A stretch of 64,000 nt of DNA from an uncultured Alphaproteobacteria bacterium. GTDB lineage: Bacteria > Pseudomonadota > Alphaproteobacteria > Rhodobacterales > Rhodobacteraceae. Of the stretch, positions 1-64,000 are shown one piece after another; position 1 is the first letter of the stretch; every line of letters starts with the position of its first letter. A program made the translations under genes and the position numbers. Under the pieces are notes generated by a model. The model ran no database searches and was not told where the DNA came from. It saw nothing but the letters and a program-made list of their open reading frames with translations. The DNA lies in contig CACIJG010000007.1 in assembly GCA_902586885.1 (NCBI GenBank), positions 1-64,000 of the forward strand, written 5' to 3'.

Positions 1-620
1 GGTTTGACGCAAAAATTGCAATTGGAAAGAATATCACCAAAGTGCAGCATACATTTGGAATAATCTATAACGCTGAGAAAGGTTTCAAGAAAGATGGATC
101 ACAATTTGATCATCTTTTTGAAGACGAGGAAAATTTCTCCATAGGCGGTTTGCAATGTCAATATTTTACAACACCAGGGCATACACCTGCTTGTGGTTCC
201 TACAAAATTGAAGACAATATTTTTGTAGGGGACACTCTGTTTATGCATGATTTTGGTACAGCTAGATGTGATTTTCCAGGAGGCGACGCGCGGGAATTAT
301 ATAGGTCAATTAGACGTATACTTGATTTTCCTGATGAGACAAAACTTTGGATGTGTCATGATTACCTGGTAAATGACAGGAAAGAGTTTCAGTGGCAAAC
401 CACAATTGCAAAACAACGCTCTCTGAACCCCCATGTCAGAGATGGAATAAGTGAAGATGATTTTGTAAAAATTAGAGAAGAAAAGGACTCTAGCCTTGGG
501 TCTCCAAAGCTGATAGTTCCCTCTATCCAAGTTAATATGAGAGCAGGAGAAGTGCCTCCACCTGAAAGTAATGGAGTATCCTACTTAAAAGTACCAATTA
601 ATTATAAGGAAAAGAATTAA
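1..620 (+). CDS. MBL-fold sulfur dioxygenase, ETHE1/Blh-like (5' partial)
   Basis: The reading frame is open from base 3, so the gene begins before the window; the GTG at 42 is internal. Visible motifs fit the persulfide dioxygenase branch of the metallo-beta-lactamase fold: TPGHTPACGSY with a metal-ligand His, VGDTLF with the ligand Asp followed by MHDFGTARCDFPGGDA, and MCHDY with another His. The first HxHxDH motif would lie upstream and cannot be checked. The tail, with VNMRAGEVPPPESNG and YLKVPIN, matches the end of Blh/ETHE1-like proteins. The family oxidises glutathione persulfide to sulfite using Fe(II) and oxygen; this substrate is inferred from family. The next gene starts 3 bases after the stop, so the two are probably cotranscribed. 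Confidence 0.85.
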   Translation, partial: FDAKIAIGKNITKVQHTFGIIYNAEKGFKKDGSQFDHLFEDEENFSIGGLQCQYFTTPGHTPACGSYKIEDNIFVGDTLFMHDFGTARCDFPGGDARELYRSIRRILDFPDETKLWMCHDYLVNDRKEFQWQTTIAKQRSLNPHVRDGISEDDFVKIREEKDSSLGSPKLIVPSIQVNMRAGEVPPPESNGVSYLKVPINYKEKN

Positions 621-622
621 TA

Positions 623-1252
623 GTGGTACAGTTTATACAGATTAACTTTTTTCGCAGAGTTAAAAAACTTTTTATTTGCTCTCTCTTATTTCTAGCTATT
701 TTGACGCCTATTTCTTCATTTGCTGACAAAATTAAAAAATCTCAATCTTTGGTTACAGACATATATAGAGAGTTATCGATTATATCTGAACTCAGCCTTA
801 CTGAGTCTGAACAGAAGGAAAAATTGGTTTTTCTTTTTGACAAATACGTGGATGTAAAGATTATTGCCAGAGCAGTTCTTGGTGGAGCTTGGCGTCAGGC
901 CTCTCCTTCACAGAAGAATAAATTTATTTCCGCATTTAAAGAATACGTATCAAACAAATATGGAAAACAGTTTTCCGAGTTTAAGGGAACAAAACTCAAA
1001 ATTCAAAAAAGTAGAGACACTGGGACAAAAGCAGGAGTCCTTGTTTCCTCTTATCTTACCGTACCAGGTAGAGAATCAATCAAAGTAATATGGCAAGTTT
1101 CGGATGGAAGTGGTTTTTTTAAATTGATAGATATTAAGTTAGAAGGCGTATCTATGCTATCCACAGAAAGGCAAGAGATCCGGTCTAAATTAAAAAAAGC
1201 ATCTGGATCAATAAATAAACTTATTATCGACATGCAGAGAGAAGAAAGCTAG
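623..1252 (+). CDS. MlaC/Ttg2D-family phospholipid-binding protein
   Basis: A 209-residue exported protein with a GTG start. Residues 1-34 form a signal peptide (basic RRVKK, hydrophobic LFICSLLFLAIL, cleavage near SFA/D). The mature part has the Tol_Tol_Ttg2 (MlaC) pattern: DKYVDVKIIARAVLGGAWR, the helix SPSQKNKFISAFKEYV, and a beta segment with VLVSSYLTV and IKVIWQV. MlaC carries phospholipids across the periplasm between the outer membrane and the MlaFEDB importer. No mlaFEDB genes are nearby; the gene follows a sulfur dioxygenase, an arrangement with no obvious functional link. Family is fairly sure, exact role less so. Confidence 0.75.
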   Translation: MVQFIQINFFRRVKKLFICSLLFLAILTPISSFADKIKKSQSLVTDIYRELSIISELSLTESEQKEKLVFLFDKYVDVKIIARAVLGGAWRQASPSQKNKFISAFKEYVSNKYGKQFSEFKGTKLKIQKSRDTGTKAGVLVSSYLTVPGRESIKVIWQVSDGSGFFKLIDIKLEGVSMLSTERQEIRSKLKKASGSINKLIIDMQREES

Positions 1253-1253
1253 C

Positions 1254-3266
1254 TTACTCTCCCCAAAGCAATGCTCTTATCAGGCCCCTTATAAGAGAGG
1301 TACCTCTGCCGGAGGTGTTACGGTCTTTATCAAATAAGTAGGTTTTGGAATTGTCAGGTAAGTTCTCATATAACTTGAGAAGATCAAACTGCTCAGATGT
1401 TACCATGGTAATTTCAGTTTGATCTTGATGGTCCTGAGTTATTTTGGTCATTATTTCTGCCCAAATGCTAGCAGGTAACCCTCCTCCATTAACCTCTTTC
1501 AGCGGCTGATTATCATCATTCCCCATCCATATTCCGATTATGTATTTGTTAGTGAACCCAATAAACCAGGCATCTCTAAACGATTGACTGGTGCCAGTTT
1601 TACCTGCAACCTGCCAACCTTTCACATCCGCCCTTTTCCCGGTACCTTCCTTAACAGAAGTATACATTAGGTACTTTAAACTTTGTGCCGCTAGCTTAGA
1701 GATAATCCTTTTGTTTTCACTTTTTCCTTCTTGAATGATTATTTCACCACTCGACTTAATACTCATATTTTTCCATCCCCTTGAGGGTATTTGTATTCCA
1801 TCGTTAAGAAACCCAGCATATGCTGAGGTAATTTCTAATAAATTAACTTCTGAGGTTCCAAGCGGTAATGAAGGGTCATTTGATAGCTTAGATTTTATTC
1901 CCATTTCGGAGGCTAAAGTAGTTATACGATTCAACCCAATCTCATTTCCTACCTTAACCGCTATCGTATTAAGTGATCTTGAAAATGCCTGTTCAATAGA
2001 AACAGGGCCAAGATATTTTCTGTCATAATTCTGAGGTGAATATTCTCTTTCATTATTTTCACCATAAATAATTTTTATTGGCTCATCATATATTATGGTG
2101 CTTGGAGATATTCCTAGATTTAACGCTGCACCATAAACAAAGGGTTTAAATGCAGAGCCTGGTTGTCTTTTTGCCTGATAGGCCCTATTGAATTGACCAG
2201 GTATATTATTCTCTGGTCTTCCTCCACTCATTGCCCTTACCTCTCCATTTTGAGACATTACTACTGCTGCTATTTGAACTTTGGAGTCAGGGGAAATTTT
2301 ATTTTTTAAGTAGTCGGTTATTGTATCATCAACCACTTTCTGGATTTTTCCATCAAAATAAGTTTGTATAACCAAGTCTTCTTTGCTGTGTTGGGTAATT
2401 TCTCTTGGAGCATCTTGAACTATCCAGTCAGCATAATACGATCCTAAACGATTAAGATCCGGGTCAGCTATTTCAGAGGGATTTGTAACAGCTTCTTCAA
2501 ACTCTGTTTGAGTAATTGATTTCTGATCTCTCATTAATTCTAGGACAATCTTTGCTCGAGCTTGAGATCGCTTAATGTTTTTAACCGGAGAATACTTTGA
2601 GGGCGCTTTTAGCAATCCCGCTAGAAGAGCTGCTTGACCAACAGAAAGTTCGGATGCTGATTTATTAAAATATCGCTCAGCGGCAGCTTGAAATCCATAA
2701 GCACCCGAACCAAGGTAAACACGATTGATGTAAATTGACAAAATATCCTCCTTAGAATATTTAAATTCTAGCGCCAAAGAAAAAGGTATCTCTAATAATT
2801 TTCGTGAAATAGTTGATCTTCTACACATTTTTTCAGACATGTCCTTACTCCGTAGCAAACACAGAGTTTTTGCAACTTGTTGGGTAATTGTAGAACCGCC
2901 GTGTCCCTGCAACGGACCTCTACCTTCTTGCAAATTAATTCTAATTGCACCTAAAATTCCCCTAAGCGATAACCCCAGATGAGAGTAGAATCTTTTGTCT
3001 TCCACAGAAATTATTGCATCATGGAGAAATTGATTTAGGTCTCTAGCTCTTAGGACTCCCCCGAATTGATTTCCTCTCCAAGCAAAGACCTCTTTATTTT
3101 TGTCCAATAGAGTAACAGAACCTCTTTTTCTGTCGTCTAATAAGTCGTCTATGGGAGGCAATTTTTTTACAAAATTTACCGTTGAAAATAATACAATAAG
3201 ACAAACAAGAAATATGAAATTGATTGCCAACCAAAAAACATATTTAAAAAATCTTGATAGAATCAT
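1254..3266 (-). CDS. Class A penicillin-binding protein (PBP1A family)
   Basis: A 670-residue bifunctional peptidoglycan synthase with one N-terminal membrane segment (about 8-30). The glycosyltransferase GT51 domain carries the catalytic Glu in SVEDKRFYSH (E89) and GHGGSTITQQVAK at 121-133. The transpeptidase has all three motifs: SAFK at 371-374, SLN at 431-433 and KTGTS at 556-560. Between the GT51 motif and SRKLLEIPFSLALE there is an insert with C136 and C148, which I recall from rhodobacterial and related alphaproteobacterial PBP1A proteins. The C-terminal extension after the transpeptidase is short. The gene is convergent with the MlaC-like gene with one base between them. Confidence 0.92.
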   Translation of the reverse strand: MILSRFFKYVFWLAINFIFLVCLIVLFSTVNFVKKLPPIDDLLDDRKRGSVTLLDKNKEVFAWRGNQFGGVLRARDLNQFLHDAIISVEDKRFYSHLGLSLRGILGAIRINLQEGRGPLQGHGGSTITQQVAKTLCLLRSKDMSEKMCRRSTISRKLLEIPFSLALEFKYSKEDILSIYINRVYLGSGAYGFQAAAERYFNKSASELSVGQAALLAGLLKAPSKYSPVKNIKRSQARAKIVLELMRDQKSITQTEFEEAVTNPSEIADPDLNRLGSYYADWIVQDAPREITQHSKEDLVIQTYFDGKIQKVVDDTITDYLKNKISPDSKVQIAAVVMSQNGEVRAMSGGRPENNIPGQFNRAYQAKRQPGSAFKPFVYGAALNLGISPSTIIYDEPIKIIYGENNEREYSPQNYDRKYLGPVSIEQAFSRSLNTIAVKVGNEIGLNRITTLASEMGIKSKLSNDPSLPLGTSEVNLLEITSAYAGFLNDGIQIPSRGWKNMSIKSSGEIIIQEGKSENKRIISKLAAQSLKYLMYTSVKEGTGKRADVKGWQVAGKTGTSQSFRDAWFIGFTNKYIIGIWMGNDDNQPLKEVNGGGLPASIWAEIMTKITQDHQDQTEITMVTSEQFDLLKLYENLPDNSKTYLFDKDRNTSGRGTSLIRGLIRALLWGE

Positions 3267-3500
3267 TAATGCCCTATTTTACCCCTACATTAGCAGTATG
3301 GTAATTAAATACAGATAATAAAAAGAACTTATAAATAAACTTATTTTGCCTATTTTGCAGTCAATTTATAATTTATGCCTATTATTTGATCAATTTTTTA
3401 GAGATTTTCGTTTTTTAAGTTTAATTTCTGCACTTTATTTTTGCCTCTCCTACACAATTTTTTAAAAAAGCTTAAAGCAAATTTAATGAAAGGAGATCTT

Positions 3501-3839
3501 ATGAAACTTATTATTGCAGTCATCAAACCGTTCAAACTGGACGATATACGTGACTCACTCAAAGACATAGGCGTTCAAGGCCTCATGGTTTCTGAAGTCA
3601 AGGGATATGGAAGACAAGATGGCCATTCAGAGATTTACAGAGGTGCGGAATATACTGTGAGCTTTGTACCCAAATTAAAGCTAGAGCTAGTCTTAGCTGA
3701 TAAGGATGTTTCTAAAGCGGTCGATACAATATCAGAAGTTGCCAATAGCGGCAAAATAGGAGATGGCAAAATTTTTGTATTGCCAGTCGAGTCAGCGGTT
3801 CGAATTCGCACAGGCGAAAAAAACGAGGACGCTATCTAA
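3501..3839 (+). CDS. glnK: Nitrogen regulatory protein P-II
   Basis: A 112-residue PII signal protein. The start at 3501 is chosen because AGGAG at 3491-3495 precedes it and because it gives the usual PII length; an upstream in-frame start would add 20 unrelated residues. The T-loop has the uridylylation site Y51 in GAEYTVSF, and the C-terminal signature GKIGDGKIFVLPVESAVRIRTGE is intact. PII proteins sense 2-oxoglutarate, ATP/ADP and glutamine; GlnK types block AmtB through the T-loop. It sits 33 bases upstream of amtB in the usual glnK-amtB arrangement, which is why GlnK is preferred over GlnB. I found no convincing sigma-54 promoter upstream. Confidence 0.93.
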   Translation: MKLIIAVIKPFKLDDIRDSLKDIGVQGLMVSEVKGYGRQDGHSEIYRGAEYTVSFVPKLKLELVLADKDVSKAVDTISEVANSGKIGDGKIFVLPVESAVRIRTGEKNEDAI

Positions 3840-3872
3840 ATTTAAATTTTAAAATGAAAAGGGACAAATAAA

Positions 3873-5198
3873 ATGTCTAAAATATTTTTAACAATTAATA
3901 TCATTGCAATAGGGCTTTTTGGGACTTCCAGCGCATTTGCTGATGGTCATACCCAGGATTATTCTGTATCAGGTTTTTTTATATTTAATACCCTATTATT
4001 TTTAATTGGTGGCTTCTTGGTTATGTGGATGGCCGCAGGGTTTGCTATGCTGGAGACAGGGTTGGTACGAGCAAAAAACGCCTCCACACAACTCACCAAA
4101 AACGTTGCGCTGTTCTCATTAGCATCAATTGCGTATTTTATAGTTGGATATAACCTTATGTATCCGGGAGAGGGATGGATTATTGAGGGCTGGCTAGGTA
4201 CATTTTCACCAACTAGTCTTGAACCTGTAGGAGTTAAACCTGATGGTGTGGACTTAGAATATGCATCCGTAGGCTCAGATTTTTTCTTTCAATTAATGTT
4301 CTGTGCAGCAACAGCGTCCATTGTTTCAGGAACTGTCGCTGAAAGGGTCAAATTGTGGCCATTCCTAATTTTTACTATCGTTCTTACTGGAATTTTTTAT
4401 CCGATAAGCGCTTCATGGAAATGGGGTGAAGGTTGGTTAGATGCAATGGATTTTCAGGATTTTGCAGGATCAACAGTGGTGCATGCAACCGGGGCTGCTG
4501 CTGCTCTGGCAGGTGCCCTAGTAATTGGAGCGAGACATGGTCGTTATAGGGATGACGGATCAGTTATTCCGATGCCTGGTTCTAATTTGCCTCTGGCTAC
4601 GCTTGGAATGTTTATACTTTGGCTTGGCTGGTTTGGCTTTAATGGAGGATCACAATTAGCAATGGGAACCATTGGGAACATTGCAGATGTCTCTAGAATT
4701 TTTGCAAACACTAATACCGCCGCTGCTGGTGGCGCTGTTGCAGCTTTAATTCTGACGCAAATATTGTATGGAAAGTCCGATTTAACTATGGTTTTAAACG
4801 GGGCATTGGCAGGTTTGGTTTCCATAACAGCTGAGCCTCTAGAACCATCCCTATGGTTAGCTACTATTATTGGTGCTATAGGAGGTATAATTATTGTTTT
4901 TAGTGTGCCAATTTTGGATAGATTAAAGATTGATGATGTTGTAGGAGCAATTTCTGTTCATGGTATCGCCGGTATATGGGGAACCTTAGCAGTGGTGCTT
5001 TCAAATTCTAAAGCCACTCTTGGCACTCAGATAATAGGTACTGTTTCAATATGTTTATTCACTTTTGTAGTTTCATACGTAGCTTGGACCATTCTCGACA
5101 TGTTAATGGGAGCTAGGGTAAGCGAAGAAAATGAAATGGCTGGCTTAGATAAAAGTGAACTCGGAATTGATGCCTACCCTGAGTTTACCAAAAACTAA
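3873..5198 (+). CDS. amtB: Ammonium transporter
   Basis: A 441-residue Amt/Mep/Rh protein with a cleavable signal peptide (residues 1-24, cleavage near AFA/DGH) followed by about 11 membrane helices, as in proteobacterial AmtB. The pore twin histidines are present: H204 in TVVHATGAAAALAGALV and H363 in SVHGIAGIWG. The early motif GFAMLETGLVRAKN is also typical. It conducts ammonium across the inner membrane and is gated by the PII protein encoded just upstream. AAAAGGGA at 3856-3863 is a plausible ribosome binding site. A strong terminator follows the stop. Confidence 0.95.
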   Translation: MSKIFLTINIIAIGLFGTSSAFADGHTQDYSVSGFFIFNTLLFLIGGFLVMWMAAGFAMLETGLVRAKNASTQLTKNVALFSLASIAYFIVGYNLMYPGEGWIIEGWLGTFSPTSLEPVGVKPDGVDLEYASVGSDFFFQLMFCAATASIVSGTVAERVKLWPFLIFTIVLTGIFYPISASWKWGEGWLDAMDFQDFAGSTVVHATGAAAALAGALVIGARHGRYRDDGSVIPMPGSNLPLATLGMFILWLGWFGFNGGSQLAMGTIGNIADVSRIFANTNTAAAGGAVAALILTQILYGKSDLTMVLNGALAGLVSITAEPLEPSLWLATIIGAIGGIIIVFSVPILDRLKIDDVVGAISVHGIAGIWGTLAVVLSNSKATLGTQIIGTVSICLFTFVVSYVAWTILDMLMGARVSEENEMAGLDKSELGIDAYPEFTKN

Positions 5199-5230
5199 AT
5201 ATAAAAACTGTCAGTTTTTCTCCTGAAGAG

Positions 5231-5262
5231 ACCCATTCATGATAAATGAATGGGTTTCTTTT
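5231..5262 (+). terminator. Rho-independent terminator after amtB
   Basis: A perfect 10-bp stem (5231-5240 with 5246-5255), a GATAA loop and a T-rich tail, 32 bases after the amtB stop. It closes the glnK-amtB operon before the HU gene. Confidence 0.88.
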
Positions 5263-5329
5263 ATATTATTTGATTTTTTAAAGAAAAAATGGTTTGATTC
5301 TCTTATAAATATAACTGTAAGGGTAAACT

Positions 5330-5620
5330 ATGACACAGAAACCTATGACAAAGGCGCAACTTGTATCGGCTTTAGCAGATGCAACAGGTTCAGATAAGGC
5401 ATCTTCCAATAGAGTATTGGACGCCTTATCAAATATAATAACAAATGAAGTCGCTTCAGGCGGCGCAGTAACTGTTCCAAACGTTGGGAAGTTTTTCTGC
5501 AGAGCTAGACCTGAAAGAATGGTAAGAAATCCTGCGACTGGGGAACAAATGAAAAAACCCGCTGACAGAGTTGTAAAAGTAACTATTGCGAAAGCTTTGA
5601 AGGACGTAATTAACTCTTAG
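5330..5620 (+). CDS. HU-family DNA-binding protein
   Basis: A 96-residue histone-like protein. It begins with a short tail then MTKAQLVSALADATGSDKA, the HU helix pair, and has the DNA-grasping arm GKFFCRARPERMVRNPATGEQ with the family signature RNPATGE followed by VVKVTIAKALKDVI. The arm is less basic and more divergent than in canonical HU, so an HU-like paralogue is possible. The start at 5330 follows AAGGGT at 5319-5324; M5 is an alternative. It is monocistronic, with a terminator upstream and a weak hairpin at its end. Confidence 0.87.
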   Translation: MTQKPMTKAQLVSALADATGSDKASSNRVLDALSNIITNEVASGGAVTVPNVGKFFCRARPERMVRNPATGEQMKKPADRVVKVTIAKALKDVINS

Positions 5621-5635
5621 CTTCGTTAAAGCTAA
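5617..5635 (+). terminator. Weak hairpin at the end of the HU gene
   Basis: A 7-bp inverted repeat (5617-5623 with 5629-5635) overlaps the HU stop codon. It lacks a clear T run, so a terminator role is only possible. Confidence 0.3.
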
Positions 5636-5660
5636 TCAAAAACTTTGTCTTTCCAAGTAA

Positions 5661-8993
<3,333 letters not shown>

Positions 8994-9096
8994 TTATTAT
9001 ATCTAGATAATAAAAAAAAGCCACCAATTACAGCATTTTCTTGCAAATTTCATTAGCATTGTGGAAAATAAAATCCTAATAAATTGAAAAAGAATA

Positions 9097-10128
9097 ATGT
9101 TTGTATCAAACGTAATAAATCTTATAGGAAACACTCCATTAATAAAGTTAGGCCGTGCCTCTAAGTTGACAGGATGTAACATTCTTGGCAAAGCAGAGTT
9201 TTTGAATCCAGGCCAGTCTGTTAAAGACAGAGCGGCTCTAAAAATTGTTCAAGAAGCTAGAAAAAGAGATGAAATCTCAAAAAATGGAATTATTGTTGAA
9301 GGTACCGCTGGAAATACTGGTATCGGTCTATCCTTAGTGGCGAGGTGCTACGGATATCAATCTGTAATTGTAATTCCCGAAACTCAGACTGAAGAAAAAA
9401 AAGAAGCCTTGAAAATGCTTGGCGCTAATTTAGTTGAAGTTCCGGCAAAACCGTATAAAGACCCAAACAATTATATAAGGTATTCGGAAAGGTTGGCTCA
9501 ATCACTGAAAAAAACGTCTGAAAACGGTGCTTTTTGGGCTAATCAGTTTGACAATCAAGATAACAGAATTGCACACATTGAAAATACTGCTCAAGAAATT
9601 TGGCAGCAAACAGAAGGAAAAATTGATGGGTTTATCTGTTCAGTTGGCACTGGCGGAACTTTAGCTGGTGTTAGTTTAGGCCTAAAGGAAAGAAACTCAG
9701 ATATAAAAATAGGTATAGCTGACCCCGACGGATCAGCTCTTTTCAGTTATTTTAAAAATGGGACCCTAGAATCGTCTGGCTCTTCAATAACCGAAGGGAT
9801 AGGTCAAGGAAGAATTACTAAGAACTTAGAAAATATCACGGTAGACTTTGCTTACAATATAAATGATAGAGAAGCTTTAGAAGAAATCTATTCTTTAATA
9901 TATCTTGAAGGACTAAGTCTTGGAACTTCTTCAGGTATTAATGTTTGCGGTGCTATCAAAATGGCGCAGGAAATGGGTCCAGGTAAAACAATAGTCACTA
10001 TACTTTGTGATCATAGCCAAAGATATAAGTCAAAGCTCTTTGACGCCAGTTTTTTAAAGGAAAAAGATTTGCCACAACCAGAATGGCTTACATCCTCCTT
10101 AAACTTACCTAAAGTATTTACAGATTAA
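9097..10128 (+). CDS. cysK: Cysteine synthase (O-acetylserine sulfhydrylase)
   Basis: A 343-residue PLP-dependent beta-replacement enzyme that makes cysteine from O-acetylserine and sulfide. The PLP lysine is K43 in NPGQSVKDRAALKI, the substrate loop is GTAGNTGIGLSL (69-80) and the phosphate-binding glycine loop is CSVGTGGTLAG. It is about 30 residues longer than enteric CysK, with a C-terminal extension that ends in LNLPKVFTD, as seen in an alphaproteobacterial CysK subgroup. Its 3' end overlaps the 3' end of a convergent TauE/SafE gene by 11 bases. Confidence 0.92.
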   Translation: MFVSNVINLIGNTPLIKLGRASKLTGCNILGKAEFLNPGQSVKDRAALKIVQEARKRDEISKNGIIVEGTAGNTGIGLSLVARCYGYQSVIVIPETQTEEKKEALKMLGANLVEVPAKPYKDPNNYIRYSERLAQSLKKTSENGAFWANQFDNQDNRIAHIENTAQEIWQQTEGKIDGFICSVGTGGTLAGVSLGLKERNSDIKIGIADPDGSALFSYFKNGTLESSGSSITEGIGQGRITKNLENITVDFAYNINDREALEEIYSLIYLEGLSLGTSSGINVCGAIKMAQEMGPGKTIVTILCDHSQRYKSKLFDASFLKEKDLPQPEWLTSSLNLPKVFTD

Positions 10129-10885
10129 TAAAAATAGAAGATTTAATTATTAAGTTTATAGATACAATAAAAAGAAATACCATTAGGATTTGGTAAAAAA
10201 TTCTTTCTGAAATAAAAACCCTAACTTTTTCACCCAAAATAAACCCAACCGCGGCAGGAATAAGAAAACCAGAAGATAGAGCAACTAATTGGCTATTATA
10301 TTTATCATTTAAACCGTAAGAAATAAGAAGCGCTAAGGAACCAACAAATATAAATAAACCCGTAAGCGCAATAAAATGGTTTTTTTGGACTTTCTTTAAT
10401 AGTAAAAGAGTTCCTATTGTGGGCGCCCAAACATTTGTAATTCCTGCTACCACCCCAATTAAGCCTCCAAACAGACTTTGGACTAAAATCTCATGATTTT
10501 TTCCTATTTCGGGAAGAGTATTAAAGCGTTGGTATAAAACAAATATCAAGATGATGACACCCAACGTTAATGACAAAGTTTCTTCCATTAAAGAGAAAGA
10601 AAATAAACTTGAAAAATATGTGAAGAGAAATAAAAAAAATAGAAGCGGTGAATAACGTTTGATGCTTTTGAACTTATTTTCCGACCTATAAAACTGCAAA
10701 AAATTTGTGACCAATGTAGGTATAATAATTAAAGTCATAGCCATTCTTGGACTTGTATATAGTGTCAAAAGAGACAAGGAAACCAAAGGTAGTCCCATTC
10801 CTATGCAACCCTTGACAAAACCAGCAATAAAAAAGACAAAAACTGAAAATATAATTATATTTTCGGACAGGTGTTCTTCTATCAA
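10118..10885 (-). CDS. TauE/SafE-family membrane permease
   Basis: A 255-residue membrane protein with seven to eight helices. The opening FFIAGFVKGCIGMGLPLVSLSLL carries the TauE/SafE (DUF81) motif of an early glycine-rich helix. The second half repeats it with LFGGLIGVVAGITNVWAPTIGTLL. Members export sulfite, sulfoacetate or other small anions. The neighbouring cysteine synthase hints at sulfur, but the genes are convergent, so that link is weak. It may be cotranscribed with pncB, which ends 17 bases upstream of it on the same strand. Confidence 0.85.
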   Translation of the reverse strand: MIEEHLSENIIIFSVFVFFIAGFVKGCIGMGLPLVSLSLLTLYTSPRMAMTLIIIPTLVTNFLQFYRSENKFKSIKRYSPLLFFLFLFTYFSSLFSFSLMEETLSLTLGVIILIFVLYQRFNTLPEIGKNHEILVQSLFGGLIGVVAGITNVWAPTIGTLLLLKKVQKNHFIALTGLFIFVGSLALLISYGLNDKYNSQLVALSSGFLIPAAVGFILGEKVRVFISERIFYQILMVFLFIVSINLIIKSSIFINL

Positions 10886-10901
10886 AAGTCACCTATAAAT
10901 T

Positions 10902-12194
10902 CTAAACAATTAGAGAGTCCTGGTTTTGTTCTGATAATTCAAATATTTTCATATATTTCTTAACATCCTCATTTGGCCCCATTGCTTTATTAACATTATC
11001 AGAAAGCTTAACAGTAGGCTTTCCATTTGCCTGAATTGCCTTGCAAACCAATGAAAAAGGATCTAGTGAAGAATCTTTGGATAATCCCCGAAAATCGTTA
11101 GTAAGCAAGGTTCCCCAACCAAATCCTAATTGCACATATGGGGAAAATTTTTTATATAAATCGATTATTTTTTCAGTATCCAAACCATCAGAAAAAATTA
11201 TTAATTTATTTTTTGTATTTTCACCCATCTTATTCCACCATCTTATAGCTAACTCAGCTCCAGTCTCAGGGTCACCAGAATCTATTCTAATACCTGTCCA
11301 AGATGCTAACCAGTCTGGAGCGTTGCTAAGGAATTTTTCAGTTCCATAGGTATCAGGCAAGATAACTCTTAGATTTCCATCGTGTTCATCGTGCCAATCT
11401 TCTAAAACTCTATATTGAGCTAACTTAAGATCTTCTTCAGATTCTGTTAGGGCAGAAAAAATCATTGGTAGCTCGTGGGCATTTGTGCCTATAGCCTCAA
11501 GCTCTCTCCTCATAGCTATCAAGCAATTTGATGTTCCTATGAATTTTTCTCCTAAACCCTCCACCATTGCCTGAACACACCAATCTTGCCATAAAAAACT
11601 ATGTCTCCTTCTAGTACCAAAGTCCGCTATTCTGATTTTCTCCAACTTATTAAGCTTGTCTATTTTTTCCCAAAGTTTTGTCATGGCTCTCGCATATAAA
11701 ACTTGTAATTCAAAACGACCCATATTTTTTAAAACGGCTCTAGACCTAAGTTCTGTTAAAACAGAAAGCACTGGTACTTCCCAAAACATCACCTCAGGCC
11801 ACAATCCTTCAAATTGAATGCTATATTGATCTCCTTGTCTCTCTAATGAGAATTCCGGCAGTTTCAAGTTCTCTAACCAATCAATAAATTCTGGTCTAAA
11901 AATCGCTCTCTTCCCATAAAAAAGATTGCCCCTAAGCCAAGTAGACTCTCCCTTGCTTAGGGATAGATTTCTGATGTGGTCAAGTTGTTCTTTCAGCTCC
12001 TGTTGATCAATAATCCTAGCCAATGGAACTTTTTCTGACCTGTTTAGGACTGAAAACCTTACAGACACTCTAGGCGCATTTCTAAGGACAAATTGAGCCA
12101 TTAGTAACTTGTAAAAATCAATATCCAAAAGTGATCTAACTATTGGGTCAATTTTCCAATTGTGATTATAAACTCTAGAAGCAATATCAATCAT
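10902..12194 (-). CDS. pncB: Nicotinate phosphoribosyltransferase
   Basis: This enzyme joins nicotinate and PRPP to form nicotinate mononucleotide in the NAD salvage pathway. The 430-residue product has the N-terminal RSLLDIDFYKLLMAQFVL motif, FGTRRRHSF with the His expected to be phosphorylated, the GTSN motif and IRIDSGDPE in the phosphoribosyl-binding region. ATG at 12194 is preferred over an in-frame GTG two codons upstream. It is followed by the TauE/SafE gene and preceded by a YbaK-type gene 12 bases away, so the three probably share a transcript. Confidence 0.94.
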   Translation of the reverse strand: MIDIASRVYNHNWKIDPIVRSLLDIDFYKLLMAQFVLRNAPRVSVRFSVLNRSEKVPLARIIDQQELKEQLDHIRNLSLSKGESTWLRGNLFYGKRAIFRPEFIDWLENLKLPEFSLERQGDQYSIQFEGLWPEVMFWEVPVLSVLTELRSRAVLKNMGRFELQVLYARAMTKLWEKIDKLNKLEKIRIADFGTRRRHSFLWQDWCVQAMVEGLGEKFIGTSNCLIAMRRELEAIGTNAHELPMIFSALTESEEDLKLAQYRVLEDWHDEHDGNLRVILPDTYGTEKFLSNAPDWLASWTGIRIDSGDPETGAELAIRWWNKMGENTKNKLIIFSDGLDTEKIIDLYKKFSPYVQLGFGWGTLLTNDFRGLSKDSSLDPFSLVCKAIQANGKPTVKLSDNVNKAMGPNEDVKKYMKIFELSEQNQDSLIV

Positions 12195-12206
12195 AACCAC
12201 ATATCA

Positions 12207-12677
12207 CTAAGATTCTTTGATAAAATCAAGCGCTATTCCCTTAGTTCTTCTTAATAGTTGGTCTGGCTTGCACCTTAATACGTGCTTAGGAGTTCCGGCA
12301 GCAGCATAAACAAGATCTAAACTCATCAAATACTCATCAAAAATCTTTTTAATTTTATTCTTGTGCCCCAATGGTGACACACCCCCGATCGCAAATCCCG
12401 TAAAATCTCTTATCTCCGAAGCGCTTGCGACCTTAAGATCTTCCTTTATTAAAAAACCCGCTTTTTTTATATCTACTCTGTGTATGCCAGAACATATAAA
12501 AAGATAATACATGTCTTTTTGGGACTTTAAGACTATCGATTTGGCAATTTCTTCCAAATTGCAACCTATTTCTGCGGCAGCCTCAGCCGATGATTTAGCC
12601 GTTTTTATTTCTATCAGATCCGCATCGAGTGACAATTCAATGACTTCTTTTTTTACTCTTTTCAAACTTTCTGACAT
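12207..12677 (-). CDS. YbaK/EbsC-type aminoacyl-tRNA deacylase
   Basis: A 156-residue single-domain editing protein. It shows the YbaK/ProX fold pattern: AAAEIGCNLEEIAKSIVLKS with the conserved active-site Lys, AGFLIKEDLKVASASEI, and FAIGGVSPLGH, the glycine-rich loop of this family. Members hydrolyse mischarged tRNA such as Ala- or Cys-tRNA(Pro) in trans. Which substrate is used cannot be told. It lies immediately upstream of pncB on the same strand, spacing 12 bases, so the operon is probably this gene, pncB and tauE/safE. Confidence 0.83.
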   Translation of the reverse strand: MSESLKRVKKEVIELSLDADLIEIKTAKSSAEAAAEIGCNLEEIAKSIVLKSQKDMYYLFICSGIHRVDIKKAGFLIKEDLKVASASEIRDFTGFAIGGVSPLGHKNKIKKIFDEYLMSLDLVYAAAGTPKHVLRCKPDQLLRRTKGIALDFIKES

Positions 12678-12752
12678 CGTTTGTATTTTGATTTATGTGA
12701 ATCTATGAAATTATAATATAACAATTATAATACGAAAAATTAAGTTGAAATA

Positions 12753-13673
12753 ATGAGTCTCAAAGCTTTCAAAAAAAAGGGAAGATTTTATAAGGGAAAC
12801 ATTCATACCCATAGTAATCTTTCAGATGGTCGATTGTTTCCAGATGATGTTTGTAAGGCTTATATAGATAGAGGATATGATTTTATATCCATAACTGACC
12901 ATTTTTTAGGAATGTTTAACTATCCTCTAACCAGAATCAAATCAAATTTTAAAGATTTTTGCACAATCCCAGGAGCTGAATTACATACCAGTAAGATGAA
13001 AAATGGTGAGCTTTGGCATATTCTAGCCCTCGGTTTAAAAGAAAATTTTACTCCTCCAAACCAGCCTAGCTTCTTAATAGAGGACAACTCTGAGTCTGCA
13101 GAAAAACTGGTCTCCAGATGTTTAGACGCGGGTGCGTTTGTATCCTTAACTCACCCTGAGTGGAATGGCTTAACTCTGGAGGATACCAATGACATTCAAA
13201 ATGCACATGCAATAGAAATCTATAACCACTCATCTGCAATTGAGTGTGATAGAGGTTATGGTTTGGCAATTTTTGAACAAATGCTCAATAAGGGAAAACC
13301 CATTAATATAATTGCTACTGATGATGCCCACTTTCAGACTAGTGATGCTTTTGGTGGATGGATAATGGTTAAGGCCGAAAATAATAATGCAATTGATTTA
13401 TTAGAATCTTTAAAAAAAGGGGAGTATTACTCATCTCAAGGACCCGATATTTTTGATATTTCAATCAACAATAACGAACTATCTGTTTCATGTTCTTCTG
13501 TAGAATGCGTTATTGTAAGTGGCTATGGATCCTCTTCCCTTTACAAAAAAAAGCCAGAGATTAAAAATATTGTGTTTCAAATTGGTAGCTTGCCCAAAAA
13601 TAAATGGATACGAGTAACAATAGTTGATAAAAGCGGCAAAAAAGCTTGGTCAAACCCTGTCTTTGACTACTAG
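12753..13673 (+). CDS. PHP-domain metal-dependent phosphoesterase
   Basis: A 306-residue protein with PHP motifs: NIHTHSNLSDG (H18, H20, D25), ISITDHF (D49, H50), the metal ligands in PGAELHT, a His in SLTHPEW and the late IATDDAHF. These residues bind the metal cluster that hydrolyses phosphoesters. The substrate is unknown; relatives include histidinol phosphatase and 3',5'-nucleotide phosphatases. The last 80 residues form a beta-rich tail (VECVIVSGYGSSSLY onwards) seen in CehA/McbA-like PHP proteins. Its stop overlaps the convergent esterase gene by 4 bases. Confidence 0.85.
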   Translation: MSLKAFKKKGRFYKGNIHTHSNLSDGRLFPDDVCKAYIDRGYDFISITDHFLGMFNYPLTRIKSNFKDFCTIPGAELHTSKMKNGELWHILALGLKENFTPPNQPSFLIEDNSESAEKLVSRCLDAGAFVSLTHPEWNGLTLEDTNDIQNAHAIEIYNHSSAIECDRGYGLAIFEQMLNKGKPINIIATDDAHFQTSDAFGGWIMVKAENNNAIDLLESLKKGEYYSSQGPDIFDISINNNELSVSCSSVECVIVSGYGSSSLYKKKPEIKNIVFQIGSLPKNKWIRVTIVDKSGKKAWSNPVFDY

Positions 13674-14605
13674 TTTGATTGAGTTTCTGAACGGATATAA
13701 TGCAAGATATTTTTAAAAACCTCTTTTGCCCTTTTTGTGTAGTTTCTTGCTCTCAAAAAGCCGTGAGGCAATCCTTTTCCCTCAATTAGATTAACATTAC
13801 AACCGCCAATCAATAATTGATTATAATATTCCTCACAATCTGATGCTAATGGATCAATCTCTGCATTTACAAGGAGAGTATTTGGTATGTTTTCATTGTC
13901 ATTATTCCCTAGCAAATCCCCTAACGAGCCCGTCAAAGGTATGTCCGCCTGCTCTCTGTAATACTCTATTTCTTCAACTGTAAGCATTGGTGCACTTGCA
14001 TGCTCTTTATAACTTCTTTTTTTATTTGAACCTCCCAAAGATGGATAAATCAAAACCTGTGCCTTAGGCTTCAAAGGGGTGTCTTTTGATTTGTAAGTAA
14101 TAAATGCTGCTAGGTTTCCCCCAGCGCTGTCTCCCACCATAACAACTGGTCTTCCTGAGTTTTTTATAAAATAATAAAAACGAATGCTGTCGGAGTAGAA
14201 TTGAGGGTATTTGTGTTCAGGAGCGAGAGAATAATCAAGAGATAAAACTCTACTGCCAGTAAAATCGCAAATCTCTGCACAAATGTCGTCATGACTTTCT
14301 AAATCTCCCACAACAAAACCTCCCCCGTGTAGGTAAATTACATCACAAATATTATTTTTCTTTGAGTTGTATTCTCTGTACTTCAGTTCATTATGCTCAA
14401 ATTTAACAGAGTGGTCTTTTGTAGTAACTCCAGAAGGTCTGCTGGCATTAAAAAAGACCGCAGCTTTATTATATTGCTCCCTAATTTCACTTACAGAAGC
14501 GTTGACAGAATTATTACCAAAGGAATAGCTAAGTTCTATAAATTTTATCGTTTCCTCATCAAAAATTAATTTGTATTTTTCCTGTAGATCAAGATCCCAA
14601 TTCAT
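13670..14605 (-). CDS. Alpha/beta hydrolase, hormone-sensitive lipase family
   Basis: A 311-residue esterase-type protein. The oxyanion motif HGGGF is at 93-97 and the nucleophile elbow GDSAGG at 158-163, with S160. The acid is probably in NAEIDPLASD and the base His in GLPHGFLR, so the triad is complete. Members (family IV lipolytic enzymes) hydrolyse short acyl esters; the natural substrate is unknown. It is a single gene, convergent with the PHP gene and divergent from the ABC operon that starts at 14759. Confidence 0.87.
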   Translation of the reverse strand: MNWDLDLQEKYKLIFDEETIKFIELSYSFGNNSVNASVSEIREQYNKAAVFFNASRPSGVTTKDHSVKFEHNELKYREYNSKKNNICDVIYLHGGGFVVGDLESHDDICAEICDFTGSRVLSLDYSLAPEHKYPQFYSDSIRFYYFIKNSGRPVVMVGDSAGGNLAAFITYKSKDTPLKPKAQVLIYPSLGGSNKKRSYKEHASAPMLTVEEIEYYREQADIPLTGSLGDLLGNNDNENIPNTLLVNAEIDPLASDCEEYYNQLLIGGCNVNLIEGKGLPHGFLRARNYTKRAKEVFKNILHYIRSETQSN

Positions 14606-14758
14606 TTAAAAACCACACTGTATATTAAAATTTAATAATTCCTTGTCTTAAATGCTAATTTTCAATAACATCTAACCTGTAAATAACTAAAACTCATATC
14701 AGATTTATATCAAAATTCTAACGATTTTTGAGGATATAAAAATTACGGGAGAAAAAAA

Positions 14759-16363
14759 TTGAAAGATAAATTTATTAAGGATCAACAATTAAAGCTTAGT
14801 AGGGGTACGATAGACAGAAGACAGTTTATGACATCCGTCTTGGCCACCGGTATCGCAGTTCCTGCCGCATTGACTTTAGCAAAAAGCGCTGAGGCCGCAA
14901 CACCAAAGAAAGGCGGACACATGAAGGCTGCTCAAGGTCACGGGTCAACAACAGATACATTAGATCCAGCAACTTTTGAAAATGGTTATATGAACAACGT
15001 AAGCTATACGTTTAACAATCATCTAACAGAAGTTTCAAGTAACGGTGAACTAATTGGCGAGTTAGCAGAAAGCTATGAGTCTTCAGATGCCAAGACCTGG
15101 ATGTTTAATCTCAGAAAAGGCGTGGAGTTTCACAACGGAAAAACGATGACCCCTGAAGATGTGATTTTGTCGTTACAACATCACATGGGAGAGGATAGTA
15201 AGTCAGCTGCTAAAGGTCTTCTGACGCAAGTAGAAGAAATGAAACAAGATGGATCACATGGCGTTAAAATGGTGCTGAAGAATGCAAATGCGGATTTTCC
15301 TTACATAATGAGTGATTATCATTTAGCTATAAGAGCTTCTAAAGATGGAAAAGTAGATATGCTAGACCCAAAGGGCGGCACAGGAGCTTATTACTTGAAC
15401 AAATTTGAGCCTGGTGTAAGGGCTGAAGGAACTAGAAACCCTAACTTTTTTAAGGACGGTTCCGGTCATTTTGATTCTTATGAACATCTTTCAATTCTTG
15501 ATGTTACAGCGAGACAGCAAGCATTAATGAATGGTGATGTTTATGTTATCGACAAAGTGTCTGCAAAGACGGTTAATCTTCTTTCCAGAGCTCCTAACAT
15601 AAATATTAAAGAAGTAACAGGAACTCTTCATTATACTTTTCCAATGAGACTAGACGTAGAACCATTTGGAAATTATGACCTGAGAATGGCTCTAAAATTA
15701 TCTGTTAAACGTCAAGAGCTAGTCGATAAAGTATTGTTTGGGCATGGTGCTCTAGGTAATGATCATCCAATATCAACTGCAAATAGGTATCATCACTCTT
15801 CGTTGCCACAGCGTGAATTTAATCCTGAAAAGGCTGCTGAACATTATAAAAAGTCGGGTCATTCTGGACCGATAAAACTGTCAGCAGCGGACGCTGCCTT
15901 CAATGGCGCCGTAGATGCCGCTCAACTTATGGCTAATTCAGCAAAAGAATGCGGTATAAATATTGAGGTTGTCAGAGAACCGAAAGACGGTTATTGGTCA
16001 AACGTTTGGAATAAGAAGGGCTGGTCTGCATGTTATTGGGGTGGCCGTCCTACTGAAGACTGGATGTTTTCCGCTGCATATACCAATGATACCGAGTGGA
16101 ACGATACTGCCTGGAAAGGAACAGAGTCCTCAAAGAAGTTCAACGGTCTCGTGAAAGCAGCCAAAGGTGAACTAGATGATGCCAAACGTCGTAAAATGTA
16201 CGAAGAATGCCAGACGTTAGTTCACGACGACGGCGGAACCATTTGCCCAATGTTTGCCAACTATATTATGGGAGTTAATAAAAAGATTGTTATTCCTGAA
16301 AATATCGCAGCCAATTGGGAACTTGATGGCGGTAAGATGCTGGAAAGATGGTGGTTCGCTTAA
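14759..16363 (+). CDS. ABC transporter substrate-binding protein, Dpp/Opp type (SBP_bac_5)
   Basis: A 534-residue periplasmic binding protein of the peptide/nickel family. It has a Tat signal: the twin arginines R20-R21 in DRRQFMTSVLATG, a hydrophobic stretch and cleavage near AEA/A (46). Family features include the early TLDPATFENGY, AESYESSDAKTWMFNLRKGVEFHNGK and the late ACYWGGRPTEDW. A TTG start is used, preceded by ACGGGAG at 14745-14751. It delivers a peptide or similar solute to the permeases encoded downstream. The ligand is not predictable. A strong intercistronic hairpin follows. Confidence 0.9.
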   Translation: MKDKFIKDQQLKLSRGTIDRRQFMTSVLATGIAVPAALTLAKSAEAATPKKGGHMKAAQGHGSTTDTLDPATFENGYMNNVSYTFNNHLTEVSSNGELIGELAESYESSDAKTWMFNLRKGVEFHNGKTMTPEDVILSLQHHMGEDSKSAAKGLLTQVEEMKQDGSHGVKMVLKNANADFPYIMSDYHLAIRASKDGKVDMLDPKGGTGAYYLNKFEPGVRAEGTRNPNFFKDGSGHFDSYEHLSILDVTARQQALMNGDVYVIDKVSAKTVNLLSRAPNINIKEVTGTLHYTFPMRLDVEPFGNYDLRMALKLSVKRQELVDKVLFGHGALGNDHPISTANRYHHSSLPQREFNPEKAAEHYKKSGHSGPIKLSAADAAFNGAVDAAQLMANSAKECGINIEVVREPKDGYWSNVWNKKGWSACYWGGRPTEDWMFSAAYTNDTEWNDTAWKGTESSKKFNGLVKAAKGELDDAKRRKMYEECQTLVHDDGGTICPMFANYIMGVNKKIVIPENIAANWELDGGKMLERWWFA

Positions 16364-16408
16364 TTAAAGGCACCACAGATCAACTTTAGATTACTATAAA
16401 TTAATCAT

Positions 16409-16440
16409 CAGCAACATCTAATTTAGATTAGATGTTGCTG
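16409..16440 (+). promoter_or_regulatory. Intercistronic hairpin after the Dpp-type SBP gene
   Basis: A perfect 14-bp inverted repeat (16409-16422 with 16427-16440) with a TTAG loop, 45 bases after the SBP stop and 17 bases before the permease start. There is no U run, so it more likely protects the SBP message from 3' decay than terminates fully. This would give more binding protein than permease. Confidence 0.75.
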
Positions 16441-16457
16441 GTTTAAGAGATAAGATT

Positions 16458-17438
16458 TTGCATCCGGTTTTTCTGACAATTTTAAAGCGTCTTGGTCTAG
16501 GCGTTCTAACGCTTCTTGTAGTATCTATGGTTATTTTTTCGGCAGTAGAGATGTTGCCTGGGGATTTTACCGAGGCAGTCCTTGGTCAAAGAGCAACGGT
16601 TGAAACAGTAGCTGCCTTTCGTAAGGAGCTAGGACTAGATCAACCCGCGATTTTGCGCTACCTTGATTGGTTAGGGTCAGTCTGCACCGGAGACCTCGGT
16701 ACTTCCTTTTCTGGAAGAGACGCTTCCGGTATAGACAGATCAAGACCTGTTACAGAATTGATAGCACCTAGATTAACTAACACACTATTCCTAGCAACCT
16801 TCACTGCCATTATTGCTGTTCCTCTTTCTTTAATTTTGGGTTTATTAACCGCTCTTTATCGAAACACTATTTTTGACAGATCAACAAACATTACTACTCT
16901 TACCGCTATATCTTTTCCTGAGTTTTTTGTTGCATACACTTTAATTCTTTTTCTGGCATCTCTTTTTCAGATTTTTCCATCACTTTCAAATGTCGATGAA
17001 AACACACTTTTTTTCGAAAGAGTATATATGACAGCTTTACCCGCCATTACACTAACACTTGTCACTGTTGCACATATGTTAAGAATGACAAGAGCGGCAA
17101 TTATAAATCTATTAGCGAGCTCATATATTGAAATGGCTACACTGAAGGGAACAACAAAGTTAAATATTATTTTGAGGCACGCTTTACCCAATGCATGGGC
17201 ACCGATAGCTACTGTTGTAGCTTTTAACTTAGCCTATATGGTTGTTGGGGTCGTTGTTGTTGAGGTTGTTTTTGTATATCCGGGCATAGGTCAGCTAATG
17301 GTTGACGCAGTTACTTCAAGAGATATCCCCGTTGTTCAAGGTTGTGCTCTAATATTCGCATGCACCTATATTTTTCTGAATTTAACAGCCGACATTATAG
17401 GAATCGTAACCAACCCTAGACTGCTACATCCACGTTAA
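16458..17438 (+). CDS. ABC transporter permease, DppB type
   Basis: A 326-residue inner-membrane permease with six helices. The N-terminus FLTILKRLGLGVLTLLVVSMVIFSAVEMLPGD matches DppB/OppB, including the LPGD turn and the later VETVAAFRKELGLDQP. The EAA loop is IEMATLKGTTKLNIILRHALPNAW. The start is TTG at 16458; no better start is near. It forms a heterodimer with the product of the next gene, 8 bases downstream. Confidence 0.9.
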   Translation: MHPVFLTILKRLGLGVLTLLVVSMVIFSAVEMLPGDFTEAVLGQRATVETVAAFRKELGLDQPAILRYLDWLGSVCTGDLGTSFSGRDASGIDRSRPVTELIAPRLTNTLFLATFTAIIAVPLSLILGLLTALYRNTIFDRSTNITTLTAISFPEFFVAYTLILFLASLFQIFPSLSNVDENTLFFERVYMTALPAITLTLVTVAHMLRMTRAAIINLLASSYIEMATLKGTTKLNIILRHALPNAWAPIATVVAFNLAYMVVGVVVVEVVFVYPGIGQLMVDAVTSRDIPVVQGCALIFACTYIFLNLTADIIGIVTNPRLLHPR

Positions 17439-17446
17439 AAATTAAT

Positions 17447-18370
17447 ATGCCAAAATCAAATATCACAAATTATTCAGCAAAAATCGAATCTGCTCTTGTC
17501 TATACAAGAAGATCACGATTTGAAAGATTTTGGATTGAATTAAGGAAGGCGCCTCTTACAGCATGGATAGGTATGATAACCGTGTCACTTTATATATTCG
17601 TTGCTTTATTCGCACCTTTTATAGCCCCTTACGGAGAAGCAGAAGTTTTCCCTGTACCCTATGATGTTTGGAGTGACAAACATATTTTTGGCACTGATCA
17701 GATAGGTCGAGACATTTACACCAGACTGATTTATGGGGCAAGAAATACGATAGGTATTGCTGTCGCAACTACATTTTTGGCATTCCTTATCGGTGGATTT
17801 TTAGGCTTATTAGCTACCATATTAAGAGGTTGGGTTGATCAGATACTTAGTCGTCTTGTAGATGTGCTTATGGCTATACCGGGTCTTATTTTTTCTCTGG
17901 TGCTATTGTCGGTTTTTGGTTCAACTATTACAAGTCTTATAATCATTATTGGTACCTTAGAGAGTACTAGAATATTTCGACTAACTAGATCTGTTGGGTT
18001 AAATGTAGTTGTTATGGAGTTTGTTGAAGCTGCACAATTAAGGGGAGAAAGTCTTAGATGGATAATAACAAAGGAAATCTTACCAAACATTGTACCGCCT
18101 CTAGCCGCCGAATTCGGTTTGAGATTTTGCTTTATATTTTTGCTTATTTCATCTCTATCATTTTTAGGTGTTGGAATACAACCGCCTACGGCAGACTGGG
18201 GGTCTATGGTTCGAGAAAACGCCTCCTTAATTCAATTTGCTAAGTTTGATATATTTGTTGCTATTACACCTCTCTTGCCTGCTGCTTCAATAGCCATATT
18301 AACAGTTGCTGTAAATTTTATTGTTGATTGGTTTCTTCACACTTCAAGTGGATTAAAAGATGAGAAATAA
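17447..18370 (+). CDS. ABC transporter permease, DppC type
   Basis: A 307-residue partner permease. It has the DppC/OppC N-terminal cytoplasmic stretch, the helix AWIGMITVSLYIFVALFAPFIAPYGE, the periplasmic motif HIFGTDQIGRDIYTRLIYGARN and the EAA loop FVEAAQLRGESLRWIITKEILPNI. Its 3' end overlaps the ATPase gene by 11 bases, which implies translational coupling. Confidence 0.92.
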   Translation: MPKSNITNYSAKIESALVYTRRSRFERFWIELRKAPLTAWIGMITVSLYIFVALFAPFIAPYGEAEVFPVPYDVWSDKHIFGTDQIGRDIYTRLIYGARNTIGIAVATTFLAFLIGGFLGLLATILRGWVDQILSRLVDVLMAIPGLIFSLVLLSVFGSTITSLIIIIGTLESTRIFRLTRSVGLNVVVMEFVEAAQLRGESLRWIITKEILPNIVPPLAAEFGLRFCFIFLLISSLSFLGVGIQPPTADWGSMVRENASLIQFAKFDIFVAITPLLPAASIAILTVAVNFIVDWFLHTSSGLKDEK

Positions 18371-19970
18371 AAAGAATAATAAAGTATTGCTCGAGATGAA
18401 AGACATAAAGATTGAGGGCTTTGCGGACGAAAAATGGCATAAAATTATCAAAGGAATAAGTTTAACATTGTCAAGAGGACAGGTAATGGGCCTAATTGGA
18501 GAATCGGGCGCCGGAAAATCTACTTTAGGATTGGCGGCGATGGGTTTCACAAGACCTGGATGTAAATTCACTGGCGGAAAAGTAGTTTTTGACGGAAAAA
18601 ACTTGACGGATATGCCCGAAAATCAAAGGCGTGAATATTGGGGCACAAGGATCACTTATATAGCTCAGTCGGCAGCAGCAGCTTTTAACCCTGCTCATCA
18701 GCTTATTCATCAAGTTATAGAATCGACTGTCCGATCAAAACAAAAAAACAAAAGGGACGCTCAGAATGATGCGGTTTCTCTCTTTGAGTCTTTACAGCTA
18801 CCAAACTCCAGTGAAATAGGTAATAGATTTCCTCACCAAGTATCGGGTGGGCAATTGCAAAGAGTTATGACAGCTATGGCAATGTCACCAAGACCAGATT
18901 TAATAGTTTTTGATGAACCTACAACTGCTTTAGATGTCACTACTCAAGTAGAGGTACTGGCAGCCATGCGAGAAGTAGTAAAAACGTTTAACACTGCGGC
19001 CATTTATATTACACACGATCTTTCCGTTGTCGCGCAAATGGCAGATACAATAAAAGTTCTCCGCTTTGGAGAAGAAATTGAGGAAGCAGAAACTAGAAAG
19101 ATGCTAAAATCCCCAAAACAGGAATATACAAAAACACTTTGGTCCGTAAGATCAATTCAAAAGCCTGAGATAAAAAGCAAAAATATAATATTGGAAATGT
19201 CGGGTATAGATGCTTTTTATGGGAATTTTCATGTGCTTAAAAATGTAAACATTAAACTTTCTTATGGTAGAACTTTGGCAATTGTAGGAGAAAGCGGATC
19301 AGGAAAATCTACTATGGCAAGAGTTATAACAGGTTTATTGGCTCCGAGAAATGGGTCTGTTAAATTTAAAGATAAAGTTCTTCCAGCAAAACTAAAAAAC
19401 CGAACCAAAGATCAATTACAAAAAATTCAAATGATCTATCAGATGGCAGACGTTGCTATGAACCCAAAACAAACAGTTTTCGATATTATAGGTAGACCTG
19501 CTTCTTTTTTTACTGGGATAACCGGCAAAAAATTAGAGAACCGAGTAATAGAGTTATTAAACCAAATAGATCTTGATGAAAGCTTTATAGATAGATATCC
19601 AAGCGAATTGTCAGGTGGACAAAAGCAGCGGGTCTGTATAGCTAGAGCGTTGGCAGCCAAACCAGAGGTTATTATATGCGATGAAGTTACATCAGCCTTA
19701 GATCAAATAGTTCAGGAAGGAATATTAAAACTTCTACTCCGTTTACAGAATGATCTAAACCTTTCATATATATTTATTACGCATGACATTGCTACTGTAA
19801 AAGCGATTTCTGATGAGGTAGTCGTAATGAATGAAGGTGAGGTTGTGGAACAGGGTTTGAAGAGTAAGATTTTTTCACCGCCTCATCCAGACTATACAAA
19901 GCTCCTTCTTTCCTCCGTTCCCGAGATGGACCCTGACTGGTTAACAAATTTATTAAAAAAAAGAGCATAA
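18360..19970 (+). CDS. Dual-domain ABC ATPase (DppD-DppF fusion)
   Basis: A 536-residue protein with two complete nucleotide-binding domains. Domain one: Walker A GESGAGKST (47-55), signature VSGGQLQRV, Walker B LIVFDEP. Domain two: Walker A GESGSGKST near residue 308, signature LSGGQKQRV and VIICDEVTSALD. Thus both ATPases needed by a Dpp/Opp importer are on one chain, a common arrangement in Alphaproteobacteria. The second Walker B region has DEV where DEP is usual; the catalytic Glu is kept. Confidence 0.92.
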   Translation: MRNKKNNKVLLEMKDIKIEGFADEKWHKIIKGISLTLSRGQVMGLIGESGAGKSTLGLAAMGFTRPGCKFTGGKVVFDGKNLTDMPENQRREYWGTRITYIAQSAAAAFNPAHQLIHQVIESTVRSKQKNKRDAQNDAVSLFESLQLPNSSEIGNRFPHQVSGGQLQRVMTAMAMSPRPDLIVFDEPTTALDVTTQVEVLAAMREVVKTFNTAAIYITHDLSVVAQMADTIKVLRFGEEIEEAETRKMLKSPKQEYTKTLWSVRSIQKPEIKSKNIILEMSGIDAFYGNFHVLKNVNIKLSYGRTLAIVGESGSGKSTMARVITGLLAPRNGSVKFKDKVLPAKLKNRTKDQLQKIQMIYQMADVAMNPKQTVFDIIGRPASFFTGITGKKLENRVIELLNQIDLDESFIDRYPSELSGGQKQRVCIARALAAKPEVIICDEVTSALDQIVQEGILKLLLRLQNDLNLSYIFITHDIATVKAISDEVVVMNEGEVVEQGLKSKIFSPPHPDYTKLLLSSVPEMDPDWLTNLLKKRA

Positions 19971-19980
19971 GGAGAAATAA

Positions 19981-20673
19981 ATGAAAATTATTTGGCTGGG
20001 GCATGGAAGTTTTAGAATAGAAATAGATGACCAAGTTCTTCTATTAGATCCATGGATAAATGGTAACCCAATGTTTTCCGAGGAACATAGAGAAAAAGCT
20101 CTTTCAGGCGCAACACAGATTCTTGTAACACACGGACATTTTGATCATAGTAACGATGTCGTCTCTTTAGCAAGGGAACTGAAAGTGACAGTTGCTGGAA
20201 TAGCTGATCTTATGTCTCATTGGGAAGACACTGAAGACTTGTCGACCGTTGGGTTCAATAAGGGCGGAACCATAAAAATAGGCAATGTTGAAGTCACTAT
20301 GGTTAATGCCACTCATAGCTCTTCTATGATGGTGGATAAAAGATTAATGTATACTGGCGCTGAATCGGGGTTTGTTATAACAGGGGAAGGCAAAACAATA
20401 TATTTTTCTGGTGATACTGACGTTATGGCTGATATGGAAATTATCCAAGATCTTCATAAACCCGAAATTGGAATATTGTCTTGTGGAGGCCACTTCACAA
20501 TGGATATGAAAAGAGCGGCATATGCGGCAAAAAAATATTTTAACTTCTCAAAAGTAATCCCTTGCCATTACAAAACATTTCCTCTTTTGGAGCAAAATGC
20601 AGAAACCTTAGTAAAGGAACTAGGTAGTGATGTTGTTATCGAGCCCGAGGTGATGAAAGCTATTGAGCTTTAA
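19981..20673 (+). CDS. UPF0173/UlaG-like metal-dependent hydrolase
   Basis: A 230-residue beta-lactamase-fold protein. It has LVTHGHFDHSND (H51, H53, D55, H56), an NATHSS segment, YFSGDTDVMADM with a ligand Asp, and VIPCHYKTFP with the last His. This is the UPF0173 branch, related to L-ascorbate-6-phosphate lactonase UlaG. Preceded by AAGGAG at 19969-19974 and only 10 bases after the ATPase gene, it is clearly part of the ABC operon. A role in hydrolysing the imported compound is an inference from position. Confidence 0.85.
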   Translation: MKIIWLGHGSFRIEIDDQVLLLDPWINGNPMFSEEHREKALSGATQILVTHGHFDHSNDVVSLARELKVTVAGIADLMSHWEDTEDLSTVGFNKGGTIKIGNVEVTMVNATHSSSMMVDKRLMYTGAESGFVITGEGKTIYFSGDTDVMADMEIIQDLHKPEIGILSCGGHFTMDMKRAAYAAKKYFNFSKVIPCHYKTFPLLEQNAETLVKELGSDVVIEPEVMKAIEL

Positions 20674-20685
20674 TCAAATAAACTT

Positions 20686-21198
20686 TTACAAGTCTTTAGG
20701 ACAAACAAAATCTGTTAATTCAAACAAAGTATCTCCTGTATGACTCCATGATGCAATATCTGAGGACAAGCTGGAAAATGCACCAGTGGGATATTTGGTC
20801 TCTAATCTGTAAACAAGGTCAGAAGATGAGTTAGAGGAAGATAACCTTAAAACAGCTTCCTGTATTGCAGGGTTATGACCGACAATTAACACTGAAGAAT
20901 ACTCATCAGAAATTTGCGAAATAAAATCAATTAAAACGTTATCATCAAATGTGTATAAATCTTTATTAAAAATAACATCCGTATTTTTTAAAGCCGGTCT
21001 TACTATTTCTATAGTTTCAACGGCTCTTGTAGCGGTAGACGAAAAAACTATTTCAAATTGATTTTTTTTATTGGTAAGAAAATCTTTCATTTTTAGAGAG
21101 GCTTTCCTCCCTCTGTCCGCTAGACAGCGTTCGTGATCTGATACAATAGGCGATGACCAATCTGACTTTGCATGACGTAAAAAAGATACCTTTTTCAC
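20686..21198 (-). CDS. SixA-like histidine phosphatase
   Basis: A 170-residue protein of the phosphoglycerate-mutase-like superfamily. The N-terminal FLRHAKSDWSSP carries the catalytic RH pair (R8, H9). Other motifs are DHERCLADRGRKA, SSTATRAVET and the second catalytic His in IVGHNPAIQEA. SixA removes phosphate from phosphohistidine; the short form without large inserts fits SixA. The exact substrate is unknown. It is convergent with the ABC operon, 12 bases from its end. Confidence 0.87.
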   Translation of the reverse strand: MKKVSFLRHAKSDWSSPIVSDHERCLADRGRKASLKMKDFLTNKKNQFEIVFSSTATRAVETIEIVRPALKNTDVIFNKDLYTFDDNVLIDFISQISDEYSSVLIVGHNPAIQEAVLRLSSSNSSSDLVYRLETKYPTGAFSSLSSDIASWSHTGDTLFELTDFVCPKDL

Positions 21199-21500
21199 GT
21201 CAATACCTATACAAATTATAAAGATTCCAGCTCATAAAAGCATAACTATTGCCAATTTATAACTAATGTCAAACTATTAAGAGTGTATTAAAACCTTCGC
21301 AAATATTTCATTATATTTTTATTTTCTCGGAATACGCTCATTTCAATTAAAAACAGTTTGGTTTGATTAGTTTTTTGTTAATTTTAGAGACTAATAAAAA
21401 TTCTTATTGATATTTAATAAAACTGACATGATTATGATTTAGTACTGTACTTTACCTATAGTAAGACTCTTTATTAAATAAATAATTTTCGGGGAGGAAA
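21199..21500. other. Intergenic region upstream of phnD
   Basis: About 300 AT-rich bases separate sixA and phnD and should hold both promoters. One isolated PhoB-like half-site, CTGACAT at 21423-21429, is visible, without a convincing partner 11 bases away. GGGGAGG at 21491-21497 is the phnD ribosome binding site, just before the ATG at 21501. I see no RNA gene or small coding frame. Confidence 0.5.
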
Positions 21501-22469
21501 ATGAAACATTTTTTAAAAATTTTTTCCATATTAACATTGTCAATGTTACTAGGAAATTTCTCTGCTTTTGCTGAAGATTGCCACAGAGGTACTTTAGACA
21601 AAGCATATTGCGATAGAAATATGGATCAGGTTGCTGACTTGCCATTAGATCCAAAAGATTGGGTTGATCCAAAAACAATTATATTCACATACACTCCGGT
21701 TGAAGACCCAGCGGTTTATGCAAATATTTGGAAGTCATTTGTAAAACATCTTGAAAAGCATACAGACAGAAAAGTTGTTTTCTTTCCTGTAGACTCAAAC
21801 GCTGCTCAGCTGGAAGCTATGAGATCTGGTCGTTTGCATGTTGCCGGATTTAACACTGGATCTAATCCTATAGCGGTCAGTTGCGCAGGTTTTGTACCTT
21901 TTGCAATGCACGCGAAAGATGATGGATCTTATGGTTATGAAATGGAAATTATCGTAAAAGCTGATAGTGCCATACAGTCTCCTTCTGAAATTAAAGGTAA
22001 GACTTTAGCCTTTACGTCTCCTACTTCTAATTCTGGGTTCAAAGCTCCATCAGCAATTTTGAAGGGGGAGTTTGACTTGATAGCAGACAGAGATTTTACG
22101 CCAACTTTTTCTGGTAAGCACGACAACTCTATACTGGGAGTGTATAATGGTGACTATGAAATCGCATCTGTCGCAAATTCAGTTCTTCAAAGAATGGAGA
22201 GAAGAGGTGTAATTGAGAAAGGAAAGTTGCGAGCTGTTTACAGATCACCAACTTTTCCAACAACGGGTTATGGCCATGCTCACAACTTACACCCTGAGTT
22301 GGTAGCTAAAATAAAAACTGCCTTTTTCACTTGGGATTTCGATGATGACCCTCTTTACAAGAAAGAGTTTGCAAAGGCTGATAAGTTTATTGGCATTCGA
22401 CATATGAATGACTGGGCTGTCATAAGGCAAATAGATACAGCAAATGGTGTCAGTTACGACTGCAAGTAA
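21501..22469 (+). CDS. phnD: Phosphate/phosphite/phosphonate ABC transporter substrate-binding protein
   Basis: A 322-residue PhnD-family periplasmic protein with a signal peptide (residues 1-24, cleavage after SAFA). Typical features are FTYTPVEDPAVYANIWKSF, the conserved AGFNTGSNPIA ligand loop and LAFTSPTSNSGFKAPSA. Two cysteines near the mature N-terminus (DCHRG, AYC) could form a disulfide. PhnD-type proteins bind phosphonates, phosphite or phosphate esters with varying specificity; no C-P lyase or phosphonatase gene is nearby to narrow it. A hairpin separates it from phnC. Confidence 0.9.
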   Translation: MKHFLKIFSILTLSMLLGNFSAFAEDCHRGTLDKAYCDRNMDQVADLPLDPKDWVDPKTIIFTYTPVEDPAVYANIWKSFVKHLEKHTDRKVVFFPVDSNAAQLEAMRSGRLHVAGFNTGSNPIAVSCAGFVPFAMHAKDDGSYGYEMEIIVKADSAIQSPSEIKGKTLAFTSPTSNSGFKAPSAILKGEFDLIADRDFTPTFSGKHDNSILGVYNGDYEIASVANSVLQRMERRGVIEKGKLRAVYRSPTFPTTGYGHAHNLHPELVAKIKTAFFTWDFDDDPLYKKEFAKADKFIGIRHMNDWAVIRQIDTANGVSYDCK

Positions 22470-22491
22470 TCATTGCGTTATTTAATAAACT

Positions 22492-22525
22492 CCAGGCTCC
22501 TTAAAATGGGGCCTGGTTTCTTTTG
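22492..22525 (+). terminator. Attenuator-like hairpin between phnD and phnC
   Basis: A 9-bp stem (22492-22500 with 22508-22516, one G-U pair) with a TTAAAAT loop and a T-rich tail TTTCTTTTG. It looks like a leaky intrinsic terminator that would lower expression of phnC and the permeases relative to phnD. Confidence 0.75.
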
Positions 22526-22535
22526 TGAGTGTTGA

Positions 22536-23321
22536 ATGTTAAAGTTAGAAAATTTAACAAAAAGGTATAATACCGGTGACTTGGCTCTTCAGGGTGTTGA
22601 TCTGGAGATACCTGATGGTCAAGTCCTGGCTCTTATTGGACCGTCTGGTGCAGGAAAATCTACATTGATAAGATGCGTAAATCGTCTTGTAGAACCAACA
22701 GATGGCTCGGCTACCTTAAACGACGAAAATCTTACTAAATTATCATCTAGAGCGCTAAGAAGGGCTCGTAGAAGAATGGGTATGATATTTCAAGAATATG
22801 CCTTAGTAGAACGTTTGACAGTAATGGAAAATGTTCTTTCAGGACGATTGGGATATGTAGGTTTTTGGCGAAGTTATTTTAGAAAATTTCCCAAAGATGA
22901 TGTTAGGGAAGCATTCCGGTTGTTAGACAGAGTAGGACTTTTAGAAATGGCCGATAAGCGTGCTGATGAGTTGTCTGGAGGCCAAAGACAACGGGTGGGT
23001 ATATGCCGAGCATTGATCCAAAACCCTGACCTGTTATTGGTTGATGAGCCAACAGCAAGTCTTGACCCAAAAACTTCTCGGCAAATTATGCGACTAATTA
23101 ATGAGCTATGTGCAGAGAGAGGTTTAACTGCCATTATAAACATACATGATGTTCTTCTGGCCCAAATGTTTTCTCAGAGAATAGTAGGCTTGGCTTTAGG
23201 AAAAATTGTTTACGATGGTAGTCCAGAGGGATTAACGCCTGAAGTCCTAACACAAATTTATGGAGAAGAAGATTGGTCGGCAACGATTGAAAAAGTTGAT
23301 GACGAAGATGAGGATGATTAA
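22536..23321 (+). CDS. phnC: Phosphonate-type ABC transporter ATPase
   Basis: A 261-residue ATPase with Walker [10 protein letters not shown] (35-43), Q-loop [17 protein letters not shown], signature [10 protein letters not shown], Walker [13 protein letters not shown] and the switch His in NIHDV. The linker with [16 protein letters not shown] is characteristic of PhnC. The acidic tail VDDEDEDD is unusual but short. It powers import with the two PhnE subunits encoded next. Confidence 0.93.
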
Positions 23322-23326
23322 TCAGA

Positions 23327-24142
23327 ATGGGCAAGCCTGAAAATATCTCCACTTATCCAGAAATTTGGAACAAACCACCCTTTATAACTAACTCTACACT
23401 CCGTTGGGGCATAATTGTTGGCGCGGTAATATATTTAATAGCTGCTCTAGCTTCTATGGACATAAATCCTCAAAGAATTGTTGAAGGTATCCCTCGTGGG
23501 CAAAGATTTATTGCCTCTTTTTTTCCCCCCAATTTTGCTGACAATCGTGGAGTAGTTTGGGATGGAATTCTAGAGAGTATTTGGATGGCTATCATTTCAA
23601 CGGTTGTTGGAATAGCTTTGTCCGTGCCTATTGGTTTAGGAGCGGCAAGAAACCTAGCTCCATTTTGGGTTTATATCACTTGCAGATCCATTATTGCAGG
23701 ATCACGAACATTTCCTGAAATTATTTTAGCGATATTTGCAGTGAAGCTTTTTGGGTTTGGGCCTTTTGCTGGCTTTATAGCTTTAAGTTTAGGAACAATC
23801 GGTTTTTTTGCAAAACTACTAGCGGAAGATATTGAAAACAGTAGCGAGGCTCAAGCAGAGGCTGTAAAAACTACAGGCGCAAATTGGTTTCAATGGATAA
23901 ACTACTCTATACAACCTCAAGTAATGCCAAGAATGATTGGGCTTTCAGTATACCGATTAGATATTAATTTTCGTGAGTCAGCTGTTGTTGGAATTGTTGG
24001 AGGAGGGGGAATAGGCGCAACATTGAATACTGCTTTTTCAAGATATGAGTTTGATACTGCTGCTGCAATTTTAGTTGTAATAATCGTAATAGTTATGGTT
24101 TTGGAGTATGCCTCAAGTTTTCTGAGGAAGTGGGTACAATAA
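23327..24142 (+). CDS. phnE: Phosphonate-type ABC transporter permease, first PhnE
   Basis: A 271-residue inner-membrane permease. The N-terminal part is cytoplasmic, followed by helices near 28-45, 85-105 and beyond. The EAA loop is AEAVKTTGANWFQWINYSIQ, and the late GGGGIGATLNTAF is a PhnE signature. It follows phnC by 5 bases and ends in TAATG, where its stop overlaps the next start by one base. Confidence 0.92.
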   Translation: MGKPENISTYPEIWNKPPFITNSTLRWGIIVGAVIYLIAALASMDINPQRIVEGIPRGQRFIASFFPPNFADNRGVVWDGILESIWMAIISTVVGIALSVPIGLGAARNLAPFWVYITCRSIIAGSRTFPEIILAIFAVKLFGFGPFAGFIALSLGTIGFFAKLLAEDIENSSEAQAEAVKTTGANWFQWINYSIQPQVMPRMIGLSVYRLDINFRESAVVGIVGGGGIGATLNTAFSRYEFDTAAAILVVIIVIVMVLEYASSFLRKWVQ

Positions 24143-24954
24143 TGGCCGTAATCAAAACAAATAATGAGATTATCTGGAAAAGGAGAACTACAAAAAAACA
24201 ATTAGCTATTTGGCTAGCATGGTTAGTAGGTATTTCCATAGTGCTTTTTGCTTGGAGCATTATATCTGAAAGAACCGTGTGGTTTTTTGTCCAAGATGCA
24301 CCAAGACAGGCAGCCGATATTGGAGGAAGAATGGTGCCTCCAAAGTGGTCATACATCTCAAAGTTAATAACACCAGTATGGGATACAATAAATATAGCTA
24401 CCCTTGGAACTGTTATTGCAATGATCATTGCTGTTCCTGTAGCATTTTGCGCTGCCCGAAATACAACTCCACATAGCACTGTAAGAGTGGTTGCACTATT
24501 TATTATAGTTTCATCTCGATCAGTTAATTCTCTGATATGGGCATTAATGCTAGTGTTTATTCTTGGGCCAGGCGTATTAGCAGGAACGATAGCAATAGGT
24601 TTAAGATCTATAGGATTTTGTGCAAAACTAATTTACGAGTCCATTGAGGAGATTGATGAAAATCAAGTGGAAGCTATCAAAGCTACTGGAGCCAGTAATT
24701 TACAGAGAATGACCTATGGTATTTTGCCACAAGTGCTTCCAACTATTGCTGGAGTGGGTATTTACAGATGGGATATCAATATAAGGGAGTCTACAATATT
24801 AGGATTAGTTGGCGCAGGGGGAATAGGCCTTCAATTGAGTGCATCTATTAACACGCTTGCCTGGACTCAGGTTTCTACGATTTTATTAGTAATTCTTGTA
24901 ACGGTATTTATTTCCGAATGGGTCTCGGCTAAGGTTCGAGGGGCAATTATATAA
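24142..24954 (+). CDS. phnE: Phosphonate-type ABC transporter permease, second PhnE
   Basis: A 270-residue paralogue of the preceding gene. I choose ATG at 24142 because it forms a TAATG junction with the upstream stop and is preceded by GAGGAAG at 24124-24130; a GTG four codons upstream is the alternative. The EAA loop is VEAIKATGASNLQRMTYGIL and the end has GAGGIGLQLSASI. Two different PhnE chains probably form a heterodimeric channel. Confidence 0.92.
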   Translation: MAVIKTNNEIIWKRRTTKKQLAIWLAWLVGISIVLFAWSIISERTVWFFVQDAPRQAADIGGRMVPPKWSYISKLITPVWDTINIATLGTVIAMIIAVPVAFCAARNTTPHSTVRVVALFIIVSSRSVNSLIWALMLVFILGPGVLAGTIAIGLRSIGFCAKLIYESIEEIDENQVEAIKATGASNLQRMTYGILPQVLPTIAGVGIYRWDINIRESTILGLVGAGGIGLQLSASINTLAWTQVSTILLVILVTVFISEWVSAKVRGAII

Positions 24955-25023
24955 AATTTGTTATATAAGGTAATCACTGTAAACTCTACTTGAGAACCTT
25001 GAATATTTTAACGGGCTTAAAGT

Positions 25024-25812
25024 ATGGCGCCATCCCTTAATAAAATTATTATTCTGTCTGACATTCATTTGACCAGCGATGGAAAAAAAATTGCAGATCT
25101 AGATCCACTTAATAAACTAGAAGCTGCGATAAACCACTTATTAGAAAAGCATAAAGATTTAGACCACCTTGTCTTTACAGGTGACTTAGCAAATAATGGC
25201 TTAGAATCAGAATATGCTCACCTGAAAAAGGCAACGTCAGGATTATCAAGCCCTATTACTTTCATGATGGGAAATCACGATAATAGAGATAGTTTTTGCA
25301 AAGAATTTACTTACTACGCCTTTGATGAGAATGGTTTTATCCAGTCCAGCATCAATTTTGGGGACTATGTTCTCTTATTTTTAGACTCCTTAAAAGACCC
25401 CTATTCAGATGTTGAGAAAAACAAAGGTTTCTTATGCAGAAAACGATTAGATTGGTTAGAAAACCAATTAAGTTTGGTAGAAAACAAAAAAGTAATTTTG
25501 TTTGTTCATCATCCTCCTTTTCCCACTGGCCTTGAGGCAATGGACGCCATCAGATTAGAAAATCCTGAGGATCTATATTCTATTTTAGAAAAATATAAGA
25601 ATGTTATACATATAGTATCTGGTCACATTCACAGAAATATCTCAGGGAATTATAGAGAGATAGGATTTTCAACATTCAAAAGCACCAGTCATCAAATGTC
25701 TCTAAATTTAAAGTCTGAGAAGGTTGAATTTAACAATACAGAAAAATCAGGGTATGGTGTTTTATGCCTTCGAGAGGACGGTTTGTTCATTCACAATGAA
25801 GAGTTCAACTGA
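25024..25812 (+). CDS. Calcineurin-like phosphodiesterase (CpdA/GpdQ class)
   Basis: A 262-residue metallophosphoesterase. All five metal motifs are present: SDIHLTSDG (D13, H15), FTGDLANNG, MGNHDN, FVHHPPF and SGHIHRN. The spacing fits the class III cyclic-nucleotide phosphodiesterase group, which includes CpdA and the glycerophosphodiesterase GpdQ. It starts 69 bases after phnE2 on the same strand. A role in cleaving phosphodiesters brought in by the transporter is suggested by position only; cAMP hydrolysis is the main alternative. Confidence 0.85.
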   Translation: MAPSLNKIIILSDIHLTSDGKKIADLDPLNKLEAAINHLLEKHKDLDHLVFTGDLANNGLESEYAHLKKATSGLSSPITFMMGNHDNRDSFCKEFTYYAFDENGFIQSSINFGDYVLLFLDSLKDPYSDVEKNKGFLCRKRLDWLENQLSLVENKKVILFVHHPPFPTGLEAMDAIRLENPEDLYSILEKYKNVIHIVSGHIHRNISGNYREIGFSTFKSTSHQMSLNLKSEKVEFNNTEKSGYGVLCLREDGLFIHNEEFN

Positions 25813-25824
25813 CTCTTCTGTAGA

Positions 25825-26661
25825 CTATAAAGTTCTTAAAACTATTATCCCTGAAACAGTTATTAATGTTCCCAATAGCTTAGCCGTTGTCAGCTTTTCC
25901 TTTAAAAAGATAATACCTATTATAAAAGCAAATATTATTGAAGTTTCTCTTATGGCCATAACAATAGCAATCGGCGCATTAAAAAAGGCCCACATAACCA
26001 GAGAGTACGCTAAAAAGGAGGCAAAACCGCCCCCTAAAAAAATCCACTTCGCGCTACCAATAATTTTTGATGCCGTGCCTGGTGAAACAAACCTGCAATA
26101 AATGATCATCCCTATCCCATTAATTATTGAAAGCCAGCAGTAATATGCTACAGGACTTTCACCGATACGACCTCCATAACCGTCTACAAGTGAATAAGAT
26201 GCTATAAAGCACCCCGTAATCAATGCGGAAATTGCAGCATTTTTTGGAACATGTTGGATTCGTACTCCAACAGTAGATAGAAGACCTGCAATTATTAAAA
26301 AAATTGCCAGCAATTCGGGCAATCCAAACTTCTCTCCTAGGAACAAAAATGTAATGATTGTCACCATTAAAGGGGCTGAAGCTCTGGCAATTGGGTATAC
26401 TTGTGATAGATCTCCCTTCTTATATGACTCAACAAGAAAAATTTGATAACCAAAATGGAAGATGCAACCTAATAAAAGGTTTGGCCAGCATGTAAAATTC
26501 AATGGCGGTACATAGTATAATGCCACTATGGCGAATGGTATGTGTCCAGCAGATACCGCTGCCATCTGTAGCAGCTTATCGCTTCCTCCCTTTACAAGAG
26601 CATTCCACACCGCATGCAAGATTGCTGCAAATAAAATTACAAGGAAAGTTGTTGTGGTCAT
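25825..26661 (-). CDS. EamA/DMT-family transporter
   Basis: A 278-residue protein with about ten helices in two EamA repeats. FAAILHAVWNALVKGGSDK opens the first, and ARASAPLMVTIITFLFLGEK carries the usual end of a repeat. The substrate is unknown. The gene converges with the phosphodiesterase gene, 12 bases apart. About 140 bases upstream of its start there is a minus-oriented array of three PhoB-like half-sites, so it may be phosphate-regulated. Confidence 0.85.
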   Translation of the reverse strand: MTTTTFLVILFAAILHAVWNALVKGGSDKLLQMAAVSAGHIPFAIVALYYVPPLNFTCWPNLLLGCIFHFGYQIFLVESYKKGDLSQVYPIARASAPLMVTIITFLFLGEKFGLPELLAIFLIIAGLLSTVGVRIQHVPKNAAISALITGCFIASYSLVDGYGGRIGESPVAYYCWLSIINGIGMIIYCRFVSPGTASKIIGSAKWIFLGGGFASFLAYSLVMWAFFNAPIAIVMAIRETSIIFAFIIGIIFLKEKLTTAKLLGTLITVSGIIVLRTL

Positions 26662-26799
26662 TAAAAAATATTTTCTATTTATCTAACGAATATTCAATAT
26701 TGAAACCGCCCTGTTTATCTTACTGCTTTTCAGTTAAAAGCCCACAAATTAGTTATATCTAAAAGCAACCTAACCTCCAAATAAATACATGTAAGTTTA

Positions 26800-26828
26800 G
26801 CGACAAAAATGTGACAAAAACATGACAT
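26800..26828 (-). promoter_or_regulatory. Candidate Pho-box array (three half-sites)
   Basis: On the plus strand GCGACA (26800), GTGACA (26811) and ATGACAT (26822) repeat with an exact 11-base period. Read on the minus strand these are ATGTCAT, TTGTCAC and TTGTCGC, close to the PhoB half-site CTGTCAT/C. A TATTTAT sequence lies about 10 bases downstream on the minus strand, a fair -10 position. The orientation points to the EamA gene ending at 25825. Inferred from pattern only. Confidence 0.55.
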
Positions 26829-26910
26829 TGTAAGTGTCTATTTTTATTGAATAAAATTAGTTTACAAAAATACTTTTTTCAATTATTTTTATACATACAG
26901 GATAAAGAAT

Positions 26911-27072
26911 ATGCATACAGAACGACAAACAAGAAAAGAAAACTTTTTCAGAAAAAAACAAATAAAACTGTTAAAGGCCTACGCTAAGGGCAAATTGAAA
27001 AAAGCAGAGAAACTACGTTCGGGTCTGCTTGCTGCGAATACCCACTTTGTAAACAAATCAGGGTTCAAGTAG
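26911..27072 (+). CDS. Small basic hypothetical protein (53 aa)
   Basis: An ATG at 26911, preceded by AGGA at 26899-26902 with good spacing, opens 53 codons. The product is strongly basic (MHTERQTRKENFFRKKQIK at the start, later KLKKAEKLRSGLLAANTHF) and has no membrane segment, signal peptide or cysteine. A possible -35 TTTACA is at 26861-26866. I do not recognise a family. The basic helix-like composition would suit a nucleic-acid or ribosome-associated role, but that is speculation. It converges with the ChrA gene. Confidence 0.5.
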   Translation: MHTERQTRKENFFRKKQIKLLKAYAKGKLKKAEKLRSGLLAANTHFVNKSGFK

Positions 27073-27094
27073 TCTAGAATTTGACAATCTAAAA

Positions 27095-28282
27095 TTAGAT
27101 TAACAAGAATTTATCTATTGAATAACCGATACATCCCATCAATAGCACTGTTATCCATATTGGAAACTTCAAAATCAATATAAAGATAAGAGTTAAAGTA
27201 GTAAAAGCTATTGCCCACTCATTGTTGACAATTGAGGGAATTACAAAAACTAAGTAACTTGAGAATAATATTGCTGAGACAGCTATGTTTACGCCTTTTA
27301 GCCCTTTTTTGAAAATCCTACTCTTACTCAACCTACTCCAAAAATAAAGAGCTATAGGAGTTAATACAAATGTAGACGAATATAAAAATATAAGAAAATA
27401 AAAACCATAAAGTAGTTTATTAAAAACGGTAGAGTCATATGTTAGAGATCCTAAGTAGGATGCAAATGAAAACAACGGCCCAGGTATTGCTTGAGCGATT
27501 CCATATCCGAGCAAAAACTCTTCTTTAGATACTAATCCGCTATTTATAAAAGGACCCTGCAACAGAGGTAGAACTACATGCCCCCCACCAAAGACCAAGA
27601 AACCTGTGTTAAATAATTGCCTAAATAGGTTATAGTCTGAGCCAACTGCAAAAAAATTAAGTGTTAAAAAAGCAATTATCCCTAATAGAATGACTGTATA
27701 TACATGATATTTATTTAAATTTGATACTGCAACTATCTCGCTGTCCTCTAACGGAACTTCCTTTAAAAATAATAATCCAACCAACCAACCCGTGATTAAT
27801 ATTATTAATGGGTATGCTATAAGATCGAAATAAATAGTGATTATAGAAATACACAGGAAAATAAGTTTTTCTAAATTATCAGTACAAAAAGTTTTGTACA
27901 TGGTGAAAACTGCTACACCCACGACTGGTATTGCCACGGAAGAAAGTCCAGAGATTGCAAGATAGCTAAGTGATAATATATCCAGAGAGTAACCTATACC
28001 CAAAAATGTCATCACCAAAATCGAGGGCAAGCTAAAAGAAAGTAATGCGGCATATGCCCCTATTGAACCACCTTGCCTCATACCGATAGCAAAAGCTAAT
28101 TGACTTGAAGTTGGTCCGGGTAGAAATTGACAAATTGCTAGAAGATATGAAAAGTCGGTTTCCCCAATCCATCTTTTTGCCTTAACAAACTCTTCTCTGA
28201 AAAAACCAATATGGGCTGTTGGCCCTCCAAAGGAAGATAAACCCAACTTTAAAAAAGCAGTGCAGATTGCTATCTGATTCAT
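27095..28282 (-). CDS. ChrA-family (CHR) transporter
   Basis: A 395-residue, two-domain CHR protein. Each half has the family start: FLKLGLSSFGGPTAHIGFFREEFV at the N-terminus, with LPGPTSSQLAFAIGMRQGG, and FNTGFLVFGGGHVVLPLLQ with AIAQAIPGPLFSFASYLG in the second half. The full-length type exports chromate in resistant strains, but many members lie outside chromate contexts. No other metal-resistance gene is adjacent, so the physiological anion is uncertain. Confidence 0.88.
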   Translation of the reverse strand: MNQIAICTAFLKLGLSSFGGPTAHIGFFREEFVKAKRWIGETDFSYLLAICQFLPGPTSSQLAFAIGMRQGGSIGAYAALLSFSLPSILVMTFLGIGYSLDILSLSYLAISGLSSVAIPVVGVAVFTMYKTFCTDNLEKLIFLCISIITIYFDLIAYPLIILITGWLVGLLFLKEVPLEDSEIVAVSNLNKYHVYTVILLGIIAFLTLNFFAVGSDYNLFRQLFNTGFLVFGGGHVVLPLLQGPFINSGLVSKEEFLLGYGIAQAIPGPLFSFASYLGSLTYDSTVFNKLLYGFYFLIFLYSSTFVLTPIALYFWSRLSKSRIFKKGLKGVNIAVSAILFSSYLVFVIPSIVNNEWAIAFTTLTLIFILILKFPIWITVLLMGCIGYSIDKFLLI

Positions 28283-28392
28283 GAGTAATTATTCTAAGTT
28301 TTTGAATATAATTTTCATTGTATCAAGCTTTTATGTCCAATATATGAACATAGGTTAACAAATTAGATTTTTTATCTTTGCCATTATAATAA

Positions 28393-29571
28393 TTAGTCAC
28401 TAAAGCCTGCGATTGACTGTTTAATAAGGTTCTCTAGTTCCAAGGCACTTGCTTTCCTCGGGTTGGTAGCGGCTGCACTATCAATCAATGCTTTCTCTGC
28501 AATTCGCTTAGAACAATTAATAGGAATACCTATTTCACTTAATGATTTTGGGATTTCCAGCCGATTTAGTAGTGTCTCAGTATTTCCTATAAAGCCTGAA
28601 ATTGAATTATCCGTTAAATTCATTGATTGGGACATTCTAGATACTTTCTCTTCCATTCCTGGAAGATTAAAGCGCAATACTGTTGGAAGAATTATTGCAT
28701 TTGTTAGACCATGTTGCGTATTGTATTCTGCGCCAATCATGTGTGAAATTGCATGAACTAAACCTAAACCCTTTAGAAAAGAAACGCCCGCCAAACAAGA
28801 GCCTACGAGCATCCCTGAACGAGCATTTAGGTTTTGAGGATCTTCATATACAACGGGAAGCCATTTAGAAATCAAGCTTAGTGCCTCTAAGGCCATAGCG
28901 TCACAAGTGGGGTGAAAGCCCGGTACAAGAAAAGCTTCTATAGCATGTGTCAGAGCATCGGCTCCTGTCCAAGCCGTTAGATTTAGTGGCAAGTTAAGAG
29001 TTAATACAGGGTCAAGAATGGCCAAGTCTGGTTTAAGTTTGGGATGAAAAATGCAGAACTTCATACCTTTGTTAGTATGAGTAATCATGGCTGTGCTTTC
29101 TGTTTCCGCTCCCGTCCCTGCGGTAGTCGGAATAGTAATCAATTTTGGAAACGGATATAATTTTGTATCTATTTCCGGAGGTTTCTTTTCATATTCAAAG
29201 TCCCATAAATCAAATTCATTGTTAGCAGTTAAACATATAGCCTTACCGCCATCCATGGCACTTCCTCCACCAATAGCTATCACGCAATCGTGAGTACCTT
29301 CTCTATATTTTTCACAACCCGATCCTATTTCTGTATCCAATGGATTAGGAGAAATCTTGCTGTATACCTCAAAGGTCAAACCACTATTAGAAAGTTTTTC
29401 CTTTAGTTCACTCAAAAATGGTAAATTTGCGCTACCTGAGTCGGTTACTATAAGAGGTTTTTTTACTTTTAGCTCAACACAAAATTTTCCGATTTCTTCT
29501 AGCCGTCCAGGCCCGAAGGCAATGGGAATAGGAAAGGTCCAATCCTGAGATTCAAGCATCTTTTTATCCAT
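28393..29571 (-). CDS. Iron-containing alcohol dehydrogenase
   Basis: A 392-residue group III alcohol dehydrogenase. It has the NAD-binding AIGGGSAMDGGKA motif and TIPTTAGTGAETESTA. Metal ligands are in TAWTGADALTHAIEAFL (Asp and His), AISHMIGAEY (His) and NTQHGLTNAI (His). The family oxidises diverse alcohols, including butanol, 1,3-propanediol and lactaldehyde. The true substrate is unknown. The gene stands alone, divergent from an EamA transporter. Confidence 0.88.
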   Translation of the reverse strand: MDKKMLESQDWTFPIPIAFGPGRLEEIGKFCVELKVKKPLIVTDSGSANLPFLSELKEKLSNSGLTFEVYSKISPNPLDTEIGSGCEKYREGTHDCVIAIGGGSAMDGGKAICLTANNEFDLWDFEYEKKPPEIDTKLYPFPKLITIPTTAGTGAETESTAMITHTNKGMKFCIFHPKLKPDLAILDPVLTLNLPLNLTAWTGADALTHAIEAFLVPGFHPTCDAMALEALSLISKWLPVVYEDPQNLNARSGMLVGSCLAGVSFLKGLGLVHAISHMIGAEYNTQHGLTNAIILPTVLRFNLPGMEEKVSRMSQSMNLTDNSISGFIGNTETLLNRLEIPKSLSEIGIPINCSKRIAEKALIDSAAATNPRKASALELENLIKQSIAGFSD

Positions 29572-29722
29572 TAAAAAATAATCTTATGACCCTAATTTAT
29601 AATCTGCAACGACTTAAAAATATTTTCCAAAGTATTTGCCAATATATTTTTAAAAACTTGTAAGCTTGATTTGTTTATAGTTTTTCAAGATATTGAGAAA
29701 TTACGTTTAGGAAATTAACTTT

Positions 29723-30625
29723 ATGTTTTTGGCGTCCTCAAAAAATTACTCAGAGACTTCCTTGAGCTTAGCACTATTTTTTTGTGGTGGTATCTGGGGT
29801 CTTTATTGGATTCCATTGAGGAATGTGGAAAGCTTGGGTGTTTCTGGTGCCTGGAGTGTTTTCTTTGTAAACGCCTGTCCCCTTATTTTTCTTTTACCAA
29901 TTCTTGGATTTTTTTATTCTGATCTGAAACGAGAATTTTGGCCTTCATTAATCGCAGGATCAGTAATCGGAGTTGCTTTCACTCTCTATGCGAGCGCGTT
30001 AGTGGAAACTACAATTTTGAGAGCAACGTTACTTTTTTATTTGAGCCCAATCTGGGGAACGCTTATCGGGGTAATATGGCTTGGTGAAAAACTAACATAT
30101 AACAGAATATTATCCATTTTAGCTGCTATTTCTGGTTTGATACTTTTATTATGGGATACGGAGAAGTCGGGCTATCCTCTAAATATCGGAGATGTTTTTG
30201 GTTTTTTCTGTGGAATTTTTTGGGCTATTGGCTCATCTATGCTAAACCGCTGGCCTAAAACACCAATGCTTCCTCTTACCACTTTTGTATATTTAACAAC
30301 TGCTCTGATATCACTTATTTTTGCTATTTTCTTTTATAAAGAGACGTTTCCCCAAAAGGCTCTTCTTTTATCTTCTTTTCCATCCACGTTTTTGTGGTCT
30401 ACCGTTATTTTATTACCCAGCTTTGTTATAGTCTTTAAAATATCTCAAATTTTATTCCCAGGTAGAGTTGCTATATTATTAATGTCTGAAGTAATAGTGG
30501 CTCTTGTCAGTGCCAGTATATTGGTACCCGAAGAAAAAATGTTTTTCATTCAATGGATAGGAGGTGCTGCTATTATTCTTGCAGGATTAATCGAAGTACT
30601 CCCCAGTTCACTCAGAAAAAAATAG
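29723..30625 (+). CDS. EamA/DMT-family transporter
   Basis: A 300-residue protein with about ten helices. The first repeat opens FFCGGIWGLYWIPLRNVESLG, and the conserved TILRATLLFYLSPIWGTLIGV with WLGEKLTYNRILSI ends it. The second repeat begins near GDVFGFFCGIFWAIGSS. The substrate is unknown. It is the third DMT protein in this window and converges with the aldehyde dehydrogenase gene. Confidence 0.85.
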   Translation: MFLASSKNYSETSLSLALFFCGGIWGLYWIPLRNVESLGVSGAWSVFFVNACPLIFLLPILGFFYSDLKREFWPSLIAGSVIGVAFTLYASALVETTILRATLLFYLSPIWGTLIGVIWLGEKLTYNRILSILAAISGLILLLWDTEKSGYPLNIGDVFGFFCGIFWAIGSSMLNRWPKTPMLPLTTFVYLTTALISLIFAIFFYKETFPQKALLLSSFPSTFLWSTVILLPSFVIVFKISQILFPGRVAILLMSEVIVALVSASILVPEEKMFFIQWIGGAAIILAGLIEVLPSSLRKK

Positions 30626-30645
30626 CGCATAGTAATAAGGTTTAT

Positions 30646-32070
30646 TTAAAGACCATGTAGAGACTTTGTTTCAAGGTAATCTTCTAGGCCCATCTTGCCT
30701 CCCTCGCGTCCGTTACCTGATTGCTTGTATCCTCCAAAAGGCGTTCCGTAATTGAAACCACCTCCATTTATATGTATTGCACCAGCCCTTAAAAGAGCTG
30801 ATACTCTTTCAGCTTTTTCCTTGTCAGAAGTTTGCAAATATGCCGCTAAACCGTAAGGAGTATCATTTGCGATAGTTATCGCTTCTGCCTCATTCTCAAA
30901 AGGGATAATCACTAATACAGGTCCAAAAATCTCTTCCTGAGCAATTCGCATGTTATTTTTCACATCATGGAAGATTGTTGGTTTCACATACCACCCTTGC
31001 TCAAAGCCCTCTGGCTTTCCAAGACCTCCTGTAAGAACTGGAGCCCCTTCTTTAATTCCAACATCAATCATATTTTGAACGCGGTCGAATTGAATTTTAT
31101 CAAATAGAGGCCCCAAATGATCTCCTTCTTTCTTGGGGTCATCTACAGAAATAGCTTCTGCTGAGTCTTTCGCAATTTTTAAAACTTCCTCATAGCAAGA
31201 TCGCTCTACTAATAAGCGAGTAGGTGCATCACATGATTGGCCACTATTAAACATACATTCTTCTACAGAGGCTTTTACATCTTTCTCAAGATCACAATCT
31301 GCAAATATGAGGTTTGGTGATTTGCCTCCTAATTCAAGAGTCACTCTCTTGATTGTGTCAGCAGAGTCTTTAGTAACTAAAATTCCGGCTCTGGTAGAGC
31401 CAGTGAAAGACATCATTTGAATATCTTTATGTTTTGAAAGCGCTGTTCCCACAACATCCCCAACTCCATTAACAAGATTAAATACGCCTGAAGGGTATCC
31501 GGCCTCCTCTATCATTTCGGCATAAATCATTGCAGAAAGTGGTGTGTGCTCTGAAGGTTTTAAAACACATGTACAGCCAGTAGCCAGAGCTGGAATTACT
31601 TTTAAAGCTACCTGATTTATGGGCCAATTCCATGGCGTTATTAAGCCACAAACCCCTATTGGTTCTTTTATTAAGATATCTCCGTTCTCTAGCTTTTCTC
31701 TCTCTTCAAGCTTTTCAAGCGAGTCTATAAAACCATCAAGGTGCCCGATGGCAGAGTCTGCCTGAGCTGAACGAGCCATTGATATTGGAGCCCCCATTTC
31801 CTCTCTCATTGCTTGAGCGAGATCTTCAAAACGAGCTTCAGTGATGCTTTTCAACCGCCTTAGATATTCTAATCTTTCAGATTTTGATGTTTTAGAAAAA
31901 CTCTCGAATGCTTTTTTTGCAGCGTCAACTGCCCTATCAAGATCTTTTTTATTACCAAGTGATACCTGTCCAATTTCATTTTGATTTGCTGGGTTTAAAA
32001 CTGGCATTTTTTCTGTTGAAATAGGCTCAACCCATTGCCCATTTATAAAGAATTTCCCTAAATTTTCCAT
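30646..32070 (-). CDS. NAD(P)-dependent aldehyde dehydrogenase
   Basis: A 474-residue ALDH superfamily member with complete active site: E246 in LELGGKSPN and C280 in MFNSGQSCDAPTRL; the oxyanion Asn is in PWNWPIN. The end IHINGGGFNYGTPFGGYKQSGNGREGG is typical of the betaine-aldehyde/phenylacetaldehyde group. The substrate is not predictable. It is divergent from the ArsJ-type GAPDH gene and shares the 165-base intergenic space with the Pho box there. Confidence 0.9.
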   Translation of the reverse strand: MENLGKFFINGQWVEPISTEKMPVLNPANQNEIGQVSLGNKKDLDRAVDAAKKAFESFSKTSKSERLEYLRRLKSITEARFEDLAQAMREEMGAPISMARSAQADSAIGHLDGFIDSLEKLEEREKLENGDILIKEPIGVCGLITPWNWPINQVALKVIPALATGCTCVLKPSEHTPLSAMIYAEMIEEAGYPSGVFNLVNGVGDVVGTALSKHKDIQMMSFTGSTRAGILVTKDSADTIKRVTLELGGKSPNLIFADCDLEKDVKASVEECMFNSGQSCDAPTRLLVERSCYEEVLKIAKDSAEAISVDDPKKEGDHLGPLFDKIQFDRVQNMIDVGIKEGAPVLTGGLGKPEGFEQGWYVKPTIFHDVKNNMRIAQEEIFGPVLVIIPFENEAEAITIANDTPYGLAAYLQTSDKEKAERVSALLRAGAIHINGGGFNYGTPFGGYKQSGNGREGGKMGLEDYLETKSLHGL

Positions 32071-32183
32071 TTTAAAACCCTTTTAAATATTTTTTTTCAT
32101 GAGAACATCATATTTAGAAATGACAGTTTCATCAATACCCAGAAGTCTATTATCATTAACGTGAATTTATTCACTTAACCCAA

Positions 32184-32201
32184 ATGACATAAATCTGTCA
32201 C
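32184..32201 (+). promoter_or_regulatory. Pho box upstream of gap-arsJ
   Basis: ATGACAT-AAAT-CTGTCAC matches the two-half-site Pho box (CTGTCAT-AAAT-CTGTCAC) at 16 of 18 bases. It lies 35 bases upstream of the GAPDH start, with a possible -10 TAGATA at 32209-32214. Control by PhoB, encoded 9 kb downstream, is the natural inference; no ArsR gene is seen. Confidence 0.78.
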
Positions 32202-32235
32202 AAATTTTAGATAACCAATTATTGGAGATTAAGGA

Positions 32236-33246
32236 ATGAATATTTTCATAAATGGCCTAGGAAGAATAGGAAAGCTTGTTTTTCGTCGTCTTTGCGATGA
32301 GGGTCTCTATAAAAAAATCCATTCTGTAAATGAAAAGGAAGGAATTCCCTCAGATCAGGAGTATTTTCTTAAATATGATAGTGTCCATGGTTCGTGGGGT
32401 GAAAAACTAAATTTTAAGAATAATAATCTTTTTTATAAAGAACATCCCATTCGGGTATCTAACTTCAATCACATTGAAGATCTTAGCTTCCCAGAAGCTA
32501 CGCCAAATATAGCGATAGACTGCACGGGAAAGTTTAAAGATGAAAAGTCGTTACAGGCTTATTTTGATAAAGGAATAGACTATGTATTGGTTTCGGCACC
32601 AATAGATTCTAAAAATGTCTTCAATATCGTTTATGGGATTAATCATAATGATGTCAATCTAGAAAAGTATAAGATACTTACTGCTGCTAGCTGTACAACA
32701 AATTGCCTGGCGCCGATTGTAAAAGTTTTGGAAACTAACATAGGTATAAGCCATGGCTCAATAACTACGATACACAACATCACAAATACCCAAACTATAG
32801 CTGACTCACCTAACAGCAACCTTAGGAGATCTAGATCAGGAATAAATTCTTTGATACCGACTACCACTGGATCTGCAAAGGCCATATCATTAATATATCC
32901 GGAACTTAAAGGTAGGCTAAATGGCCATGCCGTAAGAGTTCCTCTTCTTAACTCCTCTTTAACTGATTGTGTTTTTGAGATGAAGAAAAAAACAGATAAG
33001 GAGAATATAAATCAACTTTTTAGAGACGCCTCAAAAACCTATTTGAAAAACATTATTAGCTATGAGGATAAACCATTGGTATCTACGGATTATGTAAATA
33101 ATCCTAATTCATCCATAATCGATTGTCTCTCAACCATGGTAGTAAATGACACTCAGTTAAAGGTTTATGCATGGTATGATAATGAGTGGGGTTATGCCTG
33201 CAGAATGGTAGATATAGTATCTTTCCTTACAAACAAATTAGGCTGA
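32236..33246 (+). CDS. ArsJ-associated glyceraldehyde-3-phosphate dehydrogenase
   Basis: A 336-residue GAPDH. NAD-binding INGLGRIGKLVFR (5-17), catalytic C153 in AASCTTNCLAP and H180 in TTIH are present, with NDTQLKVYAWYDNEWGYACRMVD at the end. Features such as VNEKEG, KYDSVHGSWGEKLN and VRVPLLNSSLTDCVFEM match the GAPDH that partners ArsJ rather than the glycolytic enzyme. In that system it couples arsenate to glyceraldehyde-3-phosphate, giving 1-arseno-3-phosphoglycerate. GGAG at 32224-32227 is the ribosome binding site. arsJ follows by 3 bases. Confidence 0.9.
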   Translation: MNIFINGLGRIGKLVFRRLCDEGLYKKIHSVNEKEGIPSDQEYFLKYDSVHGSWGEKLNFKNNNLFYKEHPIRVSNFNHIEDLSFPEATPNIAIDCTGKFKDEKSLQAYFDKGIDYVLVSAPIDSKNVFNIVYGINHNDVNLEKYKILTAASCTTNCLAPIVKVLETNIGISHGSITTIHNITNTQTIADSPNSNLRRSRSGINSLIPTTTGSAKAISLIYPELKGRLNGHAVRVPLLNSSLTDCVFEMKKKTDKENINQLFRDASKTYLKNIISYEDKPLVSTDYVNNPNSSIIDCLSTMVVNDTQLKVYAWYDNEWGYACRMVDIVSFLTNKLG

Positions 33247-33249
33247 AAT

Positions 33250-34515
33250 TTGCTTATATTTAACCCATTTTTCTCCATTACACTTGTTTACTGGTCTCTA
33301 ATGCTGACGGATGGAGCAGTAAGAATGATTGTTCTTATGAACTTTCACGAAAAGGGATTTTCACCTTTTACCCTGGCATACATTTTTCTTTTGTACGAGT
33401 TTATGGGCATTTTAACCAATTTCTATGGTGGTTGGTATGGAAAGAAATTTGGCCTTAGCTTTATTTTAATTCTTGGCGCTTCTTTGCAAATATCATCTCT
33501 AGCAATCCTAAGTTTAATGCCTACCGGTTTTTCGGAATTTAGCACCATTATTTTTCTAATTTTTTTTCAAGGGCTTTGCGGTGTCGCTAAAGATTTGACG
33601 AAAGTAGCTAGCAAAACATCTATAAAGTTTTTGAGTGATGAAGATAAAAATGAGAGTTTATTTAAGAACATAACGTGGCTTACCGGTTCAAAAAATACTG
33701 TGAAAGGCTTAGGCTTTTTTGTTGGAGCTAGCCTTATTACATTTTTTAGTTTTTCAATCTCCTTATTTTCCTTGGCCTGCTTTTTAGCTTTTTTCTTTTT
33801 CTTGTCGATTTTATCTTTATTGCGATCTCCAATATTAGTTTCTAGAGACATCAATACAAAAATTGTTAGGGTTTCTTCCACAAGCAGGGAAATTAATATT
33901 TTGTCTTTAGCCAGAGTATTTCTTTTTGGAGCACGTGATATCTGGTTTGTTGTGGGTATACCTGTGTTTTTTATTCATTCTTTTACAGTAATTTTTTCAC
34001 TTCAGATGGATAAGACTTTAGCTTATCTGTCTGTTGGAGCCTTTATGGCTACTTGGGTTATTCTCTATGGAATAGTTCAAGCCAAAGTGCCTCAAATAAT
34101 TAAGAATTTATCTGCTGAATCAATTTTTAAAGCTGCTCGGGTATGGTCTCTGGTGTTAGTAATGCCAACTTTTATTTTAACGCTTACCATCCCAGTTTTT
34201 GAGAATGTCTCAGCAACATATTTCATTTTATTTGTCATAATGTTTCTTTTTATATTTGGGTTTTTCTTTGCAATAAACTCAAGCATTCATTCATATTTAA
34301 TTCTCGCTTTAACAAAAAATAATAATGCTTCTGTAGATGTAGGCTTTTATTATTCGGCAAATGCCTTGGGCAGGTTTATTGGCACTTTTCTATCCGGTTT
34401 GAGTTTTCAATTTGGGGGGTTATTTTTGTGTTTAGCAACGTCAACTATATTTCTTTTGTTTGCCTTTGTATTTACAAGTAAATTGAGAGCAACGTCCCTT
34501 AAATTGTCCATTTGA
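33250..34515 (+). CDS. arsJ: ArsJ organoarsenical efflux MFS permease
   Basis: A 421-residue 12-helix MFS protein. The opening ITLVYWSLMLTDGAVRMIVL and YIFLLYEFMGILTNFYGGW are hallmarks of ArsJ, with FQGLCGVAKDLTKVASK and WLTGSKNTVKGLGFF further on. ArsJ exports 1-arseno-3-phosphoglycerate, which then breaks down to arsenate outside. The TTG start is 3 bases after the GAPDH stop, so the two are coupled. The downstream neighbour is phoR, not arsR or arsC. Confident from motif and partner gene. Confidence 0.88.
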   Translation: MLIFNPFFSITLVYWSLMLTDGAVRMIVLMNFHEKGFSPFTLAYIFLLYEFMGILTNFYGGWYGKKFGLSFILILGASLQISSLAILSLMPTGFSEFSTIIFLIFFQGLCGVAKDLTKVASKTSIKFLSDEDKNESLFKNITWLTGSKNTVKGLGFFVGASLITFFSFSISLFSLACFLAFFFFLSILSLLRSPILVSRDINTKIVRVSSTSREINILSLARVFLFGARDIWFVVGIPVFFIHSFTVIFSLQMDKTLAYLSVGAFMATWVILYGIVQAKVPQIIKNLSAESIFKAARVWSLVLVMPTFILTLTIPVFENVSATYFILFVIMFLFIFGFFFAINSSIHSYLILALTKNNNASVDVGFYYSANALGRFIGTFLSGLSFQFGGLFLCLATSTIFLLFAFVFTSKLRATSLKLSI

Positions 34516-34572
34516 AAAAATTAATATAATAAAGGAAGAGATTATTTTTAGCATGAAGTGTGAACTAAAAAA

Positions 34573-35853
34573 ATGAGAGAGAATTCTAATCCTTTTTTGA
34601 TTTTTTCGGTAATAATAATCTCAGTATTTATTCTATTCACTATTCTTGATTACAATAAGTGGATTTTCCCACTCGGGCTTTTTTTTGGATGTCTTGTTTT
34701 TTATTCATTTCTTAGCTCTACCAAATTTTCAAATAGGAAATACACAAATGAAGTTTTGAGTCAGGAAATACAAAAGGAGATACAAGAAACATATGACACA
34801 AAATTCACCTACAGAGTTGTAAAAGGTCTATTAAACATTTTGCCGTCGGCATATCTAATGCTTGATAGGTCTGGAAGAATTACGTTTATCAATTCCGAAG
34901 CAATAAGTCTTATTCCTGACGCAAATCTTGGCGCACATATCTCAACTTTTTTCAGATCTCCCTCTTTTTTAGAAGCTATTGAAGATGCTATCAATAATGA
35001 CACTCGAAAAACGCTAAAATTTGAGGTTCAAAGCCCTCAATTTAGACAACTAGAAGCCAATATTTTTTTTATTTCTTCTAGCAAATTGTCAAATAACTTT
35101 AATGATATCTTTATTAAATTAAGTGATATGTCAGAAAATATAAGGGTTGAAAAAATGAGAACAGATTTTGTCGCTAATGCTAGCCACGAGTTAAGAACTC
35201 CTCTTTCATCTATCATAGGATATCTTGAGACCCTCAAAGGTAATGCAAAAAATGACGAGTCAGCTAAAGAGTTATTTATTGGCCTTATGAGTAAACAAGC
35301 AAAAAAAATGGATCGTCTTATAGAAGATCTTATGTCCCTATCAAGACTGGAAATTCAAGAAAACAATCCAATTACGGCTGACTGTTTATTACAAGATATA
35401 ATAGATGAGATAGTAAATAATTTGAAACCCTTTGCAAAAAAATACAACGTTTCAGTAAATAATAAAATTTCTAAAAATTTTAAGTCGGTTAAAGGTGATG
35501 AGGGTCAATTACGTCAGTTATATTCTAACCTTATTGAAAATGGCATAAAATATTCAGGTAAAGGTAGTAAAGTCACAATTTCAGAGACCCAGGAAAAGAT
35601 AAAAAATATGGTTGGTATAGAAGTTAAAGACGATGGTAAGGGTATCGCTCCTGAATACATAAATAGGCTCACAGAGCGCTTTTTCAGAGCTAATTCAAAT
35701 AAAGAATTAGAAAAAGAGGGTACTGGTTTAGGTTTATCAATAGTTAAGCATATACTAGTAAGGCATAATGGTCGCTTACAAATTGAGTCGTCCATTGGAA
35801 AAGGGAGCAGATTTATAACCTGGTTTCCTAAAAAAGTTAAAGGGAAAAAGTGA
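34573..35853 (+). CDS. phoR: Phosphate regulon sensor kinase
   Basis: A 426-residue membrane histidine kinase. Two N-terminal helices (about 8-25 and 31-48) form a hairpin with almost no periplasmic loop, as in PhoR. A PAS-like region (about 85-185) follows, then the H box VANASHELRTPLSSIIGYLET with H205, the N box QLYSNLIENGIKYS, the G1 box KDDGKGIAPEY and the G2 box GTGLGLSIVKHI. Its position upstream of pstSCAB-phoU-phoB supports PhoR. It lies 57 bases after arsJ and may be read from the same Pho box. Confidence 0.92.
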   Translation: MRENSNPFLIFSVIIISVFILFTILDYNKWIFPLGLFFGCLVFYSFLSSTKFSNRKYTNEVLSQEIQKEIQETYDTKFTYRVVKGLLNILPSAYLMLDRSGRITFINSEAISLIPDANLGAHISTFFRSPSFLEAIEDAINNDTRKTLKFEVQSPQFRQLEANIFFISSSKLSNNFNDIFIKLSDMSENIRVEKMRTDFVANASHELRTPLSSIIGYLETLKGNAKNDESAKELFIGLMSKQAKKMDRLIEDLMSLSRLEIQENNPITADCLLQDIIDEIVNNLKPFAKKYNVSVNNKISKNFKSVKGDEGQLRQLYSNLIENGIKYSGKGSKVTISETQEKIKNMVGIEVKDDGKGIAPEYINRLTERFFRANSNKELEKEGTGLGLSIVKHILVRHNGRLQIESSIGKGSRFITWFPKKVKGKK

Positions 35854-35919
35854 TCTAGAAATATCGTTAAATTTTAATATTTCAATGAGATGAAAATAGT
35901 TTAAATTCAACGTCGTATA

Positions 35920-35959
35920 CAGTCACAAATCTTTATTAATTCTGACACAGACTTGTCCA
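35920..35959 (+). promoter_or_regulatory. Candidate PhoB half-site array upstream of pstS
   Basis: CAGTCAC (35920), CTTTATT (35931), CTGACAC (35942) and TTGTCCA (35953) are spaced by 11 bases. The first and third match the PhoB half-site at 6 of 7 positions; the others are weak. A possible -10 is TATTGT at 35972-35977, with the pstS start at 36017. Confidence 0.5.
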
Positions 35960-36016
35960 AATCGAATGACATATTGTTCAGCATAAAACCTTAATTTTAT
36001 AATGGAGATATCAATT

Positions 36017-36982
36017 ATGAGTTCATTGTCTAAAACAATTTTAAGTATAATTTTACTTTATGTCACTGCAAACAGCTCGTTGCTTGCTAGAGAAGGTGAC
36101 CAAATTTCTATTGTTGGGTCCTCAACAGTATTTCCCTTTGCAACTATAGTTGCGGAAAGATTTGCAAAGAATACTGATTTTAAAGCTCCAGTTATTGAAT
36201 CTACCGGCTCTGGTGGCGGGCTTAAACTTTTCTGTGCAGGTATTGGTTTAGATTATCCAGATATTACTAACTCTAGCAGGGCAATAAAATCCAGCGAAAA
36301 AGAGAAGTGCACTGCCTCAGGAATAAACCCTGTGGAGTACTTGGTGGGCTATGACGGAATTACTTTTTCAAATAGTAAACAAGCTAAGAAATTCTCTTTG
36401 ACTAAGGAAGAAATATATAAGGCCGTTTCTGCTAAAGTAATGACCGAAGGTAAAATGATTAAAAATCCCTTTAAGCTCTGGAGTGATATCAACCCTGAAC
36501 TTCCAAAGGTTGAAATTGATGTTTTAGCTCCTCCTCCTTCCTCTGGAACTAGAGACGCATTTGTTGAGCTTGTAATGCATTCTACGTGCAAGAAGCTTTA
36601 CAAAATGCCAAAAAAGGGTGCTGATGGATATAAAGAAAATTGCTCTTCTTTGAGAGAAGACGGAGCGGTAACAGAGGCTGGAGAAAACGACAACTTGATA
36701 ATTGAAAAACTCGCTGCCAACAAAGACCGTTTTGGCATTTTTGGTTTTTCTTTTTTAGATCAAAATAATGACAAAGTTCAAGGCTCAATGGTGGATGGTG
36801 TCTCTCCTAATATGGATACTATTGCTGATGGATCATACGGGGTTAGTAGACCATTATTCTTTTATGTTAAAAAAGAGCATGTGGGTGTTGTACCAGGAAT
36901 CCAAGAATATGCAGACTATTTTATGGCATTGACGAAAAGTGGTGGCCCCTTAGAGGCGGCAGGACTTATTCCGGCACCCTAA
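36017..36982 (+). CDS. pstS: Phosphate ABC transporter substrate-binding protein
   Basis: A 321-residue periplasmic phosphate-binding protein. The start at 36017 is preferred to ATG 36002 because GGAG at 36004-36007 is well placed for it and it gives a normal signal peptide (to about residue 24, LLA/REG). Phosphate contacts are expected in GSSTVFPF, ESTGSGGG, TNSSRAIK and PPSSGTRDAFVELV. It has an insert with several cysteines (HSTCKKLYK, ENCSSL), frequent in the marine/alphaproteobacterial PstS subgroup. A hairpin follows the gene. Confidence 0.95.
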   Translation: MSSLSKTILSIILLYVTANSSLLAREGDQISIVGSSTVFPFATIVAERFAKNTDFKAPVIESTGSGGGLKLFCAGIGLDYPDITNSSRAIKSSEKEKCTASGINPVEYLVGYDGITFSNSKQAKKFSLTKEEIYKAVSAKVMTEGKMIKNPFKLWSDINPELPKVEIDVLAPPPSSGTRDAFVELVMHSTCKKLYKMPKKGADGYKENCSSLREDGAVTEAGENDNLIIEKLAANKDRFGIFGFSFLDQNNDKVQGSMVDGVSPNMDTIADGSYGVSRPLFFYVKKEHVGVVPGIQEYADYFMALTKSGGPLEAAGLIPAP

Positions 36983-37021
36983 CTAATTACGACCACTAAT
37001 TTATTAGATTTACAAATGCAA

Positions 37022-37049
37022 AAAGCCGTTCTACGTTAAGAGCGGCTTT
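37022..37049 (+). promoter_or_regulatory. Intercistronic hairpin between pstS and pstC
   Basis: An 11-bp stem (37022-37032 with 37039-37049, one G-U pair) with a six-base loop and no long T run. It sits 40 bases after the pstS stop and 30 before pstC. Likely a 3' stabiliser or partial attenuator that keeps pstS expression above pstCAB. Confidence 0.72.
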
Positions 37050-37078
37050 AGCTGTTTCAGTAAAAATACGAAAAAAGG

Positions 37079-38473
37079 ATGGTTTTATTGTTTTCTCTGC
37101 CTTTAAGCTTTGTCTTCATTATTTTGCTGTGTGTATCTTTATTTTTTTACTATTACTCAAAGCGAACAATAGTTGAGAAAGCTTCTTCCATTGGTAAAAA
37201 AGCAAAAACACTCCCTGTCTATTATGGTCAGAACGCTTTTCTTTGGTCTTTTTTTCCAGCGTGTATATTTCTTATTTTTTTAACAGTCTCCGGTCCAAAT
37301 TACATAGATCAAATATTCTTTTCAAAAATCCAGGACCTTAATCCCAAATTTAATAGTTCTTTTATAGACCTTATCCTTTCCAAGGTTATAAATGTGGCAA
37401 ATGGAAAAATAGAAACTGATGATCAAAAAATAATTGTATTAGCAAACGATTACCTTTCAGCTTTTGAGAAATTTTATTTTTACAGGGGTTTAGGAGCAGT
37501 TTTGTGTTGCGCTCTTTTAGGTTTAATTGTCACCGCACGTCAAAAACCTTCTGTAAACGCAAGAGACCAGGTTCAGTTTTTCATGGTTTCAATTTTTTTT
37601 ATATCCGCTTTAATTGCGATACTTACTACTGCGGCAATAATATTTAGTTTGTTTTTTGAGTCTCTGAGATTTTTTAATCTTTACAATGTTTTCGACTTTA
37701 TTTTCGGTCTACATTGGTCTCCTAATGTAGCTATACGTACCGACCAGGTTGCTTCAGAAGGATCTTTTGGAATGATACCTGTTCTGCTAGGTACACTTCT
37801 GATATCTTTTATCGCAATGTGTGTAGCAATTCCTATTGGCTTATATTCGGCAATTTATCTAGCGGAATTCGCTCCCTCCAAAGTAAGGGATTATATTAAG
37901 CCAACTTTAGAAATTTTGGCAGGTATTCCAACTGTAGTTTACGGTTATTTCGCTGCTCTTACAGCCGCACCTTTTCTTCGTGACATCGGAGCCTTTGTTG
38001 GCTTAGATGTTTCATCTGAGTCTGCGCTGGCAGCAGGGTTAGTTATGGGAATCATGATCATTCCTTTCATATCGTCTTTATCTGATGATGTAATTCGAGC
38101 CGTTCCCCAAAGCCTTAGAGACGGTTCAATGGGGCTTGGAGCTACTAAGGCGGAAACAGTTTATAGAGTCATAATTCCAGCAGCTTTTCCGGGCTTAGTG
38201 GGTTCGATACTATTAGCTGTCAGCAGGGCAATTGGAGAAACGATGATTGTTGTTATGGCCGCAGGCTTGAGCGCAAAACTCACCGTGAATCCCCTTGAGT
38301 CTGTTACTACAGTAACAGTACAGATTGTGTCCTTGCTAACTGGTGACACAGAGTTTGATAATATAAAGACATTATCCGCTTTTGGGTTGGGTATATCTTT
38401 GTTTTTCTTTACCTTAATTTTAAATATTATAGCCCTGACTGTCTCCAGGCGCTTAGCTGAAAATTACGACTAG
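37079..38473 (+). CDS. pstC: Phosphate ABC transporter permease PstC
   Basis: A 464-residue permease, longer than enteric PstC (about 320) because of extra N-terminal helices and a soluble segment before the core, an architecture known from other Alphaproteobacteria. Core motifs: FGMIPVLLGTLLISFIAM, LAEFAPSKVRDYIKPTLE, AGIPTVVYGYFA and the EAA loop RDGSMGLGATKAETVYRVIIPAAFPG. It pairs with PstA to form the phosphate channel. No good ribosome binding site precedes the ATG at 37079. Confidence 0.93.
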   Translation: MVLLFSLPLSFVFIILLCVSLFFYYYSKRTIVEKASSIGKKAKTLPVYYGQNAFLWSFFPACIFLIFLTVSGPNYIDQIFFSKIQDLNPKFNSSFIDLILSKVINVANGKIETDDQKIIVLANDYLSAFEKFYFYRGLGAVLCCALLGLIVTARQKPSVNARDQVQFFMVSIFFISALIAILTTAAIIFSLFFESLRFFNLYNVFDFIFGLHWSPNVAIRTDQVASEGSFGMIPVLLGTLLISFIAMCVAIPIGLYSAIYLAEFAPSKVRDYIKPTLEILAGIPTVVYGYFAALTAAPFLRDIGAFVGLDVSSESALAAGLVMGIMIIPFISSLSDDVIRAVPQSLRDGSMGLGATKAETVYRVIIPAAFPGLVGSILLAVSRAIGETMIVVMAAGLSAKLTVNPLESVTTVTVQIVSLLTGDTEFDNIKTLSAFGLGISLFFFTLILNIIALTVSRRLAENYD

Positions 38474-38481
38474 GTAGTGTT

Positions 38482-39741
38482 ATGTCAAATTTGAAAAAAA
38501 GAAAAAGAGTGGAGGCAAGGCTGAAAATTTATGGTGTGGCATCAATAACTGTCGCTCTTTTAATGCTGGCCACTTTATTAATATCAATCAGCTTGAATGG
38601 TTACAGTGCGTTTAGGCAGGCTTATTTCAAAATTTCAATACCGGTTGATATGTCTCAATTTGCTACAGAAAATGGGTCCTTATCGTCAAAAAAATTGAAC
38701 CTCTATGATTGGGATGGTCTGGTTAATCAGTCTTTCAACAGTATTTTCCCTGATATCACAAAAAGGAATGATAAGAGAAAGCTCTTTCAAATAATCTCCT
38801 CTAACTCTGGGTATGATCTAAAACAGATTGTAAAAAATAGTGAATATTCCATAGGACAAAAAAATATGGTTGTTTGGTTGCCTTTATCAGATGATGCTGA
38901 CCAGTATTTAAAGGGAAGGTTCAACATTAAAGTTCCGGAGGAAGACAGACGTTTAAATGACAAACAAATTATATGGATTGACACACTGGTTGCAAAAGAT
39001 ATAGCGAAGCTAAAATTTAATAAAACTTTCTTTACAGCTGCAGACTCCAGAGAACCTGAGAGCGCAGGAATTCTTGGTGCAGTAGTTGGATCATCCTTAA
39101 CTTTATTTGTTACTATTCTTTTTGCCTTGCCCTTAGCAGTAATGGCTTCAATATATTTAGAATATTTTGCCAGGCCAGGCAGAATAACTGATTTTATTGA
39201 AGTAAATATAAATAATCTTGCAGCGGTTCCATCAATAGTTTTTGGCCTGCTAGGTCTTTCTGTATTCCTATCTACATTTGGCCTGCCAAGATCAGCGCCT
39301 TTAGTAGGGGGTCTTGTTTTAGGGTTAATGACGCTTCCAACGATAATTATTGCCTCAAGAACATCCATTCGTTCTATTCCTCCCTCTATACGAGAAGCTG
39401 CTTTGGGGTTAGGAGCATCGCAACTGCAGACAGCCCTTCACCATGTTCTTCCTCTCGCAACGCCAGGGATATTAACTGGAACAATTATTGGGATGGCGCG
39501 AGCCCTTGGCGAAACTGCACCTCTTTTAATGATTGGTATGGTTGCTTTTATTATGGAAGTGCCCAATAGCTTCACATCAGCATCTACTGTAATGCCAGTG
39601 CAAATATTTATGTGGTCCGATAGTGCAGAAAGAGCCTTTTACGAACGGAGTTCTTTAGCTATTCTATTCCTAGTTGGCTTTTTAATTTTTATGAATTTAA
39701 TTGCCGTTATTTTGAGAAAGAAATTCGAGAAGAAATGGTAA
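38482..39741 (+). CDS. pstA: Phosphate ABC transporter permease PstA
   Basis: A 419-residue permease. Residues 1-190 hold one helix and a large soluble segment (the DUF3333-like N-terminal region common to alphaproteobacterial PstA). The core has [38 protein letters not shown] and the EAA loop [21 protein letters not shown]. It starts 8 bases after pstC and ends 4 bases before pstB. Confidence 0.93.
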
Positions 39742-39745
39742 TTAT

Positions 39746-40504
39746 ATGTCAATAAAGTTTAAAGCAGAAAAAGTTGATGTTTTTTACAATGAAAAACAGG
39801 CGATAAATAATATCAGTCTTAATATTGAAAAAAATATGATTACTGCTCTAATTGGTCCCTCTGGGTGCGGAAAGTCTACTTTTTTAAGGTGCTTAAACAG
39901 AATGAATGACGTAATAGACTCATGTAAAATTACAGGAAATATTTTACTAGATAATGAAGATATTTATGGGCCTAATATTGACCCTGTAGATTTACGCGCC
40001 AGAGTAGGAATGGTGTTTCAAAAACCTAACCCCTTTCCAAAAACAATTTTTGAAAATATAGCTTATGGGCCAAGAATTCACGGCTTAGCTAGCAATAATA
40101 AAGAGCTCAGAGAGATCGTTTTTAATAGTCTTGAAAAAGCAGGTTTAATCGATGAGGTTAAAGATAGGCTCGATGACCAAGCAACGGGTTTATCAGGTGG
40201 TCAACAGCAGAGAGTTTGTATTGCCAGAGCAATAGCAGTAAGCCCAGAAGTTATTTTGATGGACGAACCCTGCTCAGCCCTAGACCCAATTGCTACTGCA
40301 AAAATAGAGGAATTGATGAATGAAATTTCCCAGAGTTACACTATTGTTATTGTAACGCATTCAATGCAGCAAGCAGCTCGGGTTTCTAAGAAAACAGCCT
40401 TCTTTCATTTAGGCGAATTAATTGAATACGGTGATACGGATAAAATATTTACTAAACCAAAAAACCAAAAAACTCTAGATTATATAACCGGCAGATTTGG
40501 ATAG
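39746..40504 (+). CDS. pstB: Phosphate ABC transporter ATPase
   Basis: A 252-residue ATPase. Walker A is GPSGCGKST (37-45), the Q loop is [18 protein letters not shown] (a PstB hallmark), the signature is [16 protein letters not shown], Walker B is [13 protein letters not shown] and the switch His is in VTHSMQQA. The FGPRIHG-type segment YGPRIHG and the end LDYITGRFG are also PstB-specific. It drives high-affinity phosphate uptake. Confidence 0.97.
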
Positions 40505-40517
40505 ATAAGGAGAAAAT

Positions 40518-41225
40518 ATGTCTTTACATATTTCATCAGCTTTTAACGAAGACTTGACCCACATAAACGCAAAAGTAAATGAGATGGGAGGTCTTTGCGA
40601 AAGAATGCTTGAAGCGTCAATAAAGGCAATAAAAAAAAGTGACGTTAAAATAGCTGATCAGATAATTATTCTAGATGAGAAAATAAACACCTTAGAAATA
40701 GAGGTTAATGAGGCAGTAATTAAAGCTATTGCGTTGAGACAACCTGTTGCTGACGACTTAAGAGTTTTAATCTCAGCAATAAAAATATCTGGGGCATTTG
40801 AGAGAATAGGTGACTTGTGCAAAAACATCGCCAAAAGAACACGGCTAGTTCTAGATGATTTTCCCAAAAAGACTAGAGATAAAATTGCTAACCTGGGAGA
40901 AAAGGTATTAGAGCAATTAACCAAGTCTATAAATTCCTACACGAAACAAGATTTGCAACTAGCAAAAATAGTTTGGGAAAAAGATTATGAAATAGACGAA
41001 ATGTACACGGAACTGTTTGACGTTTTATTAAAATATTTAAAGAAGAAAAAACGAATCGCGGCTGGATCTCACCTAGTAATAATTGCAAAAAATTTTGAAA
41101 GAATCGGGGATCATACAACCCATGTAAGTCGAATGATTCATTTTGCCATCACTGGTGAATCTTTGAATTTAGAGAGACCAAAATTTAATCTTCCCAGTTC
41201 TCTTGGAGAAAACAATGAAACCTAA
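40518..41225 (+). CDS. phoU: Phosphate-signalling protein PhoU
   Basis: A 235-residue protein with two PhoU three-helix units. Metal/contact motifs ERIGDLCKNIAKR and ERIGDHTTHVSRMI occupy equivalent places in the repeats. PhoU links the PstB/PhoR complex so that PhoR is kept off when phosphate is plentiful. AAGGAG at 40507-40512 is its ribosome binding site. Its 3' end overlaps phoB by 11 bases. Confidence 0.96.
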   Translation: MSLHISSAFNEDLTHINAKVNEMGGLCERMLEASIKAIKKSDVKIADQIIILDEKINTLEIEVNEAVIKAIALRQPVADDLRVLISAIKISGAFERIGDLCKNIAKRTRLVLDDFPKKTRDKIANLGEKVLEQLTKSINSYTKQDLQLAKIVWEKDYEIDEMYTELFDVLLKYLKKKKRIAAGSHLVIIAKNFERIGDHTTHVSRMIHFAITGESLNLERPKFNLPSSLGENNET

Positions 41226-41910
41226 AGTGTTGCTTGTAGAAGACGACAAAGATCTGCAAGGAATAATTTCCTATAACTTCTCTAAAGAGGGTTTTGAAAT
41301 AGGTACTTGTTCCGATGGAGAGCTTGCAATGGAAACAGTTATAAATGAGAATCCAGACTTAATTATTCTTGATTGGATGCTACCAAATATTTCAGGAGTT
41401 GAAATTTTACGACAGATTCGCACCAATAAAAAATGTAAAACTACCCCTGTGATTATGCTTACAGCAAAATCAGAAGAGTTTGACAGATTAAAGGCTTTCG
41501 ATGGTGGTGCTGATGATTATATAACAAAACCATTTTCAAATGCTGAATTGATTGCACGCTCAAAGGCGATACTCAGGAGAGCAAAATCTGAAACTATTTC
41601 TAATTCTCTTCAATTTCATGATATTGAATTAAATAGAGACACAAAAAGAGTATTTCGAGGCAAGAAAGAGATAAAGCTTGGCCCAGTGGAATTCAAACTC
41701 TTAGAGGTTTTCTTAATGCGGCCAGGTCAGGTGTTTAGCAGAGAACAGCTACTTGATAAAATATGGGGAAATGAGATCTATGTTGAAGACCGTACAGTTG
41801 ATGTTCATGTTGGTCGTTTGAGAAGAGCTCTAAATCGGGGGAAGGCAAAAAAAGACCCTATAAGAACTGTTAGAAGTTCGGGCTACTCTTTAAATGAAAA
41901 GTATAGCTAG
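41215..41910 (+). CDS. phoB: Phosphate regulon response regulator
   Basis: A 231-residue OmpR/PhoB-type regulator. The receiver has the acidic pocket VEDDKD (9-13), phospho-acceptor D53 in LIILDWMLPNISG and the switch Lys in MLTAKSEE. The C-terminal winged helix has SREQLLDKIWG and VEDRTVDVHVGRLRRALNR with GYSLNE at the end. ATG 41215 is chosen because GGAGAA at 41205-41210 serves it; an in-frame TTG at 41203 is possible. It is cotranscribed with phoU through an overlap. Confidence 0.96.
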   Translation: MKPKVLLVEDDKDLQGIISYNFSKEGFEIGTCSDGELAMETVINENPDLIILDWMLPNISGVEILRQIRTNKKCKTTPVIMLTAKSEEFDRLKAFDGGADDYITKPFSNAELIARSKAILRRAKSETISNSLQFHDIELNRDTKRVFRGKKEIKLGPVEFKLLEVFLMRPGQVFSREQLLDKIWGNEIYVEDRTVDVHVGRLRRALNRGKAKKDPIRTVRSSGYSLNEKYS

Positions 41911-41918
41911 TATCAAGG

Positions 41919-42914
41919 TTAATTTATCTCTAAATAACTCACGAAATTCTTCGTAGCCTTTTCCCAGGAAAACTTTTTAGCATGTTTAACAGCATCTTCG
42001 GCTTTTAATTTTGTTACTCTTTTACACGCTTCAAGCAGATCGTCATGAAGAACGCCGCCTTTAGAATTACCAATGACATCTGAAGGTCCGGATACATCAT
42101 AAGCAGCTACAGGAAGACCGCATGCCATTGCCTCTAATAATACTAAACCAAAGGTGTCTGTTTTTGATGGAAAGACAAAATAGTCGCATTCCTTATAGAT
42201 TTCAGAGATTTCGTGATGAGTTTTATTTCCAAAGAATTTTACATCAGGGTATTTTTTTTTCAAATTAATGGCATCTGGCCCATCACCTATCATCCATTTC
42301 TCCCCATCAACTTTAAGACCTAGAAAATCACCTAAATTCTTTTCAACAGCCAACCTACTTGTACAGACGTAAACTTTGGTTTTTCTTTTCTTTGAAGGAC
42401 TCTTTTGATATTTAAAAGTTTCAATATCAACTCCTAAAGACCAAATCTCTGGGTTACCAATTTTCCACTCCATTAGATCATCTTGTACTGTCTTTGATGG
42501 AACGAGTACCCTTTCTGAGTTTTTGTGGAACCACCTAAGATAGGCATAAGTCCACGATAAGGGCATTCCTGTTCTAGCTTTTATGTATTCGGGAAACCTA
42601 GTTTGAAATGCAGTGGTGTAATTAAGTTCATTTTTCGCAGCATAGGAGCGTGCCGCCAAGCCCAGAGGGCCTTCAGTATTTATATGCAAAACATCTGGCT
42701 CTAGATTATCCAATAGTCTAAATATTCTCTTTTTTGCAAATAGCGCTAATCTAATTTCAGGGTAAGTTGGGCACGGAATATTTCTAAATCTATCCGGGCC
42801 TATTACAAAGACATCGTGACCAGACTTTCTTAAAAACTTAACGGTTTGCTGGATGCAAACAACTACGCCATTTACTTGAGGCAACCAAGCGTCTGTTACA
42901 ATAACGATTTTCAT
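41919..42914 (-). CDS. Agt-like lipid glycosyltransferase (GT4 family)
   Basis: A 331-residue GT-B glycosyltransferase. The N-terminus IVTDAWLPQVNGVVVCIQQT is characteristic of GT4 diacylglycerol glycosyltransferases, and FPSKTDTFGLVLLEAMACG holds the conserved Glu pair that contacts the sugar nucleotide. It is 11 bases downstream of plcP. In marine Alphaproteobacteria this partner (Agt) adds glucose or glucuronate to diacylglycerol released by PlcP. The sugar cannot be read from sequence. Assignment rests on both motif and context. Confidence 0.87.
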   Translation of the reverse strand: MKIVIVTDAWLPQVNGVVVCIQQTVKFLRKSGHDVFVIGPDRFRNIPCPTYPEIRLALFAKKRIFRLLDNLEPDVLHINTEGPLGLAARSYAAKNELNYTTAFQTRFPEYIKARTGMPLSWTYAYLRWFHKNSERVLVPSKTVQDDLMEWKIGNPEIWSLGVDIETFKYQKSPSKKRKTKVYVCTSRLAVEKNLGDFLGLKVDGEKWMIGDGPDAINLKKKYPDVKFFGNKTHHEISEIYKECDYFVFPSKTDTFGLVLLEAMACGLPVAAYDVSGPSDVIGNSKGGVLHDDLLEACKRVTKLKAEDAVKHAKKFSWEKATKNFVSYLEIN

Positions 42915-42925
42915 AGGGGCTCTCC

Positions 42926-43714
42926 CTACTCCAAATACTCAAAATTGGCTATTCGTCTTTTGGTTTTTGACCACTCCACAATTTCAAGCTTTCCATCAAA
43001 GTGCTCAACGAGTGCTGTCATTGATTCTACCCAATCACCATCATTGGCATATAATATTCCCTCTATTTCTCTAATTTCTGCTTTATGTATATGACCACAG
43101 ATAACACCATCACAACCCCTTCTCCTAGTCTCGGTTACCATTGATTTTTCAAAAGCAGATATAAAAGATACAGCCATCTTAACCTTAGATTTTAAGTATT
43201 GAGAAAGAGACCAATAAGGAAATTTAAAAAATATTCTTATGGAGTTAAATAGGGCATTAATTTTCAGTAGAAAAACATAAGCCCAATCGCCGATATAAGC
43301 AAGCCAACGCGCATGCTGAATAACATTATCAAACAAGTCTCCATGGACAACCCAGTATTTCTTACCATTAGGAGATTCGTGAACATCGTCGTCCTTTACT
43401 TTAATCCCTCCTAAAGTGAGACCTACAAACTCTCTTGCGGCTTCATCATGATTTCCAGGAATGAAAACAATTTCCGTTCCGTTTTTCGCTTTCTCTAGAA
43501 TTTTCTGTACTACATCGTTATGAGCTTGAGGCCAATGCCATCTTTTTGATAGTTGCCAGCCATCCACTATATCCCCAACTAGATAAATTTTCTCTGCATC
43601 CGTATATCTCAAAAAACTCAATAGTTCCTTAGCCTGGGAGCCTTTAGTTCCCAGATGAAAATCTGATACCCAGACTGTTCTAAATACTTTGGATGGATTG
43701 CTAAGATCTTGCAT
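42926..43714 (-). CDS. plcP: PlcP-type phospholipase C (calcineurin-like, COG2908)
   Basis: A 262-residue metallophosphoesterase. Metal motifs: WVSDFHLGTKG (D18, H20), IYLVGDIVDGW, FIPGNHDE, YWVVHGDLFD and ICGHIHKAEI. The sequence RWHWPQAHNDVVQKIL is typical of the PlcP branch rather than LpxH. PlcP removes phospho-headgroups from membrane phospholipids in phosphate starvation, leaving diacylglycerol. The adjacent glycosyltransferase and phoB support this. I could not find a good Pho box in front of it. Confidence 0.88.
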   Translation of the reverse strand: MQDLSNPSKVFRTVWVSDFHLGTKGSQAKELLSFLRYTDAEKIYLVGDIVDGWQLSKRWHWPQAHNDVVQKILEKAKNGTEIVFIPGNHDEAAREFVGLTLGGIKVKDDDVHESPNGKKYWVVHGDLFDNVIQHARWLAYIGDWAYVFLLKINALFNSIRIFFKFPYWSLSQYLKSKVKMAVSFISAFEKSMVTETRRRGCDGVICGHIHKAEIREIEGILYANDGDWVESMTALVEHFDGKLEIVEWSKTKRRIANFEYLE

Positions 43715-43875
43715 TTCTATATTACATTTAAGTTAATTGTTTAATAATCTTTTTATATTCAGGTGTAATTTGTTTTTTATAAGCCTTTAATCACAAACTC
43801 ACCCATATTTATTTTTTTCTATACTTTCCAACTGTCCCACCTTATTCATTTGGAAGAGAATTTGAAAGAGTTAAT

Positions 43876-44496
43876 ATGAAAAAAAAATCAAAATATAGGT
43901 TTTTTTACCATTTTATAATTTTGTCAATTGCCTTTTTAAATTTCCAGAAACTACATGCTGCAAACATCACGTTTTGGGACAAAACAAAAAGCCTAGGTAT
44001 TGAGGTAAAGTTACCCTATTGGGCTCTTGAGAAAGACGTTTCTTCCACTGAAGAAAACGGAATAAAGGAAGATGGAAACCTTTACAATAATGTAAAAATC
44101 TACAAGCCATCGGGCAAACCAAAAAACTGGTCTCATTTTTTTTCTATTCAAATTGAAAGCGGAATGGAAGATCCTGTGGGAGTTTTTAAGGATTTACAAG
44201 TTGGCGCCTATATTAACTATTGTAAAAATAATTCACTCGCCTTTAATTTAATAAAGGAAAGTTCCGATCAAATCGTTTTTTCAGTTTTTTGTGGAAAATA
44301 CAAGCATGATATAAGCAAAGGTGAGGTAGCCGTTTACTCAATGATTAAGCATAAGTCATTTTTTGTAAAAATATTTCACCAATGGAGAGGCGGTCAAATG
44401 GATATAAATGATAGTTCCAGCTGGAACACATCGAAAGAGGAGATGACAAATATTATAAGAGATATCTCTTCCATAAAAATACATTTCAAAAAATGA
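43876..44496 (+). CDS. Hypothetical exported protein
   Basis: A 206-residue protein that I do not recognise. Residues 1-29 look like a signal peptide (KKKSKYRFF, then a hydrophobic stretch, cleavage near LHA/ANI). The mature part is mixed alpha/beta with few distinctive motifs; NYCKNNS and FCGKYKHD give two cysteines that could form a disulfide. It is divergent from plcP, with 161 bases between them, and 10 bases upstream of a ketopantoate-reductase-like gene. GAAAGAG at 43863-43869 may serve as its ribosome binding site. Confidence 0.7.
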   Translation: MKKKSKYRFFYHFIILSIAFLNFQKLHAANITFWDKTKSLGIEVKLPYWALEKDVSSTEENGIKEDGNLYNNVKIYKPSGKPKNWSHFFSIQIESGMEDPVGVFKDLQVGAYINYCKNNSLAFNLIKESSDQIVFSVFCGKYKHDISKGEVAVYSMIKHKSFFVKIFHQWRGGQMDINDSSSWNTSKEEMTNIIRDISSIKIHFKK

Positions 44497-44506
44497 GGCA
44501 AATGAA

Positions 44507-45418
44507 TTGAAAATTCTTATTCTTGGAGCGGGAGCCGTTGGTGGATATTTTGGAGCTCGATTAATTGAGTCTGGTGCCGATGTTACTTTTTTAGTGAGAA
44601 AAAAAAGATCTCAGCTTCTTAAAAAACAGGGCTTAAAAATTATTAGCCCATGTGGAAATCTAAACCTTAAGGTAAAGACCATAACAGATGATGATATTTC
44701 GCCAGTTTATGATGTTATCTTACTTACTAATAAGTCTTATGACATGGACAAAATCCTTGAGACTAATTTTCCGGTAAAAGATAGTAGTGTAATTATTCCG
44801 TTGCTAAATGGATTTTCTCACATAGGAAAACTTGAAAAAAAATTTAGTAATGCACCTGTATTTGGAGGCTTAGCGCACATCTTTTCAACAATAGGAGCAA
44901 ATGGAGAGATCCAGCATTTTAACGAAGTTCATTCTATTACATTTGGTCACCTGAAAAACAAAAATAAAGATATCGGGAAAAATTTTTACGACATCTGTGA
45001 TAAGGCAAATTTCACGGTCAATTACTCAAATAACATAGTCTTAGATCTTTGGTATAAATGGATACTTATTGCTACTGTAGCAGGAGCCACAACAATGTTT
45101 AAATGTGTATTAGGTGAGGTTCTGAGCACTAAGTTTGGGAAGTCCTTTGTTGAAGAGCTACATGAAGAATGTATTCAAATAGCTAAAAGCAAGAATATAA
45201 AATTGGACGAAAAAACCATTTTTCAGCAAAGAAAATTTTTAACACTGAAAAACTCTAATTGGAATTCTTCAATGCGAAGAGACATGGAAAATGGATCTAA
45301 AATAGAGCATGATCATATATTTTTTGAATTAATAAAGATAGCCAACAGAAATAAAATAAGCTGTCCAAATTTAAAATTAGTTTTTACCAATGGTCAAATT
45401 TACTCGAGCAAACTTTAG
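44507..45418 (+). CDS. Ketopantoate reductase-like protein (ApbA/PanE family)
   Basis: A 303-residue NADP-binding protein. It begins directly with the Rossmann motif ILGAGAVGGYFGARL, followed by LVRKKRSQLLKKQGL. The C-terminal domain contains YKWILIATVAGATTMFKC, the usual substrate-side Lys/Asn region, and SSMRRDMENGSKIEHDHI, typical of the family. Enzymes of this group reduce 2-dehydropantoate for pantothenate synthesis, but many are paralogues of unknown substrate. The TTG start at 44507 is the only reasonable start before the Rossmann motif. Confidence 0.85.
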   Translation: MKILILGAGAVGGYFGARLIESGADVTFLVRKKRSQLLKKQGLKIISPCGNLNLKVKTITDDDISPVYDVILLTNKSYDMDKILETNFPVKDSSVIIPLLNGFSHIGKLEKKFSNAPVFGGLAHIFSTIGANGEIQHFNEVHSITFGHLKNKNKDIGKNFYDICDKANFTVNYSNNIVLDLWYKWILIATVAGATTMFKCVLGEVLSTKFGKSFVEELHEECIQIAKSKNIKLDEKTIFQQRKFLTLKNSNWNSSMRRDMENGSKIEHDHIFFELIKIANRNKISCPNLKLVFTNGQIYSSKL

Positions 45419-45997
45419 TTAAGGCGCTAACCAGTTAAAGTTTCCAGAAGATACATCGAAAGCTATTCTTTCGTGTCCAGATGATTTTAAATACAGGTAA
45501 TCTATTTCTATAATTTTATTACTAACTACACAAAAATTTTTCTTACCTTCTTCACTTTCTTTTAAGCTTGGATTTTTTCCCTTTAGCTCTTTTGGCAAGC
45601 CATCATCACATGTTTCTATTTTTGATGAAGGGCTATACTTTGTCAGATAACATTTTCTTGATGACAGTCCAACTTTCTCCCAGGAAGTATTCGATATATC
45701 GTCATCGTGGTGAATTGAAGAGATAGTTCTAATTCTAAGTTGTGTTTTTAACGAAAAACTATAAAAAAGACAGAGTGATTCAGCATTTTTCTTTATCATA
45801 TCAACTTTTGGGCTTCGATAATCCGTATGAAAGAAAAGTATATTGTTGTCTTTGTCGAAACTTCTAAGTACTACGCTTCTTGCCTCCAACCCTTTTTCAC
45901 CGGAGTTACAAAAAGTCATAATGTGAAAGTCATCATCTCTAGTAGTTGCTCCGCGGTATAAATGTTCGTAAATACTGCTTAAAATTAAATCGTTCAT
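45419..45997 (-). CDS. PNPOx-like flavin-binding protein
   Basis: A 192-residue protein resembling pyridoxamine 5'-phosphate oxidase. FMN-binding positions are visible in LEARSVVLRSFDKDNNILFF and HTDYRSPKVDMIKKN, and the RIRT and WEKVGLSSRKCYL segments follow. The end DYLYLKSSGHERIAFD corresponds to the C-terminal part of the general-stress/PNPOx family. It may oxidise PNP/PMP, but canonical PdxH is a little longer with a different C-terminus, so another flavin role is possible. It abuts the convergent KPR gene with no gap. Confidence 0.75.
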   Translation of the reverse strand: MNDLILSSIYEHLYRGATTRDDDFHIMTFCNSGEKGLEARSVVLRSFDKDNNILFFHTDYRSPKVDMIKKNAESLCLFYSFSLKTQLRIRTISSIHHDDDISNTSWEKVGLSSRKCYLTKYSPSSKIETCDDGLPKELKGKNPSLKESEEGKKNFCVVSNKIIEIDYLYLKSSGHERIAFDVSSGNFNWLAP

Positions 45998-46016
45998 AAG
46001 GTTTCCAATATTTTTT

Positions 46017-47234
46017 ATGCTTACTACAAATTACAATATACGTTCCTTAAAAATTTTTTCTAGAGAACCTTTCTGGCTTTTGGTTTTTCTTGCCATAGCA
46101 ATGCCTTTATCCTTTGCAACTTGGGTTGCGCTTTTAAATAACTTTGTTATCGAAGTTTCTGGTTTTTCCGGGGTAGACATAGGATGGTTACAAAGTGCAA
46201 GAGAAATACCGGGTTTTCTAGCGGTCGGGGTTATATTGGTTTTGTTCATAATGCGTGAACAGACCTTGGCCTACATATCTCTAATTTTTTTATCTGTTGC
46301 TACTGCCGCTACAGCGTTTTTCCCAAGTTTCTATGGATTAATTATAACTACAATTATCGGTTCTATAGGGTTTCACTATTATGAGACTGTAAATCAATCC
46401 TTACAACTCCAATGGCTAGATAAAAAAACAGCCCCCTCATCTATTGGTTGGATTGTAGCCGCTGGATCTGGTACGTCTCTTATAGTTTATTTGGGGATAA
46501 TATTTTTTTGGTCATACCTAAACTTTTCATTTCTTACGATTTATTTTACGTCTGGATTATTAACGCTTTTGGTTGTTGCTTTTTGTTGGTTTAGATATCC
46601 AACATTTGCAATCAAAAAAGAGCAAAAAACTACCCTAGTATTAAAAAAAAGATACTGGCTTTATTATGTTTTACAATTTTTGTCTGGGGCAAGAAGGCAG
46701 ATTTTTGTAGTGTTCGCCAGCTTTATGATGGTAGAAAAATTTGGTTTTGATGTTCATCAATTAACTTCCCTATTCCTTGTTAATTTTCTCGTCAATATGT
46801 TAATCGCTCCTTTGATTGGCAAATACATTGAGAAATATGGGGAAAGAACAGCTTTAATAATAGAATACTCAGGCCTTACTGTAATTTTCCTTCTTTATGC
46901 CGGTTTATATTTTTTTGACTGGTCATATATTGTTGCCTCTTTACTTTATATTGCTGATCACGTTTTTTTTGGTTTGGCCTTTGCGATGAAAACGTATTTT
47001 CAGAAAATTGCTGACAAGGAAGATTTTGCTCCAACTGCCGCTGTTGGTTTCACTATTAATCATATATCTGCAGTTTTTTTGCCGGCTATTTTAGGATACA
47101 TATGGATTAAAAATAATAGCGCCGTGTTTTTTCTGGCTGCAGCAATAGCCTTTTGTTCTTTAATAATAGCTTTTCTTGTTCCCAGAAACCCAAAAAAGGG
47201 TGAAGAGACAGTTCTCTCTAAGTTTTTTTATTAG
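46017..47234 (+). CDS. MFS transporter
   Basis: A 405-residue protein with 12 predicted helices. It has the usual two halves; AREIPGFLAVGVILVL and IEKYGERTALIIEYSGLT are the loop regions after helices 2 and 8. The sequence does not fit a transporter subgroup known to me, so the substrate is unknown. The gene is divergent from the PNPOx-like gene by 19 bases and overlaps the convergent 165-residue gene by 4 bases at its 3' end. Confidence 0.83.
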   Translation: MLTTNYNIRSLKIFSREPFWLLVFLAIAMPLSFATWVALLNNFVIEVSGFSGVDIGWLQSAREIPGFLAVGVILVLFIMREQTLAYISLIFLSVATAATAFFPSFYGLIITTIIGSIGFHYYETVNQSLQLQWLDKKTAPSSIGWIVAAGSGTSLIVYLGIIFFWSYLNFSFLTIYFTSGLLTLLVVAFCWFRYPTFAIKKEQKTTLVLKKRYWLYYVLQFLSGARRQIFVVFASFMMVEKFGFDVHQLTSLFLVNFLVNMLIAPLIGKYIEKYGERTALIIEYSGLTVIFLLYAGLYFFDWSYIVASLLYIADHVFFGLAFAMKTYFQKIADKEDFAPTAAVGFTINHISAVFLPAILGYIWIKNNSAVFFLAAAIAFCSLIIAFLVPRNPKKGEETVLSKFFY

Positions 47235-47728
47235 GTATTCTGCTGATGAGTTTCTGTATGTATCGGTTTTATAATTTCATCTGAAGGATTAGGTGGTTCA
47301 GGGATCTTTACTATTTTGATCCACCCATTTAAAAAATCGAACTTTAAGCCTATCTCTCGAACACCCAAGGAAAGCAAGATATCTTGAAGTCCCGTAGTTT
47401 TTGCTACGGCCTTTTTTATTGATTTGCACATAATCTTATGCAAGAACTCACGTTTGAGTACCGCTTTTGGTCGAAATTCTTTTTCTAACTCGTGATACTC
47501 AAGGTTTATGCATCTTATATTATTTTCAGAAATACCGTTACTACCTACGGAAACCGCTACAAGTGGCTTCGTTTGCCCTACGCGTGGTATTGCCCAAAAA
47601 GCCTGAAACTCCCAATTAGGTCTGACCATACTGCTTATCTCTGCATTTAATGCTGTGCTTTGAGAGAAAGAGGGCGTCCCAAACGCAAACATTAGGCACC
47701 AAATAAAAATATAGATCTTTTTATTCAA
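47231..47728 (-). CDS. Hypothetical exported protein
   Basis: A 165-residue protein I do not recognise. Residues 1-22 form a signal peptide (MNKKIYIFIWCLMFAFG, cleavage near SFS/Q). The mature part has two cysteines (IRCINLEY, KIMCKSI), and the C-terminus is proline-rich and polar (PEPPNPSDEI). It is downstream of hemY with 42 bases between them on the same strand, so it may be the tail of the haem operon. Confidence 0.6.
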   Translation of the reverse strand: MNKKIYIFIWCLMFAFGTPSFSQSTALNAEISSMVRPNWEFQAFWAIPRVGQTKPLVAVSVGSNGISENNIRCINLEYHELEKEFRPKAVLKREFLHKIMCKSIKKAVAKTTGLQDILLSLGVREIGLKFDFLNGWIKIVKIPEPPNPSDEIIKPIHTETHQQNT

Positions 47729-47770
47729 AGTTATTTCCCAATCTTTAAAATTAATTAATAAGACTATAAT

Positions 47771-49198
47771 TTATTTATCATCTAAATTTTCTTTGTCCAT
47801 CGTAATATCTTCTCCTAAACTATCTTTTCCTATAATAAGGGGCAAAATTTCTGTTTGGTCAGCATTTACCTCTGTATCTTCTATAGGCTCTATCCATTCC
47901 ATTGTAGAAAAACTATTGCACTTTTTACATATTGGCTCCCAGCTACCTTGGCTTTTGCAATTTGAACAAACCCATCTTTTTGATCTTTTGGCTGTAACAG
48001 CTTTTGCCAACCAGCCTTTTACTTCGGACTCGGATGACCCAGACCCTTTTTCAATGGCTGCCATCAAAGTATATATTTTTGAATTTGCTTTATTCTTATC
48101 GGTAAGATCACTAATTGATCTCCGAGCTTCAGGAAAATTTTCCAATAAAATGTTAAGCTCAGCCTTAAGTGTTTTGGTTTCAATATCTGTTTTCTTGAAA
48201 TTAAGAATTTTATTAAATCTCTCTACTCTCTCTGAAGGAGTTTCACTTGTTTCGATTTCAGCAAATTTTTTTGCTATTTCTGGATGAGGTAATGATTTCC
48301 ATGCACTAATTAAAATAGTTTCCGCTTTAGCCTTTCGGCCTTTGATTATCTCCATGTCAGCCAAAAGCAATGAGTTTGCTATTAACCCAGGGGCTCTTTT
48401 AAATGCTATTTTTGCCTTTTGCATAGCCTCTTCTATTTTCCCTTCTTCTCTTAATTTTTTTGCTATTAAATATAAATGCGTTCCCTCATCTCGGTTTCTA
48501 GCTACTTTGTCAGTTGGCTCTAATTTTTGCAGATCTAAAAAAGTTTTATGGGCCCCATTCCAGTCCTCCTCCATTAATTGAAGTTCAAGAAAAGTTTTTT
48601 GAAATGATATGTTTTTTGGTTTTAATCCTATCAATTTTTTAGTCAGTTTTAAGGCCAGACTGGTATCCCCTTCTGCCAATTTAATTTTTATCAAACCAAA
48701 AAGACCCATGCTCATGGTGTTTTTATTTTTTAAAAAACTCTCAAATATTTTTTTTTGTTCGGAAATGTTTCCGAGCGCTTCATAAGAAGAAAGAGACAAT
48801 ATATCTGGCAAAGATTTATATTTTAGATATTTTTTACTACGCTTAATTTCTAATAAGGACTTCTTGTGATCTCCTTCAAAATTAGCAGAAAAGGCATTTA
48901 TAAGGGACGTAAATCCTTTCTTTTCAGATCTTTTTTCAAAAAATCTTCGTATCGCAGTTTCATCACCTCGTATAAATCTATATATAGCAGCCAAGAACTT
49001 GAAAAAAACACCAAAAATAGAGAAAAAAATTAGGAGAATTATTATTAAAATAACAAAGCTTATAATACTGAATCTATATTCACGGGATAAAATATTTATT
49101 ATAACAAACCCATCTATTCCTTTGATGAAATTCATTATGAATGCAAAAGAGATTATTAAGCTGAAAAAAATCGCAGTTTTTATAAAGCTCCAAGCCAC
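47771..49198 (-). CDS. hemY: HemY-like TPR membrane protein
   Basis: A 475-residue protein with two N-terminal membrane helices (about 8-26 and 44-65), followed by FIRGDETAIRRFFEKRSEKKG and TPR-like helices to about 400. This is the HemY_N plus TPR architecture found after hemC/hemD. A C-terminal treble-clef-like zinc site, CSNCKSQGSWEPICKKC, is present, as in many alphaproteobacterial HemY and in LapB. The protein is not protoporphyrinogen oxidase in spite of the name; a role in haem pathway organisation is suggested in the family. It follows the mitofilin-like gene by 15 bases. Confidence 0.85.
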   Translation of the reverse strand: MAWSFIKTAIFFSLIISFAFIMNFIKGIDGFVIINILSREYRFSIISFVILIIILLIFFSIFGVFFKFLAAIYRFIRGDETAIRRFFEKRSEKKGFTSLINAFSANFEGDHKKSLLEIKRSKKYLKYKSLPDILSLSSYEALGNISEQKKIFESFLKNKNTMSMGLFGLIKIKLAEGDTSLALKLTKKLIGLKPKNISFQKTFLELQLMEEDWNGAHKTFLDLQKLEPTDKVARNRDEGTHLYLIAKKLREEGKIEEAMQKAKIAFKRAPGLIANSLLLADMEIIKGRKAKAETILISAWKSLPHPEIAKKFAEIETSETPSERVERFNKILNFKKTDIETKTLKAELNILLENFPEARRSISDLTDKNKANSKIYTLMAAIEKGSGSSESEVKGWLAKAVTAKRSKRWVCSNCKSQGSWEPICKKCNSFSTMEWIEPIEDTEVNADQTEILPLIIGKDSLGEDITMDKENLDDK

Positions 49199-49213
49199 CT
49201 TTTTACTCCAAAA

Positions 49214-50089
49214 CTATTTATCTATAAGACCGTTGAAATCTTGAATCCATTTACTCATCACTTCTTTTGCCTTAATAGGCAGTTTTTCTATTTCATTTCT
49301 TGCCTCATTCAACTGACCCTTTTTCAAGAAATCCTCTATTCTAGAAAGAATTGCGTCTGTACTTGTTCCCTCAATCGGAGCCACAGACCGAGAAACAAAT
49401 TTACTTTTAAAGTAATTAAAAATTCTATCAGTTAATTTTTGACTATTTTGGGTTGCAATTTCCTGCTCTAAAACATCATAAGAAACTTTAGAAAAATCTT
49501 TCAAAAGCAATAATAGTTTTGACTGATTAATTAGGGAAAAATTAACTTCTTTTTTATTATTAAACTTTTCAATTTCTAATAATTTTTCTTCTATCTCTGA
49601 AAGACGATTTTCATAATTTTCCAGTTTGCTGCTTAATATTGATACTTTTTCCAACAGGTCTGACCTAAGTTTTCTATTTGCTTTATCAATCGCGCTTTCA
49701 TCAATAGCTTTAATTTCTTTTGACGATGGGGAGTTATTTTTTTCTTTAACCGAAAGCTTAAGATCTTTCTCTATTTTTTTTATGTCCTTTTGCAGCTGCA
49801 ATTTTATGTCATTTATAAGAGATAGAATTTTCTCTTTTTCGTCCGAATAAAATTCGGACCGCTCAACTGATATCTTTTCCTTTTCTAAATTGAAACTCTC
49901 TATATTTATTTTTTCAGAGATAGTTTTCTTTACGCCCTTTAAATCAAAGAAATATATGTAGTATGTGATGGAAAAAAGAAGAAGAAAAAGAAAAATGTAA
50001 AATACATGCAACAAATAAGGAAATATTCCCTTATTTTTATTAGGTTGTGAATCTTCCTTTACATTTTCTTTTTGTTTATTTTTTTGCAA
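49214..50089 (-). CDS. Mitofilin/Mic60-like inner-membrane protein (COG4223)
   Basis: A 291-residue protein: a charged N-tail, one membrane helix (about 24-48), a coiled coil rich in Lys and Glu (about 70-180), and a C-terminal helical region with FVSRSVAPIEGTSTDAILSR and LKKGQLNEARNEIEKLP, the mitofilin signature of the bacterial forms. Alphaproteobacterial Mic60 homologues shape inner membranes and sit in this place between hemD and hemY. It is shorter than most relatives (about 400 residues), mainly in the N-terminal proline/alanine region. Confidence 0.82.
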   Translation of the reverse strand: MQKNKQKENVKEDSQPNKNKGIFPYLLHVFYIFLFLLLFSITYYIYFFDLKGVKKTISEKINIESFNLEKEKISVERSEFYSDEKEKILSLINDIKLQLQKDIKKIEKDLKLSVKEKNNSPSSKEIKAIDESAIDKANRKLRSDLLEKVSILSSKLENYENRLSEIEEKLLEIEKFNNKKEVNFSLINQSKLLLLLKDFSKVSYDVLEQEIATQNSQKLTDRIFNYFKSKFVSRSVAPIEGTSTDAILSRIEDFLKKGQLNEARNEIEKLPIKAKEVMSKWIQDFNGLIDK

Positions 50090-50108
50090 ATTAAATCTTT
50101 ATTATTTT

Positions 50109-50843
50109 TCAATTTACCATTTTTGGAAATTTTGTTGCTATCGTTTCTGCCATATTTTCGATAATTGGGCTGGATATTGTTACGCATTTCGTATGTTCGC
50201 TTATTAAATACTTAACCTTTTTTTCTATTTTCTTACTAAAGCAAAAGAATGTTTTATCTAATGGAATATTTGAACAGTTTTTTATTAAAAACTCTACTGA
50301 TTTTTCTGAAAATAATGCAACGGCTGTAAGGCTCTTATCGTTAATAATTTTTTCAACCTCCCTTGACGCTTTTTTCATTCTTTGTTTGTAAACAATTTTT
50401 TCATCTATTTCATGCCCTAGTGTTTTTAAATAGTTTTTTATATCTAACGAAACATTATTTCCCCTCAAATAAATTATCTGAAGTCTTTTTGCCTCCAAAA
50501 ATTTTTCTAATGATAATAATAAATCACTAACTTTTTTGTAATTAAATAGTTTATTTACACCTTGTTTCTTGAGAAAATCGTTGGTTCTTTTACCTACTGA
50601 AAACACATTTAAATTAGAGTTTTTTAACAAGTTTTTATATTTTTTTAAGGCGTGTAATGATGTTGCGATTAATACATCGTAATTTTCTAATTCAAACTTT
50701 GGCTCTAAATATTGTATTTCTAGCAAGGGAAATATAATAACTTCACCAGGAAAGTTTGCTTTCAATAACAATTTCTTAAATTCTTTGCTTTCTTTTAAGC
50801 TTCTTGTCAAAAGAATTTTTTTATTTAAAAAAATCTTTTCCAC
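50109..50843 (-). CDS. hemD: Uroporphyrinogen-III synthase
   Basis: A 244-residue HemD. The fold is poorly conserved, but the gene order hemC-hemD, KILLTRSLKESKEFKKLL at the N-terminus, IATSLHALKKYKNLL, VFSVGKRTNDFLKKQG and YLRGNNVSLDIKNYLKTLGH support it. It cyclises hydroxymethylbilane into uroporphyrinogen III. It overlaps the 3' end of hemC by 23 bases, so it is translationally coupled. Lys, Asn and Ile are very frequent, making it one of the most AT-shaped proteins here. Confidence 0.85.
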   Translation of the reverse strand: MEKIFLNKKILLTRSLKESKEFKKLLLKANFPGEVIIFPLLEIQYLEPKFELENYDVLIATSLHALKKYKNLLKNSNLNVFSVGKRTNDFLKKQGVNKLFNYKKVSDLLLSLEKFLEAKRLQIIYLRGNNVSLDIKNYLKTLGHEIDEKIVYKQRMKKASREVEKIINDKSLTAVALFSEKSVEFLIKNCSNIPLDKTFFCFSKKIEKKVKYLISEHTKCVTISSPIIENMAETIATKFPKMVN

Positions 50844-51747
50844 CTTTTGATTTCAATTCCTTGCCAGCTTCAGCACCCACTTCCTCTGCACAGGACCAAT
50901 CACCGGACCACTTATTGCTTATTTTCTCGGATCCATCTGGTCTGACTATCTCTCCAGTCAGGTCTACTCTATCTTTGTTTTTTACGGCCATAGCTGCTAT
51001 TGGCGTTCTACAGGATCCGTCCAACTCTCTTAAAAAAGCTCTCTCAGCCCTTATCTGAATGCTTGAGAGATCATCATTTAATGGCGTTACTAACTCCTGG
51101 ATAAATTCCTCTCTTCTATGCTCAATTCCAATTGCTCCTTGAGCAACAGCTGGAAGCATATCGTCAACGCTTATTGAGTTTACCAAATCGCTTAATCCTA
51201 ACCTCTTAAGTCCAGCAGTTGCCAAAAATGTAGCTTCTGCAACTCCATCTTTTAATTTGGCTAATCTTTTTTGAACATTGCCTCTGAATTCCACCACTTT
51301 TAAGTCATTTCTCTTGTTTAAAAGCTGAGCTCTTCTTCTTAACGATGAGGTGCCTACTATTGCGCCATGGGGAAGATCTAATATAGATCGATATTTTTGA
51401 GAGATAAATGAATCAGTTATATCTTCACGAGGCAAAATTGTTGATATATAGAGTTCATCAGGCAGAATTGTTTCCACATCCTTCATAGAATGAACAGCCA
51501 TATCTATTTCATTATCAAATAAAGCCTGTTGTATTTCTTTTGTAAAAAGCCCTTTACCACCTATTTTTGAAAGTGATGTATTAAGAAATTTATCGCCACT
51601 TGTTTTAATTATTTTAATATCAATTTTTTTTGGGTCTAGGTTGTTTAACTTTATTATTTTATCCTTAACCTCATTCGCCTGTGCCAAAGCAAGAGGGGAA
51701 CCCCTGGTACCGATAATAACTTTTCCGGATCTTCTTTTACTATTCAT
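50821..51747 (-). CDS. hemC: Porphobilinogen deaminase (hydroxymethylbilane synthase)
   Basis: A 308-residue enzyme that links four porphobilinogens. IIGTRGSPLALAQA starts the family pattern, followed by GKGLFTKEIQQALFDNEIDMAVHSMKD, GTSSLRRRAQLL and FRGNVQKRLAKL. The dipyrromethane-cofactor cysteine is C246 in ELDGSCRTPIAAMA. It is the first gene of the hem operon, divergent from tsaD with 51 bases between the two starts. Confidence 0.96.
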   Translation of the reverse strand: MNSKRRSGKVIIGTRGSPLALAQANEVKDKIIKLNNLDPKKIDIKIIKTSGDKFLNTSLSKIGGKGLFTKEIQQALFDNEIDMAVHSMKDVETILPDELYISTILPREDITDSFISQKYRSILDLPHGAIVGTSSLRRRAQLLNKRNDLKVVEFRGNVQKRLAKLKDGVAEATFLATAGLKRLGLSDLVNSISVDDMLPAVAQGAIGIEHRREEFIQELVTPLNDDLSSIQIRAERAFLRELDGSCRTPIAAMAVKNKDRVDLTGEIVRPDGSEKISNKWSGDWSCAEEVGAEAGKELKSKGGKDFFK

Positions 51748-51798
51748 TTTTCTGCTTAAAGCTGTTTCTATATTTCAAAACAACCTTATTATAGAAAA

Positions 51799-52923
51799 AT
51801 GAATAAGTCTATCTTGGCACTAGGTATTGAATGTAGCTGTGATGATACTGCTATCGGTTTGGTTAAGTTAAGTTACAATAGCCAAGAAAAAAAAATACAA
51901 GATATTTCTGGCAAGATTATTAGCTCCCACATATTCAACCAAAAAGATTTACACACTGAATATGGTGGCGTCGTTCCAGAAATTGCAGCTAGAGCTCATT
52001 CTAATAATTTGCAAATATGTTTAGAAAAAACCTTAGCGAAAGCGAAAATTTCTCTGGAAGAAATTAACGTTGTTTGTGTTACGTCAGGACCAGGTTTAAT
52101 TGGCGGTCTTATATCCGGTATTAACTTTGCTAAAGGAATTTCATTTGGGCTAAAAAAAAATTTAGTTGGTGTTAATCATTTAGCAGGACATGCTTTAACT
52201 CCAAGACTTACCAACGATCTTCAATTTCCCTACCTTATGCTTTTAGCGTCAGGTGGTCATTGTCAGTATCTAGCAGTAATAAATCATAGTACAATAAAAA
52301 GACTTGGAACAACAATTGATGACGCTCCCGGGGAGGCTTTTGACAAGGTGGCCAAACTAATTGGTTTAAAGGTTTATTCTGGCGCTGAAGTAGAATCAAT
52401 CGCTAAAAACGGTGACCCTAACCGGTTTGTGTTTCCCCTTCCTTTAATAAAAGATGACAACTGTAACTTGTCTTTTTCAGGTTTAAAGAGCGCTGTGGCG
52501 CGCGTTGTTGAAGAGCTAATTAAAGAGCAGGGTGGATTATTTAAAAAGGATCAAATGGATATTTGTGCCTCTTTTCAAAAATCAATAGTGGAAATATTGT
52601 CTGAAAAAACAAAAAAAGCTTTTAAGATATTTCAAAAAAATTTTCCAGGAGCAAAATTTTCTTTTTCTATTTCCGGTGGAGTAGCCGCTAATCTTGAAAT
52701 AAGAAAATCTCAAGAAAACATATCAAAGCTTCATAAAACAAATTTCTATGCCCCACCCCTGAGTTTATGCACCGACAACGGATTAATGATAGCTTATGCG
52801 GGCGGTCTAAGATATTTATACGGAGATTATGACGACCTAGATCTTGCCCCGAAAACTCGATGGCCATTAGACCCAGAAAACCAAATGACCATTGGGTTTG
52901 GAAAAAAAGGCAGGAAGGTTTAG
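51799..52923 (+). CDS. tsaD: tRNA N6-threonylcarbamoyladenosine transferase TsaD
   Basis: A 374-residue ASKHA-fold protein. It has LGIECSCDDTAIG (usual form ESSCDDT; here ECSCDDT), the metal-binding pair H127 and H131 in GVNHLAGHALTPR, LLASGGHCQYL, LGTTIDDAPGEAFDKVAKL and SGGVAANLEIR. With TsaB and TsaE it completes t6A37 on ANN-decoding tRNAs. The gene is directly abutted by the convergent ahcY with no spacer. Confidence 0.96.
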   Translation: MNKSILALGIECSCDDTAIGLVKLSYNSQEKKIQDISGKIISSHIFNQKDLHTEYGGVVPEIAARAHSNNLQICLEKTLAKAKISLEEINVVCVTSGPGLIGGLISGINFAKGISFGLKKNLVGVNHLAGHALTPRLTNDLQFPYLMLLASGGHCQYLAVINHSTIKRLGTTIDDAPGEAFDKVAKLIGLKVYSGAEVESIAKNGDPNRFVFPLPLIKDDNCNLSFSGLKSAVARVVEELIKEQGGLFKKDQMDICASFQKSIVEILSEKTKKAFKIFQKNFPGAKFSFSISGGVAANLEIRKSQENISKLHKTNFYAPPLSLCTDNGLMIAYAGGLRYLYGDYDDLDLAPKTRWPLDPENQMTIGFGKKGRKV

Positions 52924-54318
52924 TTAGTATCGATAATTTTCGCTCTTAAACGGTCCGTTTTCATTTACGCCGATATATTCAGCCTGATCTGCTTCTAATT
53001 TTGTCAGTTTAACTCCGATTTTTTCCAGATGTAGGCGCGCGACCTTCTCATCCAAATGCTTAGGCAGAGTATAAACTTCGTTTGAGTACTTCTTAGTATT
53101 TTTCCAAAGTTCAATTTGCGCTAAAACCTGATTGCTAAAGCTTGCAGACATCACAAAAGAAGGGTGACCTGTAGCATTTCCTAAATTTAAAAGCCTGCCT
53201 TCTGAGAGAAGTATAATATTCTTCCCTGAAGACATTTCTATCATGTCTACTTGATCTTTTATTTTTGTCCATTTGTTGTTTTTGAGAGAAGCTACTTCAA
53301 TTTCATTATCAAAGTGCCCAATATTACCAACTATGGCCATATTTTTCATATTTCTTATATGATCAATTTTTATGACATCTTTGTTACCAGTTGCGGTGAT
53401 AAAAACATCTGCTGTGCTTACTGCATCTTCCAAAGTAACGACTTCAAATCCATCCATGGCAGCTTGCAAAGCACAAATAGGATCGACTTCTGTTACTTTA
53501 ACTCGTGCGCCAGCTCCACGAAGGGAGGCCGCAGACCCTTTACCTACATCTCCGTAACCACAAACAACGGCAACTTTTCCAGCCATCATAGTGTCAGTGG
53601 CTCTTCTTATCCCATCCACTAACGACTCTTTGCAGCCATACTTATTATCAAACTTTGACTTTGTAACGCTGTCATTTACGTTTATTGCCGGAAATGGCAG
53701 TTTGCCGGCCTTTTGTAGTTGGTAAAGTCTGTTTACGCCAGTAGTTGTTTCTTCAGACACGCCAATAATAGATGATCTCTGTTTCGAAAACCAACCCTTA
53801 CTTTGTTTCATTCTCTTTTTAATTTGAGCAAAGAGGTACTCTTCTTCCTCGGACGAGGGTTTTTCCAAAAAAGCAGTATCACCTTCTTCTGCTCTGGCTC
53901 CAAGCAGGATGTACATCGTAGCGTCCCCTCCGTCATCCAGTATCAAATTCGCCTGTCCATCATCAAAAAGAAATATCCTATCTGCGTAATCCCAATATTC
54001 TTCCAGCGTCTCACCTTTTACTGCAAATACAGGTATCCCTTTTTCAGCAATTGCTGCCGCTGCATGATCTTGAGTAGAAAATATATTACAACTCGCCCAC
54101 CTTACCTCTGCTCCTAGACTAACTAAGGTTTCAATCAATACTGCCGTCTGTATTGTCATGTGTAAACTTCCAGCTATCTTTGCTCCCTGCAAAGGCTGTT
54201 TTCCTTTGAACTCCTCTCTGATTGCCATAAGTCCTGGCATTTCCGTTTCAGCTATATTAATTTCCTTTCTTCCAAAACCAGAAAGGTTTATATCCTTTAC
54301 CACGTAATCCATTGTCAT
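52924..54318 (-). CDS. ahcY: S-adenosylhomocysteine hydrolase
   Basis: A 464-residue NAD-dependent SAH hydrolase that keeps methylation going by removing SAH. It has [28 protein letters not shown] at the substrate domain, [17 protein letters not shown], the NAD motif [18 protein letters not shown] and [21 protein letters not shown], and it ends in KSENYRY. The 40-residue insert of the bacterial long form is visible around residues 150-190 ([17 protein letters not shown]). AAGGAAAA precedes the start. The 66-base leader is too short for a convincing SAH riboswitch. Confidence 0.97.
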
Positions 54319-54384
54319 TTTGTTTTCCTTAAGAATTCCTGTATAAGAGAATATGGATTATTAGTTTTTTTTTGCAACCTGAAA

Positions 54385-54969
54385 ATGAAAAAAAGTAGAG
54401 CATGGCAGAGAATGCTGTCTGGTAGGCGGTTAAACATACTAAATCCAAGTCCTATGGATATTGAGATAGATGATATTGCGCACGGATTGTCTTTTTTAGC
54501 TAGGTGGAATGGTCAAACTATTGGCGATTTCCCTTTCTCTGTAGCACAGCACTCAATTTTAGTTGAAAGGTTATTTTCAAAGAGTTTTCCCACAATAGAA
54601 AAAAAATGGAAGATGGCATCTTTACTTCACGACGCTGCGGAATACGTTATTAGCGATATGATATCGCCAATAAAAAATCACTTAGGCCCTTCTTATGAAA
54701 ATCTAGACTCACTGCTAACAGGAGCTATATACTTAAGGTTTGGTATTCCAGCAGAATTACCAACCAAAATAAAGAAAGACATAAAGATGGCTGACAAAAA
54801 CGCCGCTTGGTTAGAAGCAAGAAATTTGGCTGGTTTTTCTTTAAATGAAACTATATCTATTTTTGGAAAAGTTGGTAACACTGAAATTGACAAAAATTAC
54901 ATCAAACCAAAAAATCCACTAATAGCGCGGGAATTATTTTTAGAAAAATTTTATGAGCTTTATAATTAG
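54385..54969 (+). CDS. HD-domain phosphohydrolase (YfbR-like)
   Basis: A 194-residue HD protein. Metal ligands: H56 in SVAQHSILVERL, H82-D83 in LLHDAAEYVISDM, and a late Asp in KMADKNAAWLEARN. It matches the type found in Alphaproteobacteria as a stand-alone phosphohydrolase of possible 5'-nucleotidase activity. The substrate is not known. It is 17 bases upstream of the thioredoxin-TPR gene, so it probably heads that operon. Confidence 0.83.
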   Translation: MKKSRAWQRMLSGRRLNILNPSPMDIEIDDIAHGLSFLARWNGQTIGDFPFSVAQHSILVERLFSKSFPTIEKKWKMASLLHDAAEYVISDMISPIKNHLGPSYENLDSLLTGAIYLRFGIPAELPTKIKKDIKMADKNAAWLEARNLAGFSLNETISIFGKVGNTEIDKNYIKPKNPLIARELFLEKFYELYN

Positions 54970-54986
54970 AGAAGGAGTCAACACAG

Positions 54987-55865
54987 ATGAACTCAGCTGA
55001 ATCATCCCCGGTAAAAGATGTTACTGACGATCAATTCATGGTAGAGGTTATAGAGAAATCAAAAGAGTTGCCTGTTCTAGTAGATTTCTGGGCTCCTTGG
55101 TGCGGTCCCTGTAAATCCCTTACCCCCATACTGGAAAGTGTATCAGCTAAAAAGCAAAGCTCCATTGCCTTAGTTAAGGTAAATATAGATGAAAACAAAA
55201 TGATCGCATCACAACTAAGAGTTCAATCTATACCTGCCGTTTTTGCTTTTAGTGACGGGCAGCCTGTCGATGGTTTCATGGGGGCAAAAACAGAAAGTGA
55301 AGTAAAGGATTTCATAGATAACATTATAAATAAATACTCAAAAAATGAGGGAAGCGCTTTAGAAAATGCAAAAAATCTAATTGAAAGCGAAGAGTATGAT
55401 AATGCAAAGTTACTTTTAGAAAATATAATTGAGAAAGATCCCTCTGCTGAGGCATTCTCTCTATTGATTAAATTATATACAAAATTGGGACTTATAGAGG
55501 AAATTGAAAATCTTATTCAATCGATTCCAGAAAATTTATTTAGTGACAATAAATTAAAACAGGCTATTTCATCATTTGAGCTTATAAAAAACTCAGAGAC
55601 AAACGAAAATATTGATGAATTGAAGCTAATAATAAAAGAAAACCCAAATGACTTGAACTCCATTTTGAAGATTTCAAAAGCACTATTTAAAGAAGAAATG
55701 TTTTCGGAAAGCATAGATGAACTTTTCAAAATATATAAAATAGATAAAGATTGGCAGGATGAGATAGCTAAAAAACAACTTTTAATGATCTTTGATCATC
55801 TAGGTCCAGAAAATGAATTGGCTAAAAAAGGAAGAAGATACTTAACCTCCCTAATTTTTAATTGA
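54987..55865 (+). CDS. cnoX: Thioredoxin-TPR chaperone, CnoX/YbbN type
   Basis: A 292-residue protein with an N-terminal thioredoxin domain (residues 10-110) and helical TPR-like repeats to the end. The redox motif WCGPC is at 38-42, so both cysteines are present, unlike E. coli CnoX, which lacks one. CnoX proteins hold unfolded or oxidised clients for GroEL. GAAGGAG before the start is a strong ribosome binding site. It overlaps the LON-domain gene if the TTG at 55862 is used. Confidence 0.87.
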   Translation: MNSAESSPVKDVTDDQFMVEVIEKSKELPVLVDFWAPWCGPCKSLTPILESVSAKKQSSIALVKVNIDENKMIASQLRVQSIPAVFAFSDGQPVDGFMGAKTESEVKDFIDNIINKYSKNEGSALENAKNLIESEEYDNAKLLLENIIEKDPSAEAFSLLIKLYTKLGLIEEIENLIQSIPENLFSDNKLKQAISSFELIKNSETNENIDELKLIIKENPNDLNSILKISKALFKEEMFSESIDELFKIYKIDKDWQDEIAKKQLLMIFDHLGPENELAKKGRRYLTSLIFN

Positions 55866-55870
55866 GAAAA

Positions 55871-56524
55871 ATGAAAAACTACAGTCTAGAAGCATTTCCA
55901 AATAATATTCCAATATTTCCTTTGCCTGGAGCTTTACTTCTGCCCGGAAGTAGACTTCCTTTGAATATCTTTGAGCCACGGTATTTGGAAATGGTTGAAG
56001 ACTCACTCAAAACGGAGCTCAGGCTTATTGGAATGATTCAACCTCAAAAAAATGGAAAAATTGAAGGTGATCCTTCCTTACACAGCATCGGTTGTGCGGG
56101 GAGAATATCTTCTTTTTCAGAAACAGATGACGGCAGGTATCTTATTACTTTGGCAGGTATTTCAAGGTTTGAGTTACAGGAAATTGAAAACAAAGGAACT
56201 TCTTACATTAAAGGTATAGTCAATTGGGACAAGTTTGAGAATGATCTTGTGCCTCCTAAACCAATTGCAGATTTTAACAGAAAAGAGTTTTTAAGCTCTT
56301 TGAGAAAATACTTTGAAAGCGCTCAGATATCATCAGATTGGGAAATATTGGAAAATGCTGAGGAAGACGTGCTGATTAACTCACTTTCTATGTTGTGTCC
56401 GTTCGATCCAGATGAGAAACAAGTATTGCTGGAGGCTGAGACACTATTTCATAGAAAAAATATTTTACTTACTTTACTAAACCTATTCTCCGAAAAGGGA
56501 CAAAGAAATGAGTATGTCCAATAG
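55871..56524 (+). CDS. LON-substrate-binding-domain protein
   Basis: A 217-residue protein consisting of the LON N-terminal domain only, without ATPase or protease. It has IPIFPLPGALLLPGSRLPLNIFEPRYLEMV, the family opening, then GCAGRISSFSETDDGRYLITLAGISRF. The function of these stand-alone domains is unknown. ATG 55871 is preferred; a TTG at 55862 would overlap the upstream stop. It is followed by Trm112 with a 17-base overlap. Confidence 0.87.
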   Translation: MKNYSLEAFPNNIPIFPLPGALLLPGSRLPLNIFEPRYLEMVEDSLKTELRLIGMIQPQKNGKIEGDPSLHSIGCAGRISSFSETDDGRYLITLAGISRFELQEIENKGTSYIKGIVNWDKFENDLVPPKPIADFNRKEFLSSLRKYFESAQISSDWEILENAEEDVLINSLSMLCPFDPDEKQVLLEAETLFHRKNILLTLLNLFSEKGQRNEYVQ

Positions 56525-56708
56525 TAAAAATATTCCAGTTAATAAAGATTTAATGCGACTACTAGTGTGCCCAGTTACTGGGGGTAACCTCTATTATGAT
56601 CAAACAAATAATTTGATAATTTCTGAGTCTGCTAAACTAAGTTTTCCCGTAAGAGAAGGAATTCCAATACTTGTTAGGTCAGAGGCGCGGCCTTTGATTA
56701 ATGACTAA
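56508..56708 (+). CDS. Trm112-family protein
   Basis: A 66-residue protein of the Trm112/UPF0434 family. DLMRLLVCPVTGGNLYYDQ and LSFPVREGIPILV are the signature strands; the paired zinc cysteines of eukaryotic Trm112 are reduced to one, as in most bacterial forms. Some relatives activate methyltransferases. AGGGA about 10 bases upstream supports the start. The 3' end overlaps purH by 11 bases on the other strand. Confidence 0.88.
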   Translation: MSMSNSKNIPVNKDLMRLLVCPVTGGNLYYDQTNNLIISESAKLSFPVREGIPILVRSEARPLIND

Positions 56709-58311
56709 AGTGTCTCACTCCTGTAAACACCATTTTTTGATTTAATCTATTTGCTGTCTCTATTATTTCTTCATCTTTCTTAGATCCACCAGGCTGTATG
56801 ATATTAAAAACCCCATTTTCAGCTGCTATCTCTAAAGAATCAGAAAAAGGGAAAAAAGCATCTGATGCTAAGCCTAAGCTTTCATTAATACTCTTTTTAT
56901 TTAATGCTTGGTAATTATCATTATTGTTTTGAATCGCTATTTTTACACTTCTAACTCTATTAGTCTGTCCTGCGCCAAAACCGGTTGTATGAAAATTTCT
57001 ACCTAATACAATAGCATTAGATTTAACATGCTTTACTATCTTCCAAAGAAAAAGAAGATTTTCTAATTCACTTTTGGTAGGTTTTGATTTTGTTACAATT
57101 TTAAAATTAGCGGTGTTATAAGAAAATATATCCGCTGTCTGAATTAAATTTCCTCCAATGACAGACTTCAGTTCATCTCTATTTACAAGTTTTCCGTTAA
57201 AGTTTTTAATTTTAACAACTTTGAGATTTTTCTTAGCTGAAAAAACGTTTAAAGCTTCTAGATCAAAGTCACTGGCGCATACAATTTCTGTAAAAGTTGA
57301 AGAAATTTTTTTTGCAAGCTTTTCATCTACTGTTCTATTAATACTTACGATTCCCCCAAAAGCCGATACTGCATCACAATTCAAAGCGTTTAAATAAGCG
57401 TCAGTCGCATTATCTGAAACAGCCACTCCACAAGGATTATTATGTTTAATGATGGCAGAGGCAGGTTTATCGTAGAGATTTAAATCTGACAAAACTTTAT
57501 AGGCAGCAGTAATGTCCATCAAATTATTAAAAGATAAACTTTCTCCTCTAATTAAAGAAAAATCGTTGTTTTCATCAATAGCAAGAGAGCTTCTAACATA
57601 GGTTGCTTTTTGGTGAGGATTTTCTCCATATTTAAGATTAAAACCCACTTTTCCACCTAACACTCTTTTGCTAATATCGTCCATATCACCGTTTTTTAGC
57701 ATCCATTCACTTATAAGCCCGTCATAATAAGCCGTCTCGATAAACGCTTTACCAGCTAAAACTCTTCTTAAATCCAATCCGACTCTGCCATTATTTTCAT
57801 TAAATTCATCTTCGATTTTCCTGTAATCATTTACATCTGTTAAGACCGTTACACTATTGAAGTTTTTTGCTGCTGCTCTGATCAGAGCAACACCTCCTAT
57901 ATCAATATTTTCTATTATTTCTTTTTCGATATTTTTATCTTTCACTTTCTCTTCAAAGGGATATAGGTTTACTACCACCAGATCTATAGGTCTTAAACCT
58001 CTCTTTTTAATTTCTTTTACACTTCCAGCATCTTGTCTGTCGAAAAGGATTGGTGCGTGAATGCCAGGGTGAAGTGTTTTCACTCTACCATTTAAAATCT
58101 CTGGAAATCCTGTTAAATCTGATACCTCTTTTGCCTCATAACCGTTTTTAATAAGAAATCGTGAGGTTCCTCCAGTAGAAATAATTTCTATTTTTCGCTT
58201 TGACAGGACATTTACCAAATCCAAAAGTTTACTTTTATTGCTAACGCTAATAAGAGCTCTCTTAATTTTTACAGATCCATCTTTCAAGCCGAAACCACCT
58301 TTAAGGTCCAT
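56698..58311 (-). CDS. purH: Bifunctional AICAR transformylase/IMP cyclohydrolase
   Basis: A 537-residue enzyme for the last two steps of IMP synthesis. The N-terminal MGS-like cyclohydrolase has ALISVSNKSKLLDLVNVL, IISTGGTSRFL, SDLTGFPEILNGRVKTLHPGIHA and VVNLYPFEE. The transformylase has YGENPHQKATY, IIKHNNPCGVA with the catalytic KH pair, GFGAGQTNRVRSVKIA and SDAFFPFSDSLE. The start overlaps the heparinase-like gene by 28 bases; an internal start a few codons later would remove the overlap. Confidence 0.97.
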   Translation of the reverse strand: MDLKGGFGLKDGSVKIKRALISVSNKSKLLDLVNVLSKRKIEIISTGGTSRFLIKNGYEAKEVSDLTGFPEILNGRVKTLHPGIHAPILFDRQDAGSVKEIKKRGLRPIDLVVVNLYPFEEKVKDKNIEKEIIENIDIGGVALIRAAAKNFNSVTVLTDVNDYRKIEDEFNENNGRVGLDLRRVLAGKAFIETAYYDGLISEWMLKNGDMDDISKRVLGGKVGFNLKYGENPHQKATYVRSSLAIDENNDFSLIRGESLSFNNLMDITAAYKVLSDLNLYDKPASAIIKHNNPCGVAVSDNATDAYLNALNCDAVSAFGGIVSINRTVDEKLAKKISSTFTEIVCASDFDLEALNVFSAKKNLKVVKIKNFNGKLVNRDELKSVIGGNLIQTADIFSYNTANFKIVTKSKPTKSELENLLFLWKIVKHVKSNAIVLGRNFHTTGFGAGQTNRVRSVKIAIQNNNDNYQALNKKSINESLGLASDAFFPFSDSLEIAAENGVFNIIQPGGSKKDEEIIETANRLNQKMVFTGVRHFSH

Positions 58312-59954
58312 TTAATTTCACCACCACATTTTTTGTAAATGTTTTCTAATACTATTTTTTTTGTTTTGTGCGGTTCATAAAAATCATCTATGTGTATTGA
58401 GTCTTCAATGTTTATCTTTGCTCCTTCTACACTAAAGCTAAGTATATGGCCACTCTGTAAATCAAACAATATTTCGTCTCTGTTTCTGCGAAATTTCATT
58501 TTATGGTGTATATGAAAATGAACAGATAAATTGTATTCTTTTAAATTATCCCCTCTTGTTTCATCTACTAAATCCAAAAAATCTACACCTTCTACTAAGC
58601 CTCCCGATAAATCTGCACTTATTTTTCTCCCGACATTCACTCCATAGTCTTTTGCGTATGCATCATGAAAAAGTTCCAGAGATTTTCTTGTAAGGGTTTT
58701 GTTTCTCTCTAGAGAAGTTTTCTTTGGCCCGCTTTTTAAATAATAGTCTGATAATTGTCCCCAAAACTTTCTGGCAAATGAGCATTGCGACTTGTGATTA
58801 ACCAACAAAACATTGTGTGCTTTTGAGCTTTGACAATATTTCCTGTATTTAACACCGAAACGACTACCGCCACCACAATTTACAAAGATCGGCTCTTTTC
58901 CAAAGTTCAATTCAAAAGAAGAAAATCCAGCATGAGCATTTCTTATTTTTTTTCCATACCTTGGGATTTCTGTATCTATCAAAATCGATACCCTGCCCCC
59001 TTCTATCTTATCAAAGCCAGCTATATTATTATGTTTTATAATATTTCTGTTTTTGGTAAAATTTGAATTAATCATGAAATCTTTGTACCTGCCCACTGAC
59101 CCGCCATGGGCGCTAATAAGATTTCCATTGTTAAACTGTAGATGTCTTATCGCTGCCGCAAGCTGATTTGTAGTTTCTCTCTGTAGTCTTAAATCCTGTT
59201 TTATTGGTTTGCTTTTTATTTCTGATAAGATTAATTGGCTCTCCATAGCCATTAGATATATATCGAGTATCTCCTGCGGGTTTCTGATTAATCCCTTTTC
59301 TACTTCCTTTAGGTACTGTTTTAAATCTCTTGAAAAAAGTTTAGCATAAAGTAAAATCTTATTCTCCTTAACATCAAGGATATAGCTGGAAATAATAAGG
59401 CCTTGAGTTAGATGTAATCTTTCGAAAACATCATTGATGAAAGGCCTTAATGTTTTTATATAAAGAAAATCAACTTTAAGTATATTTTCTACTTTTTTTC
59501 TAAGCTCTTTGTTAAGCGCGCTTTTTAAAAAAAGAAAATTCTTTGATATTGATCTTAATCTGTCAGTTGCAGGAAACATATCTTTTCTAACTTTATCAAA
59601 CGGGAATTTTTCAATCCAAAGAGCTGTTTTTTCTCTTGATTGATGACCATTTAATGCTGATAGATCGCTCAGCCAATCCAGGCCATTTATTGCCCTTTCC
59701 ACTTCTCTCGAAAAAAGTTGAATTTTCCACGGAGTATCAGTTTCTACATCCAGTTTAACATTTGCAAAAACAAAGTTTTTTTCTAAAAGCATCTTGCCAA
59801 TATTTTGATCTCCATAAGATCCAAATATTAAACTTCTTCTTTGACCAAAACGGGGTTTTAAAAACTCAATTCTCGAAAAAAAACCGGCTAAAGTTTTTCC
59901 TATAATCTTAATTGCTAAACTCAAAAGAATCTGAAAATTAAACCCATTGCTCAT
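58284..59954 (-). CDS. Heparinase II/III-family protein
   Basis: A 556-residue protein. The N-terminal alpha-toroid region has PWKIQLFSREVERAINGLDWLSDLSA, and the beta-sheet domain contains DIYLMAMESQL, FNNGNLISAHGGS, HAGFSSFELNFGKEPIFVNCG and FHIHHKMKF. These fit the heparinase II/III-like group found next to purH and rsmB in Alphaproteobacteria. A uronate-polysaccharide substrate is not established for this subgroup; a cell-envelope role is possible. No signal peptide is clear. Confidence 0.82.
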   Translation of the reverse strand: MSNGFNFQILLSLAIKIIGKTLAGFFSRIEFLKPRFGQRRSLIFGSYGDQNIGKMLLEKNFVFANVKLDVETDTPWKIQLFSREVERAINGLDWLSDLSALNGHQSREKTALWIEKFPFDKVRKDMFPATDRLRSISKNFLFLKSALNKELRKKVENILKVDFLYIKTLRPFINDVFERLHLTQGLIISSYILDVKENKILLYAKLFSRDLKQYLKEVEKGLIRNPQEILDIYLMAMESQLILSEIKSKPIKQDLRLQRETTNQLAAAIRHLQFNNGNLISAHGGSVGRYKDFMINSNFTKNRNIIKHNNIAGFDKIEGGRVSILIDTEIPRYGKKIRNAHAGFSSFELNFGKEPIFVNCGGGSRFGVKYRKYCQSSKAHNVLLVNHKSQCSFARKFWGQLSDYYLKSGPKKTSLERNKTLTRKSLELFHDAYAKDYGVNVGRKISADLSGGLVEGVDFLDLVDETRGDNLKEYNLSVHFHIHHKMKFRRNRDEILFDLQSGHILSFSVEGAKINIEDSIHIDDFYEPHKTKKIVLENIYKKCGGEIKWTLKVVSA

Positions 59955-59956
59955 CT

Positions 59957-61273
59957 TTATTTCTCTTCCTGTGATTTTATATAAGCTATGTAAAATCCAT
60001 CCACCCAGCCTTTGTCGGAAAGCATATGCGGCAAAACTCTTATACCACCATTTTTGTCGATATTACTCTGATCCAAATGAAAACCATTCACATCTGCATG
60101 AACCTGTTTAAATGTTGTGTTAATCTTTAAGAACCTTAATATTTGATCTTCTCCTTCTTCTCTAAGAAGAGAACATACAGAGTATATTATCAAACCACCC
60201 TTTGATATCCAGTTTGCGGAAGACTGTAGGAGATTTTTTTGCATCTTTAAAAGGTTTTTTAACCTTTTATAAGGATCAAGAAACATTAGGTCCGGGTTTT
60301 TACTTAAAGTACCAGTAGAGGTACAGGGCGGATCAAGAAGTATATAGTCGTATTTTTTTTTTGGTGTAAACTTAAAGACATCTTCGCAGACCAAATCCAC
60401 CTTGTAACCGAGTCTACTTATGTTTTCCTTCATCACACTTATTCTTGATGGTGATTTGTCTATTGCCGTAACTTTCGCACCTCTATCAAGTAATTGAAAT
60501 GTTTTTCCTCCAGGAGCACAGCATACATCTAAAACATTTTTATTTATTAAATTTTTGTTTATTAATGAAACAGGGAGAGATGCAGAAAAATTTTGTATCC
60601 ACCAATGACCTTCTGAAAAACCTTTCATTTTAGCAATGCTATCATTTTGTTTGAGCCTTATGCATCCCGGGTAAAGCTCAACAAAAGAGCTTTTATCAAA
60701 AAAACTACTGGTCTTCTTTTCGTTTTTTAAAACTATATCAAGAGAGGAATTCAAAGAGAAAATAAATTCCATTTTTTTTACCTCTTTTTCAGAGTATTGA
60801 TTTAAAAGCTTTTCCCGGAAATTTGCCTCAAACTGACTGTAAGGCGTAAAATTTTTTTCTAACAAATGTTTAAAGCTAGAATGAATAAAATGTTTTATGT
60901 AGGCTATGCTGCTGGAGGTTTTTTTGTCTTTAGAAGCTAAAATTGGAAAGCTCTTCAAAATTTCTGCCTTTCTACCCTTTCTAATAAAAACTTCTGTAAC
61001 AACAAGACGCAATATACAGAGAAGCTCCAGCCTAATTCTTGATTTCTTGTTTTTTTTTATCCAAATATCAATAGAGATGATATTTTTTAATGTTTTCAAA
61101 ACTAAGTCGTTACATTTAGCTTTTTCTGATGCTGAAAGAGATTTATAACCTACCTGCAAGGAATTTTTGGCTATCTTCAATGAAACTTTTTTTTTAAATA
61201 TCTGTATCAATATTTTATACGCTGCCTCAAATCTAGAGCGGTTTATCGGTGTAACGTTTTCAATGATATTCAT
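59957..61273 (-). CDS. rsmB: RsmB-like 16S rRNA m5C methyltransferase
   Basis: A 438-residue protein with an N-terminal NusB-like helical domain (about 10-160) and a C-terminal RsmB/NOP methyltransferase domain. SAM motif I is VLDVCCAPGGKTFQLLDRG. The two catalytic cysteines are in LDPPCTSTGTL and IIYSVCSLLREEGE. It methylates C967 of 16S rRNA in E. coli; the site in this organism is inferred. It heads the rsmB-heparinase-purH transcript. Confidence 0.9.
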   Translation of the reverse strand: MNIIENVTPINRSRFEAAYKILIQIFKKKVSLKIAKNSLQVGYKSLSASEKAKCNDLVLKTLKNIISIDIWIKKNKKSRIRLELLCILRLVVTEVFIRKGRKAEILKSFPILASKDKKTSSSIAYIKHFIHSSFKHLLEKNFTPYSQFEANFREKLLNQYSEKEVKKMEFIFSLNSSLDIVLKNEKKTSSFFDKSSFVELYPGCIRLKQNDSIAKMKGFSEGHWWIQNFSASLPVSLINKNLINKNVLDVCCAPGGKTFQLLDRGAKVTAIDKSPSRISVMKENISRLGYKVDLVCEDVFKFTPKKKYDYILLDPPCTSTGTLSKNPDLMFLDPYKRLKNLLKMQKNLLQSSANWISKGGLIIYSVCSLLREEGEDQILRFLKINTTFKQVHADVNGFHLDQSNIDKNGGIRVLPHMLSDKGWVDGFYIAYIKSQEEK

Positions 61274-61351
61274 AATTACAGGTTATTTGATTTTTAAAAA
61301 AAAATATCTATTCTTATTGTGTATTAATAGTAATTAAATACCAGGAATTTT

Positions 61352-61525
61352 ATGGCCCGTGAAAAGATTTTTGACCAACAGTCTAAAAGGGCTCGTGAAG
61401 AGGCGTTGGTTAGAAGAAAAAAGGATAAGGATAAGGCTTTGCCCAGAGAAATTAAAGGTAGGGGCGGTTTAGAGCCTACCCGATATGGTGATTGGGAGGT
61501 CAAAGGAATAACTTCAGATTTCTAG
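61352..61525 (+). CDS. DUF1674 protein (SDHAF4-like)
   Basis: A 57-residue protein with an ATG at 61352 after CAGGA. The C-terminal signature GRGGLEPTRYGDWEVKGITSDF identifies DUF1674, the family of mitochondrial SDHAF4, which assists flavinated SdhA in complex II assembly. The N-terminal half is charged and probably disordered. Being divergent from rsmB is its standard place in Alphaproteobacteria. A terminator follows about 75 bases after the stop. Confidence 0.9.
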   Translation: MAREKIFDQQSKRAREEALVRRKKDKDKALPREIKGRGGLEPTRYGDWEVKGITSDF

Positions 61526-61599
61526 TCTTACATTTTTATCTATTGTTTTAGAAGCAAAAATGAATTATAAGATCAGAAATTTTGGCTTGTAGAAAAACC

Positions 61600-61622
61600 G
61601 GGCTCCTGAGCCCTTTTTTTTT
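61600..61622 (+). terminator. Intrinsic terminator directly upstream of rimP
   Basis: A GC-rich stem GGGCT/AGCCC (extendable by one pair) with a CCTG loop is followed by nine T residues. It ends only 10 bases before the rimP start, so besides ending DUF1674 transcripts it may act as a leader attenuator for rimP-nusA. Confidence 0.85.
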
Positions 61623-61632
61623 GGGTTAACAT

Positions 61633-62127
61633 GTGATTAATTTGATAGCAAATACAGTTTTAGAAAAGAAAGTATACGACGTTTTAAGCTCTTTTTTTAA
61701 TGATAAAAAACTCTTGCTTGTAAAAATAGTTCATTCAGAAGGAAAAAATTCTAAATTGGAATTATATTTGGATAAATTAGAGGGAAAGGTTAGTGTTGAA
61801 GAGTGCGCACATATTGCTAGAGAAGTATCCTCTCTTTTAGAGGTTGAGGATGTAATTGAAGGCGCATATAGATTAGAAATTTCTTCCCCGGGAATAGACA
61901 GAAGCCTAACTCGCATAGAAGATTTTTCAAAATATAAAAACTTTAATGTAAAAGTGGTTAAAGGTAACGCTACTGTAAAAGGAGAGCTTGCAGGATATTC
62001 ATCTAAATCAGTCAATATACGTAATAAAAGCGGTGTATCAAATATAGAAATTTCAGACATAAAAGACATAAAATTAGACATAGATAAAATGAGTTTAGAA
62101 AATTTAAAGAAAATGGAGTCGTTATGA
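61633..62127 (+). CDS. rimP: Ribosome maturation factor RimP
   Basis: A 164-residue protein for 30S subunit maturation. Family motifs: LELYLDKLEGKVSVEECAHIAREVSSLLEVED and the signature YRLEISSPGIDRSLT. The GTG at 61633 gives a normal N-terminus; ATG at 61631 is out of frame. No good ribosome binding site is visible because the terminator T run occupies that place. It overlaps nusA by four bases (ATGA). Confidence 0.94.
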   Translation: MINLIANTVLEKKVYDVLSSFFNDKKLLLVKIVHSEGKNSKLELYLDKLEGKVSVEECAHIAREVSSLLEVEDVIEGAYRLEISSPGIDRSLTRIEDFSKYKNFNVKVVKGNATVKGELAGYSSKSVNIRNKSGVSNIEISDIKDIKLDIDKMSLENLKKMESL

Positions 62128-63716
62128 GCATAACATCAGCCAATAAGCTTGAGCTAATTCAAATCGCTGAAGCTGTAGCAAAAGAAAAATTAATTGATCC
62201 TACTTTAGTAATAGAGGCGATGGAAGAAAGTTTAGCGAAAGCTGCAAAATCTAAATACGGTCAAGAATATGATATCAGGGCTACTATAGATAGAAATTCT
62301 GGGGGTGTAAGAATGGTGCGTTGCAGAAAAGTGGTTGAATCCATTGAAAACCATTTTGTCGAGATCATCCTAGAGGATGCTCTGAAAATAAAATCAGACG
62401 CAAAAATAGATGATTTTATAGAAGACGAACTTCCGCCTCTTGATTTTGGAAGAATTGCGGCTCAGGCAGCAAAACAAATAATTGTTCAAAAAGTAAGAGA
62501 GGCCGATAGAGCGAGGCAATTCGAGGAATATAAAGATAAAGTGGGCCAAATTATAAATGGTCAAGTCAAAAGAGTGGAATACGGAAACGTAATTGTAGAC
62601 CTTGGAAGAGCAGAAGCTGTATTGAAAAGAGATCAGCTGATCAGAAGAGAAATTTTACGGGTCGGTGACCGAGTAAGAGCCTACATTAAAGAGGTAAAGG
62701 AAGATACAAGAGGGCCTCAAATATTTTTATCGAGAACAAACTCTGAGTTCTTAGTGGAACTATTTAAAATGGAAGTACCCGAAATATATGATGGAATAAT
62801 AAATATAAAAACTGTAGCTCGAGACCCTGGAAGCAGAGCAAAAATAGGTGTCTTATCTCATGACAATTCCATAGACCCGGTAGGGGCATGTGTGGGTATG
62901 AGGGGTAGTAGGGTACAAGCAGTAGTTAATGAATTACAAGGTGAGAAAATAGATATAATTCCTTGGAACGATGATGCCCCAACCTTTCTTGTTAACGCCT
63001 TACAGCCTGCAGAAGTGAGCAAGGTTGTATTAGATGAAGATGCTAAACGGATAGAAGTAGTTGTTCCCAACGATCAACTATCTCTTGCAATAGGTCGTCG
63101 AGGGCAAAATGTTAGATTAGCTAGCCAATTAACGGAGTTTGATATTGATATATTGACTGAAGAAGACGAGTCTCAGAGACGGCAAGAGGAGTTTAGTCAG
63201 AGATCTTCGCTGTTTATGGAACACCTTAATGTTGACGAAATGGTTGCACAATTACTTGTTTCGGAAGGCTTTTCTACTTTGGAAGAAGTAGCCTTTGTTG
63301 ATGAAAGCGAAATAAGCTCGATAGATGGGTTTGATAAAGAAACAGCTATTGAGCTTCAAGAAAGAGCGAAGGATCATATTGATAGTTTAAATAAAAAATC
63401 ACTAGAATCAGCAAAATCTAAGGGTGCGGAGGATGATTTGCTCAGTTTTGAAGGGTTGAACCCGCAAATGTTAGATGTTCTAGTAAACGATGGTATTAAG
63501 TCTTTAAAGGATTTCGCAACATGCGCCGATTGGGAGCTTGCAGGAGGTTACACCTCTAAGGACGGTAAACGAGTTAAAGATGAAGGCCTTTTGGAAAAGT
63601 TTGATATGACTTTAGGGGAGGCTCAACAATTAATTATGAAAGCGAGGGAAATGGTGGGCTTGGTTTCTAAGGAAGAGTCAGAAGATATAATAAAATCTCT
63701 CAAGGCAGATGATTAA
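62124..63716 (+). CDS. nusA: Transcription factor NusA
   Basis: A 530-residue NusA. The N-terminal RNAP-binding domain (1-130) has EAMEESLAKAAKSKYG. The S1 domain holds GQIINGQVKRVEYGNVIVDLG, KH1 has VGACVGMRGSRVQAVVNEL and EKIDIIPW, and KH2 has LSLAIGRRGQNVRLASQLT. Two C-terminal helix-hairpin-helix repeats follow (FSTLEEVAFVDESEISS and the region near 465-500), present in alphaproteobacterial NusA. It controls pausing, termination and antitermination and may regulate its own operon. Confidence 0.97.
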   Translation: MSITSANKLELIQIAEAVAKEKLIDPTLVIEAMEESLAKAAKSKYGQEYDIRATIDRNSGGVRMVRCRKVVESIENHFVEIILEDALKIKSDAKIDDFIEDELPPLDFGRIAAQAAKQIIVQKVREADRARQFEEYKDKVGQIINGQVKRVEYGNVIVDLGRAEAVLKRDQLIRREILRVGDRVRAYIKEVKEDTRGPQIFLSRTNSEFLVELFKMEVPEIYDGIINIKTVARDPGSRAKIGVLSHDNSIDPVGACVGMRGSRVQAVVNELQGEKIDIIPWNDDAPTFLVNALQPAEVSKVVLDEDAKRIEVVVPNDQLSLAIGRRGQNVRLASQLTEFDIDILTEEDESQRRQEEFSQRSSLFMEHLNVDEMVAQLLVSEGFSTLEEVAFVDESEISSIDGFDKETAIELQERAKDHIDSLNKKSLESAKSKGAEDDLLSFEGLNPQMLDVLVNDGIKSLKDFATCADWELAGGYTSKDGKRVKDEGLLEKFDMTLGEAQQLIMKAREMVGLVSKEESEDIIKSLKADD

Positions 63717-63732
63717 AGTCTGGTAAAATTTT

Positions 63733-64000
63733 TTGAAAAAAAAATTAACTAATATCTCTGATAAATGCTTTTTAACTGGAGAACATCTGGAAAAAACCAC
63801 TTCATTAAGGTTTGCATTGTCTCCAACAAGCGAAATTGTTCCTGATTGTTACAATAAGCTCGCGGGCAGAGGGTTTTGGGTTAGACCTGAAAAAAGAACT
63901 CTTCAACTTTTAGTAAGAAGCAAAAAACTGGCTACTTATTTTGGAAAGAGAGTTTTTGTTAACCCTAATATATGTGAAATAGTAAAAAATTTGCTGACTA
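63733..64000 (+). CDS. YlxR-family (DUF448) RNA-binding protein, 3' partial
   Basis: From a TTG at 63733 the frame stays open to the window end. It reads DKCFLTGEHLEKTTSLRFALSPTSEIVPD and KLAGRGFWVRPEK, the DUF448/YlxR motif including the GRG loop, 17 bases after nusA. The rimP-nusA-ylxR-infB order predicts infB next. In some Alphaproteobacteria YlxR is fused to an L7Ae-like domain; the cut prevents checking. Confidence 0.88.
   Translation, partial: MKKKLTNISDKCFLTGEHLEKTTSLRFALSPTSEIVPDCYNKLAGRGFWVRPEKRTLQLLVRSKKLATYFGKRVFVNPNICEIVKNLLT

Follow-up and report, generated by a model that had tools for sequence, protein, structure and literature searches.

In this marine bacterium, the gap-arsJ gene pair is probably a module for arsenate disposal that PhoB controls directly, a reading to which we give a probability of about three in four, judging from gene content and promoter motifs. 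In most descriptions of arsenic resistance, the cell senses arsenic through ArsR. Under the mechanism proposed here, phosphate shortage would lead PhoR to phosphorylate PhoB, which would bind a box at position 32184, there taking the role of a -35 element, and start a gap-arsJ transcript that probably continues into phoR. An exit route for arsenate would then be made as Pst, which also admits arsenate, is opened, giving feed-forward protection without need of an arsenic sensor.

The genes were annotated by open-reading-frame calls and family-profile scans (NCBI curated cut-offs and Pfam), and Pho boxes were scored against CTGTCATAWAWCTGTCAY, which we take to be the consensus, with a score threshold (e.g., 13/18) that was not fixed in advance. 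Coordinates are positions in the window, the whole 64,000-nt stretch of contig CACIJG010000007.1 (GCA_902586885.1) that was analyzed:

21501..24954, plus strand, phnD-phnC-phnE-phnE, phosphonate/phosphite/phosphate ABC transporter (TIGR01098, TIGR02315 and TIGR01097 above cut-off)
25825..26661, minus strand, membrane protein resembling TIGR03340 ("phosphonate utilization associated"), scoring 130 bits against a cut-off of 288
26800..26828, minus strand, upstream of the TIGR03340-like gene, three TGTCA/TGTCG repeats spaced 11 bp apart that resemble a Pho box (14/18 and 13/18)
30646..32070, minus strand, aldehyde dehydrogenase (aldh), left border of the block
32184..32201, plus strand, Pho box ATGACATAAATCTGTCAC, 16/18 to the consensus, ending 34 bp before the gap ATG
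32195..32212, plus strand, second Pho-box-like register, 13/18, 11 bp downstream of the first and overlapping it
32236..33246, plus strand, gap, ArsJ-associated glyceraldehyde-3-phosphate dehydrogenase (NF033735, 478.8 bits, cut-off 450)
33250..34515, plus strand, arsJ, MFS exporter with a TTG start (NF033734, 422.4 bits, cut-off 400)
34573..35853, plus strand, phoR, sensor histidine kinase (TIGR02966 best match, 287, below cut-off 334)
35931..35948, plus strand, weak Pho-box-like site before pstS, 13/18
36002..36982, plus strand, pstS (TIGR02136, 153 bits, below cut-off 206.6; Pfam PBP_like_2)
37079..38473, plus strand, pstC (TIGR02138, 275.8 bits, above cut-off)
38482..39741, plus strand, pstA (TIGR00974, 209.8 bits, above cut-off)
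39746..40504, plus strand, pstB (TIGR00972, 405.4 bits, above cut-off)
40518..41225, plus strand, phoU (TIGR02135, 197.5 bits, above cut-off)
41203..41910, plus strand, phoB (TIGR02154, 299.8 bits, cut-off 296.2)
41919..42914, minus strand, GT4 glycosyltransferase, "agt" by position (Pfam Glyco_transf_4 and Glycos_transf_1)
42926..43714, minus strand, calcineurin-like phosphoesterase, "plcP" by position (Pfam Metallophos)

The order gap-arsJ-phoR-pstSCAB-phoU-phoB with a convergent agt-plcP, as claimed by an earlier sequence-only reading, is real by both reading frames and family scans. The single arsJ copy found in the genome follows its ArsJ-type GAPDH gene at a spacing of 3 bp. No terminator-like site is listed in the arsJ-phoR gap (34516-34572), and phoR is probably co-transcribed by read-through from gap-arsJ. 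On the other side, aldh and gap are divergent and have a common intergenic region of 165 bp. The phosphorus-related stretch is wider than the block, with phnDCEE and the TIGR03340-like transporter at 21.5-26.7 kb, and a Pho-box-like site (14/18) begins 89 bp upstream of phnD. A chrA-like gene also lies near the block. For the lipid-remodelling pair, gene types and strand are as claimed, a GT4 glycosyltransferase adjoining a calcineurin-like phosphoesterase, but the names are given by Pfam domain and adjacency; no model of a specific Agt or PlcP subfamily reached its cut-off, and an LpxH-like model scored far below for the phosphoesterase. Pho control of this pair gained no support: its best upstream match is 11/18, not a recognizable Pho box, and 11/18 is also the best upstream of plcP in the genus (five loci scored).

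The box before gap is the best Pho-box match of the window; a score of 16 was reached in none of eight simulated windows, and 15 in one. It is also the sole match with two or fewer mismatches in the 1.84-Mb genome. At three or fewer mismatches the genome holds nine matches vs. eight for the reversed pattern, so that the motif by itself predicts little. Upstream of pstS, matches in the genus reach only 12-14/18 (seven loci scored).

Within the genus, arsJ is present in 15 of 22 genomes and phoR lies clearly downstream of it in 13 of the 15; in the other two the contig ends after arsJ, with no more than a phoR-like fragment left before the break in G020. The block order recurs in congeners whose block-encoded proteins are 51-83% identical to those of the window (matches above 100 bits, close relative G021 excluded), which argues that the order is more than chance; since the arsJ-phoR order recurs in this way, the linkage is not confined to one genome. 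A Pho box of 14-16/18 stands at the homologous place in all 13 loci with usable upstream DNA. These 13 boxes represent three different site sequences, and the motif is retained where flanks differ. In G014 and G015, gap-arsJ is absent, phoR directly follows aldh, and the 75-bp interval between them has no Pho box (best 10/18 on either strand). Box and module are thus absent together in two congeners, and the proposal that the detoxification pair belongs to the Pho regulon is to that extent supported, in part.

The pair was also said to function without an arsenic-sensing ArsR, and this agrees with what was found in the genus. In the window and in 12 further loci of the genus the ArsR profile has no match closer to gap than 1.5 kb, and in L042 and L052 it has none in the entire stretch; no ArsR-type gene stands beside the resistance genes here as in an ArsR-controlled ars operon. 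ACR3 pumps were found in none of the eight genus genomes searched (58-91% complete); six of the eight yielded no ArsR-ArsC relative (E≤1e-5), and G005 and G008 have only weak partial matches (about 1e-5, phosphatase half). These absences argue against control of gap-arsJ by an unlinked ArsR-type repressor, in which case the site beside pst would be an inherited layout of no regulatory meaning. The established control of arsJ is indeed by ArsR, in the var operon of V. cholerae as outlined in parts of PMC9601151, and beyond the genus 64 of the 85 loci that could be used have an ArsR-family gene near gap; at genome completeness of 58-91%, we regard an unlinked repressor as unlikely.

Direct PhoB control was examined further in a non-random sample of 89 loci outside the genus (L033-L041 and L077-L156, 7.1-19.0 kb). 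Family loci came mostly from few-contig assemblies, from the best-scoring matches listed, and the last 20 (L137-L156) were deliberately picked, among them 12 family members with low scores as well as several genomes of small size. A phylum sample (L217-L246) was left out of the counts because its flanks are too short to reach the beginning of the operon. The survey of arsJ neighbourhoods that the sequence-only reading had called for bore out phoR linkage in the genus, but elsewhere found clear arsJ-pst linkage in only 1 of the 89 sampled loci. L152 has the order pstCAB-phoB-gap-arsJ, and L134 has gap-arsJ-ppk-ppx with a Pho box.

Four of the 89 loci lacked usable DNA upstream of gap (L037, L146, L147, and L148). 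The ArsR profile that sorted the remainder was built from matches in these same loci and could miss an unlike ArsR, and three of the 64 ArsR-near loci (L125, L126, and L141) had no same-strand upstream ArsR gene within reach. Pho boxes of at least 13/18 were enriched over control promoters in ArsR-less operons (16/21 vs. 11/120, Fisher P = 3.5e-10) and in the operon promoters of ArsR-led loci (21/61 vs. 13/376, P = 9e-12), the P values treating related loci as independent; control promoters overall had a box in 24 of 496 cases. With a permuted consensus, the real score of the ArsR-less loci stood at z 13.8 and was reached by 0 of 1000 permutations (minus strand, z 2.5), and that of the ArsR-led promoters stood at z 5.9, reached by 1 of 500. 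Among ArsR-less loci, the box was found in 9/9 of those in the first 69 loci and in 7/12 of those in the last 20; the 5 of 21 without one include L152, behind its pst operon. In a second sample, 6 of 60 loci were dropped, small loci whose cut gap gene had given impossible positions were excluded, and L185, L195, and L216 were reclassed as ArsR-bearing on larger stretches; here 6 of 11 ArsR-less loci had a Pho box.

Pho box and ArsR were also considered as either/or alternatives. In the 250 bp upstream of gap, scores of at least 13 occurred in 16/21 ArsR-less vs. 3/64 ArsR-led loci, a comparison confounded because in most ArsR-led loci this stretch is ArsR coding sequence. Since the operon promoters of ArsR-led loci carry boxes as well, the either/or reading was dropped. 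The same confounded scores underlie the ArsR-led half of the second sample and a tree-based pairing test, whose median p was 0.03 with a threshold of 13 and 0.125 with a threshold of 14. On an ArsJ tree of 44 chosen rows, the ArsR label has to change 12 times, and supported branches force at least eight of these changes; a quick tree of 100 rows was also built. Bootstrap values are unsettled and a long branch leads to the window's clade, which leaves the neighbours of this clade unsure. One partial match to a phage ArsJ relative was also noted. With boxes in both classes of operon, PhoB control of arsenate disposal looks recurrent in Alphaproteobacteria; by the same logic as in the window, arsJ operons often have a Pho box, with ArsR absent or an optional second input.

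The pair might instead have a metabolic role under phosphate shortage, such as rerouting of triose phosphate or export of a phosphorylated three-carbon acid, with arsenate not the main substrate. The pairing with ppk-ppx in one lineage and with pst here would fit such a role, as would the fact that searches of the genus for two further kinds of arsenic gene (ArsR-ArsC, ACR3) found none that convinces. However, both proteins exceed the cut-offs of arsenic-specific models, and ArsJ with GAPDH confers arsenate resistance where tested, as in sections of PMC5930303 on the Halomonas GFAJ-1 pair in E. coli; we hold this role to be somewhat less likely even than an unlinked repressor. The form exported is disputed: the sequence-only reading named 1-arseno-3-phosphoglycerate, but V. 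cholerae ArsJ appears, from parts of PMC9601151, to export free arsenate. That the box serves divergent aldh, which has the 165-bp region in common with gap, or belongs to phoR downstream, with gap-arsJ merely in between, is very improbable, as G014 and G015 keep aldh and phoR with no box between them and boxes in the wider ArsR-less sample lie on the gap strand.

The coupling of arsJ to Pho genes had been singled out as noteworthy; the linkage is real here, but Prochlorococcus, further cyanobacteria, and Halomonas provide precedents, and since gap/MFS or arsJ beside pst/pho genes has been published, the window is a variant of a known arrangement. The Prochlorococcus phosphorus-acquisition cluster (phoBR, pst, gap1, mfs, chrA, arsR; PMC10504305, figure 5 legend) likewise places a GAPDH and an MFS gene, with chrA, among such genes; unlike the window, it has an annotated arsR, belongs to another phylum, and has an mfs that the legend does not identify as ArsJ. 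In Halomonas sp. GFAJ-1, arsJ and gapdh again occur with pst genes (arsH1-acr3-2-arsH2, pstBACS, mfs1-mfs2(ArsJ)-gapdh) and resistance was shown experimentally; however, this is an arsenic island with acr3 and arsH, and the sections of PMC5930303 describing it do not mention a Pho box. Cyanobacterial (arsR)-pstS-gap3-MFS-acr3 operons also have PstS beside gap-arsJ (PMC4284471, in part; also Leptolyngbya L076), but some are ArsR-led, and the relevant passages propose that arsenic co-regulates these genes. Phosphorus limitation modestly induced gap in Nodularia, and most arsenate-related genes had no pronounced response according to the authors (PMC9846622, in part), which counts against the PhoB-control explanation. 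PhoB does govern an arsenic function in the aioBA/aioXSR control of Halomonas and Agrobacterium, a Pho box before aioBA being bound in Halomonas HAL1 (PMC7533571, in part); these systems differ in serving arsenite oxidation, not arsenate export, and in Agrobacterium control also involves ArsR and AioSR, as far as the sections on it go. HIMB59 strains are likewise streamlined marine alphaproteobacteria with pst/phoBR islands, for which passages of PMC10734472 suggest exchange by homologous recombination, although a term search of its main text returned no word in "arsen-". The same passages group the GAPDH gene of the Prochlorococcus MED4 phosphate island with organic-phosphorus degradation genes.

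We lean slightly toward a broader view in which PhoB control of arsenate disposal is common and perhaps ancestral, phosphate scarcity serving as the arsenate alarm; an ArsR gate would have been added or lost often, streamlined ocean lineages would keep the phosphate switch alone, and the gap-arsJ cassette would be gained and lost in exchangeable phosphate islands. Should starvation alone induce arsenate disposal, the cell would take as its signal the very thing that exposes it, the high-affinity uptake that comes with low phosphate. This would also explain why a GAPDH gene lies in the MED4 island, and the prediction extends to cultured strains of the Pho-box class in general.

The window belongs to an alphaproteobacterial assembly of 1.84 Mb (76% complete), in which one arsJ copy was found. 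Open reading frames and family scans bore out exactly the gene order claimed for the block in the sequence-only reading; gap scored over the curated cut-off of the ArsJ-associated GAPDH family and arsJ over that of ArsJ, and phoR and pstS are best family matches scoring under the cut-offs. The P-related stretch begins earlier than that reading stated, as it includes phnDCEE and a TIGR03340-like transporter gene:

21501-24954: phnDCEE, P-related, lying before the reported block
stretch beginning at phnDCEE: cyclic-nucleotide phosphodiesterase-like gene
same stretch: TIGR03340-like transporter gene
start 89 bp 5′ of phnD: Pho-box-like site, at least 14/18
26800-26828: Pho-box-like repeats before the TIGR03340-like gene
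plus strand: gap-arsJ-phoR-pstS-pstC-pstA-pstB-phoU-phoB, order from ORFs and family scans
minus strand, beyond phoB: GT4 glycosyltransferase gene (putative agt), then calcineurin-like phosphoesterase gene (putative plcP)

A 53-codon ORF (window 26911-27072, plus strand) adjoins the triple Pho-box-like repeat and is oriented away from the TIGR03340-like gene. Close to the island lies a chrA-like chromate transporter gene (window 27095-28282), which adjoins the same fead-eamA-aldh genes in the congeners G014, G015, and G018.

Both strands of the window were scanned for Pho boxes with an 18-letter consensus, whose CTGTCAT core and pair of 11-nt repeats find support in passages of PMC4415409. The top site, ATGACATAAATCTGTCAC at 32184, matches 16/18 and ends 34 bp 5′ of gap; among eight simulated windows of equal dinucleotide make-up, none reached 16/18 and one reached 15/18. 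This site was also the sole match genome-wide at up to two mismatches. Permitting three mismatches gave nine matches vs. eight for a reversed control pattern, so the motif by itself is non-specific. Five sites in the window reach at least 14/18 (simulated mean 2.75); three precede P-related genes (gap, the TIGR03340-like gene, and phnD), and the other two, at 2020 and at 35086 within phoR, do not. A 13/18 Pho-box-like site was found for pstS. The proposed lipid-remodelling pair agt-plcP adjoins the block, but no Pho box was found for it, the best candidate for plcP being 11/18.

Comparison within the genus links the box to the gap-arsJ module. arsJ is present, partly as fragments, in 15 of 22 genomes, and phoR lies clearly 3′ of it in 13 of those 15, so that the linkage claimed for arsJ and phoR/pst extends beyond one genome; of the remaining two, one retains merely a phoR-like fragment at a contig end (G020), and the other has a contig that stops within arsJ (G016). 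In two congeners arsJ appears to be in pieces (L051 from G017 and L052 from G018, the latter with gap also broken), reflecting decay or assembly error. Counting the window, 13 genus loci have upstream DNA that could be used; in every one a 14-16/18 box starts 50-52 bp 5′ of gap, albeit with only three distinct site sequences among them, and a five-locus alignment shows the box conserved while its flanks diverge. Where arsJ is missing, in G014 and G015, phoR directly follows aldh (the aldehyde dehydrogenase gene bordering the block on the left), and the 75 bp between them hold no Pho box (best 10/18). In the other five of the seven arsJ-less genomes the site is not judgeable, because a phoR search at E ≤ 1e-40 gave no match. 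Where it can be judged, the box travels with gap-arsJ rather than with aldh or phoR. A search of eight genus genomes, 58-91% complete, detected no ACR3, and an ArsR-ArsC query of these genomes gave no match in six and only weak partial matches in two.

In the most likely mechanism, phosphorylated PhoB would bind the box, which would stand in for a −35 element, with TAGATA at 32208-32213 possibly serving as −10, and gap-arsJ would be produced together with Pst. Arsenate leaking through Pst would then be coupled by Gap to glyceraldehyde-3-phosphate, or meet ArsJ directly, and leave the cell. Both forms of export have been proposed, that of an organic compound for Pseudomonas and that of free arsenate for Vibrio cholerae (parts of PMC9601151). 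No terminator-like site was listed in the arsJ-phoR interval, so phoR is probably co-transcribed with gap-arsJ. Probable membership of gap-arsJ in the Pho regulon, as the sequence-only reading supposed, is well supported at the sequence level by the box and its absence along with the module.

Against the sister locus L054 (G021), the window shows only 54-83% identity across 34379-41628 (arsJ end to mid-phoB) vs. 93-100% to either side, where a single 250-bp bin falls lower (89%). The pst/pho block, flanked by gap-arsJ and agt-plcP, looks to have been exchanged by homologous recombination.

Wider sampling detected arsJ in 189 of 295 genomes of the family and 50 of 385 of the class (E ≤ 1e-40), and in 118 of 398 of the phylum (E ≤ 1e-60). 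Among 89 loci fetched outside the genus, clear arsJ-pst linkage is rare, occurring in one (L152, pstCAB-phoB-gap-arsJ). An ArsR-family gene lies near gap in 64 of 85 usable loci. L143 carries a PstB-like ATPase (48% identity) 3′ of arsJ without other pst matches, and L127 has neighbors that resemble PstS (23%) and PhoB (38%) only weakly. The typical neighbor is a protein of ~280 aa encoded immediately 5′ of gap; the single example scanned for domains (L074, 6134-6979) has an HTH domain resembling that of ArsR, fused to an ArsC-like low-molecular-weight phosphatase domain (LMWPc), possibly a sensor and enzyme in one chain. A profile was built from 58 relatives of this regulator, and in the 21 ArsR-less loci (21/85) the ArsR profile matched nowhere in the fetched stretches. 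A further alphaproteobacterial locus (L284 7313-12462, from G302) has a pstS-like gene (50% identity) directly 5′ of gap-arsJ, plus ArsR-ArsC-like genes and ACR3, an order resembling cyanobacterial pstS-gap-arsJ operons.

Pho boxes nevertheless recur before arsJ operons, scored upstream of gap in ArsR-less loci and otherwise upstream of the ArsR gene (Fisher tests treat related loci as independent).

Pho-box-like sites before arsJ operons vs. other promoters of the same stretches
ArsR-less, at least 13/18: 16/21 vs. 11/120 (Fisher 3.5e-10)
ArsR-led, at least 13/18: 21/61 vs. 13/376 (Fisher 9e-12)
ArsR-less, at least 14/18: 12/21 vs. 1/120
ArsR-led, at least 14/18: 12/61 vs. 4/376

With shuffled consensus letters, 0/1000 trials matched the ArsR-less sum (z 13.8; minus strand z 2.5) and 1/500 equaled the ArsR-led sum (z 5.9). 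ArsR-less loci reached at least 13/18 in 9/9 cases among the first 69 fetched and 7/12 among the last 20, which were chosen on purpose. Of another 60 small loci sampled, 54 were usable; at least 13/18 was reached by 6/11 of the ArsR-less ones, and ArsR-led promoters fell outside the visible stretch. When 44 selected ArsJ rows were placed on a tree, the ArsR label switched 12 times, at least eight of them forced by supported branches, so ArsR presence or absence recurs in separate lineages. Two genomes, G075 and G552, combine an ArsR-less Pho-box gap-arsJ with ArsR/ArsC-like genes that lie elsewhere, beside ACR3; this combination may represent a division into arsenic-sensed and phosphate-sensed routes. 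The fusion gene of G552 contains an internal stop. In a small-genome lineage (1.4 Mb), L134 (6002-12519) encodes gap-arsJ-ppk-ppx with a 15/18 box before gap, and its relative L149 (5369-12532; 1.4 Mb) has ORFs matching ppk/ppx by size alone. L149 likewise has a 15/18 box before gap, both stretches hold additional strong Pho-box-like sites, and L134 has a phoR-like fragment ~7 kb upstream. Outside the class, in G903 of the same phylum (L237/L291), a Pho-box-like site (15/18) lies at −70 relative to gap-arsJ, and the fetched stretch of 17 kb gave no ArsR match; the ArsR-less Pho-box arrangement may therefore reach past Alphaproteobacteria.

Coupling of arsenate and phosphate is already known in outline. 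Excerpted sources note pstS-gap3-MFS operons in cyanobacteria (PMC4284471), an arsenic island of Halomonas GFAJ-1 holding pst genes and mfs2(arsJ)-gapdh (PMC5930303), and PhoB control of arsenite oxidation genes (PMC7533571). Similarly, Prochlorococcus P-acquisition genes are drawn together as gap1, mfs, chrA, arsR, phoBR, and pst in a portion of PMC10504305, chrA being shared with the vicinity of the island in the window. In Nodularia, the ArsJ-associated gap was modestly induced by P limitation, with no pronounced change for most arsenate-related genes, according to sections of PMC9846622. No report of a Pho box 5′ of arsJ was found in the accessible portions of the openly licensed literature. 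What appears to be new is the promoter evidence, the joint absence of box and module, and the recurrence of this arrangement across Alphaproteobacteria.
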